A stretch of DNA of 64,000 bases from Phytoseiulus persimilis (lineage: Eukaryota; Arthropoda; Arachnida; Mesostigmata; Phytoseiidae), in assembly GCA_037576195.1 (NCBI GenBank), contig CM075103.1, forward strand, positions 23,250,001 through 23,314,000, written 5' to 3'. A program made the position numbers and the translations under genes. Of this stretch, positions 1-64,000 are shown in pieces (the stretch's first letter is position 1; every line of letters begins with the position of its first letter). The notes under the pieces are model-generated. The model was not told the origin of the DNA, ran no database searches, and was given only the letters and a program-made list of their open reading frames with translations.

Positions 1-86
1 GACCACACCACAGTGATGTCGCGAAGCCGACGTGCAACGTTGGCTCGTTCATTTCGGGTGGACAAAGATGCTCTCTCGGCTCTCCA

Positions 87-214
87 TCCTCTGGCCGGAA
101 TATTACTCTAGTGGAGTTTCTGGAACGCTACGAACTCTGAGCTCCAGAGTGGCGCACTTGAGCTTGCCGAAACTCCGCGGTCACCGGAGAGACCTTCGAA
201 GATCCCGCAACACT
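87..214. repeat. Dispersed direct repeat, copy 1 of 2
   Basis: This 128-bp stretch recurs in the same orientation at 2525-2652 with about 85-90% identity by eye. Both copies begin TCCTCTGGCCGGAATATTAC and end near CCGCAACACT. An AATAAA lies downstream at about 344. The pair could be parts of two LTRs of an old retroelement, but no TG..CA boundary or target duplication could be fixed, so only the repeat itself is certain. Confidence 0.7.
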
Positions 215-2524
215 CCCGGCAACCGCCGCAGTGGTTCTGTCCCTGTTAACATTCGGGAACGTTTTGTCGTGTATACATCAGACGTATTTCTTCGGATCCA
301 TACAAAACTTGGATTACTCTTAAACATTCCTTGCACAGTCATTCAATAAATCGATTGCCCATAATTCACATTGGTTGGCACATTTTCCTCTTGCTTCGGC
401 GTGGATGATTCCCTAAACCGCAGTACAATTTCTTGAGATCGACTACAGAGAAAGCCTGAGAGCAACGCGAGCCCGTTTCGGAAACACGAGAACCAATTGT
501 GCAAGTCCGGCGAGTTGGGCGCGCGTTTTTTCGGTGACAAATCAGAACCACCCATAGTTACTTGAGGTCCCCCCTGCTAAAGTATGAAACCCAAGGTCCG
601 CAGACCTCTTAGTAAGACCCGCTTTCCCCGACTCCTCGAAACGACCGCTCCCGGAACCATTGCCCACGCGCTCTACAGCTATAATGGCCGAATCGCTACC
701 CCAATGCGCCTCCTCGGCCACTCCACCCCAACGACTCAGTGCGGCGAGTTCGTCATCACCGAAGACGACCTTGAATTCACCCCCGCCGACCCCACCGACG
801 GTGTGTCGTGAGCGGCCCACATCCACCAGGAGATCCCGCGTAACCGCCAGCAGCAATACCGAACCTCATCCTGCGGGCTGTTGGCCGCTCTGTGGTTCGC
901 CACATCGGAGGAGTTCCGTGTTCCAAACGCCCGCCCCTTTCCTGTTCGTGCCCAGCTGTCGTTGTTGAAAAAAAAGAGTGAGTGTGTGTGTCATGTTCAG
1001 AAAAAAATGGGCCGCAATTTACGGAGTCTGAGAGACAAGATGAAGACGACAAGGCTTGATGATGGCAAGCCGTTAAATGGTAAAGGTCGATTCAACGACA
1101 AGGCGATACGCTTATCGACGCCTCAGGTGGACTCTCGGTCTCTCTTGGCCGCGAGAGAACTTGTTTCCATTGAACGGAATGAGTGATGCAAGTAGTTTCT
1201 AGACGTTCATTGTTGCTAAACTTTCGATCCGATATTACAGCACATCCCTTCTTCGACCTTCTTGAATAAATCCAGGAAACATATGGCGCTCGTTGCTTGG
1301 TGTTGGTGATATTGGCTCATTTCCCGTTGGCGGTCTGTTTGCAGTCCATAATGTGTCTCCACGACGTCGAGATAATGAGTGATTCTCATATCATACGCCG
1401 CTTCTCGTCGGTTATCTTCAGTGAATTTGACTGCTTCTCAACGGCGCCCGTCGCTTTCCTCCCGAACGCCAATGATCCCGTCTGGCGTCTTCCCCCCGCC
1501 GACCGGTCCAAACTGGTGGCGTTTCAACTTCAACGAGGCGATCACCCCGGCGCAACAAGGGATTCTGCGCGACACCACTCGTGCCCTGCGGGGTACCGGC
1601 TGCCCAGACGCCGCTGTTGCAGCCATCGACGCGTGGGCACTGTGTGGACGGCATCCGCCCGCCGCTCAAGCCGCAGCAGCAGTCCGTCCGCGGACCACTA
1701 TCGCTGCACCAGCCGCATGGCTGCCTGCCGACGGACCCTACAACAAAGTCCGACTCCCAGATGGAACCGCCCAACTGATGCGCCCGGCTTAGCATTCAAG
1801 TACTGGTTCGAGCCCGGCCTTGCCCCCTATCTAACCGTTAATAAAACATAGTATTTATACAATTTCACTCGCTCTGCCTAATTCCTAACCGCTAGAGAAT
1901 CCTAGTATTGATTCAGTTCGAGTTCATACAGGAGTTGAATGGGTCTTTCAAAGTTCTCCCATTGGGCAGTCTGACGATGCAAGTCCGCATCTTCCCGTCT
2001 CCTCCACTACCCGCGCGAAGAGCCTGTAATTGCCACTAATATAATATAATAATAAGCCGCTAATTGATCTGAAGCCATGCTTCCAGCTTCCACCACGGCT
2101 CTGGTCGCCAAAGTGAACTGCCGTCGACGCAATACGACCCTCGTATCTTCGTGCGTCACCTCCGCTCTAGCCTCTTGTTTGCTGGCCATGTCGAAAGGGA
2201 AAACACCGCAGTGTCGGTTCCGAATCGCTCGACTTCGGATGATGACTCAGCACCACGTGTCGTGTGCCGGGGTGCGTGGGTTCTTCTTTAACAATTCTGA
2301 CACCACTGTTGCCAAACCCGCTCGGGATCCTTAAGGAAAGACACAGGTTGTTGGTCTACTGACCGTAGCCGCCTGTCAGGTCTCCGCGAAGCGAACTTGG
2401 TTAGGGATTTGCAAGCGTTTCGCTTACCGTCTCCGCTTGCAAGCCTCCATATTGATGGGTAGGGCTTCCAGCCATCGGTGTCGCAACCTCGGCTGCGTAC
2501 TGTCGATTCGATGGAACCACCGGG
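215..2524. other. Degraded sequence with no recognised gene
   Basis: Only short proline- and alanine-rich open frames occur here. The longest, 1379-1792 on the plus strand, gives 137 residues with a local GPNWWRFNFNE segment but no motif I recognise. It could be a worn gag-like piece between the two direct repeats, or non-coding. Nothing supports a functional gene. Confidence 0.4.
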
Positions 2525-2652
2525 TCCTCTGGCCGGAATATTACTCTAGTAGCGTTTCTGGAACGCTGGGAACTCTTAGCTCCAGAGCGGCGCACTAGGG
2601 CTTGCCGAAACTCCACGGTCTCCGGAGAGACCTTGGAAGATTCCGCAACACT
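2525..2652. repeat. Dispersed direct repeat, copy 2 of 2
   Basis: This is the second copy of the 128-bp repeat seen at 87-214, about 2.4 kb downstream in the same orientation. The spacing would suit the ends of a shortened retroelement, but the sequence between them has no recognisable gag or pol motif. Confidence 0.7.
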
Positions 2653-3156
2653 GGCCACCAGCCAACTCCGACGATGACGAGTCTCTTGGTTGATGCTCCT
2701 GGCGACACGAGACGGAGAAGTTTCTCGCATTGTTAGCGGCTCACACGTCATCCGGCGTTCTCTCATGGATCACGGCCTCTTATCGAACCTTCGGGATTTG
2801 TCGCAACCGATCCATCGCTTCTAGGGAGCCTAAATTAAGCCTGTTTCCGCAGCTCGGGATCAACAACTTCCCGGGTGGTGTCCTGTTCACGACCGGTGGA
2901 AACGAATCTAGTCCGACTCACTGTTCGCAACCTCGGCCGGGTTCTCTGAATACTCGGACTGTGGAGAGAAGTGCACTCTCACTGAACAGGGCTGCACGAT
3001 AGACGAAATTTCCGCCACATACTTCGAAACAACATGCTACAATTCAGGAGCCGTATGCATGTCTGAAGCCTACTCAAGAACAGTTTGTGAACCACCTCAT
3101 GGCCGTCCACATGGGGGTGAAAAGATTACGAAGCGTGGAAACACACCACGACTACA

Positions 3157-3402
3157 ATGGCACCTACCTCCAGGCCTTCGACCACATCTGGCACAACTTA
3201 TCGACCCACAAGGGCTCCTCCAGAGCCGCCATCTAATGTGGGAATAATCGGTCTGTATACCGCATGCGCATCGTGTGCGCTCATGATCATAATACTGACC
3301 GGGATTGTAGCCTATCTATGCCGGTCGATCAGCGCCAGAGGACACGAGGCGATCCGAATGCAGGAGTTGCCGGAACTCGGATCTGGAGGCCATGAGGTAT
3401 GA
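3157..3402 (+). pseudogene. Fossil reading frame with a C-terminal membrane segment
   Basis: An 81-residue frame ends with a strongly hydrophobic stretch of about 24 residues (around residues 28-52, rich in I, L, A and C), followed by a basic residue pair and a short charged tail. The DNA just upstream is rich in cysteine codons. A cysteine-rich ectodomain, one membrane span and a short tail would fit an envelope-like glycoprotein of an old retroelement, but a worn host membrane protein is equally possible. It is broken, and no family can be assigned. Confidence 0.3.
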
Positions 3403-3678
3403 CCAGGGAAGATGACCCATTCCCTACCGTGCAACGCTGTGTCAGTTCCCCCTATGGTGATTCTTTCCGGTTGCGAAGAATCGAAGATGGAACGATATTT
3501 GATGTCAGGAATTCGATGTTTCTGAGCCATCGACACATCAGGGAATCACCCCTTCTTGTACACGATTCGCTCCCTTCCTCGCTGTAGAAGTTCACGTTTC
3601 CAGTCATTGGTCCCGATGATGTTTCCTTTGGCCGGTGGGAGACTCAGGTTTCACTTCTCCAAAAAGCGTCTGGCCGGT

Positions 3679-3729
3679 AAGGTGCCCCACCTCGACGGAT
3701 TCTCCGAAAAACAACAGGATGGTGTTCCC
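3679..3729. repeat. 51-bp direct repeat, copy 1
   Basis: This stretch begins AAGGTGCCCCACCTCGACGG and is repeated at 4070-4119 with about two mismatches. The two copies bracket about 340 bp with no recognisable gene, which may mark a small duplication or an insertion. Confidence 0.8.
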
Positions 3730-4069
3730 TAATTCACGGATATATTGGGAACGTTCTCGCGGAGCCTCGAAGGTCTCCCGACTTGAATCGGAAACACGGC
3801 TTGGAGACTTTACAGTGGAGATGAATCGTATTCTGCAGATTCATGCGCGATCCGTGAACGCAATCTGGGGATTTGCTGCTCAATTCGGGAGAGTATCCCA
3901 CAAGAGGCTGCAAGAACCGACGGGGGAGCTTCGGAGGGTTCCCGACCGAAAATGAGAACATCAACGACTCCTTGAAACGGACCCATAGCCGAAGTTGATG
4001 GGTGTTCGGACGTCATCGCGTGCGGGGTGATGACGCTCCCTCCTCTACGACGCGGGCAAATTCATGACC

Positions 4070-4119
4070 AAGGTGCCCCACCTCGACGGATTCTCCTAAA
4101 AACAACAGGATCGTGTTCC
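4070..4119. repeat. 51-bp direct repeat, copy 2
   Basis: Near-identical to 3679-3729. It overlaps the 3' end of the PIF/Harbinger-like fragment on the minus strand, so the transposase fragment stops inside a duplicated segment. Confidence 0.8.
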
Positions 4120-4588
4120 ATATGTGAAAGAACGTATTCCTGATGTGTTTAGCTTTTTCCGTAACCTACATCCGAATCTATCAACATCAATTTGAAATAG
4201 TTTATTTAGATCCGCATGGTCAAGAGCAAACTTGTAATCGTTATATCTCGAGAACCGGTACGGTACAACGGTGTTTTCTAGATACACGACGATTCGGCAG
4301 ATGGTTTGGACTTTTGGGAGCATCTTGTTGTCGACAGCGTTGTGTAGAAGTTTGTACCCTTGATAGATTCGGCCGTGTACTTCTTCAACAATCCAACGGA
4401 TCATCGTCACCAAACGGGAAGCGTAGGCTCCGTTGTGCGGCAACTGCTTCCTTTCATCTTCCATGGTTGGCATGAAAACTTGGAACCCGAGACTTCGCAT
4501 GAAGTCCACGGAGCCTCTGAATCCACTTGCTGTTTTGAGGAAGATCCGTCGAGGTTGAGCACCGAACCCTACCTTATCCGGCTTGACC
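4096..4588 (-). pseudogene. PIF/Harbinger or ISL2EU-type (DDE_Tnp_4) transposase fragment
   Basis: The minus-strand frame contains SRLVTMIRWIVEEVHGRIYQ followed by an LHNAV..N..LPKVQTICRIVVYLEN segment. This is the C-terminal signature of DDE_Tnp_4 transposases: R-x-VT-x-x-RW-x-VE, then the helix carrying the last acidic residue. The catalytic N-terminal half is absent. Upstream codons stay open to the hAT target duplication at 4589, and the same frame can be followed past the hAT at 7902-8063, so the hAT probably landed in this older fragment. No terminal repeats were seen. The family is likely; the exact superfamily branch is not decided. Confidence 0.6.
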
Positions 4589-4596
4589 CTTAGGAC

Positions 4597-7500
4597 TAGG
4601 CCTTCCAGCGGTTTTTACCCGCGGTGAACCGCATGATGCTTGCGGTTTTTAACCGCGGTTAACCGCATGATGCTTGCGGTCATTCTCCGCCGAAAACCGC
4701 AAAAATCCTGCGGTTTTCGGCGAAGAGAAACCGCAGCCGTGACCGTAAAATTCGTCGCTAGAAATGGAACACACCAGGAAGAAAAACTTCCGAGTCTTTA
4801 TGTTCAAGGCCTTAGCCTACTCTCGCGCTGAACTGATAGATTATATTATCAGCCATTTTCGGGCATCACCCAACGATCTCATATTGAATCTGTTGTATTT
4901 GTGTGTGTATTCGTAGGATAGCCCGCTTGAGGCAACTCAGGGATCACGTCGATCCTTCAGTTAGCACACAAAACAACGGATTCTCGAGGATCTCTTCTCA
5001 ACACGTTTATTCTCGATCCACTACTTTTGCTGTCCGTTCCTCTCTGTTTCTGATTTCCGGCGGCTCCACCCTCTCTCTCCGCGCCAGGAGCCGCTGCGCT
5101 TTTCGAGCTATCACGAACACACAGAGCTCACATTACACTTCCTTGAAAGTCCCAATGTCTAGAATCAAGACGTGCAATTCTTCGAATGTTCCGACCGGCG
5201 TGGTTGGTCAGCTGCGTTTGTTTCGAATGAATCGGGTTTCGAATCTCACGAGAGAGATCGATCGTAAGGTTTTCGCAAACCGTCTAGTTCTGGTTTGTTT
5301 GTACGATTTCACCTCGCATCCCTCGTTGCATTTTCGCTTTGAATCACAAGTTGCAACACCATGCAACACCAGCAGGCCGTCGAAGATACAAGTGATTTAA
5401 TTCCCTCGTCACTCGTTCCCTCGATGAGAGGCTTCCAAAATGTGAAGAGTCAATCAGCGAGGAGCTGGGTTTGGCGTTATTTCCAAAGGAACAAAGAGGA
5501 GAAAGCGGTTCGGTGTACAATATGTGCAAATGTGAGTATTTCGGCGTCACGCTCTTTCATCATATGTTCTCCTGACAGCCTCTCTCTGAGGCTTCGAAAT
5601 CGTCTCCCGCTCAAAGAGGAGGGTGAATCCCGGTGTCCGTTTATCAATCAATTTCCCCGCCCGGTTCCCAGGTGCTCAAGAATGACAGGTCAACGAGTTC
5701 TATGATCGCTCATCTTCGGAAAAAACATCATATCGAAAAAGACACGCAACCCGCCAATTGCGAGTCGGTAGGCGAGGGGAGCCGAGCAAGTCGACCAACG
5801 GCTGAAAACGGGGTTCGCTTCGACGTGGAGGAAGAGGAGTCTCAACCTTTCTGGAGTTCTGAGGAAATAGCACCAAAGAGAAAGACGAAACAACTCCGTT
5901 TGAATCAGTTCCTCGCCGCAAAGACCACGCAGAGAAAAGATATGTTGAGCCTGATCTGCGAGTCAAATATGTCGAGAAATCAAGTCGTTGCGTCGGAAAC
6001 AATAAGAAGACTGCTGAGTCGTGCATACCCGGGCGAAGGACCACCTCCCAGATCGGGGACAACCGTCTCAAAATATCTGCATGAGGATTCCGAAATGATA
6101 GGACACCACATCCGACAGAAGCTCTCAGTAGCCCGCGCGGAAGGTTTGGATTATTCGAGTTCTGAAACCTTGTATACTTATGTCGTCATGCACCCGACTA
6201 CTTTGGCTGATGCGAAGCTTGGTTCTCAGGGCACAAATTCGTTCTGTCCTTCGACGAAGCGACTCTTGTGGGAACAGATCGATACTTGACGGTGAACGTC
6301 CATCACAACGCGCCGATCCTGGGTCCGTCGAGGGTTGCCCCGCTTGGACACATCAGAGTGGGAAGCCGAGCAACGGCAGAGTATTTGAAAACTGCTATCA
6401 CCCACCGGCTGGCTCTGTCTAATCTTTCGACAAAGGATTTTGTGGCCGCAGCCACTGACGGGGCTGCCAACGTACTCAAAGCAGTTGAAGAAATGAGTCT
6501 TCATAAGCAGAAATGTTTGGCCCATGGAATCAACCTGGTTGTGAAGAAAGTCATTTACGGGAACGAATCTTTGGCGTATAATGTTGTGCTGCTTGTTGCT
6601 CAGTGTGAAGCAAGTGCAGAGAGAACCGCGGAGGACACAGAAGAAGAAGGGGAACCCGCGTCTGATGAGAACCCGGAGACCTTTGAAGTTGTGCTTGGAG
6701 ACGCTGTGGCTCGTCTCCGGAAGGTTTATCGAACGTTCAAGAAAACGCCTGTTATGATGGACGAGATCAGGATCACGACTTCGTAGCAGGAATTTAACGG
6801 ACGCGAATTTCGCCCGATTCTCGACATTCGGACCCGATGGTACAGTACTTTCAACATGATAAAGAGAAGCTTGGAAATCCGACCAGCACTCAACTTCGTC
6901 CTGTCGCGGCATGACAGTACACTCGTGAGTGGAAGCGACGCAGCTGCTCTCCAAGATATTGCTTCGCTCCTGGGTCCTTTCAAGCAGGCGATTCTCGCCC
7001 TCTGCAGGAAGGACTCCAATCTGTTGCTCGCAGACAACGTTCTCACCCTACTGTTCAACAGTCTCGGACAAGTAGAGTCGACGCTGGCTTCGGAGCTCCA
7101 TGAAAATTTGAAAGTCGAGGTTCTGAAGCGACGAACCATTTTGTCAACGATTCTCCAGATTTTTGTTCATCGAAACTACGATTACTCACTGGAAAGTAGA
7201 ATAGGCCAGAAGAGGCCGTCCACGAAAGAAATCCTTGACATTCTGACGGAAATTCTCGAAGAAGAGGATTCCTATGCATCTCAGAGCAGCGATGAAGAAC
7301 CCCCACCGGTGAGCTCTCCTTGGCGCTGGCGACTTTCTAGTGCGCGAATATGAAGTCTTGAGGACACATTCCGTATCCTTGCTTCTTTTCTCAGGTGCCG
7401 CTCACGTGGGACTCGATCCTCACCATTCCGACAACTCCAGAAGTGTATAAGGGGAAGAGCAAGTGCTCTACGAAAGAAAACCTAAGAAAGGAGTATGCGC

Positions 7501-7893
7501 TTCACAAAAACGGCGGAGGGCAAGGTCGCCTTCTAAGTCTGAGCAGAGAGATCCTATTGAGCATTCCTCCAACCTCGGTGCGCCCGGAACAAGATTTCAG
7601 TGTTGTAAAGCTGTTGCTTGGGGAACATCGAGCTAGTTTGAATCGGTCGACACTCGACGCGATTTTCGTTCTGAGGAAAGCGTTTCAAAATGAAGTAATA
7701 TAGATAAATGACACCACTCTCCCACGATGAACGATCGCTACCGTGTTTTGGCTCGAAAAACTGTTTTGACTGGCTGTTTTGAAGTAGTTCAGAACATGCG
7801 GTTACCTGCGGTTAGAAACCGCGGTTTTGCCTCCGCGGTTATCCGCTAACCGCAAACCGCGGTTTCTGAGAATGCGGTTATTTGGAAGCCCTA
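4597..7893 (+). mobile_element. hAT DNA transposon with BED-finger transposase
   Basis: The element starts TAGGCCTTCCA and ends, reverse-complemented, TAGGGCTTCCA. It is flanked by perfect 8-bp duplications CTTAGGAC at 4589-4596 and 7894-7901. Both subterminal regions (4605-4735 and 7798-7880) are packed with AACCGC/GCGGTT copies in both orientations, typical transposase-binding repeats of hATs. At 3.3 kb it has the length of an autonomous hAT, but its transposase is interrupted. The exact duplication suggests a fairly recent insertion. Confidence 0.93.
5361..7703 (+). pseudogene. hAT transposase with BED zinc finger (broken)
   Basis: Exon 1 (about 5361-5531) carries the first half of a BED finger (SWVWRYF, then C-x2-C) and ends at a GTGAGT donor. 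Exon 2 starts at 5672 with STSSMIAHLRKKH, the histidine half. The first catalytic Asp is in FDEAT near 6250 and the second in TDGAANVL near 6450, followed by CLAHGINLVVKK. The RW motif lies near 6836. After an intron at 7309-7394 the C-terminal dimerisation region appears as IPPTSVRPEQDFSVVKLLL. Two lesions are visible: a frame change between about 6170 and 6230, and an in-frame TAG at 6784-6786. It would cut and paste its own element; this copy is probably dead. Confidence 0.88.
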
Positions 7894-7901
7894 CTTAGGA
7901 C

Positions 7902-8587
7902 ACATCCGCCGTCAACGGATTCTCTAGGCATACAGGCGAGCATTGTGATCAATCTCTCGCAGCCATACTCTCTCAAATCTACGAGCTCTGGAATATCCAT
8001 CGTCATACTCTTGGTTTGACTGCAGGCAGACGTCGCTATGATCACAGCTACACGCGGAAACATAGAAATACAGTCGCTATTAGCTCTCCGACATTAACCA
8101 TGGATCGGCGACTGATTGACTCATAGCGATTTTGAATTCGTTGGATCCGGTCATGGTCAACGCTCCTAGAATTCTCTATATCAAGAGATTGCACACACTG
8201 ATCACGACCAAGGGCGCAACGGTCTGTTTCTCGTAGGAGATCGAATCTCGCGACCGGCACACGTGCGGAACCCTAACGACGTCGCATTGCTTGCCGTTCA
8301 CGACATCGTCCGTCTCGGCCCAGTCCGCCCCTTGACTCAACGAGGTCACACTCGTGATGGTCTCTCTCGGATTCGACAAGGATGGAGCTATCGGCTCCTG
8401 TGAATGCTCCATCAATCCTTCAGGCCTCAAGGTCCGCTACGGGCCAAGAGAATCCATAGGGGGGTACTTGGGACGAGCCGGCACTATGAGTTCTTCGAAA
8501 GGCGGTGACATTCTCTGTGAAACAGTGACGGGGTCAATACCCTGTGTCGTTTCACAATCAGGGAGAATGTTGGGCAAAAAACGTCTG
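7902..8587. other. Unassigned sequence right of the hAT
   Basis: No recognised domain. A minus-strand frame at 7878-8063 continues into the PIF/Harbinger-like fragment if the hAT and one target duplication are removed, so the left part is probably the same older transposase remnant. The remainder (8064-8587) has only short frames with no motif. Confidence 0.35.
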
Positions 8588-9066
8588 ATCAATCACTAAC
8601 CATTGTTGTTCCGAAAACAGATCACCGTCGTCTGCTACGAGTGAGACAACACGTGGCAGCTTGTGAGAGCGCTTCTTTTTGCAAAAAACGGTGCTTTGAG
8701 TGAGGTGTGGTGGAAGAAAACCGCGCGGAGGAAACGGGGTGAGACATAGGTACTAAAAAGACCCGTAAAAAAACTCGGGAGATACAAAAAAAATGGCACA
8801 GGTGAAGGCCTGTGCGAAATGCATAGGGATGATGCGGGCTTTGGAGTCTGATCCAAAGATCCACTGCATCCCATGCGCGCTTACGACAAACTGTAAGCGA
8901 TGAGGCAGCTGTGGAAGCGTTGTAAAAGACCTCAACGCCCAAAAGCAAGCCAACGAGGAGCTCTCAGCAGAATTGCGAGCAGCAAAAGACAAGATCATTG
9001 CCATGCAAGATCAACTAATCGAGCTGAATAGCTCGCTTAATGAAACAAACAAAAAATACAGAGAAA
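8588..9066 (+). mobile_element. LINE-like 5' fragment (zinc motif plus coiled coil), copy A
   Basis: Near 8790 a short frame reads MAQVKACAKCIGMM and continues with paired cysteines (C-x2-C ... C-x2-C-x5-C), then stops. A second stretch follows (8930-9060) whose translation is a heptad-like coiled coil rich in A, E, L, Q and N. A cysteine motif followed by a coiled coil is the usual N-terminal layout of several animal LINE ORF1 proteins, but no reverse transcriptase is nearby, so the assignment is tentative. The same segment recurs at 12951-13427. Confidence 0.45.
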
Positions 9067-9628
9067 GTGGCGTAGCGAACCTTCATGATGCCCGGGGCGG
9101 ATTTGATGCCCCCCTCTCTTTTTGGGGTATTTTTGTGTGTCCTCAAACACAAAATATGATCGTCTGAGATGGAGATCTTCAGGGAAATGGAGACAATTTG
9201 CGCGAGCTGACCCGAATGTGAGCAATTAGAATATTACATGAGCAACAGGCTCACCTATTCTTGAAGGGTTATTTGCTTCGCCCCTGGAACTGCGAATCTT
9301 TTATTGACTCCTCGAAGTCAAACTCATCCGTGATGGACATCTCGATAGATAGGACAGCGAGGTTTGTCAACTTCGTTTGCTCGATCTCTGGTCCGAGGCA
9401 GAAAAAAAAAGAACTCAACGTTGCCTCTCGATCAGGAAGGAGGACGAAAATTATATTGTGGTTCGTCAATAGGGTGAAAAATCAGATGCATCGATCGGAC
9501 TTCGCCCCCACTATGAGGATACCGGGAAAATATCTACGTGGAAGAGCTTAGAAAATCGAATGTGATAGGCATGGAGAGGCATCCTGATGCCCCCAGCGAC
9601 CTGTTGCCCGGGGCGGACCGCCCCGGAA
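9067..9628 (-). mobile_element. Truncated hAT of the ZMYM/TTF-finger type
   Basis: The left end AGTGGCGTAGCGAACC resembles the CAGTGGCGTAGC-type termini of a large hAT group. On the minus strand (9469-9269) the frame contains LTNLAVLSIEM...DFEESIKD, the C-terminal signature of hAT transposases related to ZMYM1-like proteins. The rest of the transposase is absent. GGGGCGG/CCCCGCC repeats occur near both ends, but a clean right terminus is missing. It replaces the corresponding part of copy A of the tandem duplication and is absent from copy B. Confidence 0.6.
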
Positions 9629-9632
9629 TCAG

Positions 9633-12600
9633 GTTCTTGACGAAGTGTTCATGACGTACGGGAAGCCCGAGAAAATCGTGTCCGACAGAGGGACTGCGTA
9701 CACTTCGAAGAAAATGGAGGAATTCTTGCTGAAAGAAGGCGTTGGACACATTCTAATTTCATGCCAGAAACCATCATCGAACGGCCAAGTCGAAAGAATC
9801 AATCAGGAGGTGGCCAGATTGTTGAGATCACTATGCGTAACGGCGGATCACCGGGATTGGGCAAAGTTCTTACCGATGGCACAGATGTTCTTGAACAGGG
9901 TGGTATCGAGAAGTTCGGGGAGATCACCATTCGAGGTCTTGCATGGGTACCTACCGAGAATCAATGATCACGCGCAGTTGATAGAGGGCGAACAAGATAG
10001 GGTATGGGTACCGGCGGAAGAAGTGCAGGCAGAAGTTCGGGAACAACTGATGCGAAGCCAGGATAAATACGCCTACTATTGCGATGGGAAAAGGAGGCCA
10101 CATTACATCAGATATTCGAAAGGCGATATAGTAGCAGTTAGACGCTTGCCAATCCACACGGGTCAACCGACGAAGTTGCAACCAAAGTTTCGAGATCCAA
10201 TGGTCATTTCTGAAGTATTGCTGAAAGATACCTATCGGCTGGTCCAATTGGGTCGAAGGAATTACACTCGTACTGCTCACTGTTCACAACTGAAATGGTA
10301 CCGACTAAACGATAAGAACGAGGAGGAAATAGAAGCCTACGACGGAACAGACCACGACGAAGGGGAGCTAGAGGAAGCAGGAATCGGAGCCGTGGAGAGA
10401 CCAGAAGAAGTCATCGAATCCACAAGAATCAAGGAGCCGGCGGAGATCGAGCAGTCGGAAGAAGAGAGGGCAGGAACAGCGGAGAAACCGATCGAGATAG
10501 AAACATCGGAATCATCAGAGGAAGTGCAGATCAATGTAGACCCAAGAATAGTGGGAAATCAGCCACAACAGAGGACTCGTAGGGATTTGAACACGGCACG
10601 ATTAGAACCGGCAGGTAGGGCTAAAGCAGAAATAATAGATAGAAGAGCACAACCAGGTAGACAGTCGAAATTCGCGGGAAGATACTCGAAGTAGAAAGTT
10701 GAGGACAACTTTAGGTTGCGTGGTTCGAGACGGCTATGGAAGAGGAGAGGGTTGCTAAGAATCAACAGAGCAAGTGCACGTATAAAGTGTAGCGAATTGA
10801 ACTAGGTAGAGGGAAACAAAAAAGTGAAAGAGAGGGGAAAGCATCGAGAGCGAACGCGCACCGGAATCGGGTCTTTTCTGTCGAACCTTCGAGGACAACA
10901 GACACCATGAACACCAGCAACGAGGAAGCAACCGAGGCCATGGGACCGCCGGTGGTGTTCTACAAGGAGGGCCAGGGGCCAAAGGACGAGAAGCCCAGAC
11001 GCAGGGCAGTTGACCTGGACGGAGAACGAGGGCTTGCGTTCGAGGTGAACGTAACCAAGACGGTTGCGCCGGAGCAACTGGTGAAACCACGAAGGACCTG
11101 CACCCGATGTGGTGACGATCGCCACGTGGAGGTCGCGCCGTATTGCAAGGCCCGATTGGTGACCTGCAACCTGTGTAAATGTCTGCCATGGGTGCAAGGG
11201 CATCGGACACATGGCCCGAGACTGCAAAGAGGTGATGTACGAAGAGGCAGCCGACCGAGGCTATATCGCAAAGAGGGCTGGAGAGGAGGTGGCGAGGTAC
11301 GTCCGGAGTTCGGGCTTCGATCCGGTGGAGTACCAGCTTGAACTAACTCGAAGGCAACTCGAACGGACGGGTTTGAAAGTAACCGGAGGCTACGAAAGAA
11401 CACGACGGAAGGAGGGCCAGCCGGTAGTTCCGAAAACGACCACCCCTGCGACGGCAGCCACACGAAACGAAGCAGTCTGACCGCGGCGCTCCGAACCGGC
11501 AGATTACCGCGCAGTGCCACCCACCCCCATCGTACTCTATTCGTTACGCCCCACCTTCCCCTTACGCGGACATGTAACATATGCATCAATATTTCCAATG
11601 AGGGCCAGTTGTAGGAACAACTGTAAGATTTTCAATGAGGGCTAGTTGTAAGAACAACTGTGAGATTTGTGAGGAGGGCTAGATGGTTAATTAATTTACT
11701 AAGTTTCGAAAGGCCGCTGAAAGAATCAGCATTACGCTGTAAGGAGGGCTAGCGGAACTAAAAAGAGAGATGCTAGAAGTCTCACGACGAAGGTGTGCTC
11801 ATTTAGGTATGTGCTCGTTTAGCCAGATCGGATATCAGGGCGGAGTGTGCCGAATAGAAGTGCTGGCCAGGAGACCAGTATGGTAGCGGTGCTCGAGTGT
11901 CGCATTCTAAAAGAAGCGTCTTGAGGGACGACTCAGCGGCGACGAGTTGTACTGGAGAGGGAAGTCAGTAGAGAGAAAGAGGAGAATCCCGCGAGAATAT
12001 GAGAGACGAATGAATAGAGTGCGAATGAGTGTGTGAATTAAGATACTACGAAGAGAGCAACGAGGTGACGGAGTAAACCCGTAGTAACCAGTATCCACAC
12101 TGAGTCCCGGCGTATTCACTCCGTGAGCAGTAGAGTCTCACATCAGTATTCTTATTGTTCTGATTTCTTGAATTCTTGGCGCCTTTTGTTCTCGAAGAAC
12201 GTGTCATATCTCACTTTCACGTAATCATGAATGGGCATATATCGTGCAATTGAGCAACCATTTGTTAGTCTGTGTTGAACCCTTGAATGCGTCGGTTGTG
12301 TTCTCCGAAATGGATCGTGAAGCGGGTCAATCTTCCCGACAGGGAAGTCATGCTACCCAAAGTTCAAAGGCACACCTTCAGAAGATCCAGCGGCATGGCT
12401 CCGCGCCTTTGAACGGGCGGCGGAGTACAACCAGGACTCGGCGGCAAGGAAGCTCGCAAGAGTCCCATTCTCCCTCCACGGTCGGGCTCTGGACTGGTTT
12501 GACCGGAGAGAACCGTACGACGACACGTGGCAACGGTTTAGGGAGGAGTTCGAAGAGAGATTCATTGATCGAGCAGCCAAACGCCACGAGGCAACTAGGA

Positions 12601-12817
12601 AACTAGACTCGCTGGTGAAGGAAAGCGGCACGAAATACAGACCGCACGTAGACTACGTGATCAAGCTCTGTAATGAAGTCGATCCAGCGATGTCGGAAGC
12701 CAGCATCATCGAGAGGTGCATACAGACGCTCCCGCCAGAAGATATCCGAACAGTAATCGCAACGGTCAAGCCAAAAACCGTCAGCGAGCTGCACAGCCAC
12801 TTAGGGTGGCTGGATCG
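9633..12817 (+). mobile_element. Ty3/gypsy fossil, family Y, copy A
   Basis: The parts, in order, are the integrase core and C-terminal tail (9645-10694, with VSDRGTAYTS and SNGQVERINQEV), a zinc-knuckle ORF (about 10907-11480), an LTR/leader spacer (about 11481-12243, with a likely primer-binding site at TTGGCGCC near 12176) and gag (12301-12817, retrotransposon-gag signature around ALDWFDRREPYDDTWQRF). Integrase before LTR before gag means that adjoining elements share one LTR here. The element is broken, with a handful of breaks. It differs from copy B by only a few percent, so the duplication is young relative to the element. Confidence 0.85.
10907..11480 (+). pseudogene. Zinc-knuckle ORF downstream of integrase (Ty3 fossil, copy A)
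   Basis: The coding stretch lies between integrase and the LTR. It begins MNTSNEEATEAMGPPVVF, contains CTRCGDDRHVEVAPYC followed by a CNLC motif and, at its end, GHMARDC-type residues, then a helical charged tail ending ATRNEAV. CCHC knuckles normally belong to gag nucleocapsid, so a knuckle protein after integrase is unusual for Ty3/gypsy. It may be an extra nucleic-acid-binding protein or a displaced nucleocapsid. It is conserved in copy B (15346-15919). Treated as a fossil with about one break. Confidence 0.6.
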
Positions 12818-12825
12818 GACCCTAC

Positions 12826-12950
12826 TAGGCATCGCAAGCAACCGCAAATTTTCGGAACCGCGGTTCTCGGTTCTCTGAGAACCGCAAGTAAGAACCGCGG
12901 TCCCAGAACCGCAAGTGAGAACCGCGAAGAACCGCGGCCAACGGCCGAAA
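12826..12950. mobile_element. Left terminus of a hAT (duplicated copy)
   Basis: This stretch starts TAGGCATCGCAAGCAACCGC directly after GACCCTAC (12818-12825) and is rich in AACCGC repeats. The same junction occurs at 19534-19542, where the element continues. Here it breaks after CCGAAATGAT and joins the LINE-like segment at GATCAATCAC. It is therefore a by-product of the tandem duplication rather than a separate insertion. Confidence 0.85.
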
Positions 12951-13546
12951 TGATCAATCACTAACCATTGTTGTTCCGAAAACAGATCACCGTCGTCTGC
13001 TACGAGTGAGACAACACGTGGCAGCTTGTGAGAGCGCTTCTTGCAAAAAAAGGTGCTTTGAGTGAGGTGTGGTGAAAGAAAACCGCGCAGAGGAAACGGG
13101 GTGAGACATAGGTACTTAAAAGACCCGTAAAAGAACTCGGGAGATACAAAAAAAATGGCACAGGTGAAGGCCTGTGCGAAATGCATAGGGATGATGCGGG
13201 CTTTGGAGTCTGATCCAAAGATCCACTGCATCCCATGCGCGCTTACGACAAACTGTAAGCGATGAGGCAGCTGTGGAAGCGTTGTAAAAGACCTCAACGC
13301 CCAAAAGCAAGCCAACGAGGAGCTCTCAGCAGAATTGCAAGCAGCAAAAGACAAGATCATTGCCATGCAAGATCAACTAATCGAGCTGAATAGCTCGCTT
13401 AATGAAACAAACAAAAGATACAGAGAGTATCTAGAAAGAGACAGAACGACAGGGACACGAATGTGCTCTGAACGGATGGAGACTGGAGGCTCCGTCGATG
13501 AACCAGAAGATGCAAATCTTCTTCGCAGCGCTAGCGACGCACGATG
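12951..13546 (+). mobile_element. LINE-like 5' fragment, copy B
   Basis: Near-identical to 8588-9066 but longer. The coiled-coil frame (13335-13546) continues with NKRYREYLERDRTTG and an acidic tail ending SASDAR. The zinc motif C-x2-C..C-x2-C lies upstream near 13165. No reverse transcriptase follows; Ty3 integrase sequence begins about 25 bp later. Confidence 0.45.
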
Positions 13547-15345
13547 AATTCCATATGATACAAGCAGCGGATGTTCATCAAGGAAAGACTCGAAGCACTG
13601 AATAAGACCAAGGCGGAACGAACAAGAAGGGAAGAAAATTCGGTTCAGGGGTTCTGTGAACGACAAGGAGTACTGTTGAAGGAGAAGGACGGGAGGAGAT
13701 TATTCGTGGTACCAAAGGCGATGAGGGAGTGTGTTTTCGTTATCGCACACGACAAAGGCGGGCACTTCGGAATGGATAAAACATTGGAGCTAATGAGGAC
13801 AACGTATTGGTTTCCGAAAATGAGAGAATATACGAAGTTCCACCTGCAAGCATGCATGGAGTGCATATTCAACAAAGACTTAACCGGCAAGAAGGAGGGG
13901 ATGTGTAACGTGATTCGACCAGAGAGAAGACCGTTCCAGAAGGTGTTCATCGATCACTTGGGACCACTACCGGAATCACACGGGAAGGAGCACGTCATAG
14001 TACTGGTGGACGGACTGACGAAGTTCGTGATACTCGAAGCAGTCGCAACAACTTCAGCGGATGGAGTAGTCAGGTTCTTGACGAAGTGTTCATGACGTAC
14101 GGGAAGCCCGAGAAAATCGTGTCCGACAGAGGGACTGCGTACACTTCGAAGAAAATGGAGGAATTCTTGCTGAAAGAAGGCGTTGGACACATTCTAATTT
14201 CATGCCAGAAACCATCATCAAACGGCCAAGTCGAAAGAATCAATCAGGAGGTGGCCAGATTGTTGAGATCACTATGCGTAACGGCGGATCACCGGGATTG
14301 GGCAAAGTTCTTACCGATGGCACAGATTTTCTTGAACAGGGTGGTATCGAGAAGTACGGGGAGATCACCATTCGAGGTCTTGCATGGGTGCCTACCGAGA
14401 ATCAATAATCACGCGCAGTTGATAGAGGGCGAACAAGATAGGGTATGGGTACCGGCGGAAGAAGTGCAGGCAGAAGTTCGGGAACAACTGATGCAAAGCC
14501 AGGATAAATACGCGTACTATTGCGATGGGAAAAGGAGGCCACATTACATCAGATATTCGAAAGGCGATATAGTGGCAGTTAGACCCTTGCCAATCCGCAC
14601 GGGTCAACCGACGAAGTTGCAACCAAAGTTTCGAGGTCCAATGGTCATTTCTGAAGTATTGCTGAAAGATACCTATCGACTGGTCCAATTGGGTCGAGGG
14701 AATTACACTTGTACTGCTCACTGTTCACAACTGAAATGGTACCGACTACACGATAAGAACGAGGAGGAAATAGAAGCCTACGACGGAACAGACTACGACG
14801 AAGGGGAGCTAGAGGAAGCAGGAATCGGAGCCGTGGAGAGACCAGAAGAAGTCATCGAATCCACAAGAATCAAGGAGCCGGCGGAGATCGAGCAGTCGGA
14901 AGGAGAGAGGGCAGGAACAGCGGAGAAACCGATCGAGATAGAAACATCGGAATCATCAGAGGAAGTGCAGATCAATGTAGACCCAAGAATAGTGGGAAAT
15001 CAGCCACAACAGAGGGCTCGTAGGGGTTTGAACACGGCACGATTAGAACCGGCACGTAGGGATAAAGCAGAAATAATAGATAGAAGAGCACAACCAGGTA
15101 GACAGTCGAAATTCGCGGGAAGATACTCGAAGTAGAAAGTTGAGGACAACTTCAGGTAGCGTGGTTCGAGACGGCTATGGAAGAGGAGAAGTGCGAAGAA
15201 TCAACAGAGCAAGTGCACGTATAAAGTGTAGCGAATTGAACTAGGTAGAGGGAAACAAAAAAGTGAAAGAGAGGGGAAAGCATCGAGAGCGAACGCGCAC
15301 CGGGATCGGGTCTTTTCTGTCAAACCTTCGAGGACAACAGACACC

Positions 15346-15919
15346 ATGAACACCGGCAACGAGGAAGCAACCGAGGCCATGGGACCGCCGGTGGTGTTCT
15401 ACAAGGAGGGCCAGGGGCCAAAGGACGAGAAGCCCAGAAGCAGGGCAGTTGAGCTGGACGGAGAACGAGGGCTGGCGTTCGAGGTGAACGTAACCAAGAC
15501 GGTTGCGCCGGAGCAACTGGTGAAACCACGAAGGACCTGCACCCGATGTGGTGACGATCGCCACGTGGAGGTCGCGCCGTATTGCAAGGCCCGATGGGTG
15601 ACCTGCAACCTGTGTAAATGTCTGCCATGGGTGCAAGGGCATCGGACACATGGCCCGAGACTGCAAAGAGGTGATGTACGAAAAAGCAGCCGACCGAGGC
15701 TATATCGCAAAGAGGGCTGGAGAGGAGGTGGCAAGGTACGTCCGGAACTCGGGCTTCGATCCGGTGGAGTACCAGCTTGAACTAACTCGAAGGCAACTCG
15801 AACGGACGGGTTTGAAAGTAACTGGAGGCTATGAAAGACCACGACGGAAGGAGGGCCAGTCGGTAGTTCCGAAAACGACCACCCCAGCGACGGCAGCCAC
15901 ACGAAACGAAGCAGTCTGA
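15346..15919 (+). pseudogene. Zinc-knuckle ORF downstream of integrase (Ty3 fossil, copy B)
   Basis: Second copy of the post-integrase zinc-knuckle stretch, differing at few positions from 10907-11480. The cysteine and histidine positions are retained. An ATG lies about 210 bp after the end of the integrase frame, behind a region with no other open frame, so it would need its own translation start or a spliced message. Confidence 0.6.
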
Positions 15920-16438
15920 CCGCGGCGCTCCGAACCGGCAGATTACCGCGCAGTGCCACCCGCCCCCATCGTACTCTATTCGTTACGCCCCACCTTCCCC
16001 TTACGCGGACATGTAACATATTCATCAATATTTCTAATGAGGGCCAGTTGTAGGAACAACTGTAAGATTTTTAATGAGGGCTAGTTGTAAGAACAACTGT
16101 GAGATTCGTAAGGAGGGCTAGATGGTTAATTAATTTACTAAGTTTCGAAAGGCCGCTGAAGGAATCAGCATTACGCTGTAAGGAGGGCTAGCGGAACTAA
16201 AAAGAGAGATGCTAGAAGTCTCACGACGAAGGTGTGCTCATTTAGGTATGTGCTCGTTTAGCCAGATCGAATATCAGGGCGGAGTGTGCCGAATAGAAGT
16301 GCTGGCCAGGAGACCAGTATGGTAGCGGTGGTCGAGTGTCGCATTCTAAGAGAAGCGTCTTGAGGTACGACTCAGCGGCGACGAGTTGTACTGGAGAGGG
16401 AAGTCAGTAGAGAGAAAGAGGAGAATCCCGCGAGAATA

Positions 16439-18713
16439 CACTGAGACCTCGTTTAACGCGGTCTCGTTTAGCGCGGTTTCGCTATAACGCGGTTTTTTTC
16501 TAGTCGAAATCATAGAAGCTTCAGTAGGAGTGGGAGCAAGCTTCTATGTGGAGATGTGGGACCGAGAATGAATTATCTTGCCTTGAGTCTATTTTGTGCT
16601 GATTTCCATGTTTTTTTTTGTACCTATTCGAACAATACCGACTCCTGCTGGATCAGGGCGAATTTCACGGGTCTTTTCTCCCGAATCAGCGTCATCGCCG
16701 TTTCGCGTTCAGCTATCGACCGTTATACATAGTTTCGCACTGTCCTTACGCGGATCACATAGTTCCTGTAAGACCAGTTAATCTGGAGGAGATGAAGCCG
16801 AAAAACTCGGCTGGCCCGAAAGTAACGAGGAAAGCTATCGATTTTGAGACGAAGATAGAGGTTCTCAGGAAACTGGACGCAGGACGAAGGCAAGTTGATA
16901 TAGGCTCTGAAATGGGCTTGTCAACGTCAACGATCAGGACTATTCTGACGAACAGGGACAAAATTCTCTCATCCACGCAGTCGAACACCTCAACTTCGGC
17001 GGTGAAGATCACTCGTTCGAGGAGTTCTGCCATGGAAACGATGGAGAGCCTGTTGTCGATATGGATCGACGACGAAATCGAGCGCAACATGCCGCTGAGT
17101 CAAGCGGTAATCATGCGAGAGGCCAAATCCATCTTCGACCGCATTCAATGTCAGAGTGGGGAGACCGGAGAGAAATTCGCAGCTAGCAATGGGTGGTTCC
17201 ATCGCTCCAAAGCCAGACGTAATCTCCATAACGTTACTCTTTCCGGGGAGGGCGCGAGTGCGGACGTTGAGGCTGCCGCGAGTTTCCCTGCCGTTCTGAA
17301 CTCCATAATTCGGGAGAACATCTGTCCGCCCGAGTTGGTTTTCAATGTGGATGAAACGGGGTTGTACTGGAAGCGGATGCCTAAGCGGACCTTTCTGACC
17401 CGCGCGCAGAAGCGAGCACCCGGCTTCAAGGCCGCAAAAGATCGAGTGACACTACTTCTCGGGGGCAACGCAAGCGGCGATCTGAAACTGAAACCACTCC
17501 TCGTGTATCACTCCCTCAATCCGAGAGCCATGAAAGGTGTTTCCAAGTCATCCCTTCCCGTCATTTGGGAAACAAATAAGAAATCTCGGATCACTGGGAG
17601 CATCTTCCAGAACTGGTTCGTTCATCACTTCTGTCCCGCGGTCAGGAGTTACGCGGAATCGAAAAACTTGGAACCGAAAGCTCTACTCCTCATTGACAAC
17701 GCGCCCACTCATCCGAGCAACTTATCGGAGTTGGAAACCTGTCTACCGGTGAAAGTCGTCTTCCTCCCACCAAATACAACTTCATTGATCCAGCCGATGG
17801 ATCAGGGAGTAATTTCGAACTTCAAAGTTCACTATCTGCGGCGAACCTTCCAGAAGCTGATAGATGAAACTGAGGGGCAGGACAAGCTATCCATAATCAA
17901 CTTCTGGAAGGCTTTCAACATCATGGATGCGATCAGAAATATGAACCACGCGTGGCATGAAGTCTCCCCGAACTGTATGAGGGGAGTCTGGAAAAAAATC
18001 TGGCCGAACCTCAACGATAGGGATCTCGTGGACGCCCCGAACGTTGACATCGATGAGTTCGTTCGGCTGACGAATGAAGCAGGCCTTGACAATGTGGACA
18101 CAGAAGACATCGAGGATCTACTCCGAGACAGCAGTGAAGGCTATTCGAATGACGACCTCCTGGAGCTGATGGATGTAGCCGGTGTCGAGGGACCGGACGT
18201 AGAGGGAAGAGGAGAGGAAGGTGGGGAGGTAGAAGAACCTTCGGATCTCAGCACGGGACTTCTGGAGCAGAGCTTGTCCAAAGTCCAGGAGATCATGGGA
18301 GAGCTTCACGAGAAAGATCCAGATCCTGAGAGGAGTTTGAAAGCAAAGCAGGGTGTTCTTGATGCATTAACTTGCTACAGAGTCTTGCTCGAGGAACGCA
18401 GGAGGCTGAAGAGACAGACGACTTTGGATCAGTTTCTCACTATCGCGAAGAGACAGAAGCTATCTCCAGATGAGGGTGGAATGGAACAGCCATGATAGTC
18501 CTGGAGCAAGATGTAGACGTGATCAACTTGTCAAATTATTGGAAGATTCCCTAAAATATATATTCCCAATAAATACATGTTTGTTCATAATAAGCTTCGA
18601 GTTTCCATTCCGTATCCCTATACCGTCTATGTTGGAATGCTCCGGCTCAACGCGGTTTCGCTTAGCGCTCTTCCTCCAGGAACGCATCCACAGCGTTAAG
18701 CGGGGTGAAGGTG
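16439..18713 (+). mobile_element. Tigger/pogo DNA transposon, apparently complete
   Basis: A TA dinucleotide flanks both ends (16437-16438 and 18714-18715), and copy A carries the empty site (GAGAATATGAGAG) at about 12000. The termini are CACTGAGACCTCGTTTAACGC and, reverse-complemented, CACCTTCACCCCGCTTAACGC, with further GTTTAGCGCGGTTTCGCT repeats inside, as in Tigger elements. Its length is 2275 bp with one transposase gene. Presence in copy B only shows that it inserted after the tandem duplication. Confidence 0.95.
16792..18495 (+). CDS. Tigger/pogo-type transposase
   Basis: The frame is open from the first in-frame ATG at 16792 (567 residues); earlier in-frame codons lack an ATG. Residues 1-60 form a psq-type helix-turn-helix (KIEVLRKLDAG..DIGSEMGLSTSTIRTI). 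Residues about 85-150 form a CENP-B-like second DNA-binding domain with NGWFHRSKARRN. The DDE domain has Asp187 (FNVDETGLYW), Asp302 (LLIDNAPTHP) and Asp337 (IQPMDQGVISNFK), with 34 residues between the last two. An acidic tail follows. All catalytic residues are present and no lesion is seen, so it may be functional. It would cut and paste at TA sites in the nucleus. Confidence 0.93.
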   Translation: MKPKNSAGPKVTRKAIDFETKIEVLRKLDAGRRQVDIGSEMGLSTSTIRTILTNRDKILSSTQSNTSTSAVKITRSRSSAMETMESLLSIWIDDEIERNMPLSQAVIMREAKSIFDRIQCQSGETGEKFAASNGWFHRSKARRNLHNVTLSGEGASADVEAAASFPAVLNSIIRENICPPELVFNVDETGLYWKRMPKRTFLTRAQKRAPGFKAAKDRVTLLLGGNASGDLKLKPLLVYHSLNPRAMKGVSKSSLPVIWETNKKSRITGSIFQNWFVHHFCPAVRSYAESKNLEPKALLLIDNAPTHPSNLSELETCLPVKVVFLPPNTTSLIQPMDQGVISNFKVHYLRRTFQKLIDETEGQDKLSIINFWKAFNIMDAIRNMNHAWHEVSPNCMRGVWKKIWPNLNDRDLVDAPNVDIDEFVRLTNEAGLDNVDTEDIEDLLRDSSEGYSNDDLLELMDVAGVEGPDVEGRGEEGGEVEEPSDLSTGLLEQSLSKVQEIMGELHEKDPDPERSLKAKQGVLDALTCYRVLLEERRRLKRQTTLDQFLTIAKRQKLSPDEGGMEQP

Positions 18714-19540
18714 TATGAGAGACGAATGAATAGAGTGCGAATGAGTGTGTGAATTAAGATACTACGAAGAGAGCAACGAGGTGACGGAGTAAACCCGTAA
18801 TAACCAGTATCCACACTGAGTCCCGGCGTATTCATTCCGTGAGCAGTAGAGTCTCACATCAGTATTCTTATTGTTTTGATTTCTTGAATTCTTGGCGCCT
18901 TTTGTTCTCGAAGAACGTGTCGTATCTCACTTGCACGTAATCATGAATGGGCATATATCGTGCAATTGAGCAACCATTTGTTAGTCTGTGTTGAACGCTT
19001 GAATGCGTCGGTTGTGTTCTCCGAAATGGATCGTGAAGCGGGTCAATCTTCCCGACAGGGAAGTCATGCTACCCAAAGTTCAAAGGCACACCTTCAGAAG
19101 ATCCAGCGGCATGGCTCCGCGCCTTTGAACGGGCGGCGGAGTACAACCAGGACTCGGCGGCAAGGAAGCTCGCAAGAGTCCCATTCTCCCTCCACGGTCG
19201 GGCTCTGGACTGGTTTGACCGGAGAAAACCGTACGACGACACGTGGCAACGGTTTAGGGAGGAGTTCGAAGAGAGATTCATTGATCGAGCAGCCAAACGC
19301 CACGAGGCAACTAGGAAACTAGACTCGCTGGTGAAGGGAAGCGGCACGAAATACAGACCGCACGTAGACTATGTGATCAAGCTCTGTAATGAAGTCGATC
19401 CAGCGATGTCGGAAGCCAGCATCATCGAGAGGTGCATACAGACGCTCCCGCCAGAAGATATCCGAACAGTAATCGCAACGGTCAAGCCAAAAACCGTCAG
19501 CGAGCTGCACAGCCACTTAGGGTGGCTGGATCGGACCCTA

Positions 19541-19792
19541 CTAGGCATCGCAAGCAACCGCAAATTTTCGGAACCACGGTCCCAGAACCGCAAGTGAGAA
19601 CCGCGAATAACCGCGGCCAACGGCCGAAATGATGAGGGCTCGCTCAGAATTTGTCGCTCGATCCGTCGATGATGAGTCACGAAATGGCAGTGGACTGTTT
19701 TCTTTCAATCCATGCTGTGTCCTCAAATGTTTGCTCAAAGCGCTCGTCGATCTTTCTGTCTTTAATTGCTGAGTTTCGAGATACGAAAACAA
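19541..19792 (-). pseudogene. BED zinc-finger fragment of a hAT transposase
   Basis: The minus-strand frame reads ...TERSTSALSKHLRTQHGLKE, the histidine half of a BED finger. A GTAAGT/AG context just upstream suggests that it was a second exon, as in the hAT at 4597. The frame runs outward into the left terminus, so the catalytic part is missing. This end is a deleted or rearranged remnant. Confidence 0.65.
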
Positions 19793-20599
19793 TTACTTAC
19801 TGGGTTCTGAACTCCGAACGCAAATGCAGCTACGGTCAGAGCTATATTCTTCGTTTCCCCCAGCTGCTGCTAAGAGAGTCGAGACCCCCTCGCTTACCTC
19901 CGTGGACCATGCTGCCACCTCAGGAAAGACCTGTGGGTTTCTAGCGATTTGTCTCACCTTTCGAATACCACGCTAAATATGTGAAGCTTGAAACGCACCG
20001 TGGGTTGGGTCCCCGGGTTCGACCAGCACCCCAGGATGCAGGCGACTAGCTGTTTTGAGCCGCAGTCGTTAATCGAGCTGCCCGAGGCCAGCTCCTTAGC
20101 GGAAGCTAATGTTCCCGCCAACTAAGTGGATTCATCAAAACTCTCCCGATCTCCTTGGTGATCTGGAATCTCAAATCAATGGCCGTATATCAGGCCAGGG
20201 GTGGCCTCGTCAGACTTGCAGAACCATCCGAGCAGCACCAAACCTCGTTGAACCAAAAAGCGCAGGGACTCACGTCGCTCGTTTCTGTCTGCGTTCCTTT
20301 AGAGCTTCCTGGCTTCTAGTAAACGATACGCAGATATTTGGTTCGGATGAGGGCCTGGGAGATAGCAGACGACTAAGTTTCGGAAATTTGAAACACTTGC
20401 TCATGGGCGTTCGAACCGTGGAGCACGGAGCGTGCTCCCATGCCGGCCGAGGACATTGTTGCGATATGCTACAATTCATCCTTGAGGTCATGGGAGTCCT
20501 CCAAGAGGTAGGTCTTGGAATGATTCACGACTGAGGACAACTTAGTAGATGACGAGGGGTGATTACGTAGTTGGAGATTGGGATGGGTTTGATGATTGG
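19793..20599. other. Unassigned sequence inside the hAT shell
   Basis: Only short frames; the longest is 141 residues at 20109-20534 without a motif. There are no repeats or terminal structures that I can name. It is probably worn hAT or older mobile DNA. Confidence 0.4.
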
Positions 20600-20603
20600 A
20601 TAC

Positions 20604-22641
20604 TGTAGGATTGTAAATGATCTCGCCCCATGTAGCTCCAACCCTGGGTATCGCTCATTGTTCCCGCCATCGCTAGAGAGCGCCCCGGCCATCTCGGAGA
20701 AGATGGTGCGAGGGCGGAATTGGAAAGGAGAATTAGGAGTTGATCATAGATAGAGAACAGAGAGTCACTTTTTCGGCACACTCAATCGAGATCGGTCGCA
20801 GGCGCGATAGCCGGTTTAGATTCGACGAGCCAGCGAATAAAAGCGGGTGAATCCCCCGATCCGGCAGTCTTACAAGTGGTGGAGATTGCGAGTTCGATCC
20901 ACCGTACGGAATGCCGATGTTCAAGTCGCCACTAGACCTTGCAGCGGTTTTTAACCGCGGTTCAGAAACCGCGAAAAATCGCGGTAAATTAACCGCGGGG
21001 AACCGCGAGATTTGCGGTTAATAACCGCGGTTTTCAGGTACTCAGATCTCGGATTATTCCCGCACATTTTGGAGTGGAATCCGCTTCGTCCCTCTCCTCA
21101 TTATCGAGAGCGTCGACGAAGCATGAGACTTGTCGCTTGTCGGGCACCGCGCCGATTTATTCAAACTCGAGTCGACGCCCTCTGCCGGTAAAAAAGACAG
21201 CTGACGTCGGTCTCTCTGTTCGAGCTCCCTCTGATTTAAAACGTGAAGGAGTTCGTGAGGGATCGTCATGGAAGAATTCAAGAAACTGAGCAATCCTAAA
21301 AGTTGGGTTTGGAAGCTCAAGAGAGCTCAAAAGAGAAAACCAAGCTAAATGTATCAAATGCTCACAAGTAAGAATTCTTAGTTGGGTTGGACTGGAATTG
21401 AGTGAAACCAAGTTTAAACTAAGTTACCTCGAAATACATCCAATGAAGCTTCGTGTTGTTCGAGTTTTAATTTGAAATTGTCGATGATTCCGTGGAATAT
21501 TACAACAGAAATCATCCATTTGAGCTTGAAAATCCAAAACTGATCGATTGCGGTTAATGTCGGTTTTTAACCGCGGATTCAGGATTTGGATTTGCGAATA
21601 ACTGCAAACCGCGATTTTCGCGGATTGCGGTTTTCTGCGAGGTCTAGTCGCCACCCAAGACCTTGCCGAAGAAACGCGCACGCGCGGTCCGCGCACGGTC
21701 CGGCACAGGGATCCAGCCCAACCCGGATCCTGCACAAAGTTACGAGGAAGAAGTCGCTCAGGCTCAGGCAGTGGCCGTGGCCGAGCAAGGTCTCACCGAC
21801 CCAGCTCAAGAACCAGCCTTCCAACAAGACCCAGCAGCACCGTACGACTAGCACGACCACGAGTTAGGGCTAGCAACAGCCCAGAGATTTGGTTTGACTC
21901 CACGTACCGCTACGAAAGGTCGGCCAGTCGGACAAACTACAAAGCCCCTTCTTCGGACCTTTTAGGATAGGCGAGCAAAAAGGTCCGGAAACGTTTTTGA
22001 TCATCCCCGAACCCGGGGCGAAGCTACCGGGACCAAGAACGAAACCGCATGTGGTCCACTCTTCGCGCCTGAAAACTGTAGTAACTGCAGAAAGCCAAGC
22101 GAGTCCAGCTCATCAAGACGAAAAGATCGAAGAAGCCGACAACACTGCAGAACCGGCCCAAGAGATTGACCTAGCACAGAGTGAACCAGCACACACCGAT
22201 CCGGCACCGATTGATCCAGCGCCCAGCGATCCAGCACATGTCGATCCGACAACCTTCGGTCCAGCATCCAATACCCCACGAGGAACCGCAAACGGCCCGA
22301 GTATTTGGCGGAAGCAAACCAGCTGAGCATCGACACGAACCGGGTCGGTTCTTCATTAGTAGGGGGGTCATGTAGGATTGTGAATGATCTCGCCCCATGT
22401 GGCTCCAACCCTAGGTATCGCTCATTGTTCCCGCCACCGCTGGAGAGCGCCCCGGCCATCTCGGAGAAGATGGTGCGAGGGCGGAATTGGAAAGGAGAAT
22501 CAGAAGTTGATCATAGAGAGAGAACAGAGAGCCACTTTTTCGGCACACTCAATCGAGATCGGTCGCAGCCGCGATACCCGGTTTGGATTCGACGAGCCAG
22601 CGAATAAAAGCGAGTGAATCCCCCGATCCGGCAGTCTTACA
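20604..22641 (+). mobile_element. Ty3/gypsy fossil, family X, with both LTRs
   Basis: Two 271-bp LTRs beginning TGTAGGATTG and ending CAGTCTTACA lie at 20604-20874 and 22371-22641. The flanks share ATAC (20600-20603 and 22642-22645). A purine-rich tract (AGTAGGGGGGTCA) precedes the 3' LTR. Internal parts are a gag start (21663-21851) and the integrase C-terminal end with a proline-rich tail of repeated DPA units (about 21880-22326). The internal region is far shorter than a complete element, so it is broken. The LTRs are about 95% alike by eye, indicating moderate age. A hAT lies within it. Confidence 0.9.
20933..21646 (+). mobile_element. Non-autonomous hAT with perfect 8-bp duplication
   Basis: The ends are TAGACCTTGCAGCGGTTTTT and, reverse-complemented, TAGACCTCGCAGAAAACCGC. 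GTCGCCAC flanks both sides (20925-20932 and 21647-21654). AACCGC/GCGGTT repeats fill 20942-21035 and 21549-21640. Near 21285-21372 the plus strand keeps a worn BED first exon (SNPKSWVWKL, then C-x2-C, then GTAAGA), like exon 1 of the hAT at 4597. At 714 bp it is an internally deleted relative of that family. Confidence 0.9.
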
Positions 22642-22645
22642 ATAC

Positions 22646-23160
22646 TTCAACGAATTATGCCTTGCTGCCGCGGAAATTCATGGATCCAGCCATTCAAACG
22701 GTACACTGGTTCTCGAGAATTCAGCCAATGTACCGAGTCTCGAGGGTGGCGATGCGAGGGGAAGAGTTCGAATTGAAGGAGTAAATGCTGGCGACCGTGC
22801 CCACAGTATTCCTTATTGTTCCATGGTGTGATGAGTGTACCATGGCAAGGTTCAAGCAATGGCTCGCGCAATGGAAGTGAAGAGCCTGCCTTCAACTAAC
22901 AAGGCGGGGTTCGATAACAGGTCGAAAATGTAGACCTGTTTCTCGAGGGTGGCGATTTGGAGCAGAGTTATGGGACCTTTCGGGCCCAGGTTCGAGAGTA
23001 CTATTTGTTTATCATGATAACCTCGACGTCGCTCGGAGTTCTCGAGCGAGCCTCCTGCTTTTTTGGCACGATGGGATCACGGTGATGAACTGTCTCTGAG
23101 TGAGTCGATCGCGCGCCTCGTGCGGGATGCTTTGAATGAAAACTGATTCATTCGAATTCA
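22646..23160. other. Unassigned spacer
   Basis: No gene is seen. The phrase CTCGAGGGTGGCGAT occurs twice (about 22740 and 22945), which suggests a small internal duplication. Confidence 0.4.
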
Positions 23161-23166
23161 AGAAGT

Positions 23167-23560
23167 ATAGCTTTAACCCAATTGTCTACACGGTTATTCG
23201 AGTATGATGCAGCCAGCGACAATTCCCTGTGAGCCTAACAACCATTACTACATCAAGCACGACAACACGGGAAAGGTTATAGCTTAAGCCCAATTGTCTA
23301 CACGGTTATCCTGTTATAATGCAGCCAGAGACAAATCCTTGTAAGCCGTACAATCTTCACTAGACTATATAGAGCCTAAATAGCTTGACAAATCTTAATT
23401 TATCTCATAGACATTGAGGTTATGGCTTAAGCCCAATTGTCTACACGGTTATCCTATTTTAATGCAGTCAGAGACAAATCCTTGTAGGCCTCACAAGCTC
23501 TACTAGACCATACAGAGCTCATAGAACTTCACAAACCCTGATTCATCTTATAGACATTAA
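23167..23560. repeat. Tandem repeat at the left side of the BED-array hAT
   Basis: Three imperfect units, starting near 23167, 23278 and 23419, share the core CCCAATTGTCTACACGGTTA followed by TGCAGCCAGAGACAAATCC. A related phrase, AGTCTACATGG, occurs at about 33170 on the far side of the hAT pair in the same orientation. These are probably subterminal repeats of the BED-array element. Confidence 0.75.
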
Positions 23561-26033
23561 GGGCATACACCAAGCACGGCAACACGGTATTGTAGCTTAA
23601 TCAGAGTCACATCAGGTCCAGGATACCGTGCGAATATATTGTAGAATCAGCTTTCGTAAACAATGGACACTCAAAAGCTCAGTAAGTAATCGTAACGTCA
23701 ATACGTAATTAAATAAACAATAATGAGGAATCAATACGACAGGTCGCAATGCACAAAGTTTATAAGTCCGCACATAACCAGGATCATTTCAGTGCATGAA
23801 CCGAACCAAGACGACTCCAGCCCTTCGACGTCCACAATCCCGCAATCTGCCGGCGACGTCACATCGAGCCATACAACAACAAGACGAGACCCTGTAATAG
23901 GCAGACCAAGCAAGCCACGCAGTGAGCATCGATCTACACAATCACATCTAAACAAGCACAACTAAATGAGCAGAAAAACAATTGTATTTCCCAGCTGGCG
24001 TATGGGAAGGATTCGAACAGACGGACGATACAGAGGTGTAAAATTTGCCACGAAGCAATCAAAACTATTAAAGGAAGCAAGACAAGCTTAGTAACTCACA
24101 CGAAATACCATGACAAACCGAAAAATAAAATTTCAACAGACAGAACACAAGATCCCTTATTCGGACACACGACTGTTCTCACTCACGCTATGAATCGAAA
24201 CGATAACAGCCATCGGACGCCTGCGAATTCAAACAGTTCGCAATCTACAGACATCGTCGCACCCAGCTTAGATGCATCCACAAAACAGGATTCCGAAACG
24301 AACCGACCAACCAAACACCGTAGTGAGTATCAGTCTACAAAGTCACGCATAAATAAGCATACATAAAAATATATGAAACACCAGAATTTTACAGTCGGCG
24401 TATGGGAAAAATTCGACCAGACAGACGACGCAGAGTTGTGGAGGTGTAAGACCCCACGAAATGGCTCACACGAAATGGCACGAGAAAACAAACCAAAGAA
24501 TCATAACAAACGAGACGAAAGAATTAATAATCGCGGGTATGATCGGTCGTCTCAACATACCTGCTAGAAATTTCAATTCACCAGAAATTCAGTTGCTATT
24601 CAAACTAGCCGGCCTCGGACCCGTCAACAACAAAATCGCACGTAAAAGCTGCGAATCTGTAGCAGAGTGAGTATAAATAGCTACATACATAACACATCTT
24701 AAATGATACAAGAAATGGTAATGGGACTTTGATCAGTGCTAGTTTATTGCAGACAAGCCTATAATAAACTGAGGCACGATATTTCAACAATGAAATCATG
24801 CGGGACAACATTTTCAATGACGGCTGACGAATGGACTTGGAAATCCAAACGATTTTCGGGTAAGTCAAAAACAGACACAGGTATTCTACGTAAATAACAT
24901 AGCAACAATCTCATTATACAAACTAATCAATACACAATATCAACCTCTCAACCGTACCACATGGTACAATAGTAACATATATTGTACAGATATCAACAGG
25001 AGTAAGCCTACACTGCTCGAATATCGTCGCAAGTTTCGCATCTCGCTCAATCGAATTAATAGCCCGAATCAGAGATCGAGCAACAGCAGACAACATGCTC
25101 CACATCATCACGGAAAGGATGAATGCAATAGGACTTGACATCACTGATATCGCAGGCCTCACAACGGATGGGGCAAATTCAATGAAGCCGCTCGGCGCAA
25201 TCATGCGAGATGTCACTCGACCAAACCCATTCCAACACCAACTGTGCATTGCACATGGTATCCACCTCGCGGTCGTCGACACTCTAAAACCCAAATCAAC
25301 AGTTCAAGAAACAACGGACGAAGACACACAAGATTGTGTATTCACTGCTACCAACTACGAATATGACGAAGGTACATTTCAATTGTCTTAAACACTCATA
25401 AATCTCAGAACTCAGCAATCAGATCAAATGAATAAAATTACAGAATGCGAAAAAACCGACGAACAAGATGAACAACCGGTATACCAAGGTGACGCCGGTT
25501 CGTTAGTCAGTGAAGTCCGAGACGAAGCCAAAAAATTATACAATTATCCCGTGGCGAACGATGAGCTTGCAACACATGCCACAGAAAACAGCAAACAATT
25601 TAAGATCGTATTCGACACGAAATCAAGATGGAATAGCATTACAAGAATGCTTAGAAACTTCATCGCAAATGTTCCTGCAATGAAAAAATTTTATAGCAAT
25701 AGACGCAAAACTATACCCAATGCACCAACATTTCCATTCACCAAACGAGGAATTGAAGCCACCAAAGAAATCATTTCAGCACTAAGCATAGTAGAGAAAT
25801 TCACAATTCTTCTTTCCCGAAACGACGCCACTTTGAAATCCGCTGATTTGGCACTAGAGGTAAGTGGTACAATTCATTCCACTTTATATACGTACGTATA
25901 ATTCTCATAAAACCAACAACGTTCCAACCAATTCACAGACAATGATTATGGAACTCGATCAGATAAAAACCGAATTCGCAAGGACACTACGTTTCAACCT
26001 ATGTATAAGAATTTTGCAAAGACGCACTACAAT

Positions 26034-29000
26034 TAGACATCATTTCCCGTAGAACGGAGTACGGCAATTCATTTTCCGTACTGGGCCGGTACGGAAATTC
26101 ATTTTTCGGGCCCCCGACCCGAGGATCATCTCTTTGATCTGGAGGCTCTTGAGAAACGTCTCAAGAACCCGGAATATCACTGAAAGATTTCCCCCGTGAC
26201 TTCGGCCAGGAGATCAACGCCTGGAGAACTGATTCCGCGTCGAGCTTCGTACTCGAAATCCATTTCCGGTCATCCGTCGACCACGAAATGAATGAAGCAA
26301 GACATGGAGGACAAACCTAAGCCGAATGAAGCTTGATGGGGATGGTTTCAGAAATCCGATTGCGCCTTGGGATCATATTTTCGAGCTGATTCCGCTGAAC
26401 TTCGAGCCAGTTGACATGGAAAACACACGTTTCCGATTGGGATGGCGCACTCAAAGAGGCCTCCGACAGTAATCATGAGCCGAGTAGAAACAATGGGTGT
26501 AATCTGAGGCATCCGGGAAAGAGAATGACAGAAGAGTTGCTGCCGATAAGTGCCGGAACGTGAGTGAATTGTCAGATAGAAGTTTGAAGTGAGGAGTGAC
26601 TCCAGAGCGACTGAACAAACTGTGTGCTTTAGTGTTCCCTGGATTGGGTTCGGATGTTTCCGTTCTCTGAGATATTGTCAGGAAGCTCGGCTGAACCCCA
26701 GCCAGGCGGCACACTATGGAAGCGGCCACATCTGGAATACAAGAGCGAGGATCAAGTTTCGAGCGCTCTCCGATCAAGCTTTCGGCTCTGCAGATTCGGA
26801 GAGGAGTTGGAGGCGCTCCCAGCAGAAGTATTCCTTGCGGGTTCCAGCTCAAGCGTGTTTCTCCTTACTCTGTGTGTGCGGCCACGAGCATTCTCAGCGA
26901 TGGAAATCGGCAGTGCGACCGGAGACGAGACTTCTCAGAGCTGTTCTGAGGTGTCTGATCCCTCGAGCCTTCTGCGCCGCGGTCGGAAGAGGAAATGGAA
27001 GTTATATTTTTCCGAGGAATCGCTGATTCGCAGAGAAACGCTGCATTTAGAGGAGCTACATGCGAGGAGCCTGATCGATGAGAGGCCGGGAGTAGTGAAC
27101 TAAGCGATATCCTTTTCTTCTAAAGATCCTTCGCATGTGATTAGGGCGGAATTCCCGCACAAAGGCGGCGATGTTTATGAATGCAAGACATGCGCGAAGC
27201 TCATTACGGCAGGCAAGCGCAGCAAGTCGGGTCTCGTGAAGCACAGAACTCGTCACTTGAGGCTTAGTGAAGGAGCGCTACACGAAGACATCAAAGCATG
27301 GCTAGTCGCCAGTATGGTGACGGTGCTCAACCTGCCGTGCCTAGTCTTCGGATCCGTCATCATGCTTATCCTTTCCTGGCTTGCCCGACTCGGGCCAATC
27401 AGTGAGGCTTCGGCGCGGAGCCTCAGTGACAGCGAAGCCGTGTATGTGAGCCCAAGTATTGAGTCTATGATTTCGATATTTGTGGGGTCACATTCTTGCG
27501 ATTATCTTTTTCGCTGTTTTGAGATGAACACGATCTCGGAAGCCGTTCCTTGGCAGGCACCCGATAGACGCTGACGCCGATTGCATAAAATAATTACAGG
27601 AAGGCCAGAGCGCCGATAAGCTCTGACATACGTAGGCTCCGCGAAGAGGGAGCAAAATTCTGTCTGACCGCGGATGAGTGGTCATGGCAGAGGAAACGTT
27701 TTCTGGGTTAGTGTCTTTCAGGGGAGGGAACACGCTTCAAGCTCGATGCGACGAGAGTGACAGCAATTTGTTATGCCTCTTCAATCACCCGTCAAGGCAT
27801 ATATCGAGATTCGCTTCTCACATTCCTTGTTTCAGGCATCACGTTACATCGTTTTTTCGTCCTCCCGAGCCTCGGAGAGAGTTCCGTTGAGCTTCTCTCG
27901 AGGTTTCATGAGCGGGCAACTTCGAGCCACTTGCAGCACGTTCTGGTTGAGGCCCTTCTTGGCCTTGGCTTGACCATTCACCACATCTCGGGACTGACAT
28001 CAGATGGGGCTGCAGTGATGAAAGCGCTCGGGCGTCAGCTGGCCCAGGCCGTTGGCCCCAGGCCGTTCTATCACCAAGTGTGCTTGGCACATGACTTACA
28101 TTTGGCTGTGATGGACACACTCAGGGAAAATGTTGCACTCTACCATCAGTCGCTCGTGCATGAACCCGAACCCGATCGCTTGTGCTTGGTCGGCATCACT
28201 GACGGCGAGGGTGAGATCCCGTGCCGATTCTTGATACTTCAGAATCGTTCCGATATTAACTCCCTCAGTCTCGAGCGGAATATGGAGGATTCACCCCACA
28301 TTCTCGATTGTAGTCAATGTTGTCTTTTCAGCGTCGAATCCCATTGAGGGAGATTCAGAGGATGATAGGCTGTAGTCACCTATGTATCGCGGGTCGGTCG
28401 GCGATTTGGTTCGAAGAGTTCGTGAAGTGTGCCGCACCTTTCATCGAAGTCCCTCTATGAATGACCTGCTCCTCACACACGCCCGAGCTGTTGGCAAGAA
28501 CACCAAACTTGATAGACACGAGATGGAATAGCTCTCTGCGGATGCTTGGGAACTTCGTCGACCACGAAATTGTCCTGCGAAATTCCTACGATAGCGAGTT
28601 CCCTGCCGAAAGCTTTCCGTTCAGAGACAGTTAGATGGCGTCAATTAGAGAGGTGGTCGCCGCTCTTAGCCACGTGGAAGAAGCTGTGATGCGCTTGTCT
28701 CTGAAAAATGCGACGTTGGCGTCGGCGGATATCGCTCTACGAGTTGGTGTTCATTCAGTCCGAGTGTTCCTGTAAATAGCACCGCTTCGTCGTCGGCGGC
28801 GAATAATATGACGATCACCAAATCTTCAGGTGATGATTCGTCTGCTCACCACGGACTCGTCGAGTTTTTCCCATGCGCTCGCGAAGAACCTCGGCACTCG
28901 GCTCCTGCAGAGACGGAGCGTGGCTTCAAGAGCCGCTCGCTTCGTCCACACTAAACAAGAGAACACACCTCTGGATGAGTGGCTCGCACAACTGAGAGAA

Positions 29001-30126
29001 GAGGTTTGCACTTCTCTTGGGCAGTTTACTGACTGACTTCGCACTGATGAATCAAGTTCTCCTTCCCGCCCATCGGCTTTTTGAGGACCTTCATGTCACC
29101 TGCTCCCCAGTCTTTACTGTTGTGTTCTCTCTCGGTTACATGACATTGTCATTTGATCTTCCATGCACAGGTGTCTTCCGAGGGAAACGAAAGGATCACC
29201 CGGTCCTTCCTCCCCTTTGGTGATATTTCCTCGGAGATATCACGGTTCCATGGTGCAGACGGCTCCGGATCCGGATCACTGAAGGCCTTCAAGGACGAAT
29301 ACGAACGTTTCATGGCCACTTTCGGTCCGCATGAAGGAGCGGGAGCTCTTTCAACCAGCAACGAGCTCCCGAAAGCGCTAACCGCAGTGCTGACGACACT
29401 GCAACCGACGAGCGTGCCCGCCGAGCGATCTTTCAGCAAGGCGCGACATGCCCATCGATATTGCCAGGAGAGGCAAGACGACCAGCGTTTCGCCAACTAT
29501 CATTTCCTGAAAGATTTTTACAGCAAAATGAAGCCGTGAGATAAATTCCGCGAGCTCATTGACAGAAGGGGCTCCTGCCCCTCCGATCTCTCACAGCTGG
29601 GTTTGTAACCCGTTCCGGGAAATCCCATGCAACACAAACGCTGCTCGTGGCTGTGCCAATTCCACTCTGTAGTTGAAAGAATCTGGATGCGCCGAAATAA
29701 ATCGATGAAGGCTCAAATTCGTGAGAGGCTCTCATAATCGATGCATGAATAAGGCTGACGTGAAGTCTGTTTTCTGAGGCACTCCTCTCAGGTGTAAATT
29801 TCTCGTAGAGGGTAACAAGAGGAGTGGTCGTTACAGCTGACGGTTCCCCTAACGTTGATCTCATGGCCGAAGTCACGGAAGAAGTCTTTCAGTGATATTC
29901 CGGGTTCTTGAGACGTTCTTCAAGAGTCTCCAGATCAAAGAGATGATCCTCGGGTCGGGGGCCCGAAAAATGAATTTCAGTACCAGAAAGTACGGCAGTT
30001 TAATTTCCGTACCGGCCCAGTACGGCAATTCAATTTCCGTACTTCCTGGTACGGCAATTCAGTTTCCGTACTGGGCCGGTACGGAAATTGAATTGCCGTA
30101 CTCCGCACTACGGAAAATGATGTCTA
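26034..30126 (+). mobile_element. hAT inserted in the BED-array hAT transposase gene
   Basis: The termini are TAGACATCATTTCCCGTAG and, reverse-complemented, TAGACATCATTTTCCGTAG. Flanking 8-mers are ACTACAAT (26026-26033) and ACGACAAT (30127-30134), a duplication with one later change. Inverted repeats extend about 175 bp and include GTACGGCAATTCA units, with extra tandem copies on the right (29980-30090). The element is 4.1 kb. The host transposase frame continues on both sides exactly at the duplication. Confidence 0.92.
26899..29539 (+). pseudogene. hAT transposase with AT-hook-like motif and BED finger (broken)
   Basis: The probable first exon starts MEIGSATGDETSQ and reaches RRGRKRKW, an AT-hook-like patch. 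The BED exon (27137-27390) has YECKTCAKLI..SGLVKHRTRH. LTADEWSWQRKRFLG lies near 27655-27700 before a GTTAGT donor. The catalytic region SGLTSDGAAVMKALG..VCLAHDLHLAVMDTL is at 27985-28120. The RW region (28525) shows a stop and a frame change nearby. The C-terminal dimerisation part LQPTSVPAERSFSKARHAHR ends at 29539. Several lesions are present, so this copy is inactive. Confidence 0.85.
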
Positions 30127-30339
30127 ACGACAATTGTTGCTCGACTTACAAGTAGAGAAACCGAAAACACAAAATTAGACCAATACCTAGGAGAAACAAG
30201 GTTGAAAATTAGTCAAATCGAAAACGGCGAACAAATATCACGAACTTTCATAGACTATACAGATATTAATTCGGAGATATCACATCACGACATACACGCG
30301 TCTGACATCCAGAGCGCATTCAGTCAAAGACTCCCGTGA

Positions 30340-32718
30340 GAGTAACATCGGCTTCCATGCATTCGATGAATTCAGTAGAAAAATAGAGCAATAAACCGTG
30401 GACACGTACACTCAACGATCTGCGGGCAGACCATGCAAACCCCGAAGTGAGTATCAATCTTCATAATCACACATAAACTAGATGAGCAGTCAGAAACAAT
30501 ATAATTTCACAGCGGGTGTATGGGAAGCATTCGAACCAACTGGCGACCCAGAAGTGTGGAGATGTAAAAGTTGCCACAAAGCAATTAAAGTCACAAAAGG
30601 AAGCAAAAGCGGTTTGGTATCTCACACGAAACGCCATGAGGAATCAGCCGAAAACCCAATACCAGCAAACACAAAAGAGCACGCATTCGGATATATGATT
30701 GATCATACCAACTCACAGAATCGAGCAGAGTCCAATAAACGAACATCTGAAATAGGCAGACCGCGCAAGCCCCGCAGTAAGAATCATTCTACATAATCAT
30801 AGATAACAAACGTAACTGAATAATCAGTAAAAACAAATGAAATTTGCAGGTGGCGTATGGGAAGCGTTCGAACCGACAGACGACGCAGAGTCGTGGAGGT
30901 GCAAAACTTGCAACAAGACAATTAAGAGCGTCAAAGGAAGCAAGAGTAGTTTAGTCACCCACAAGAAACTACATGAGAAAGTCAGCGATATAATATCGAC
31001 AGGCGACTCTGAAGAAGTATAAACACAGGAAGAACTAAGCCCTGAACAAAGCTCTGAACCAGACAAACCAATCAAACACAGTTGTAAGTATCAATCCACA
31101 CAATCACACACAAATAAGCTTGACTAAAGTATCAGAAAAAACAATGGAATTCTACAGCCGGTGTATTGGAAGGGTTCGAATCGACATACGACAAGGAGTC
31201 GTGGAAGTGTGAGACATGTCATAAGGAATTCAAAACGAATAAAGGAAGCAGAACAAGCCTAATCACTCACATGAAATGGCACGAGAAAACAACCGACAAA
31301 ATTAGAACAGACGAAACAAGAGACCTTATAATCGCTGGTATGATTCGTAATCTTAACATACCAGCAAAAAACTTCAACTCAGCTGAAATTCAACTGCTGT
31401 TCAAACTAGCTGGGCTTGGTCCTGTGAATGACAAAACCGCGCGTAAAAGCTGTGATTCTGTATCAGAGTGAGTACAGTTATCTGAATATGTAACAGTTCT
31501 ATGACGATATATAACTGTGAATAAGGTAACAATCAGTAATCGACGAACTCCACCTGTTTGTTACAGGCAAGCATCCAGTAATCTAAAACACGATATTTCA
31601 ACATTGTGATCTAGCGGAGCAACATTCTCACTAACCGCTGACGAGTGAACATGGAAATCTAAACGATTCTTGGGTAAGTTAGAAATAGACATCGGTTTTG
31701 AATGTAAATAACACGACTGTATACGATCTCGTCGTACGAACTAATCCGTACGAAATACGAGCACTCAACCGGACAATCTAGTACTATAATAACATAGATC
31801 ATATCAATATTGACAGGAATAACTCTACACTCCTCGAAAACAATACCAAGTTTCGCATCAAACTCCATAGAAATAATGTCCAGATTCAAAGATAGAGCCA
31901 CAGCAGACAACATGGCTCACCTCATAACGAAAAGATTAGAATCGATAGGACTTGGCATCGCAGGTCTCGCAGGCATCACAACAGATGGGGCAAACTCTAT
32001 GGAGCGACTAGGTTCAATCCTACGAGAGACCGCTAGACCAAAACCATTCCAACATCAGCTATGTATTGCACATGGCATTCACCTCGCAGTCAGTGATACT
32101 TTAAAATCAAAAACGACGGTTCAATGAATGTCAGAGGAAGATCCAGAAGATCGTATATTCACCGACGATCAACCCGAAGACGAAGGTATTTTTCAGTTGT
32201 CTCAAACATAGCAAATTTTCGAACTCATTCATCAGGTTGACTGAAACGCAATTTCAGAATGCGATAGAAGCGACGAAGACGAACAAGACACAGAGATACG
32301 TTCAGAAGAACCACCCATCTACAAAGGTATCGCGGGTGAGCTCGTTAATAAAGTCCGGGACGAAGCTGAGAAGTTTTATAACAACCAAGTGATGAAAGAT
32401 CAATTGGCGAATCACAATGGCGAAAATAACAATCAACTCGAAGTCGTGATCGACGCTAGATCAAGATGGAATAGCACGACAAGAATGCTTCGAAATTTTA
32501 TTGCAAATATACCGGCAATGAAGAGTTTTTATAGTAAGAGACGCGAAATCACACCCAATACACCATCATTTCCGTTCATCGATCAAAAAATTGAAGCTAT
32601 TACGGAAATCATCGCAGCATTAGGCATAATAGAAAAATGCACAAATCGTGTCTCCATGAGCGACGCACCATTGAGATCAGCGGATCTAGCACTAGAAGTG
32701 AGTGGTAGATACACCTGA
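30340..32718 (+). pseudogene. BED-array hAT transposase, copy 2, with three BED-finger exons
   Basis: A linker exon ends GRPCKPRS (about 30450). Three BED exons follow, at 30513-30776, 30850-31083 and 31158-31467. Each starts after a CAG acceptor with GVWE or GVLE, has C-x2-C...H-x3-H, and uses phase-1 introns of 60-75 bp. The last runs into DLIIAGMIRNLNIPAKNF and continues with TADE (31639), ITTDGANSMERLG..LCIAHGIHLAV (31975-32095), RWNSTTRMLRNF (32464) and ADLALEV (32690). The dimerisation C-terminus is not found. A TGA interrupts TADEW and another follows SKTTVQ, unless the latter is intronic. The finger array is the striking part. Confidence 0.85.
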
Positions 32719-32780
32719 ATATTTTCGATAAACCAATAACGACACATCAGCAATTTCCCGCATACTCACCTACGTATAAG

Positions 32781-33165
32781 TCCCTGAACCAGTCTTATGA
32801 CACCTAATAACACCATATGTATCCTCAATTAGCCTTATTCAAATTGTCTTCGCGGACCCTCAAGAACAACCACCACTAAGACAATCAAGATTTCAGACAA
32901 CTGAAATAGACTAAGTAGACCACTAAGCTCAAAAATAGACTAAATAGACTACCATAACTTAGCTTAGCCTACACCCCTTAACCAATATTATGATACCTTA
33001 TAACACCATGTGTACCCCTATTAAGCCTAATTCAAATTGTCTTCGCGGACCTTAAAGAACAACCATCACTAAGACAATCAAGATTCCAAACAACTAAAAT
33101 AGACTAAGTAGACTACTATGCTCAAAAATAGACTAAATAGACTACCATAACTTAGCTTAGCTTGA
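32781..33165. repeat. Tandem duplication of about 192 bp
   Basis: Two units (32781-32972 and 32973-33165) share CAAATTGTCTTCGCGGACC and AATAGACTAAATAGACTACC, with about 85-90% identity. They lie at the right side of the BED-array hAT pair and mirror the repeats at 23167-23560, so they are likely subterminal. Confidence 0.8.
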
Positions 33166-33218
33166 GCCTAATAGTCTACATGGTTTATTCATTATAGAGA
33201 CAAAGTAGACAACATCTT

Positions 33219-33241
33219 ATAACCTAACCTAACCTAACCTT
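33219..33241. repeat. CCTAA (telomere-type) tract at the LINE 5' junction
   Basis: Four CCTAA units run directly into GGACCATGG, the first bases of the LINE. The last 15 bp, ACCTAACCTAACCTT, recur after the LINE poly(A) at 39055-39069, so they are a target-site duplication or the two halves of a telomere-repeat target. Confidence 0.9.
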
Positions 33242-33574
33242 GGACCATGGTGCCATGTCCTTAAACTGTTGCACCAGTTGCACCGGACAGACTGGCTATG
33301 CGTGGCAAAGTACCGGGATCGTTGAAATCTACCACATCCCCTCATCTAGCAGCGGTGGGATCGTCGCACTGCTCCGCGAGCACCCCCGTTTGGTCATCGG
33401 CGCCTCGACGTAAACAGGCGCCCGGCGCGTGCTCAAGAGTGGGTTCGACGAATGAAGCCCCTGCAGCGATGACAAGGCACCAGGGGCCGCTGCCGCATGG
33501 GCATCCAGGAGCTAGCGTGTAGCTCCTCGGATTGACACTCATGCAGGAAGCCGGGGCCGCGACCCCCCAGTGGT

Positions 33575-34102
33575 ATGGGGGAACCCGCGTCCCCACAAGT
33601 CCCCTGGCGGAATCGGCTCGGATGCGGGCCAACGAAACAGAACAAAAGGCCAGAGAAAGCCGAACCATCTGGAAAAAACAAGAAAAGACACGACGCTGAC
33701 GATGAAAGAATGGAAGCGAAAAAGAAGAGCACCAGATGTCAGAAATGCCCCGAAGAAGGATACCACCTTGGAGCTGACAAGCAAGCCGGGCGCAAGAGGA
33801 GAAAAAAAAAAGAGAACAGACGAGGAAAAGAGAACGAACGAGAAAAAAGAACAAACGAGAAGAAGAGAACAAACGAGAAGGAGAGAACAAACGAGGAAAA
33901 GAGAACAAACGAGGAGAAGAGAACGAACGAGAAAAAGAGAACAAACAAGAAGAAGAGAACAAGGGAGACAAAAAAAAGAGAAAAGAGAACGAACGAGAAG
34001 AAAAGAACAAACGAGAAAAAGAGAACAAACGAGAAAAAGAGAACAAACGAGAAAAAGAGAACGAACGAGAAACAAACGAGGAAAATAGAGCAGATAAAAT
34101 GA
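33575..34102 (+). CDS. Charged repeat ORF of the LINE
   Basis: A 175-residue frame. Residues 1-75 include RCQKCPEEGYH, a possible single cysteine-pair motif. Residues 80-170 are a six-residue repeat close to RTNEKK, from an 18-bp DNA repeat (about 33815-34085, roughly fifteen units). The product would be strongly basic and helical, perhaps RNA-binding. A second frame (33570-34088) is also open across the same repeat (REQTRK), because the unit is a multiple of three and lacks stops. Which frame is used, if any, is unclear. Confidence 0.4.
   Translation: MGEPASPQVPWRNRLGCGPTKQNKRPEKAEPSGKNKKRHDADDERMEAKKKSTRCQKCPEEGYHLGADKQAGRKRRKKKENRRGKENEREKRTNEKKRTNEKERTNEEKRTNEEKRTNEKKRTNKKKRTRETKKREKRTNEKKRTNEKKRTNEKKRTNEKKRTNEKQTRKIEQIK
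33815..34085. repeat. 18-bp minisatellite
   Basis: Units close to GAACAAACGAGAAAAAGA repeat about fifteen times with A/G changes and one shorter unit. The tract is purine-rich on the plus strand, so it may form unusual DNA structures, and it keeps several frames open on both strands. Confidence 0.9.
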
Positions 34103-35320
34103 AGAATAGAACGCGGGCCAACGAAACAGAACAGATTGAAAGCCAAAGACGCCAAACCATCGGAAAGGAGGCAAGAAGAGACTAAACGCTCAGCGGATGG
34201 CGAGAGAAGAAAAAAAAGTTATTGGAAGATCCCCGAGGAAGAATCCCACTACAGAACCAGTGAGCAACATTGCAAAAACTAGGAGATGAAAGAAACGGGA
34301 CACGTCCACGACACCACGAACGGGAGAGAGATGCGAGAGGCTGAACCTCGGCCTGGACTACCCACGGAGAGACCGGGAATAAAAGAGGGAAACCAAGAGC
34401 TACCTACTAGCGGAATCCAAGCGCACCGACCCAATAAACAAGGAAAACCGGACGTAATCCGGAAACATCAAAGGAAAAGTGCCGGGGAAGCACTCCGCTC
34501 ACCCAGCCAAAGATAGAAGGGAAACCACCACGGACCACAGAAGATAGTACGTGTGGACACGTACGCCCACCAAGGAACGAAAAGAAAAAAGGGAATATCA
34601 GAGGCAAAATGTCAGCGGAAACAAGAAGGAAAAGAAGGGGACAAGAACCACACTTGGGCCCCAGAGGGGGCCAAATACAGGCCAAACGCAACCGAAAACT
34701 CCGAGGAAATGAAGAGAGGGAACCAGAAGCTGTTCTCTCCAGGCCCCTGGGCCGGGAAAAAACTGAAATAAACCAACTCTGTAAGGAGAGAAAACCAGGG
34801 TGTGGGGAGCAACGCACCCGACCATCGCCCAACGGCCGAATCGTCTGGCTGCACCGGGAGCCTCGCCGACTGGTAAAGGCGTCCCGAGACCGGGTCGCCC
34901 GGCGGGTGCTCTGGAGTGGACTGGACGAGGAAACACCGTGGCAGCGATGGATAGGGCTCGGGAAGCGCGCCCCCGTGGGTGCCCGTGAGCTACCTTAAAG
35001 CTCTCAGGTTCAAGCCCATGTGGGGGGCGGAGCACACGGCCACCCGTGGTACGGGGGACCCCTGTCTCTGCAAGCGCTCCCGGCCTACCGGCCAATAAGA
35101 CGGCGAACGACAGGCAGACCAGAAGGGTCTGGATAACGAGTAGGTGAAGAAGCATGAGGCTGAACAGAAAGCAAATGCCGCCAAAGCGGATCGGAGGGCA
35201 GAGCAACAGAGGGATCTCGGGAGACAGAGAAACTCCGCGAGCCATTGCGACGCCCCTCGAAGTAACGACCCGGCAAGGGACAAGAAGCTAACAGCAGAGA
35301 AAGCCGCATAACAAAAGGCA
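34103..35320 (+). other. LINE leader-like GC-rich region with a repeated unit
   Basis: No conserved frame is seen. The GC-rich part 34860-35090 resembles 33400-33620: both have a GCAGCGATG motif, a GAGCTA motif, an ATGCAGG/ATGTGGG motif and a GTACGGGGGA/GTATGGGGGA motif in the same order. The LINE may therefore carry two related leader or promoter-like units, as some R1- and L1-type elements do. Confidence 0.35.
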
Positions 35321-35392
35321 GCATGCCGCTGATACAAATGATCCTGATAACTGGACAGAAGCGTCACACAAGAATGAATAAGAGGAGCCCTG

Positions 35393-35809
35393 ATGGAAGT
35401 AGCCCCCCACAGTGCACAAGCCATCAGGATGAACACCCAGAGAACAAATACGAGAGTGGGATCGAACACCTCAGTCATATATCATGTGGAAGAGGATACA
35501 GCAACAGCCCTCGAAGCAAAGGGAAGCATCCTGATAGCGGGAAACTGGTATAAAAGAAGCAGATTCCTGAAAGTACCCCGCTGCCCAAACTACCAAATGA
35601 TCAAAGGACACAGCGCGGAAACCTGCGACCAACCAACAAGTTCAACAAAGATCTGTCACAGATGCGCAGCGCACGGACATACCACAAGTGAGTGCAAGGC
35701 AGAAGAGACGGCATGCTACAACTGCGGTATAGCTGGCCACGCAGGAAACTCCATGAGATGCCCCAGATACCGATACTACCTACAAAAACAACGAGAAACC
35801 ATCGACTGA
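35393..35809 (+). CDS. LINE ORF1 C-terminal part with CCHC zinc knuckles
   Basis: The 138-residue frame ends with three consecutive knuckle-like motifs: RCPNYQMIKGHSAETC (second Cys replaced by Tyr), CHRCAAHGHTTSEC and CYNCGIAGHAGNSMRC, then CPRYR. Two or three CCHC motifs spaced like this close the gag-like ORF1 of R1- and Jockey-clade retrotransposons, where they bind the element RNA. The start is uncertain because coding potential continues upstream of the first ATG. An ORF2 would be expected next, but only about 120 bp remain before the inserted DNA transposon. Confidence 0.7.
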   Translation: MEVAPHSAQAIRMNTQRTNTRVGSNTSVIYHVEEDTATALEAKGSILIAGNWYKRSRFLKVPRCPNYQMIKGHSAETCDQPTSSTKICHRCAAHGHTTSECKAEETACYNCGIAGHAGNSMRCPRYRYYLQKQRETID

Positions 35810-35931
35810 CCATGCAGGAAAATTCCACTGGAAGCCCCAACGCACGCAGCAAACTCAAGAACCACAGGGGGAGACCCTGGGACGAGAAAAACAAACGGGG
35901 GTGGTGAAGAAGAAGAGGAGGAAGGGGGCTC

Positions 35932-38510
35932 ACAAGGAGTGTGCACTATCTGTCCCACCCCGATTTTTATGATACATACATGGGCATGTAGGGTGCGTCG
36001 GGGGTAACATAGTGGCGTATGGGACTTTTCCCCATACGGCCCTGGGGCCTAGAAAAATGAAGATGAAATTCGTGAAATCATCTATTTTCATCATCATCAC
36101 ATCTCTTGGCCCCACTCTAAAGTTACCTTCTCATGGTTTTTCGGTCTCGAAACGGGTCAGAATCGAAAGTTCATTCCCAGGCGTATGCGTCACATCGGGA
36201 GACGTCATTAAGAAAAATAATCGAGGACCGATTTAGTATTCTTCTAGTTACAGCCTAAAAAACGGAACGGATGGTATGAGGTGGAGCAAAAGTAGCTTCA
36301 TGGATGGATTCAGTGAATAAAGAATTGGGAACCGAGATGTCTACTCCACATAGGCGGAGGCCCCGCTGGTTGTTCTGACTCACATCGGATCCGACGATCC
36401 TCGCTCTGCCAACTCCACTTGAGATTCCGACGATCTTTCCGCTGATGTCACCAACTTCCATGGGGACGAACACTCATTGTCGGTTCGGTTCTGTTCGTAC
36501 CAGTCAGTGCTCCGAGATTCGTGCTCGTGAATTCTATCAGCGTTTTGCGGAATTTCGGGAAATGCAGCGTGATAATCTCAACGCAAACAGGCTGCTGTTT
36601 CTCATGAAAGAAAAGTTGGCTGCTATGGACCTGAGCGCATTTTCATTCCCGAGGAGCAGCGACGCCATGGCAATACGTATCGTGGATGCTCTGTTCGAGA
36701 CAATGCAAGTTTGCCACGACGAGGACGCGTTCACCATCGAGCGAGATGAAGAACTTTACGAATCAAATGTTGTCGACGAAGATTTCATACCAGTTTTCGA
36801 AGAGCACCAGGAAGGGTTCGATTTTTTTTCGTACGATTATGTTTGCAAAGTGCTCAAATACAACGAAGAGCATCCACGCCACGCCTTCTCCACGCTCAAG
36901 CACCGATTTCCAAGAGTTTTGGATCGGAAATATCTGGCGAGATTCAGAAAATACAGAGACAATCTTGGAACTCGACGGGAACGATACATTCAACTGGCTC
37001 AATTCTGCAAGGAGACTTTTGACACCGCTCGAGCCAGAGGAGACATTGTCCATGACAGTGACATCCGAATCTGGGCTTTGAGTAAGAGCAGAGCCCTAAA
37101 CCTGACGACTTTCACTGCGTCACTTCGTTGGGTCAACAAATTCAAAGAGACCTACCGCATTTCTTCACGGAAAATCACCAAGTTCGTGACCTATCGACAC
37201 CAACAGAACCGCGAAGAAATCCAAAACCAAGCGGTGGAGATGGTTCTCGACAATCAGGATAACGTCTTACCTCACTTCGATCCGACTGAAGTTTTCAATA
37301 CGGATCAGTCTCCATTCAACTACATAGTACATACCGACAGGACCTTGACCCACACCGGCGAACGACACACGATTGCCACCGCGAATTCTCTGAACGCTCT
37401 CACCCATAGTTACACGATACAGCCGATTCTGAGCATGAGCGGCGAGCTGGTTGGGAAGCTGTACGTGAATCTACAGGAGCCGAGCGGTGCTTTCGGCCCG
37501 ATAGTGTCAGCGTCGTTGCCGAATTACCCCAACCTTTTCATAACGTGCTCGAAATCTGGGAAATTGAACAAAGGCCTCGTTCGGACCTGGTGTGAGCACG
37601 TCTTCAGCGATGTCGTCAACCGTCTGCCTTCTCCCAGATGCGTGCTCTACGTGGATTCTTGGGGCGGTCATTCAGATTCCCAATTGTATAGCCTTCCTCA
37701 CAAAGAAATCATGCTCAAGATCTTCCCGAAGGGCGCAACGAGTCTGATCCAGCCCCTGGATATCTACTGCTTCATGCAGTGGAAGTACTTCGCGAAACGA
37801 TTGACGGCACGATGCGCCTACTATGACTATCGTGTGAACCAGCGAAACGACGTCTTGAAACTGCACTCGCTGATCTACAACCAGTTTCAGCACCCGTCCT
37901 TCCGACCGATGTGGCTCTGCGGCTGGCTTGAAGCGGGCTTCCTGGTGCCAGCAATACCGTTTCCGAGCCTATCGGAAAAGCTGTTCTCGTTCGCTGAACC
38001 ATGTTCCAGTTCCGAATGTTCATATTTCCCGTTCATCAAATGTGCATATTGTGAGCGGATCCTCTGTGTAAAGTGTTTCTTCGTGGATTATCATTACCAC
38101 TCAGGTTTTGCTTGATCCGGAACTCTCACTGAATCCATCCATAAAGCTACTTTTGCTCCACCTCATACCATCCGTTCCGTTTTTTAGGCTGTAACTAGAA
38201 GAATACTAAATCGGTCCTCGATTATTTTTCCAAATGACGTCTCCCGATGTGACGCATACGCCTGGGAAAGAACTTTCGATTCTGACCCGTTTCGAGACCG
38301 AAAAACCATGAGAAGGTAACTTTAGAGTGGGGCCAAGAGATGTGATGCTGATGAAAATAGATGATTTCACGAATTTCATCTTCATTTTTCTAGGCCCCAG
38401 GGCCGTATGGGGAAAAGTCCCATACGCCACTATGTTACCCCCGACGCACCCTACATGCCCATGTATGTATCATAAAAATCGGCGTGGGACAGATAGTGCA
38501 CACTCCTTGT
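35932..38510 (+). mobile_element. DDD transposon with 380-bp terminal inverted repeats
   Basis: The arms 35932-36317 and about 38130-38510 are inverted copies with roughly 97-98% identity by eye, starting ACAAGGAGTGTGCACTATCT. They enclose one open transposase frame. No clear target duplication is visible. A TA lies 16-17 bp inside each end, directly outside TCTGTCCC, so the true terminus could be there. The near-identical arms and open frame point to recent activity. It inserted into the LINE. Confidence 0.9.
36445..38115 (+). CDS. Tc1/mariner-superfamily (pogo-like) DDD transposase
   Basis: An open frame of 556 residues from ATG 36445. Residues about 190-245 resemble a CENP-B-type helix-turn-helix (RGDIVHDSDIRIWAL, F-x-AS-x-x-W, YRISSRKITKFV). 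The catalytic triad reads Asp287 (FNTDQSPF), Asp404 (LYVDSWGGH) and Asp439 (SLIQPLDIYCFMQWK), with 34 residues between the last two, as in Tigger. The C-terminus has an unusual C-x2-C-x4-C-x2-C...H-x-H motif (about 529-552), perhaps zinc-binding. A later start, such as the Met at 36562, is possible. It is much more divergent than the Tigger at 16792. Confidence 0.85.
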   Translation: MSPTSMGTNTHCRFGSVRTSQCSEIRAREFYQRFAEFREMQRDNLNANRLLFLMKEKLAAMDLSAFSFPRSSDAMAIRIVDALFETMQVCHDEDAFTIERDEELYESNVVDEDFIPVFEEHQEGFDFFSYDYVCKVLKYNEEHPRHAFSTLKHRFPRVLDRKYLARFRKYRDNLGTRRERYIQLAQFCKETFDTARARGDIVHDSDIRIWALSKSRALNLTTFTASLRWVNKFKETYRISSRKITKFVTYRHQQNREEIQNQAVEMVLDNQDNVLPHFDPTEVFNTDQSPFNYIVHTDRTLTHTGERHTIATANSLNALTHSYTIQPILSMSGELVGKLYVNLQEPSGAFGPIVSASLPNYPNLFITCSKSGKLNKGLVRTWCEHVFSDVVNRLPSPRCVLYVDSWGGHSDSQLYSLPHKEIMLKIFPKGATSLIQPLDIYCFMQWKYFAKRLTARCAYYDYRVNQRNDVLKLHSLIYNQFQHPSFRPMWLCGWLEAGFLVPAIPFPSLSEKLFSFAEPCSSSECSYFPFIKCAYCERILCVKCFFVDYHYHSGFA

Positions 38511-39054
38511 CAGCTAAATGAAAGCGGTACGTAAGAGGACAGCAAGCGGCACGAAAGCGGAAAAGCAAAAAGCCTCCGGCCGAATCAACCTCAAAAACCA
38601 GCCATCGTGCCCAGAATCGTGAGCGAATAACGCGCCGAAATGAGAAAAAAGAAACGAAGAAGAAAAGCGCAGCTGGCTGCGAGAACAGAAAAGAGCGGTC
38701 CGCGAGGGGGAGCAATGAAAGAGGAAGCAAGCGGAAAAGAAAGAGGTCAAGTAAGCGGTAACAGCTCCCCGGACGGCAGCGCAGCATGGATGGAAACAAG
38801 TAAAATACAGCAAAAAAACAAACGATCAAAACAAAGAAATTAAGCCCCGTCAGGTGACCTGAAGCAATGTTGTGGAAGCGAATCCGGGCCCTGGCGGAAG
38901 AGAGGAGAAGGGAGTTTTAGTGAGCTGCAAAGCCCACACTACCATGGTACCTAAGTTCTGCGGATCCGGCACACAAAAGCCCGCTCCCCAGACACCACGG
39001 TGTGCAAAATGCATTCCTCCACCTCCTCTATAATATGAACGAAAAAAAAAAATT
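38511..39054 (+). other. LINE 3' region and poly(A)
   Basis: After the inserted transposon the LINE continues with purine-rich sequence lacking a conserved frame, a GC-richer stretch (38845-39010) and an A-run at 39042-39052 next to CCTAA repeats. No AATAAA is seen immediately upstream. It has the character of a 3' untranslated region. Confidence 0.55.
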
Positions 39055-39069
39055 ACCTAACCTAACCTT

Positions 39070-39650
39070 TCACCGAGAAGTCAGTTATCTGGAGCATCCT
39101 ATCGTGCGGAACAGGTGAAATGTCTCGAACATTCTAGCTCCATTTAAATGCCCACGCTGGAACAGAGTGTGCATTTGGCTTGTACGCCACGTTTCAAAAA
39201 CCATTTCCAGACCCCAATTTTTGAGTGCATCGTTTTAGCAAAACCACTCATCGTTGCGTCCCGTAGAGTGGAGAAGATTCCTCGTGATAGGGAACGGGAT
39301 TCTCTCGGACAGAACCGGATCACAAAACCGAGCTCAGAGAGATATTTTTTACGATTCGTGCAACGATCCGTACCATGCGACTTGCGCAGCGCGACGGCGC
39401 GACGTGAGACGAAGCAGAGAGCATGGTGATTTTAAAATTTCGGCGCTCTCGTTCCTTCGAGGCATGGCCCTGGTGTGCAATGGAGTAGCATCGCCATCCT
39501 GGCAAGCTCCTCAGGGAGTAGGTGTCGGCCTGGTGGTGGCGGCTTCAAATGATACTTCTGAACTTTCACTGATGTTTCGGCTCTCAATCTACCATTCGAA
39601 CTGAGCTCTACCAAGGCAGGGCACGGTGAAGGTCTCGGCTCGCTGATATG
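39070..39650. other. Unassigned sequence of the hAT shell
   Basis: Short frames only (39254-39604 gives 116 residues without a motif). From 39660 to 39769 GCGGTT repeats mark the right subterminal region of the hAT shell. Confidence 0.45.
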
Positions 39651-39777
39651 GGCGCTAGATAAAAGCTCCGTCCGCGCGGCTTCTTGCGGTTCTGGAACAG
39701 CAAAATATTGCGGTTTCTCGCGGTTCCAGAACCGCAGAATCTTGCGGTTCGGATCCGCTGCGATGCCTAGACCCTAC

Positions 39778-40290
39778 CCATCTCAAACGCTGCTAAAGAT
39801 CGGCCCAGCTACAACGGCGAGGTAAATCGGGTTTCAAGACCAACGATGAGTCGGGAAGGTTCCAGCAGCGAGATCAAGTTCACGCTCACGCTCCAGCTTT
39901 AGCGACCGCGAAAATCAGCCACGCCCGAGACACGCTCCTGCCGCCGAAAGACGTCCGCGCTCACCGCTCCGGGAGGTTAAGTTCCAGCAACAAGTAAGAA
40001 ACCGCTCCGTCACCCCTTAACACCTCGACCCTGCACAGATCCCGCAACCAAGAAAACCGCTCCTGCAGAATCCAGACGACGACGCATATTTCGAGGGAAA
40101 CCGACGCACCACCGACGGGAGAGTCCTCTGCAACTGGTGCAATAACATAGGTCACACGATGAAATACGGTAGGAATAGTGAGGCCGGTTACCCACGAATG
40201 TTTATGTCATCCCAGTCGAGAAACGCTCCTGGCCGTTGATTGATCTTCCCCGGGATATCAACACCGCCAACCTTCACGGGAACAAAGTAG
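39778..40290 (+). mobile_element. Ty3/gypsy fossil, family Y gag 3' part
   Basis: The sequence resumes family-Y gag directly after the second GACCCTAC. Near 40130 it contains a knuckle-like CNWCNNIGHTMKYG, and near 40230 a WPLIDLPRDI segment of the kind found at the gag-protease border of Ty3 elements. It is broken and then interrupted by the CsRn1-like element at 40291. It is the right half of the gag seen at 19027-19533. Confidence 0.65.
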
Positions 40291-43200
40291 TGTAGCGGCC
40301 GCAGGGACCGCGCTCAATAGCCAAGATCAATAGCAATGAGCCATCATCATCAGCCAGAATAAAGTCAGTCTGCTCCACAAGAGTGTGCGAGTCAACAAGC
40401 ACGAAAGCACGTGTCTTAATAAAGTGAACTCTACACTGGTGACCCGGTTACGTAAATTTCATCATGACTGGTGGTAACGGAAACGGTGGCAACGGCAAAC
40501 CCATTCTGCCCCCCGCGTCAACCTCCGGAACGCCGCCAGCAGCAATTCCGCCGCAACAAGTTCACGCTGCTCAGTTGGGCTTAGCAGCCGTCTCGCTAAC
40601 CCTACCAACATTCTTGCCACAAAATCCCGACGCATGGTTCGCCAAAGTCGAGGCACAGTTCAGGTCGGCAAGGATTACGCTTGACGAAACCAAGTACTTC
40701 AATGTTCTCGCAGTCCTTCCGGAGAATGCAGCAATCAAGATACGTGAAATCACCCAGAAGGCAGCATACGAAAACGGCGAGTATGCGAATCTTAAGAAAA
40801 AACTCATCAAGTTCGGACAATCACCTCTGCTGGAACGAATGGATCGTTTGGTTGAGCTGAAACACGTCGGTCACAAAAAACCGTCTGACGTTTTGATCGA
40901 GTTAAATGGCATCCTCCACTCAGCCATCCCAGAGCACGTGATTCCGTCGAACGAGCTAGTCAAGAAAATGTGGTGGTTGCGAGCCATGCCTACCACAATC
41001 CAGCAAAATCTTCTGCCAGTCGCTGAAAATACTCCTCCGGACACCCTCGTGGCGATTGCCGATCGAATGTTTGCTTCGAACCCGCCAGTCGACCACATTT
41101 CCGAAGTCCACAGAGAATGTGCAACATCCGTTCCTTCGGCCGAGTTCGAAGACAGCGAAATCCACATGACTGCTGTGACGAACAGGGCTCGCGGGTATCG
41201 CCGAGCCAAGATCAGCCAACCATTGTTCTGCCGATACCACGCGAAATTCGGGGATCAAGCTAAACGGTGTGCCGTCGGTTGCTCGAAATACACACACCAG
41301 TCAAAAAACGAGTTCCGGTCGGCGCAGTAGCGGCGCTCCAAGCTGACCTTCCGTCGAAGCGACTTTTCGTCATCGACAAATTCACCGGCCGCAAATTCCT
41401 TATCGACTCAGGCAGCGTCATCTCTAGCCTACCTCACGGCAACAACGATGCTCCGTCTACAAGTCGAATTACTCTTCACGCTGCTAACAACACTCCAATC
41501 AAAACATTTGGTGAAAAGTCCTGCATCCTCGACTTGGGGCTTGGCAGGCCAGCAGAGTTCACTCTCACCTTAACTGATATTCGCCAACCAATAATCGGAG
41601 CCGACCTGCTCTCACAATACAACTTGGCTCCAGACCTACGCTCGAAATGTCTCATTGACCTCAACTCCCTCCGAGCCAGTAAGTGCCTCGTGACCTGACA
41701 TCCGTCCATTGGAATAAGCGTTATAGAAGTCACACCTCCGCCCTCGATCTCAACAATACTGGAAGAATTCCCAGAGGTGACAGGGAAACAAGCACCCACT
41801 AGTCAAGTTCCGGCGTCAACCCACCACCATATCGAGACAAAAGGCCGTCCCGTCTCCTGCCAGGTCCGTACGCTAGATCCCAGGGAGCTTGCCGTTGCCA
41901 AGTCTGAATTCGACCAGGTCGAAAAAGATGGAATCGTCCGAAAGTCCAAAAGTGCTTTCGCTTCGCCGCTCCATATGGTGCCCAAAGCCGACGGTTCGTG
42001 GAGACCGGTTGGAGACTTCAGAGCCCTAAACGCCATAACCGTTCCTGACAGATACCCGGTACCTCATCTGGAGAACTTCACATTCAGTCTCGAAGGCTGT
42101 CGGATCTTCAGCTCAATTGATCTGGTGAAAGCTTTCCATCAGATACCCATGGCAGCAGAAGACGTGCACAAAACAGCCATACGCACACCCTTCGGCCTCT
42201 ATGAGTTCCTTCGGATGCCCTTCGGTCTAAAAAACGCAGCACAGTCATTCCAACGCTTCATGAATCTCGTAACTCGCGACCTAGAGTTCGTATTCGTTTA
42301 TCTCGACGATATCCTAGTGGCTTCTCGCGACGAGCAAGAACATGTTTCGCACCTCAGAGAACTGTTCACCCGCCTCAAAGCTTACGGATTAGTCATCAGC
42401 GTCAACAAGTGTCGGTTCGCCACCACGGAACTCAGATTTCTTGGCCACCACGTCACGGCGAATGGACTGTCTCCATTGAAAGACAGAGTGCAGGCCATCT
42501 GCGCATTCCCTCAGCCCACTTCAGTCAAACAGCTGCAACGATTTCTTGGCATGATCAACTTCTACCGAAGGTTTATCAAGAACATCGCACAAATATTGCT
42601 ACCCCTCTATGCCCTCACGAACAACAAAAGGCTAGAGTGGTCCAACGAAGCCTCAGAATCCTTCGAAAAAGCAAAGGCGGCCCCATCCTCATTTACCATG
42701 CTAACGTTTCCCGAGAGGCACGCCAGACTTTCCCTGGCAGTCGATGCATCTGAAATCGCCGTCGGTGCCGTTCTTCAACGCGAGGGAAACAGTTCTAATG
42801 AATGGTTACCGCTAGGATTCTTTTCGAAAGCTCTAGACGAGAGACAACAGAATTACTCCGTCTTCGACAGAGAGCTATTGGCGATTGTGCTGGCGATCAA
42901 ACAGTTCCGATTCATGGTAGGAGGCAGACAGTTCACAGTTTTCACCGATCACAAGTCCCTTACCCAGGCAATCGCCTCGAAAACTGAAAGATCACCACGA
43001 CGGACCAATCACCTAGAATTCGTCTCGCAGTTCACCACCGACATACATCATGTGAGAGGTTCAGAGAACGTCGTAGCTGATACGCTGTCCCGACACAACC
43101 AAATCGACGCCATCATTCGACAAGTTCCCGCGCCCTGGACGATCGAGGAATTGTGTGAAGCACAGAAGCAGGATCCGGAGCTGGCTCAGTTGAAAACTTC

Positions 43201-44500
43201 AAGTACTCTGAAGTCAATCAATGTGTCTCCTACCATCCGTCTCATCTACGACTCCAGCGGATCAAGACACCGCCTCTACGTTCCCTCCTGTCTCCGGCGC
43301 AAAGTTTTCGAGCACTACCAAAACGTCAGCCATCTCAGCAAACGCCCGATGATAAAGCTGCTTGGCCGCCTCTATTTCTGGCCTACAAATGCCCCAGACA
43401 TCAATAACTGGTGCGACACGTGCATCGCCTGCCAGGCTTCGAAGATCACCAGACATACGAAAACCGCACCGCAGGTCATTCCGATGCCCAAATCTCGTTT
43501 CTCACAAGTTCATATCGACCTAGTTGGTCCGCTCACTTCATCGAACGGTTACAAGTATGTCCTCACCATGGTCGACAGGTTTATCCGCTGGCCGGAGGCA
43601 TGCTCACTACCGAACATGGAGACCACTACCGTCGCCTCTGCTTCAATCTCTTTCTGGATTTCTCGTCTTGGCGTACCAGACACTATCACCACAGATCAAG
43701 GACGGCAATTCGAAAGCCATCTCTTCAAAAACCTGAACGATCTCTTGGGCTGCAACCGGATCTGGACGTCGGCGTACAATCCTCGTGCAAACGGTACGGT
43801 TGAAAGGTTTCACCGTCAACTAAAGGACGCCTTGCGTTGCCATTTCGTGGAAACGAACTGGAACGATTACATACCGCTTGTCCTGCTGTGGTTTAGAGCA
43901 ACTGTCAAAGAAGACGTTCGCGCCTCGCCGGCAGAACTCGTGTTCGGCCAAAACATCGCTCTGCCACCCGATCTAAAAGATGAACCGTCCGGGGTCCAAG
44001 TGGACCCAAACGATTTCGTCAGTGTACTTAAAGACATGATGTGTAAAATCAAAGGGCAACAAACTAGACCCGCTCTCAACTCTCAACACTATGTTTCCAA
44101 AGAATTGTTATCATGTGAATACGTTTTCCTACGCACAGATTCCACAAGGAAACCATAACAGAGACCGTATACTAGTCCGTACCGAGTAATAGAGCGTGAC
44201 GATTGTACTGTGAAGTCAGATACCCCTCATGGTCCCACCAGAGTGTCCATACAACGTGTCAAACCTGCCAAAGTGGACCCTAGTCATTTCACTACTGATG
44301 TGCTTCGAAAACGTGGTCGGCCTCCTGAAGGTCGTCACCCACTGGGGGAGGGTACTGTAGCGGCCGCAGGGACCGCGCTCAATAGCCAAGATCAATAGCA
44401 ATGAGCCATCATCATCAGCCAGAATAAAGTCAGTCTGCTCCACAAGAGTGTGCGAGTCAACAAGCACGAAAGCACGTGTCTTAATAAAGTGAACTCTACA
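40291..44500 (+). mobile_element. CsRn1-like Ty3/gypsy fossil, young, with two identical LTRs
   Basis: The LTRs (40291-40435 and 44356-44500, 145 bp, TGTAGCGGCC...CTCTACA) read as identical. After the 5' LTR comes CTGGTGACCC, close to the tRNA-Trp primer site used by the CsRn1 clade. Parts are gag (40464-41330, no zinc knuckle seen), protease with IDSGS (41267-41698), and reverse transcriptase, RNase H and integrase (41777-44158; [31 protein letters not shown]). ACTGGGGGAGGGTAC precedes the 3' LTR. It looks nearly whole with few breaks and is very young. Separate gag, protease and pol frames are common in this family. Confidence 0.92.
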
Positions 44501-46722
44501 CTGGTGACCCGGTTACGTAAATTTCATCATGACTGGTGGTAACGGAAACGGTGGCAACGGCAAACCCATTCTGCCCCCCGCGTCAACCTCCGGAACGCCG
44601 CCAGCAGCAATTCCGCCGCAACAAGTTCACGCTGCTCAGTTGGGCTTAGCAGCCGTCTCGCTAACCCTACCAACATTCTTGCCACAAAATCCCGACGCAT
44701 GGTTCGCCAAAGTCGAGGCACAGTTCAGGTCGGCAAGGATTACGCTTGACGAAACCAAGTACTTCAATGTTCTCGCAGTCCTTCCGGAGAATGCAGCAAT
44801 CAAGATACGTGAAATCACCCAGAAGGCAGCATACGAAAACGGCGAGTATGCGAATCTTAAGAAAAAACTCATCAAGTTCGGACAATCACCTCTGCTGGAA
44901 CGAATGGATCGTTTGGTTGAGCTGAAACACGTCGGTCACAAAAAACCGTCTGACGTTTTGATCGAGTTAAATGGCATCCTCCACTCAGCCATCCCAGAGC
45001 ACGTGATTCCGTCGAACGAGCTAGTCAAGAAAATGTGGTGGTTGCGAGCCATGCCTACCACAATCCAGCAAAATCTTCTGCCAGTCGCTGAAAATACTCC
45101 TCCGGACACCCTCGTGGCGATTGCCGATCGAATGTTTGCTTCGAACCCGCCAGTCGACCACATTTCCGAAGTCCACAGAGAATGTGCAACATCCGTTCCT
45201 TCGGCCGAGTTCGAAGACAGCGAAATCCACATGACTGCTGTGACGAACAGGGCTCGCGGGTATCGCCGAGCCAAGATCAGCCAACCATTGTTCTGCCGAT
45301 ACCACGCGAAATTCGGGGATCAAGCTAAACGGTGTGCCGTCGGTTGCTCGAAATACACACACCAGTCAAAAAACGAGTTCCGGTCGGCGCAGTAGCGGCG
45401 CTCCAAGCTGACCTTCCGTCGAAGCGACTTTTCGTCATCGACAAATTCACCGGCCGCAAATTCCTTATCGACTCAGGCAGCGTCATCTCTAGCCTACCTC
45501 ACGGCAACAACGATGCTCCGTCTACAAGTCGAATTACTCTTCACGCTGCTAACAACACTCCAATCAAAACATTTGGTGAAAAGTCCTGCATCCTCGACTT
45601 GGGGCTTGGCAGGCCAGCAGAGTTCACTCTCACCTTAACTGATATTCGCCAACCAATAATCGGAGCCGACCTGCTCTCACAATACAACTTGGCTCCAGAC
45701 CTACGCTCGAAATGTCTCATTGACCTCAACTCCCTCCGAGCCAGTAAGTGCCTCGTGACCTGACATCCGTCCATTGGAATAAGCGTTATAGAAGTCACAC
45801 CTCCGCCCTCGATCTCAACAATACTGGAAGAATTCCCAGAGGTGACAGGGAAACAAGCACCCACTAGTCAAGTTCCGGCGTCAACCCACCACCATATCGA
45901 GACAAAAGGCCGTCCCGTCTCCTGCCAGGTCCGTACGCTAGATCCCAGGGAGCTTGCCGTTGCCAAGTCTGAATTCGACCAGGTCGAAAAAGATGGAATC
46001 GTCCGAAAGTCCAAAAGTGCTTTCGCTTCGCCGCTCCATATGGTGCCCAAAGCCGACGGTTCGTGGAGACCGGTTGGAGACTTCAGAGCCCTAAACGCCA
46101 TAACCGTTCCTGACAGATACCCGGTACCTCATCTGGAGAACTTCACATTCAGTCTCGAAGGCTGTCGGATCTTCAGCTCAATTGATCTGGTGAAAGCTTT
46201 CCATCAGATACCCATGGCAGCAGAAGACGTGCACAAAACAGCCATACGCACACCCTTCGGCCTCTATGAGTTCCTTCGGATGCCCTTCGGTCTAAAAAAC
46301 GCAGCACAGTCATTCCAACGCTTCATGAATCTCGTAACTCGCGACCTAGAGTTCGTATTCGTTTATCTCGACGATATCCTAGTGGCTTCTCGCGACGAGC
46401 AAGAACATGTTTCGCACCTCAGAGAACTGTTCACCCGCCTCAAAGCTTACGGATTAGTCATCAGCGTCAACAAGTGTCGGTTCGCCACCACGGAACTCAG
46501 ATTTCTTGGCCACCACGTCACGGCGAATGGACTGTCTCCATTGAAAGACAGAGTGCAGGCCATCTGCGCATTCCCTCAGCCCACTTCAGTCAAACAGCTG
46601 CAACGATTTCTTGGCATGATCAACTTCTACCGAAGGTTTATCAAGAACATCGCACAAATATTGCTACCCCTCTATGCCCTCACGAACAACAAAAGGCTAG
46701 AGTGGTCCAACGAAGCCTCAGA
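44501..46722 (+). mobile_element. Second internal copy of the CsRn1-like Ty3 fossil
   Basis: The 3' LTR of the preceding element serves as the 5' LTR of a second internal region. gag (44529-45395), protease (45332-45763) and the first part of pol (45842-46722, through the reverse transcriptase YLDD region) are apparently identical to the first copy. Within pol the sequence changes to another Ty3 family. The tandem form fits recombination between LTRs or an assembly-level duplication. Broken by the junction. Confidence 0.9.
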
Positions 46723-48720
46723 CGAACGTGTGATCGCCTATGCCAGCCGCACGCTGTCGGGAGCGGAATCCCGATACTCGACGACGGACCAGGAGGGACT
46801 AGCTGTCGTATGGGCGATAAAGAAGTTTCGCCCGTACGTACATAGCTGACCAGTAACTGTCGTTACAGATCACCACGCCCTGTGCTGGCTAATGACGTCG
46901 AAGAACCTGACGGGCCGCCTGGCGAGATGGGCACTCGAGCTCCAAGAATACGACATAACCGTGGTATACAAACAAGGACGGAAACACTTGGACGCGGACT
47001 GTCTCTCACGATACCCGGCGACAACGACAAATGGTGACGTCGAGAAAAATTTATGTGATCCTCAGCCCCAGCATTCCCGATCCACCGATCCGGCAGTGAC
47101 CTCGCCAACAACGAACCAGCACGTTCCTGAACCAAAGCACCTGCAAATAAACTCAATCTCGCTGAAATCTCTGGCTCAAGCACAAGAAAACGATCCATCG
47201 CTCGACAGAATAAGAGACAACGCCACGCGATCCAGCACGTTCGAGACCGTCACGGGGCGAATTACTGCTTGTCCTCCCCAAGACGATGAGAAACGAAGCC
47301 CTGGCAGCAGCCCATGCATCGAGGGAAGCGGGACACCTGGGTATCGCCAAGACCTACGGGAAGCTCGTGCAGAAAAATACTATATGTCTCGCGTATCGAG
47401 ACTTGCGTATCGAGACTCGGAGAGCTTCGTGAAAAGATGCCAAGAATGTCAAAGAAGGAAGAGTGACCAAGCAAAATTCGGACAGCTCCAGCACATGGAG
47501 ACTCCAGATATGCCGTTCCACACGGTGGGGGTGGATCTGGTCTCCTTCAACCCGACCAGCAGAGGCAACCGAGTGATCGCGACAGCGATCTGACACTTGA
47601 CGAAATTCTTGATCGCCAGGGCTCTACCGGACGGTTCCGCGGAACGAGTGGCCAATTTTTCTGGTCGAAAATGTGATCTTGCAGCACGGCACGCCACGAG
47701 TATTGATCAGCGATCAGGGGAAACCGTTCCTGTCGGAAATCGTCGAGCAAGCGAACAGGCGAGTTGGTAAAACCCACAGGAAAACAAGCGCATACCACCC
47801 GGCGACCAACGGCCTGACAGAACGATCCCATCGCTAGCGGACGGTCTCAGCAAATACGTCAACGGGGATAAGTCCGACTGGGATGAAATTATGCCCTTCA
47901 TCGTCCATGCCTATAACACAGCCCCACAGAAGTCAACCAAGTTCTCCCCGTTCTTTCTAATACACGGCAGGGAGGCAACAACCACCTTCGACACATCCCT
48001 TCCGGCACCGCCGATCGCAAAAACCGTGAGTGCGAACGATTACGGGGAAAAAACTTCAACAACGACTAGACGAGGCAAGGGATCTCGCAAAACAACTGGC
48101 AGGCAAGGAAAGAGACGTCAACAAGACGGCGTACGATAGAGATCGTAGGACGACACCGTTCCAGCCTGGATATTTGGTTTGGCTCCACGTACCGCTACGG
48201 AAGGTCGGCAAGTCGGACAAACTACAAAGCCCCTTCTTCGGACCGTTTAGGATAGGCGAGCAAAAAGGTCCGGAAACGTTTTTGATAATCCCCGAGCCCG
48301 GGGCGAAACTACCGGGACCAAGAACGAAACCGCATGCGGTCCACTCTTCACGCCTGAAAAGAGTAGTAACTGCAGGAAAACCAAACAAACCCAGCTCATC
48401 AAGAAGAACAGATCAAAGAAGCCGACAGCACTTCAGAACCGGTCCAACAGATTGATCCAGTACAGAGTGAACCGGCACCCATCGATCCAGCACCGATTGG
48501 CCCAGCACCAAGCGATCCAGCACATGGCGATCCGACAACCTTCGATCCAACACATGTCGATCCGACAACCTTCGGTCCAGCATCCAACGATCTAGCCCGG
48601 GAGAATGATATAGAAGAAGCCAAAAGATACCCCACGAGGAACCGCAGACGGCCGAGTACTGGGCAGAAGCAAGTCAGCTGAGCGTCGACAAGAACCGGGT
48701 CGGTTCTTCATTAGTGGGGG
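46723..48720 (+). mobile_element. Ty3/gypsy fossil, family X, 3' half
   Basis: The sequence begins in RNase H ([13 protein letters not shown], then TDHHALCWL near 46870), continues with [10 protein letters not shown], the integrase zinc-binding part (CQECQRRK near 47440), the integrase core and a C-terminal tail. The tail matches 21880-22330 closely, including proline-rich DPA repeats. The purine tract AGTGGGGGG ends it at 48720, where the LTR would be expected but a hAT terminus follows. Broken, with several breaks. Confidence 0.85.
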
Positions 48721-50342
48721 GTAGACCTATTTTCCGTTATAACGCATAACGGAAAATAGTATATCCGTTATAACGGAAAATCAATCTGGGAAAATACATG
48801 GAAGACTCGCTATCGGTCCAGATTTGCAGTGCTTCTCAAAACCCGGGTCACCGGGAGACAAGAAACCATGGTCATCTCGCGCCGCCGTGGGGTCTCTAGA
48901 ATCTGAAGAGCGGATATCCGTTCCCGGTCGCCGGTAAACAAAAAATACGCGAGAATTTCCAACAAGAAGCTACGTGTGGTCTTTCTTACGCTTTTCGCGA
49001 GACGCTTCGCTCAGTCTCTTCGACGCTCCGACTACGACGATTCGCTCGATTCCATATGGACGATTCGTGATCCGTTCAGTCCCGTCGACCATTAGAGGTG
49101 GATCCACTTGGCACTTCCATGAAAATGTTCATGAAATATCTCTGCGATATCCACAACGGAGAGTTCCATGTACATCGATCTATTCGTTGGTCGCGCTCAT
49201 TGACTGCCATTCAACCGTGCATAAGTGAATCGGGAGCGCTCTGTGTGATATCCCGTTCTCCCTCGACCTTGACAAGTCTTTTCGTTGTTGGTGCTCATTG
49301 GTTCGGTCAGTGCTTAGGTTTTCAGCACACAGATGTCGAAGAGGTCGAGGTGTGAGTGTTTCAATTTTCAACCCTCCGAATCAGATAGATTGAATCGCCC
49401 TCGCCGACAGTGGTGTCAGTGTCCGGAATCATTGACCTCGTGCCGTTGGGCCTTTGCTTATTTCTTCTGTTTGAGCGATTCACCAGCATCAAAGAGAGCA
49501 GCCCACGGACAAGTGGATGACCGCCCTTGCTCAAGCGGAGCTAAGAAGAGTAAATTCAGGTGTGAGTTCTAGAGGACGTCTCCATTCTCATACATACAAT
49601 CGCCCTCGGCAACCGTCACCTTGAAAATCATTTCCGTTCGGGTTATCAGATGCAGAAGACATCTAGAGGAGGAGCCTGAGCCTAGCCCGAGCGAGGCCAT
49701 CCCGACTGGCAATCTTCGTGCATCGAGAGACAGTCACAAGCAGTCCATTTACAGCGCCGTTGCTCGAGTCCAGCCGGCTCAAGAAAAAATGACGAAGAAT
49801 GGACGCCGACGACGCTTCAGTGTAGTAGTTACGTCGAGACAGACGTAGAGAGATCTTCCGCATCAGAAGCAGCTCCTGCCTCGACGTACGAAGGTCAGAA
49901 AGCAGTCTCGGCGAGACCAGGGAAGGACCGGTCTTCGAGAACCAGGGGGCGTCCCGCTACCGACAGGAGCTCGGACCCGGTGTTCAGTCAGTTCCGTTCA
50001 ACGACGAAAAAAAGAGATGGACTTGTTACTATGACTTTTGAATGCAAGGAGTGTGACAAGCCTATAACGGCGGCGAACGGCAATGAAACAAGCCTTAAGG
50101 CGCACTTGCAACTCCACCGCAAGAAAGACGCAACGTCTGAAGAAAAACAAGCGAAGGCTCGCATCATCACCGCCGGCATGGTTGCGGTACTGAACATTCC
50201 AGGAAACGCCTTCAAGTCAGCCTATATCAAAGAGCTCTTCGAGCGAGCGAAGCTCGGCGTAATCAACCAGACTATCGCGAGGCAGTTGACGGATGCAGAA
50301 GCAGAGAGAGTGGAAAATACTCCCCCTTCAATTGACGGCGTA

Positions 50343-53300
50343 GCCTCAGATGCCAGAAACTCAGATGCCAGAAACTCAGATGCCAGAAACTCAGATGCCA
50401 GAAACTCAGATGCCAGAAACTCAGATGCCAGAAACTCAGATGCCAGAATATAACACTCTCTCCCGATTCTGAAGAGGTCCCCGCTGATTTAGCGGGCCTT
50501 TGGAGGCGGCGTATGAAGTTCGGCGGTAGAATTGTTTTGGTTTACTCCAGGCCACATCGGACAAGAATCTCGCTTGGCTGACGAATAAGCATCGGCTGCC
50601 TAGATCTGGTATAATTTTGAATGCTGTCAGCCCGCTCTCTGGTGATTCAGCATGGATCGAATGCTGATATTCTCCCATAGCTTCAGAAAAACCTGCTCTC
50701 CCGTTTGGAGTTTCCCTCATCGTGGGGCTGTGTATCGCTTGGTTTCTTAGCGTGAGTAATATTCTGGCCTCGTCTGTGTCAAAGGGGTTGGAGACAGTTC
50801 GGAGAGGCTGCCCTTCAAGCTCCTCTGGAGGATTCGAAAGACAGTCGAGATTCGTCCCGATGATGGAGGTACCGGAAGAACTTCCCGCACTGAGGGCAGC
50901 AAGAAACTCGGCGGCGCGACGTTTCGAAACTTATGTCCTCTATCAGGGGTTTGGGAGACGACCGAATGCTTCTCACTTTGATAGCGCTGGCTCCGCAAGG
51001 CGCAAATTCCGTCAAGAAATTGCTCAGTTCTTGACTCTGTCGACATCATAGCTCAACAACGAAGTGAGTAGGATGAGACAAGTTTAGGAAAAACACAAAC
51101 TTGAGCTACAAACGTAGCATCAGATTTCTTAATCGTAGAGCCGGGGAAGAAAGTGCGCGAAATTCTTATTTCATCCCACCGGGTAACACAACTTATACGC
51201 ATAGGTATCATTTCTGGAACACTAAAACATCGACTGAAAAACGAATCAGCGTGGGCTAACAAAGAGTGGAGAATCTTATCATGGACAATACCCAAGAAGA
51301 TTCTTTTGATCCAGCGTCTCTAGCGCTTGCTTCGCTGATGCTCGGAACTAGGAAATCTCACAAAAAGATATCGGATCGAGCCCATATGCAAACCTTGCAT
51401 ATGTAGCGAACCTTGAGTGCGGCGCCTCAATGCGAGGTCGAGCTACTAGGAGAACATGGGGAGGAGGACATAGATATATCCTGCTCGTGGATACGGAATG
51501 AAAGCTTCGAAATACGGGTGGTGCGAATTCTAGGATCACAAACTCGAGCGAACGCACTCGAACAAATTGACTGCGATCGGAAGTGAACCATAGAACCGTG
51601 ATGTGATGTGCTGACTACACAATGCCGACATTGCTACCGTGTCTCGAACGATGGGAGATTAAACGCAACGTGTCGAATGAACCTCAGGAGGGTGAGCTGG
51701 TTAGTTTGAAGGCGAGTCACAAGACCTGCGTACTTTTCATTGAGAAGCTTGTAAGTCAGGTTTTTCCTCGGAGGGCGCCCTCCTGCTTCGAGTAGTATCA
51801 TGTCATGGCGAAATCTCTGCTCCTGCAGTTTCAAATGTGAAATCATTTCGAACAAGTTCGCGTGACGTTTCTTCACCGTGGAATTGAGCGACTGGTGCCA
51901 ACCTTCCACATGGTTGGTTGTTCTGGGCCCGGAATTAGCGTAATGGTTCCAAAGCGCCCGAGGAAACACAGTCTCATTTTCTAACCAGGTATCGATGAAG
52001 TACATCTTGTACTCCTCGAGAGCCCCGTAGGCTTCATGGTCTGTCCCGGGTGATTCCGCATTAATCTCCATCCAAGCGTCCTCCACGAGATGCAATGGTA
52101 CCATAGCTAGCGCACCCGAGCACCGAATGAATCGCTTCACCGCTGATCATCATAGAATCTTGCCAATCCGAGACTCTGGACTTTCCGCCAAAGACTTTGA
52201 CAAAAGTGGAAATGGCATCCTTTGATTTCTGAGTGAGGGAACGCTTCTTCAATAGCTCGTAAGGTGGCTTGTTCGAAGTCGAGTTGGAACCGGGCTGGCG
52301 CGAAGACTGCTCCTTTCGACGTTGCGTGATTTTTCAAGAGATTGAACATACGGATGTACGTGCCATTGGTCTTGTCTGGGAGCAAGAAATACACATAAGG
52401 TATCATCTCGCCGGCAAAAAACCCATGGAGACTGTACAGCTGGGTAAAAAGTGTCGGCACGACTCTAAATGTTCCGTCCATGAAAATCGTATCCGCGTTG
52501 AACATGTGAGTCAGGAGCTCTGGCGTGCTGAATCCCAAAATTCTATCCTCGAGCCCGTCCCGTCATCGAAGAGGAGGAAGGGATCGCCTTCCAAATTCAG
52601 AGCCCAATCGCCTTCGAGCACGATTTCCGCTCTGGATTCTGGGAGCGGCGGACGGATGGTCGCACGTGCGCGCTGTAGTACACAACGAACCGCATCAAAG
52701 CTAGGTACTACCGCACCAATTTGCTCCGTCTCGTGATCTTCTTGCAGCTCAGCGATAGCCGTCGCTCTTTCGCCAAGGTAGACTTCTTTGAGGGTCTTTT
52801 CGGGCTGGGCGATGACTGCGGCCTTCATCGAGTTGGACGTTGATCTATAGATGACTTCGGCCTCGTCTGGCCCGTGGTTGTGAGTTCCGGATGTTTTCGA
52901 GATCGTCGGATGTGGCATCTGCAGGAATTGGTATGATGCTCTGTTAAAAATGTTCACACGGCGGCGTCGCAAGGACTCCGGAGAGGGACCTTGGGATGAG
53001 GGAAGCGTGTGCGAACTTGGTTTGACGAAAGCCATTACACAAGATGTCACTAGTTTCACGAGCGAACCGAATATGTCGACCCGAGTCTATCGTCTCATCG
53101 TTTCCAACGATCCAGCTCAAATATCATCCGATCTTATTTCCGCTGAAATAGCCTCTGCACATTCGCTATGCCAAGCTGAATGCTCAAAGCCGCTTCCATG
53201 TCTCTCAGTTCGATTCTGTTCAAGGCTTGGCGCCAAATTCTAGATCTCAATCCTCCCGAGTTATCACCGTCCTACGATTGAATGCGGTTGTTGCGGTTGA

Positions 53301-54652
53301 TGAGCGCAAAAAAATCGCCGTCAAGTAACCGTTTGAAAGCCTAGTGAAGACTGACCAGCGCGAATTATCAAGTACCTCGTGGTTCATTTTGACCGGCCAT
53401 CGTGATTGCCCGATCATCATGAAACACTGCGGACAAATAATCTCAAAATCTATTGCCTTTGGAGTCTACTGAGGAATCTCCGGAAATCTTTTTCCCGAAT
53501 TCCCTCACGTTCACAACTGCGCGGTGGTCGCGCAGGACTTTACCTTTCGGATCACTGCTCGCGCGGGACATCCGCTGTGCCTTAGCCGAATACAACGGCA
53601 GTAGAACCTGTCGCCATTGTACTTCTCAGTCTCGAAAAGGTAATTTTCAAGGACAAACATAGGTTTGTTTTTCGTGGACGGGATTTCCTTCACTTCCATT
53701 TTGCCTTTCTGAGCCTACCGCCTGTTCCTTTGCTGGTCAAGGGTTCGATTTCGAAACAATAACAACCGCCTTATAATCATCCCTGGACATGCTCTAACAG
53801 TCCGTTTCGCCGGAAAGCTGTTTTGACGCAGGCTCGCGTTCTACCCGGCGAGGGTTCGCGTGTTGTGCAGTTGTGCCGGAAGTTAGCCGCAAGGAAACTG
53901 ATATCACCCACAGTTGTGCTTTGCGGCACTGTCGCGTACCTGTCAGCGACTCGCTCATATGGTACTGGTAGTTGGCGAGATCGATCTGTAACTTAAGCCT
54001 ACGGAACGACTAGTCCAGCTACTGAACTTGACCCCTTTTTTCCTAAAACGTCGCTCTAGGCCCGCCAGCTCGGCAGAGGGCTTGAAAAAACGAACTTCCC
54101 CCCTATTTGCCCGCTTGATTCTACGATCGAGAACCGCGAATTCAATATCTTTCCAGCTCCGAACGAAGTTTTGCGGAACCGAAGAGCTATTGGCCGAGAA
54201 GCCAAGCAGAGGCTGCGCGAGTCTTCGGCCAAGTGGGCTGCGACCACTCGGAGTGCAGGAAGGATCGATATTCTATTTCCCCTCGGTGTGAGTCCCCGAA
54301 CGTCCACGCTGATCGAGGTTGGAGACATGCATCAAGTGTTCTCTTTATTCATCATGAATCATCCATTCCCATCATCAGCAAACTATCAATGAATCGAGTG
54401 CGGCCGCAGGAGGTGCGGTGCAGCGTATGCACGGTGTAGAGGGTAGTCTGCTGCATGACTCTCGCTTGATGCAGACGTCGGAGACGCATCGCCACCGAGG
54501 CCGCTCAGTTAGCGGAGACCTCTTCAGAATCGGGAGAGTGTTCTATTCTGGCATCTGAGTTTTCTGGCATCTGAGTTTCTGGCATCTGAGTTTCTGGCAT
54601 CTGAGTTTCTGGCATCTGAGTTTCTGGCATCTGAGTTTCTGGCATCTGAGGC
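50343..54652 (-). mobile_element. FLYWCH-type MULE with minisatellite inverted termini
   Basis: The left arm has seven copies of the 15-mer CTCAGATGCCAGAAA (50344-50450), followed by AACACTCTCCCGATTCTGAA (50454-50473). The right arm is the inverse: about 50 bp, then seven inverse 15-mers (54497-54652). Outermost bases are GCCTCAG..CTGAGGC. A MULE transposase is encoded on the minus strand. No 8-10 bp target duplication is evident, although CAATTGAC occurs near both flanks. It is inserted in the third hAT. Confidence 0.88.
51634..53699 (-). pseudogene. MULE transposase with FLYWCH zinc finger (broken or multi-exon)
   Basis: From the 5' side, 53699-53511 encodes the FLYWCH front half (LFETEKYNGDRFYCRC..C). 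THNHGPDEAEV (about 52890) is its histidine end, probably after an intron. 52800-52540 is an acidic linker. 52538-52137 is the MULE domain, with FMDGTFRVVPTLFTQLYSLH, a downstream DFEQA acidic motif and GCHFHFCQSLWRKVQSLGL. 51980-51634 holds TTNHVEGWHQSLN and the C-terminal helices. The pieces lie in different frames, so introns or lesions separate them. FLYWCH binds DNA; the MULE domain cuts and joins the ends. Confidence 0.85.
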
Positions 54653-56560
54653 ATAACCCAATTGACAGCGACAAGAAGTGATCGGTCAATGATTGATTCC
54701 TGGATGTCTCTTCTGCATACCATGACCATGAGTATTATTCTACCAGGAAAGCCTTCGCCTGCCTAGCAAAGGATATCAGCAGCCTCCGAGACTCAGGGGC
54801 GGTCTTCACATTGACGGCCGATGAATGGAGTTGGCATCGTAAAAGATTTGTCGGTAGGTAGTCTCAGTATGGATATTTCATTCCACTAAAAATCTTCGGC
54901 AATGGAGTCGGTCGGCGCAAGGCCGTAGTCTTCAGCTTAGCGAGGGCAGGCGCAGACCGTTTCCCCCATAGGTGACTCGTAAGCAGCTCTAGGTAACGCT
55001 TCCCTTGTTCCCAGGGGTCACTCTCCGTAGCTCCGACACAATTCCCTGTCTCGGCAGGAGATCGATCGAGCTTCTGAGCCGTTTTACCGATCGAGCAGAC
55101 GCGCGAAACCTCCGGTTGGCGATCGGTAGTTCACTGCAGCGGGTTGGCCTGGCGTGGTTGACCTGCTCGGCATGACCACCGATGCCGCGTCGGTTATGTT
55201 GAAGCTCGGGCGGCTCCTCAAGGAAGCTGTCTCACCTAGACCGTTCTACAATCAGCTGTGCTTCGCCCATGCGTTGCACCTCGCGGTGCGCGACACGCTG
55301 AAAGGGCTCGAAAGCCGCAGCATAGAGCGGGGCACAGAATCTGGCAGCGAGGATGATGATGGTAACGGCGTCTTAGAGATGGGCCCAGGTACTTGGCACC
55401 TGGTGGACATGCAAGCCGACGCGGGATCTCAAGGTATGTTGTGTGTTGTGTTGTACGCTCGTTAACGTTCAGCGATATGCCCACTCACGGCTTGCAATTG
55501 GATTTTTTTCCGATCAGCCAAGCCAGTATCAAGTTCTCTCATTTCATCTCTTGTGCTTGCTCGAATATTGCAGGCCCAGTGGACGAGGATGAAGAGCTCA
55601 TGGCGGGGTCTCCAGTGTTCCACGGAACACACGGCGAGGCGGTCAACAAGGTCCGCACCTTGTGCCGAGCTTTCCACCGGAAAGCTGTTCTACGAGTCAA
55701 GACCGAAAGAGAGATTTCCGCTCTCCATTGGAGAAACTATCAGCAATCGGGGAAATTGTGGGGTGCCTCACTTGCGTGGAAGTCGCATCGAAGCGGCTCT
55801 CAGAGGGAGATTCAATTCTGAGAAACTGTGACATCGCCCTCGAGGTGGGTTAGAGTTCTTGAATAGATTCAGACCTGACGGCAAAATCCCGATGGTCTCT
55901 CAAAGCCTTCCTGATGTATGAGTTGGATGATGAGCCTCTCACCATTGCTTGCAGGTGATGCTGACGCAACTCAAGAGCAATGAGAGCAACTTCGCTGACG
56001 CCCTCTATAATAATCTTTGCATCAGGATACTGCAACGCAGAGGCGTGGCCTCAAGGTTGGCGCGTTTCCTGCGAAGGGAGACAGAAAGCACGGAGCTCGA
56101 TGGGATGCTTGCAGTGGTCCGCGAGAGAGTCAGCGCTGACCGAAACAAGAGACTGCTCTCAACGTTTCTCAAACACGGTGGTATCGTCGAGGAAGTCGCG
56201 GCTTTCCAGGAATTTCAAAAATCCGGGGCTTCAAAGAAAAGAACAACGATCGAAACCGGGGTCGACGAATTCGAGCTTCTTCGAGACGCTGATGAGGAGG
56301 AGCGCGACATCGTCGAATGCTCCCCCGAAGAACTCATCAAGCTGCACAAGCGCGGCGTGCAAGTCTTGCCCGCCGTGCTGTACAAAGCTATGGACGCTCT
56401 ACAGGCAAGTAGTGTGGCTGCGGAGCGAATGTTTAGCAAGGCGCGCCACGCTCGGCGCTTTTGCCAAGAAAGTTTGGACGATACGAGGTTCGTCAACTAT
56501 ATATTCTCAAAGGACTTCTTAGCCAAAAGAAAGACAGCCGCGAATGCGAGTTATGCTTGA

Positions 56561-57597
56561 AGTGCATGCTGTAGAAAATAGTCACATTCATCCGACATAA
56601 TAATGAAATGGAATAAGACGAAGTGATAAACATACAACCTATGTTCCTGCAAACATTGTCTCTTCATCTTTCCGTGCGACTGCAAATTTCACTCCCTCGC
56701 TCTCGATTGTGAGGTTATTGTGGGGTTGTGCAGTTCTGGTCCCATAGCGTTAGCTAATGCAGCCCACATACGATCATGATCATGCGTGCGTAGCATAGGG
56801 CCTGATGAAAAGCAAGTCTCCCATGTATTTTCCCATATTGATTCCCGAGGGGTGTTGATTCAGCCAGAGAGACAGTTTAGCCGTTCGTCAACTGCGCTTC
56901 ATAATATAAAGATAATATAATATTTCCGTAGTCAGGGACAAACTCTTATGCTCCCCTCCGGGACCTCGGATCAAATGGAGGGGTGTCGACTTGACGGGTT
57001 GGAGCATCGATAAGTAGATGTGAATGACCAGTACTCGGTCAAGAAATTATGGGTTCTGGAAAGGGAACGCTCACTCGAAAATCGGTGCGAAATCAAATCT
57101 CTCTGTGTTTGGAAACTCATTGCTTGGTTCGCCGTTCTCACCTCTGATCATTGCTCTCCCCTGAGTCGGAAAGAATCGACTCCAACTGTAATTCACCTGA
57201 ATTCACATGCTCTACACATGTGTTCCGCCTGCCCTGCGAGACGGTTCGTGAGCATTAGTGGATCTTACTGAGCATTTATCGGGCACGGGCTGCTGTCCCA
57301 CGCGCCACCAACTGCGCGTCTGCGGATCCCTCAATGCTGCCTCCTTTCGTTTCAAGAACTTCGAGAGAGTCAAGATTTTCGTGTCTCGTTTCGAAGGCAG
57401 AGCGGCCGAAATATTGGCCTTATGGACTCTTGCTCAAGATGCAGAGCTCCAAAATCGATTCAAAGCAGTTTCGGTATTTTTGAGTTCCTGGAATTCATCG
57501 TGGCTTGATTCACGGTCGAAATCCATGGATGAGCGGCTATCCATCTTATTTTCGATCAAGAGCCAAATGAGGGCAGACCTCCCCGCCTGATTGGAAC
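56561..57597. other. Unassigned sequence
   Basis: Frames are short and without motifs. The region should contain the right end of the third hAT, but I cannot see it. A short A/T-rich run occurs near 56905-56930. Confidence 0.4.
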
Positions 57598-57598
57598 A

Positions 57599-58673
57599 AA
57601 GGGTCTCGGCCATTAAGGCTTGGCCATCGACCCCGCGGATTTTGACTACTCCAGACAAAACTTGGTCAACTTAAAAGGCTCATATCTCGGCTCCCAGATG
57701 GGTTACAGCGCCGATCGAGTTAGTTTTGGAAAGCTGAAGAAGAGAGCTATCGGATAGCATACATGCCGTTTGGATCGAAGATGGACGAATACCTTTAAAA
57801 TCGATGAATTCGAGACCGACGCGAAAATAGATGGCGTCGAGTGCGCACTCTGGAGTTGAGCTGAATCGAGAGGCCACTGAGAGTCGAAGGTTTTGCAAAA
57901 AAAAAATCCAAAAGAAAAGAGGCGCTTTTTTTTCTTCCGCCGAAAATATTTTTTACCTTGGACTCTCCCTTCCCCCCCCCCGGAAAAAAAAAAACGGGGT
58001 TCCGGCAAAGTAAGTGATCTTTATTCGTCGGCATCACTCTCTTCTGAGCCTGTCTCTCCCTCTGACGGTATGGAGAGATCGGTCAAGGCTTCCGCTGGGC
58101 GCAGAAGTGATGGCAAGATTCTCAGAAACAATGTTTGTGGCTTCTGTTCTCGGGATTCGACTCCCTGCGCCGATGGATGCATTTGCTTCCAGCCGTTGCT
58201 CCCGGGCGATGAGCTATGCGCAGGTGCTCGAGCCTGGCATGTATGCATGTTTTGAGCTCCGACTTCATCACTAGAGAGCTCAGGGAGGTAGGGGGTCCAA
58301 AAAAAAAATCGGAGGGTCGACCGAAGGAAAAATATTTTCGGCGAAAAAAAAAAAGCCTCTTTTTTTTTTTATTTATATTTTGCAAAACCTTCGACTCTCA
58401 GTGACCTTTCGATTCAGCTCAACTCCAGAGTGCGCACTCGACGCTCTCTATTTTCGCATCGGTCTCGAATTCATCGATTTTAAAGGTATTCGTCCATCTT
58501 CGATCCAAACGGCATGTATGCTATCCGATAGCTCTCTTCTTCAGCTTTCCAAAAATAACTCGATCGGCGCTGTAACCCCCCATCTGGGAGCCGAGATATG
58601 AGCCTTTTAAGTTGACCAAGTTTTGTCTGGAGTAGTGCAAAATCCGCGGGGCCACTAATGGCGAGACCCTTTC
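57599..58673. mobile_element. Foldback element with long inverted repeats
   Basis: The arms 57599-57990 and about 58290-58673 are inverted copies (roughly 90% alike, with small indels) from AAAGGGTCTCG through CATATCTCGGCTCCCAGATG, ATACATGCCGTTTGGATCGA and GAGTGCGCACTC to A- and C-rich centres. The spacer (about 300 bp) shows no transposase. The transcript would form a long hairpin. No target duplication is seen and the superfamily is unknown. Confidence 0.85.
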
Positions 58674-59189
58674 TCGAATAGCCCCGATTCCACGTGACTC
58701 TCGACTCTTCCGTCATGCACACTCCCGCAATGCCGGAATCGAGAGATTTTCTTCTCCGTCGGAAAACATCCCCACGGATAATCTGACCTCCTCGTCAGAT
58801 CAGCATGATGCGAGGTAACATTTACAAATCGAAATCAGGGAAACAACATCGTCCGTGAAGAGATTCTCGCTTCACGGTGTCTCTGTCGCCTGGACGGAAG
58901 TCAAATATGCTTCGCTGTTTCCCTGTCGACAACTCGAAACAATGGAGAATATTCATCGATCGCTCCATCAGCAGCTCTGTCTGTATGACAACGGAATCGC
59001 CCTGCTTCCATACATATATGACTGCCCGAAATCCAAGCTAATAAAAACTCATCGTGTAGTGAAAGGGCATGCTCAAATCGCGAAAATAACGGATGACTGC
59101 TTCCAATGTCCGTTTCTGCCTCGGATGTCCGCCGGACAAGTGTCTGCTTTTTGCGGAAGAAATGTTCGCTCATATGGCGTCCCTAGTCA
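58674..59189. other. Unassigned sequence
   Basis: An open frame of 115 residues (58855-59202) has no motif I recognise and runs into the LTR that follows, so it is not convincing as a gene. Confidence 0.35.
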
Positions 59190-59460
59190 TGTAGGATTGT
59201 AAATGGTCTCGCCCCATGTAGCTCCAACTCTAGGTATCGCTCATTGTTCCGGCCATCGCTAGAGAGCGCCCCGACCATCTCGGAGAACATGGTGCGAGGG
59301 CGGAATCGGAAAGGAGAATTAGAAATTGATCACGGAGAGATAACAGAGAGTCACTTTTTCGGCACACGGAATCGAGATCGCTCGCATCCGCGCTTTCCGT
59401 CGAGATTCAGAGAGCCAGCGAATAAACGCGAGTAAAAACCCCAAGTTCCGGCGGTCTTAC
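59190..59460 (+). repeat. Solo LTR of Ty3 family X
   Basis: 271 bp, starting TGTAGGATTGTAAATGGTCT and ending CGGTCTTACA. It matches the LTRs at 20604 and 22371 along its whole length with scattered changes. The flanks (AGTCA and ATACT) do not match, so an internal region may have been lost with one end, or the duplication has decayed. Confidence 0.88.
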
Positions 59461-59595
59461 AATACTTATTATAGCTATGTATACTTAAAAGATTTTGATT
59501 CCGCGTGAGCCGCGGAGACCCATCGGAGGAATATCTCTTCTGAAAGAGATTGGATCGAATGTTTTCCCTCCGTCCGCCCTGGACTTGAACGATAA

Positions 59596-61154
59596 ATGGC
59601 GAAAGAAAAGCTCTCCTTCGCGGCGCTTGTTCGCATATTCGGAACGAATGCATTCTCATATGACGCGCAAGTGATTTTCTGTAAGCTGTGTTCGGAATCT
59701 TTCAACAAACCACGTGTATTCACAATCAGCCAGCACGTGAAAACCAAAATACATAGGGATGCTTTAAAGCGCTGTGAGAGCAGAGAGAAGTCGACAACTG
59801 AGAAGTAACAGCAGCTAGTGAGTACGAGTTTGAGTGGAATCCCGAACAATCAGTTCGACTCGGACTTATGTCGAGCTTTCATGGCCGCGGATATACTTCT
59901 CCATAAGGTTTCTAACTCGGTGCTCAGAGATTTTCTTGAGAAATATGCTTCGAAGAAAGTGTTGGAAAGGTCCACTCTCCAACGATGCTGCGTTCCCTTG
60001 GTGTACCGCTCGGTAATTGAGAAGATTCGAAGCGAAATCGGCTCGTCGAGAATATGTGTGTCCATCGACGAAAGCACTGATCGGACAGGGAGAAGCATCG
60101 CCAATGTTGTTATCGGCAAACTAGAGATGACAAAGCTCGAGGAGAGTCACCTCTTGATGTGCGAAGAGTTGGAGAAGACCAACGCTAAGACCATCACACA
60201 CGTTCTCGTGAAATCGATGGAGCTCCTATGGGTCGATGGAATTAAAGACGACCGTGTGCTTTCGTTTACAACAGATGGCGCTCGTTATATGTCGAAAGCG
60301 GCTTCTAGCCTCAAAGTACTTTTTCCGCGAATGATACACGTGACGTGCGTCGCCCATGGGCTTCTCAGAGTGTCTGAACAGATCCGTGTCCAATTCCCAC
60401 GAGTGGGTCGACTTATTGCGACGATGAAGATGGTTCTGTAGGAAGCCCCTTCTCGGATTGCGTTGTTCAAAGAGAAAATTGATCTCCTGCTGCCCCCGAA
60501 GCCGATCCTAACTCGCTGGGGCACATGGATAAAGGCGGTCGAGTACTACGCTCACAATTTCGAGCTATTGAAAGACTTTGTATGCGGTGGTCTGCACGAG
60601 GATGACGCAGCGTCCATAGACGAGGCTCAGCGCCTCCTAACCGTTGCAGCAGTGCAAGCAGGCTGATCGCCATAGCTTCTCACCTCTGTGATATACCGGC
60701 AACAATCACCGCTCCTGAAGAGCACGGCCTGCCTTGGGGAGAGTCGACGAAACTTGTCGAGAATCTCGGGGCCAAACTGCGCAAGCTCCCCCTGGAGCTA
60801 AGAGGCATTTTCACCAAGTTCGAAAACGTGATAAACGGGAAAGTTGGATGTGAGGAACTCTGTCAAGTACGAGACTTTCTCCAAGGAGAAGCAGCCGGTC
60901 AATCGCCACCGATGGTCGTGGAGGACAATGTGCCTATGAAATTTCCCCCGATCGTTTCAAGTGAAGTGGAGCGAGCATTCTCTCGGTATAAGTCTATTCT
61001 GCGAGACAATCGGCAGTCATTCGTTCTCGAAAATTTGAAAAAGTACGTCATTGTGGCATGCAATAATCACCTCGTTCGGAGTAAGAATAATTCCACGCAT
61101 ACTTTCCTGCATACTTGTGCTCACTCTAAGTGCATACTGCATGCACATCTGTGA
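59596..61154 (+). pseudogene. CGGBP1-like hAT transposase, copy 1 (broken)
   Basis: 59596-59808 encodes a zinc finger (VIFCKLCSESFN..ISQHVKTKIH) of the CGGBP1 type. The body (59818-60441) has ADILLHKVSN..LRDFLEKY, the first acidic motif ICVSIDESTDRTGR, LSFTTDGARYMSKAASSLKVLFPRMIHVTCVAHGL, and after a TAG at 60439-60441 continues with LTRWGTWIKAVEYYA. The C-terminus (60828-61154) has SSEVERAFSRYKSILRDNRQ, the hAT dimerisation signature. In-frame stops at 59806-59808 and 60439-60441 and a frame change near 60666 mark it as inactive. Such genes are hAT-derived and common in arthropods. Confidence 0.85.
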
Positions 61155-61197
61155 TTTTTCCGTGCATATTTTGCACAGCCCCACTTATTATGAAATA

Positions 61198-61894
61198 CAG
61201 GGTGTGTCCTCGAAGCTGCAACATTTTCGTGGCCTCTCTGTTTTGGGCTGTATTTCGGTCAAATTTTATCAAATTTTTTTTTTTGATCAAAAGCTCTTGA
61301 AGAGACGCATCTTTTTGCTTCATTATTTTTGATCATCAGATCAGTGTTGAGTTTTCCAGAGCCTATCGAAGTTTTCCTCAATTCAATCCATGGTCCCTAA
61401 AAGAACTAACCAGGAAATCGCCGATTCTCAACCGATTTCGGAAATCAAAAAACGGAAAGATTCCCCTCGAACCCAGCTACAAAACGCTCGCAAGAACGCG
61501 CGGATCGGTTGCGAACCGGAGGAACGGTATTCAATACGAGATACCCCAAAATTGAGCCTCCCGGACCCCCTGCCGACCCCTCCCGTAAAGAACTGCCTGT
61601 AACTCCTCAGGGAAGCCGCTTTCGGAAATTTCACTGATGGCAAAAGTTTCTTATTTTGAGCCAAACTACCCGGAAACGAAGTCACCGAGTCAATCCGATA
61701 ATTTTTTTTTTTCCACCTCGAAAGTCACTGGGCGCTCATCTCATAATGCGCTCAAAATAATGAAGCGAAAACATGCGTCTCTTCGAGAGCTTTCGATCAA
61801 AAAAAAGAAATTCCCACATCGGATAAAATTTGACCGAAATACAGCCCAAAACAGAAAGGCCACGAAAATGTTGCAGCTTAGAGGACACACCCTG
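61198..61894. mobile_element. TA-flanked mariner/Tc1-type MITE
   Basis: The ends CAGGGTGTGTCCTC are inverted (61198 and 61894) and flanked by TA (61196-61197 and 61895-61896). The inverted arms extend about 140 bp and share GCAACATTTTCGTGGCC and GGGCTGTATTTCGGTC. The interior has a 70-residue frame (61390-61602) with no transposase motif. Length and ends suit a non-autonomous Tc1/mariner relative. Confidence 0.88.
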
Positions 61895-62028
61895 TATAAC
61901 TATCATTCAGTTAGATGATTTCTGATGATATTATATGATAACTTCCATTCAATATTCATTAAATATAGGTTGATGTTTGATATTTATCTGTTGATATGAT
62001 AATTAGAGCCTGGAAGTTTAGGCAATTA

Positions 62029-62106
62029 TAATAGGCGAAATAGGTCAGCAAAATAGGCGGAATAGGCGAACAAAATAGGCGGAATAGGCGCGTAAAATAG
62101 GCAGGA
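62029..62106. repeat. Short minisatellite
   Basis: About three to four units near AAAATAGGCGGAATAGGCG, with partial units at the edges. No coding capacity. Confidence 0.85.
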
Positions 62107-62131
62107 ACGCTAGAAAATTCTAGTCCGCTTC

Positions 62132-62804
62132 TCAGCTTGCGTATATCAAATATCTGGGAGAATCTCGTCTCCGAATGCCTGCGGCCTCGTTTTGTGGCGT
62201 TTCGAGTATCGGCCCCTCACTGGCACGTGGTATCCTGTGTTGATGCCGTACGAGACCAGATGAGTTTGTCTGGGGGGATCGTCTTTCCTCGGTAGCAGTT
62301 TTTGGACCGATGCGATGATGTCTCGGATTCGTTTCTTTTCGTCTGGATGCAGGTTCTTGTTTTGTGGCGGCGTTCGCGTCTTCGATAGCACGATCTATGG
62401 TGGCGGTTTCTTCTTGCTGGGCGGTTTGTATCGCAGCGACGCAGTGCTGAGCTCGATCCTCTGCCAGTGGCGTTGCCGTCGCCGCCGTCATTCTTTTTGG
62501 GTGGGGTAACCCCCGAGGTCGTATGATTTTCGATGATCGTGGTTGAACAGCCGCACTGGATCGTCAGTACTGCTGTCGGCGTCCGCAAGTTGTTTTTTTT
62601 TCTTGGAGAACTGGGGCTGGATGCAGAATGAAGGAAGCTCTGGAAAGATGATCGCTGCTGGGCCCGTCGACATTTAACACCTCTGAGTTCTCTCTAAGAC
62701 ATTCAACACCTCGGAGTCCTCTGAGATGGCCGGAGCGCGCCCTAGCGGCGACGGAAACTGGCGGAGCTGGAGCTACACGGGGCGGGGTAATTTACAATCC
62801 TACA
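62132..62804 (-). mobile_element. Ty3/gypsy fossil, family X, minus-strand remnant
   Basis: On the minus strand the sequence starts at 62804 with TGTAGGATTGTAAATTACC, followed by GCGCGCTCCGGCCATCTC as in the family-X LTR. At 62391-62146 the frame holds DEKKRIRDIIASVQ..DPPRQTHLVSYGINTG, the segment just before the reverse transcriptase of Ty3 elements. Only pieces remain. Broken, and older than the copies at 20604 and 46723. Confidence 0.65.
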
Positions 62805-62853
62805 ATATTCCGCTCAGAACGGAACAGTCTGTGCAGAGAACAGTTTCTTCTTC

Positions 62854-64000
62854 GTGAACACAGTTAGTGACATCAGCCGTCAATTCAGAATGCCCCTCAC
62901 AGCAGCCACACCAGCTCAGAAAATGGACCGCCTCGTTCACGACTTTGGACAGGACGTTTTCTCAACAGACGGAATTTCCCTGAATTTGCAAAATTTGCAG
63001 AAAAACCGTCAACTGGGAGAGGAGAAGCCACGTGCAGCAACACGTTGACACCGCTATACACCGACGAAATCTGGACCGTCGGACTGACGAAGCCGCAGCC
63101 GGGGACGTATCCATGGACTCGATTGACTTGTCTCCGAGGGAAAGTTATTTCAACATGAACCTGTGCAGAATGCTTGTTGAAACTAACATCCCCTTGTACA
63201 AAGTGCAGCATCCATCGTTCCGCGATTGGATGAAAACGGAGTTTGATCGCGATGTGCCAGACCACACGACTCTTCGTAAAACGTATCTCGGTAAAGTATA
63301 CGATGAGACTATCTTGAAAATTCGCCGCGCGATTGGATGCAGCTGCATCTGGTTGGCTGTAGATGAGACCACGGACTCGAAAGGACAATTCGTGATCAAC
63401 ACCATTGTCGGCGCGCTGAAATCCACGGAAGCAACAAAACCGTTCTTGTTGGGAACAGAAGTGGTCGAGAGAACCAACCACTCGACTGTGGCGCAGGCAG
63501 TTATCGGCTCTTTGAGCATTCTCTGGCCGGAGGGTTTAGAACACAACAGAGTGATGCTGCTGGTTACTGATGCCGCGGCATACATGAAGAAAGCTGGGGG
63601 AACCTTGAAAGTCATCTTTCCACGGATGATTCACGTGACATGTTTAGCCCACGCATTGCATCGCGTCTGTGACGAAATACGGTGCCAGTTCCCGAATGTC
63701 GATCAATTGATAGCGAATGTCAAGAGAGTGTTCCTGAAAGCGCCATCAAGAGTTTCCGTACTCCGACAAATTGCCCCCTCCCTCCCGACTCCGCCGGAGC
63801 CCGTCTTGACTCGATGGGGTACATGGCTACGAGCAGCCATCTACTATGCTGAGAACTTCGACGATGTCCAGCGCGTTTTGAACCAACTTGATGCCAATGA
63901 GGCGGCAACGATTCGGAGATCACAAGAGCTGCTGCTCGACCCCAATCTCAAGCCTCAGTTGGCTTATATTGCCGCGAACTATGCTCGACTCTCTTCTTAT
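62854..64000 (+). pseudogene. CGGBP1-like hAT transposase, copy 2 (continues past the window)
   Basis: The start at 62854 (MNTVSDISRQF) reaches DVFSTDGISL. The next frame supplies ICKICRKTVNW..HVQQHVDTAIH, a C-x2-C..H-x4-H finger, so one small frame change lies near 62980. From there the frame is open to the window edge: LVETNIPLYKV, IWLAVDETTDSKGQ, LLVTDAAAYMKKAGGTLKVI, MIHVTCLAHALHRV and LTRWGTWLRAAIYYAENF. It is about 40-50% alike in protein to the copy at 59596, so it is a different subfamily. The rest of the gene is outside the window. Confidence 0.85.

Follow-up and report, generated by a model that had tools for sequence, protein, structure and literature searches.

The window, that is, the whole 64,000-nucleotide stretch of Phytoseiulus persimilis DNA that we analysed, contains two copies of a hAT-type transposase gene, both of them pseudogenes (Table 1). 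The preliminary description of this DNA correctly placed the starts and the phase-1 borders of five BED-finger exons. A CAG acceptor precedes each of them, and the GV(W/L)E codons come after the first two bases of the exon. The three cassettes that precede another finger (B1 and B2 of copy 2, and the cassette exon of copy 1) break off after the first base of a codon of the original frame, at GTAAG or GTGAGT.

Table 1. Features of the two array copies and of the nested element, in window positions.
Feature	Position	Strand	Description
Copy 1, 5' repeats, 143-bp unit	23157..23562	+	exact AATTGTCTACACGGTTAT cores at 23180, 23292 and 23435; common to L009
Copy 1, exon 1	23663..23681	+	ATG and MDTQKL, phase 1 out (predicted)
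Copy 1, exon 2	23793..23921	+	linker with terminal AT-hook-like GRPSKPR, phase 1-1
Copy 1, cassette exon	23995..24322	+	BED finger A (8-nt deletion, broken frame) and linker
Copy 1, terminal finger exon	24395..24666	+	38 nt missing relative to L009; finger lost
Copy 1, core exons	24753-24859, 25000-25371, 25444-25859 (span 24753..25859)	+	
Nested hAT element, separate, inserted in copy 1	26034..30126	+	own single BED, 27158-27262
Copy 1, leftover 3' exon piece	30136..30281	+	91.8% to L009 6865-7010; cut off where copy 2 begins
Copy 2, exon 2 remnant	30396..30446	+	GRPCKPR at end; start approximate
Copy 2, cassette exon B1	30513..30776	+	open BED finger, linker and AT-hook-like GRPRKPR, phase 1-1
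Copy 2, cassette exon B2	30850..31083	+	phase 1-1; BED finger open, followed by an in-frame TAA at 31020-31022; hook degenerate (DKPIKHS)
Copy 2, terminal finger exon B3 and start of transposase core	31158..31467	+	310 nt; entry phase 1, exit phase 2
Copy 2, core exons	31567-31673, 31817-32185, 32258-32697 (span 31567..32697)	+	107/369/440 nt; three stops
3' repeats after copy 2, 193-bp unit	32782..33237	+	common to L009 3' side; last exon missing before them

The two finger exons attributed to copy 1 are present, but neither encodes a finger. Compared with L009, a sibling gene elsewhere in the genome, the first lacks 8 nt, which breaks its frame, and a 38-nt loss from the second removes its second Cys together with the centre of the finger and also shifts the frame; the last finger exon ends at 24666 and not, as previously given, at 24668. 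A core profile match was found in this copy at 24996-25286. The region originally assigned to the amplified exons (23723..31470) does hold them, but it also contains another hAT element as an insertion, flanked by ACTACAAT (26026-26033) and ACGACAAT (30127-30134), a target-site duplication that agrees at 7 of 8 bases; L009 has no insertion at the corresponding site. No Rfam family was above threshold in the window.

Copy 2 retains three open fingers in successive exons. Read in one frame, its six joined exons contain 4 stops in 574 codons, where the two alternative frames have 32 and 41, and all five introns carry stops if retained. The finger profile recovered the three fingers with E from 2e-26 to 5e-28, these same three being among the six used to build it, and with Pfam zf-BED the window fingers reached 17.5-17.8 bits (E 0.0035-0.0043), under the cut-off of 20.6 bits. 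Copy 2 has lost its last exon and also its 5' end, the 3' end of copy 1 is missing, and the two meet near 30281-30396, as would be expected if an assembly error or a local rearrangement had set two damaged copies side by side and so mimicked repeated fingers. We regard such an artefact as very improbable, because pairwise comparison of the three fingers in copy 2 shows 32, 39 and 46 differences over 129 bases, so that they are not assembly duplicates, and because L009 (C3:32.09 Mb), at 8.8 Mb from the window, has two open fingers in successive exons of one gene. The refuting condition named in the preliminary description, that the repeats arose only by rearrangement of this locus, therefore fails for the two-finger form; the three-finger form was met at the window only, in copy 2.

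AT-hook-like GRPxKPRS patches, previously noted at the ends of several finger or linker exons, occur at three borders (23921, 30446 and 30776, with GRPSKPR, GRPCKPR and GRPRKPR, respectively, around a GRP core), but are degenerate directly before the terminal finger (NRPTKHRS, DKPIKHS). With a loose pattern, 11 of the 18 single-finger loci showed GRP motifs no more than about 450 nt upstream of their BED; one of the 20 loci fetched for the profile search and the AT-hook count, L025, gave no finger below E 0.5. An AT-hook has basic residues on either side of its GRP core; the Pfam AT-hook gave no match at E up to 1 in L010, a single-finger relative. In these sequences the AT-hook-like motif is not peculiar to the array, and the hook has decayed at the last border.

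Relatives of the array copies

L009 is also dead, through frame gaps and a lost GT donor; its finger A scores 15.4 bits with zf-BED, again under the cut-off, and its finger B gives no hit. An 18-bp repeated motif lies on both sides of this gene, and flanking repeat blocks, both 5' and 3', are common to L009 and the window copies; the 5' repeat of copy 1 and L009 has eight matches in the assembly, every one at these two loci. Searches of the assembly found multi-finger arrays in only three gene copies (copy 1, copy 2 and L009), and no live multi-finger transposase was seen because all three are broken, L009 included. Their frames and splice sites suggest that the array exons would have been spliced into one mRNA, encoding one protein.

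L010 (C3:23.66 Mb) is a distant sibling with an open gene of 727 residues and one BED finger. Four of its exons (310/107/369/440 nt), with splice sites picked by eye at GT/AG, coincide in length and phase with those of copy 2, which supports our splice model for the latter; a comparison of exon 7 with L010 that had been read out of frame was left out. The L010 protein scored 21.0 bits against zf-BED (cut-off 20.6) and, for the C-terminal dimerisation region, 14.1 bits against Dimer_Tnp_hAT (cut-off 21.4); there was no hit to Dimer_Tnp_hAT in the last-exon frame of L009, copy 2 has no last exon and copy 1 is truncated. The order of domains after the BED finger is presumably as in Hermes.

Among the matches listed in a protein search with L010 (7994 candidates scored) there was one relative, Galendromus occidentalis LOC100905896, with 45% identity over 78% of L010; its gene model begins downstream of the finger and carries PF07727, which we take to be a copia-type reverse transcriptase. 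Of the 598 candidates in a search with the finger region of copy 2, none was a relative at E of 1 or less. With a low-confidence model (pLDDT 66), ranks 1, 2, 5 and 10 went to ZBED1, ZBED2, the BED of Hermes and one chain from a complex that contains ZBED3, with E of 0.26-2.3. The finger profile gave only weak matches to sequences of solved structures, among them C2H2 fingers and rubredoxin, the best at E 0.14.

Origin of the finger array

That a multi-finger array was made by duplication within a hAT-type transposase gene, as initially proposed, is supported. The accompanying idea that whole symmetric exons were copied in the manner of exon shuffling is not, because the cassette exon of L009 is a fused exon, in which the first part of a finger exon (finger and stub) is joined to a copy of the upstream exon 2. 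The score of its linker against exon 2 was reached by 0 of 3000 dinucleotide shuffles and by 0 of 76 control windows from the same element. The first 60 nt of this linker match the post-finger region of copy 2 (1 of 3000 shuffles reached the score) and do not match that of L009 itself (377 of 3000), and the linker also matches that of B1 in copy 2 (0 of 300). For the B2 linker there was no match to exon 2 (1121 of 3000 shuffles reached the score) or to the post-finger region (2578 of 3000), so exon fusion is directly seen only for the L009 cassette and, at its 3' end, for B1.

The introns were duplicated together with the fingers: all 10 pairs of finger-preceding introns match, with at most 2 of 1000 shuffles reaching the score, and the lowest count among 18 pairs of control introns was 18 of 1000. 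These comparisons use alignment scores in place of percent identity, which we dropped as a test since shuffled AT-rich introns average 0.60-0.66. The copied introns and the fused exon therefore point to internal tandem duplication of DNA, with breakpoints inside exons, and we rejected whole-exon duplication in its favour. The four cassette units form one group in a tree, with a support of 93/94 that is below the tree tool's mark of 95, and in this tree the same two classes of finger unit occur in L009 and copy 2; a tree of the fingers only resolved no groups.

We infer that a first duplication would have run from inside exon 2 to just beyond the finger of the next exon, creating the fused cassette exon (finger, stub and duplicated exon 2) in a common ancestor of copies 1 and 2, and that a further round on the way to copy 2 would then have led to three fingers. 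Each cassette is symmetric and keeps the frame because both its borders are old phase-1 borders, from which the 1-1 symmetry is inherited. The locus illustrates how simply a symmetric exon cassette can arise when no whole exon is copied.

The fingers show a signature of purifying selection. Protein identity was above a neutral simulation in all 15 finger pairs (P at most 0.034), in pair tests that are not independent: 0 of 4000 simulations reached it for B1 and B2 of copy 2 (c2B1-c2B2), P was 0.00075 for finger A of L009 with B2 (L9A-c2B2), and the weakest pair was L9A-c2B1 (P 0.034). By NG86, dS was defined for 9 of the 15 pairs, whose dN/dS was 0.06-0.29, and undefined for the other 6. These data bear on the idea that the duplications were a neutral accident in an already dying copy, never translated as an array and of no bearing on binding. 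Such an accident would agree with the defects present in every array copy and with a tiny family of three gene copies and terminal repeats at two places; we nevertheless find it quite unlikely, as the cassette fingers keep their ligands, amino-acid identity between lineages exceeds the neutral simulation, copy 2 has no frameshift in its 574 codons, and two classes of finger unit are common to L009 and copy 2. Together, our results make it probable that internal DNA tandem duplications in a low-copy hAT-type transposase family, now a wreck, multiplied a module composed of AT-hook-like linker, intron and BED finger.

Mobility and comparison with known systems

Inspection by eye revealed neither target-site duplications nor inverted termini around L009 or around the copies in the window. 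We rejected as terminal repeats a 31-bp inverted match between the two sides of L009; its 5' stretch belongs to a satellite with at least 78 matches (40 of 133 candidates scored), most of them near the starts of C3 and C4. With terminal repeats at two places only, transposition is just a candidate for the spread of the array copies. It could be, then, that these genes are not transposons and belong to a domesticated, ZBED-like host gene family, in which internal duplication enlarged the BED array before the copies died. Their very low copy number, the array copies without demonstrable target-site duplication or inverted termini, the single open gene of L010 and the domesticated nature of the multi-BED proteins in the literature read (PMC3606216) would fit a host family. 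We consider this unlikely, given that two copies share flanking repeat blocks, of a kind that hAT ends can carry, that the window copies lie in a region of C3 dense with hAT relatives, L009 being elsewhere on C3, and that three dead copies would be, in our judgement, unusual for a conserved host gene.

In a transposase family with tandemly duplicated fingers, the reading that we prefer, more fingers per subunit would raise avidity or valency for repeated subterminal motifs, as Hermes does via its octamer, and by this analogy the array may have raised binding valency for subterminal repeats. A change in target or terminus recognition, raised in the preliminary description, would be another possible effect. 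The single-finger sibling L010 also sits among large repeat arrays, which weakens the link between finger number and repeats. According to PMC10368747, Hermes has one BED per chain, its octamer brings eight BEDs together, and the octamer is said to be needed to gather sufficient BEDs. It is conceivable, if doubtful, that a still-mobile lineage evolved multi-BED transposases before domestication, gaining in one polypeptide the BED valency of the Hermes octamer, so that smaller oligomers would bind subterminal arrays. A family with two or three BEDs per chain would lend itself well to testing the octamer idea put forward in PMC10368747. If the transposon lineage itself used multi-finger transposases, domesticated multi-BED factors might inherit, and not invent, the design.

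Our elements resemble Hermes in the N-terminal BED finger, the repeated subterminal motifs and the 8-bp target duplications (here in the nested element only), but have two or three finger exons per gene instead of one BED per chain and an octamer. The vertebrate ZBED4, ZBED6 and ZBEDX are domesticated hAT transposases with 4, 2 and 2 BED domains, and PMC3606216 dates their BED duplications after domestication, from single-BED ancestral active transposons. As here, internal duplication raised the number of BED fingers in a protein derived from a hAT transposase, and those of the same gene are most alike; in contrast, ours is an apparent mite transposon family, with introns between the fingers and AT-hook-like linkers. 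BED domains were also reused in plant BED proteins near BED-NLR genes, some non-NLR proteins having one or two (PMC7761493), but these are host proteins and immune receptors, unlike a transposase gene that has introns and repeated finger exons. The literature searched, which was mostly outside subscription journals and included passages of PMC3606216, PMC10368747, PMC7761493 and PMC8097297, yielded no multi-BED hAT transposon. Finger multiplication of this sort is known mainly from domesticated, host-owned relatives of such genes.

Finger exons and state of the copies

The two hAT-type transposase genes lying side by side in the window, copy 1 and copy 2, carry their five BED-finger exons where the preliminary description had placed them, save for one end that was off by two bases. 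The borders it proposed also held, with CAG acceptors, starts two bases before GVWE or GVLE, and phase-1 ends wherever another finger comes next. The exon model is further strongly supported, if not blindly because splice sites were picked by eye, by L010 (C3:23.66 Mb), a sibling with one finger whose eight exons, joined at GT/AG splice sites, encode an open 727-residue protein: it is only distantly similar to copy 2, yet both have exons of 310, 107, 369 and 440 nt. Lengths partly differ in copy 1 and in L009, a two-finger sibling at C3:32.09 Mb (372 instead of 369 nt, and 416 instead of 440 nt), and retention of any of the five introns of copy 2 would bring in stops.

Across the six open fingers (three in copy 2, two in L009 and one in L010), 16 columns are invariant, among them C17, C20, H37 and H41. 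The Pfam BED model scores weakly on the window fingers (17.5-17.8 bits), and the L010 finger barely exceeds its cut-off (21.0 vs 20.6 bits). The structure predicted, with low confidence (pLDDT 66), for the terminal finger exon retrieved ZBED1 and ZBED2 BED domains as the top two matches and the Hermes BED at rank 5, at weak E-values (0.26-1.6).

Copy 1 is about 95% alike to L009 and, judged against it, has a first finger broken by an 8-nt deletion and a second that lacks 38 nt, among them the codon of the second Cys; it also ends prematurely. The six exons of copy 2 join in one frame without frameshifts, with four stops in 574 codons, one of them directly past finger 2, and its last exon is missing. 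L009 is dead too, because gaps in exon 2 and the seventh exon alter its frame, and GC replaces the GT donor after the fifth exon; both of its fingers are open. Protein identity exceeded neutral simulation in 15 of 15 finger pairs, which are not independent (P <= 0.034, the weakest being the first finger of L009 against the first of copy 2), and dN/dS was 0.06-0.29 in the nine of these with a defined dS, which is close to saturation. Other exons gave comparable values between copy 2 and L009 (dN/dS 0.137/1.244 post-finger and 0.195/0.770 in exon 6).

Coordinates of the features discussed (window positions unless a locus is named)
Feature	Position	Details
Copy 1 finger exons	23995-24322, 24395-24666	
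Copy 2 finger exons B1, B2, B3	30513-30776, 30850-31083, 31158-31467	B3 terminal
Premature end of copy 1	30281	
hAT element inside copy 1	26034-30126	Long inverted ends; flanking target repeats matching at 7/8 bases
Regions for A content, coding strand	23650-26040, 30513-32697; L009 4447-7330	38-39% A in array copies vs 24.5% in L010
Open transposase frames, DDE_1 plus Tc5-type domains	16603-18492, 36379-38112	First of 630 residues, also CENP-B_N; presumably pogo/Tigger-like
Two adjoining, near-repeated sets of open frames	40443-47590	First with reverse transcriptase, RNase H and integrase domains; second split into shorter frames
BED and core parts of another hAT gene	49989-50306, 55011-55300	
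15-bp repeat arrays between these parts	50345-50448, 54546-54650	6.9 copies each, 98-100% matches, mutually inverted
Open frames with DUF659	59809-60438, 62984-64000	Domain known from hAT-like transposases
37-bp satellite	L009 3057-3396	
Stray 250-bp transposase-core piece	L009 3394-3640	83% like copy 2, ~74% like the core of L009
45-bp repeat	L010 1-4372, 8589-8950, 9103-9352	~97 copies upstream of gene; more downstream, in both orientations

Finger number and genomic setting

Searches of the assembly (181 Mb in 127 contigs; C1-C4 of 54.7, 52.0, 38.9 and 28.1 Mb) yielded at least 47 matches to the terminal finger, 27 to the first cassette (a finger exon preceding another) and 34 to the L010 N-terminus, counts that are lower bounds since only the best candidates were scored. 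In these searches, which a strongly diverged second finger could escape, two or more finger matches within one gene occurred only in copy 1, copy 2 and L009, and a DNA search with the copy 2 array likewise matched only these three (at least 5 matches). Among 20 10-kb loci drawn from the terminal-finger matches, 18 had one finger (E < 0.5), L009 had two and L025 none.

Transposase-core matches are concentrated around the window (C3:23250001-23314000), with 12 of the 112 listed (11 places) in C3:23.21-23.67 Mb, some 0.5 Mb of the assembly; other clusters lie near C3:30.07-30.57 and C2:6.1-6.8 Mb. In the phytoseiid mite Galendromus occidentalis, a protein search (best 7994 candidates scored) found one relative of L010. 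Four chromosomes are the usual number in phytoseiids, and a phytoseiid-like mite is therefore the probable host.

The element nested in copy 1 is a different hAT, and the corresponding site in L009 has no insertion. Its end sequence has at least 44 matches at E <= 1e-10 (best 40 of 180 candidates scored), many spanning only the first ~90 bases. Elsewhere in the window, the inverted 15-bp arrays may mark an insertion with repeat-array ends. The stray core piece of L009 we read as the trace of a further, lost relative.

Origin of the array

The pairing of an AT-hook-like patch with a BED finger seems a family habit rather than a product of the array, because 11 of the 18 single-finger loci likewise have GRP motifs in the BED exon or no more than ~450 nt ahead of the BED. 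These motifs were scored with a permissive pattern and no estimate of chance occurrence. The loci are L010, L015, L016, L017, L019, L020, L021, L022, L024, L026 and L027, among which L015/L024 and L017/L020/L021/L026 form near-identical sets and L027 has a motif that looks unconvincing.

Copy 1 exon 2, the upstream exon ending in the hook, aligns over bases 10-121 of its 129 with the linker that follows the finger in the L009 cassette (score 50, reached by none of 3000 dinucleotide shuffles, maximum 44, nor by any of 76 windows of the same element, maximum 28). The first 60 nt of this linker match the region past the copy 2 terminal finger (1/3000 shuffles) and not the post-finger region of L009 (377/3000). 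The B1 linker matches the L009 linker (0/300) and terminates in a copy of the end of exon 2 (0/3000), a signal lost once the last 24 nt are removed; in shuffle tests, the B2 linker matched neither exon 2 nor the post-finger region. Introns preceding fingers were alike in all 10 pairs (no more than 2/1000 shuffles reaching the score, vs at least 18/1000 in 18 control pairs). These linker and intron matches indicate a tandem duplication of DNA whose new joint fell within exons. The duplication-built multi-finger array previously proposed is supported, the whole symmetric exon as its unit is not; the cassettes are 1-1 in phase because both outer borders already were phase 1.

A tree of whole units groups the four cassettes (support 93/94, where the tool sets its mark at 95), and one of fingers only resolves nothing. 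The hook before the terminal finger is similarly decayed in both lineages (NRPIKHR, DKPIKHS), and that at the B1 border is fresh (GRPRKPR). We infer a first duplication predating the split of copies 1 and 2, and a second one in the copy 2 line.

Repeats and comparison with known BED proteins

An 18-bp motif flanks L009 on both sides, present in a single orientation as four perfect copies plus one with 1 and one with 4 mismatches. It recurs in the window copies (three exact and one with 4 mismatches), the mismatched copies being counted without a chance estimate. Also in L009, the 37-bp satellite has at least 78 matches (best 40 of 133 candidates scored), most of those listed lying in the first ~0.46 Mb of C3 or C4 and one towards the C3 end, which suggests a subtelomeric repeat also present internally.

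PMC10368747 reports that short subterminal repeats are bound by the BEDs of Hermes, and argues that an octamer is what brings enough of them together to find the left end. By analogy, several BEDs per chain could do this gathering within one molecule. Because the single-finger L010 also adjoins long repeat arrays, any link of repeats to finger number would be tentative.

Termini with target duplications were looked for at the three array copies and not found, so the array may have belonged to a mobile transposon or to a domesticated gene. According to PMC3606216, active transposons are single-BED and the multi-BED proteins ZBED4, ZBED6 and ZBEDX are domesticated; the array described here would be a variation on this known theme.
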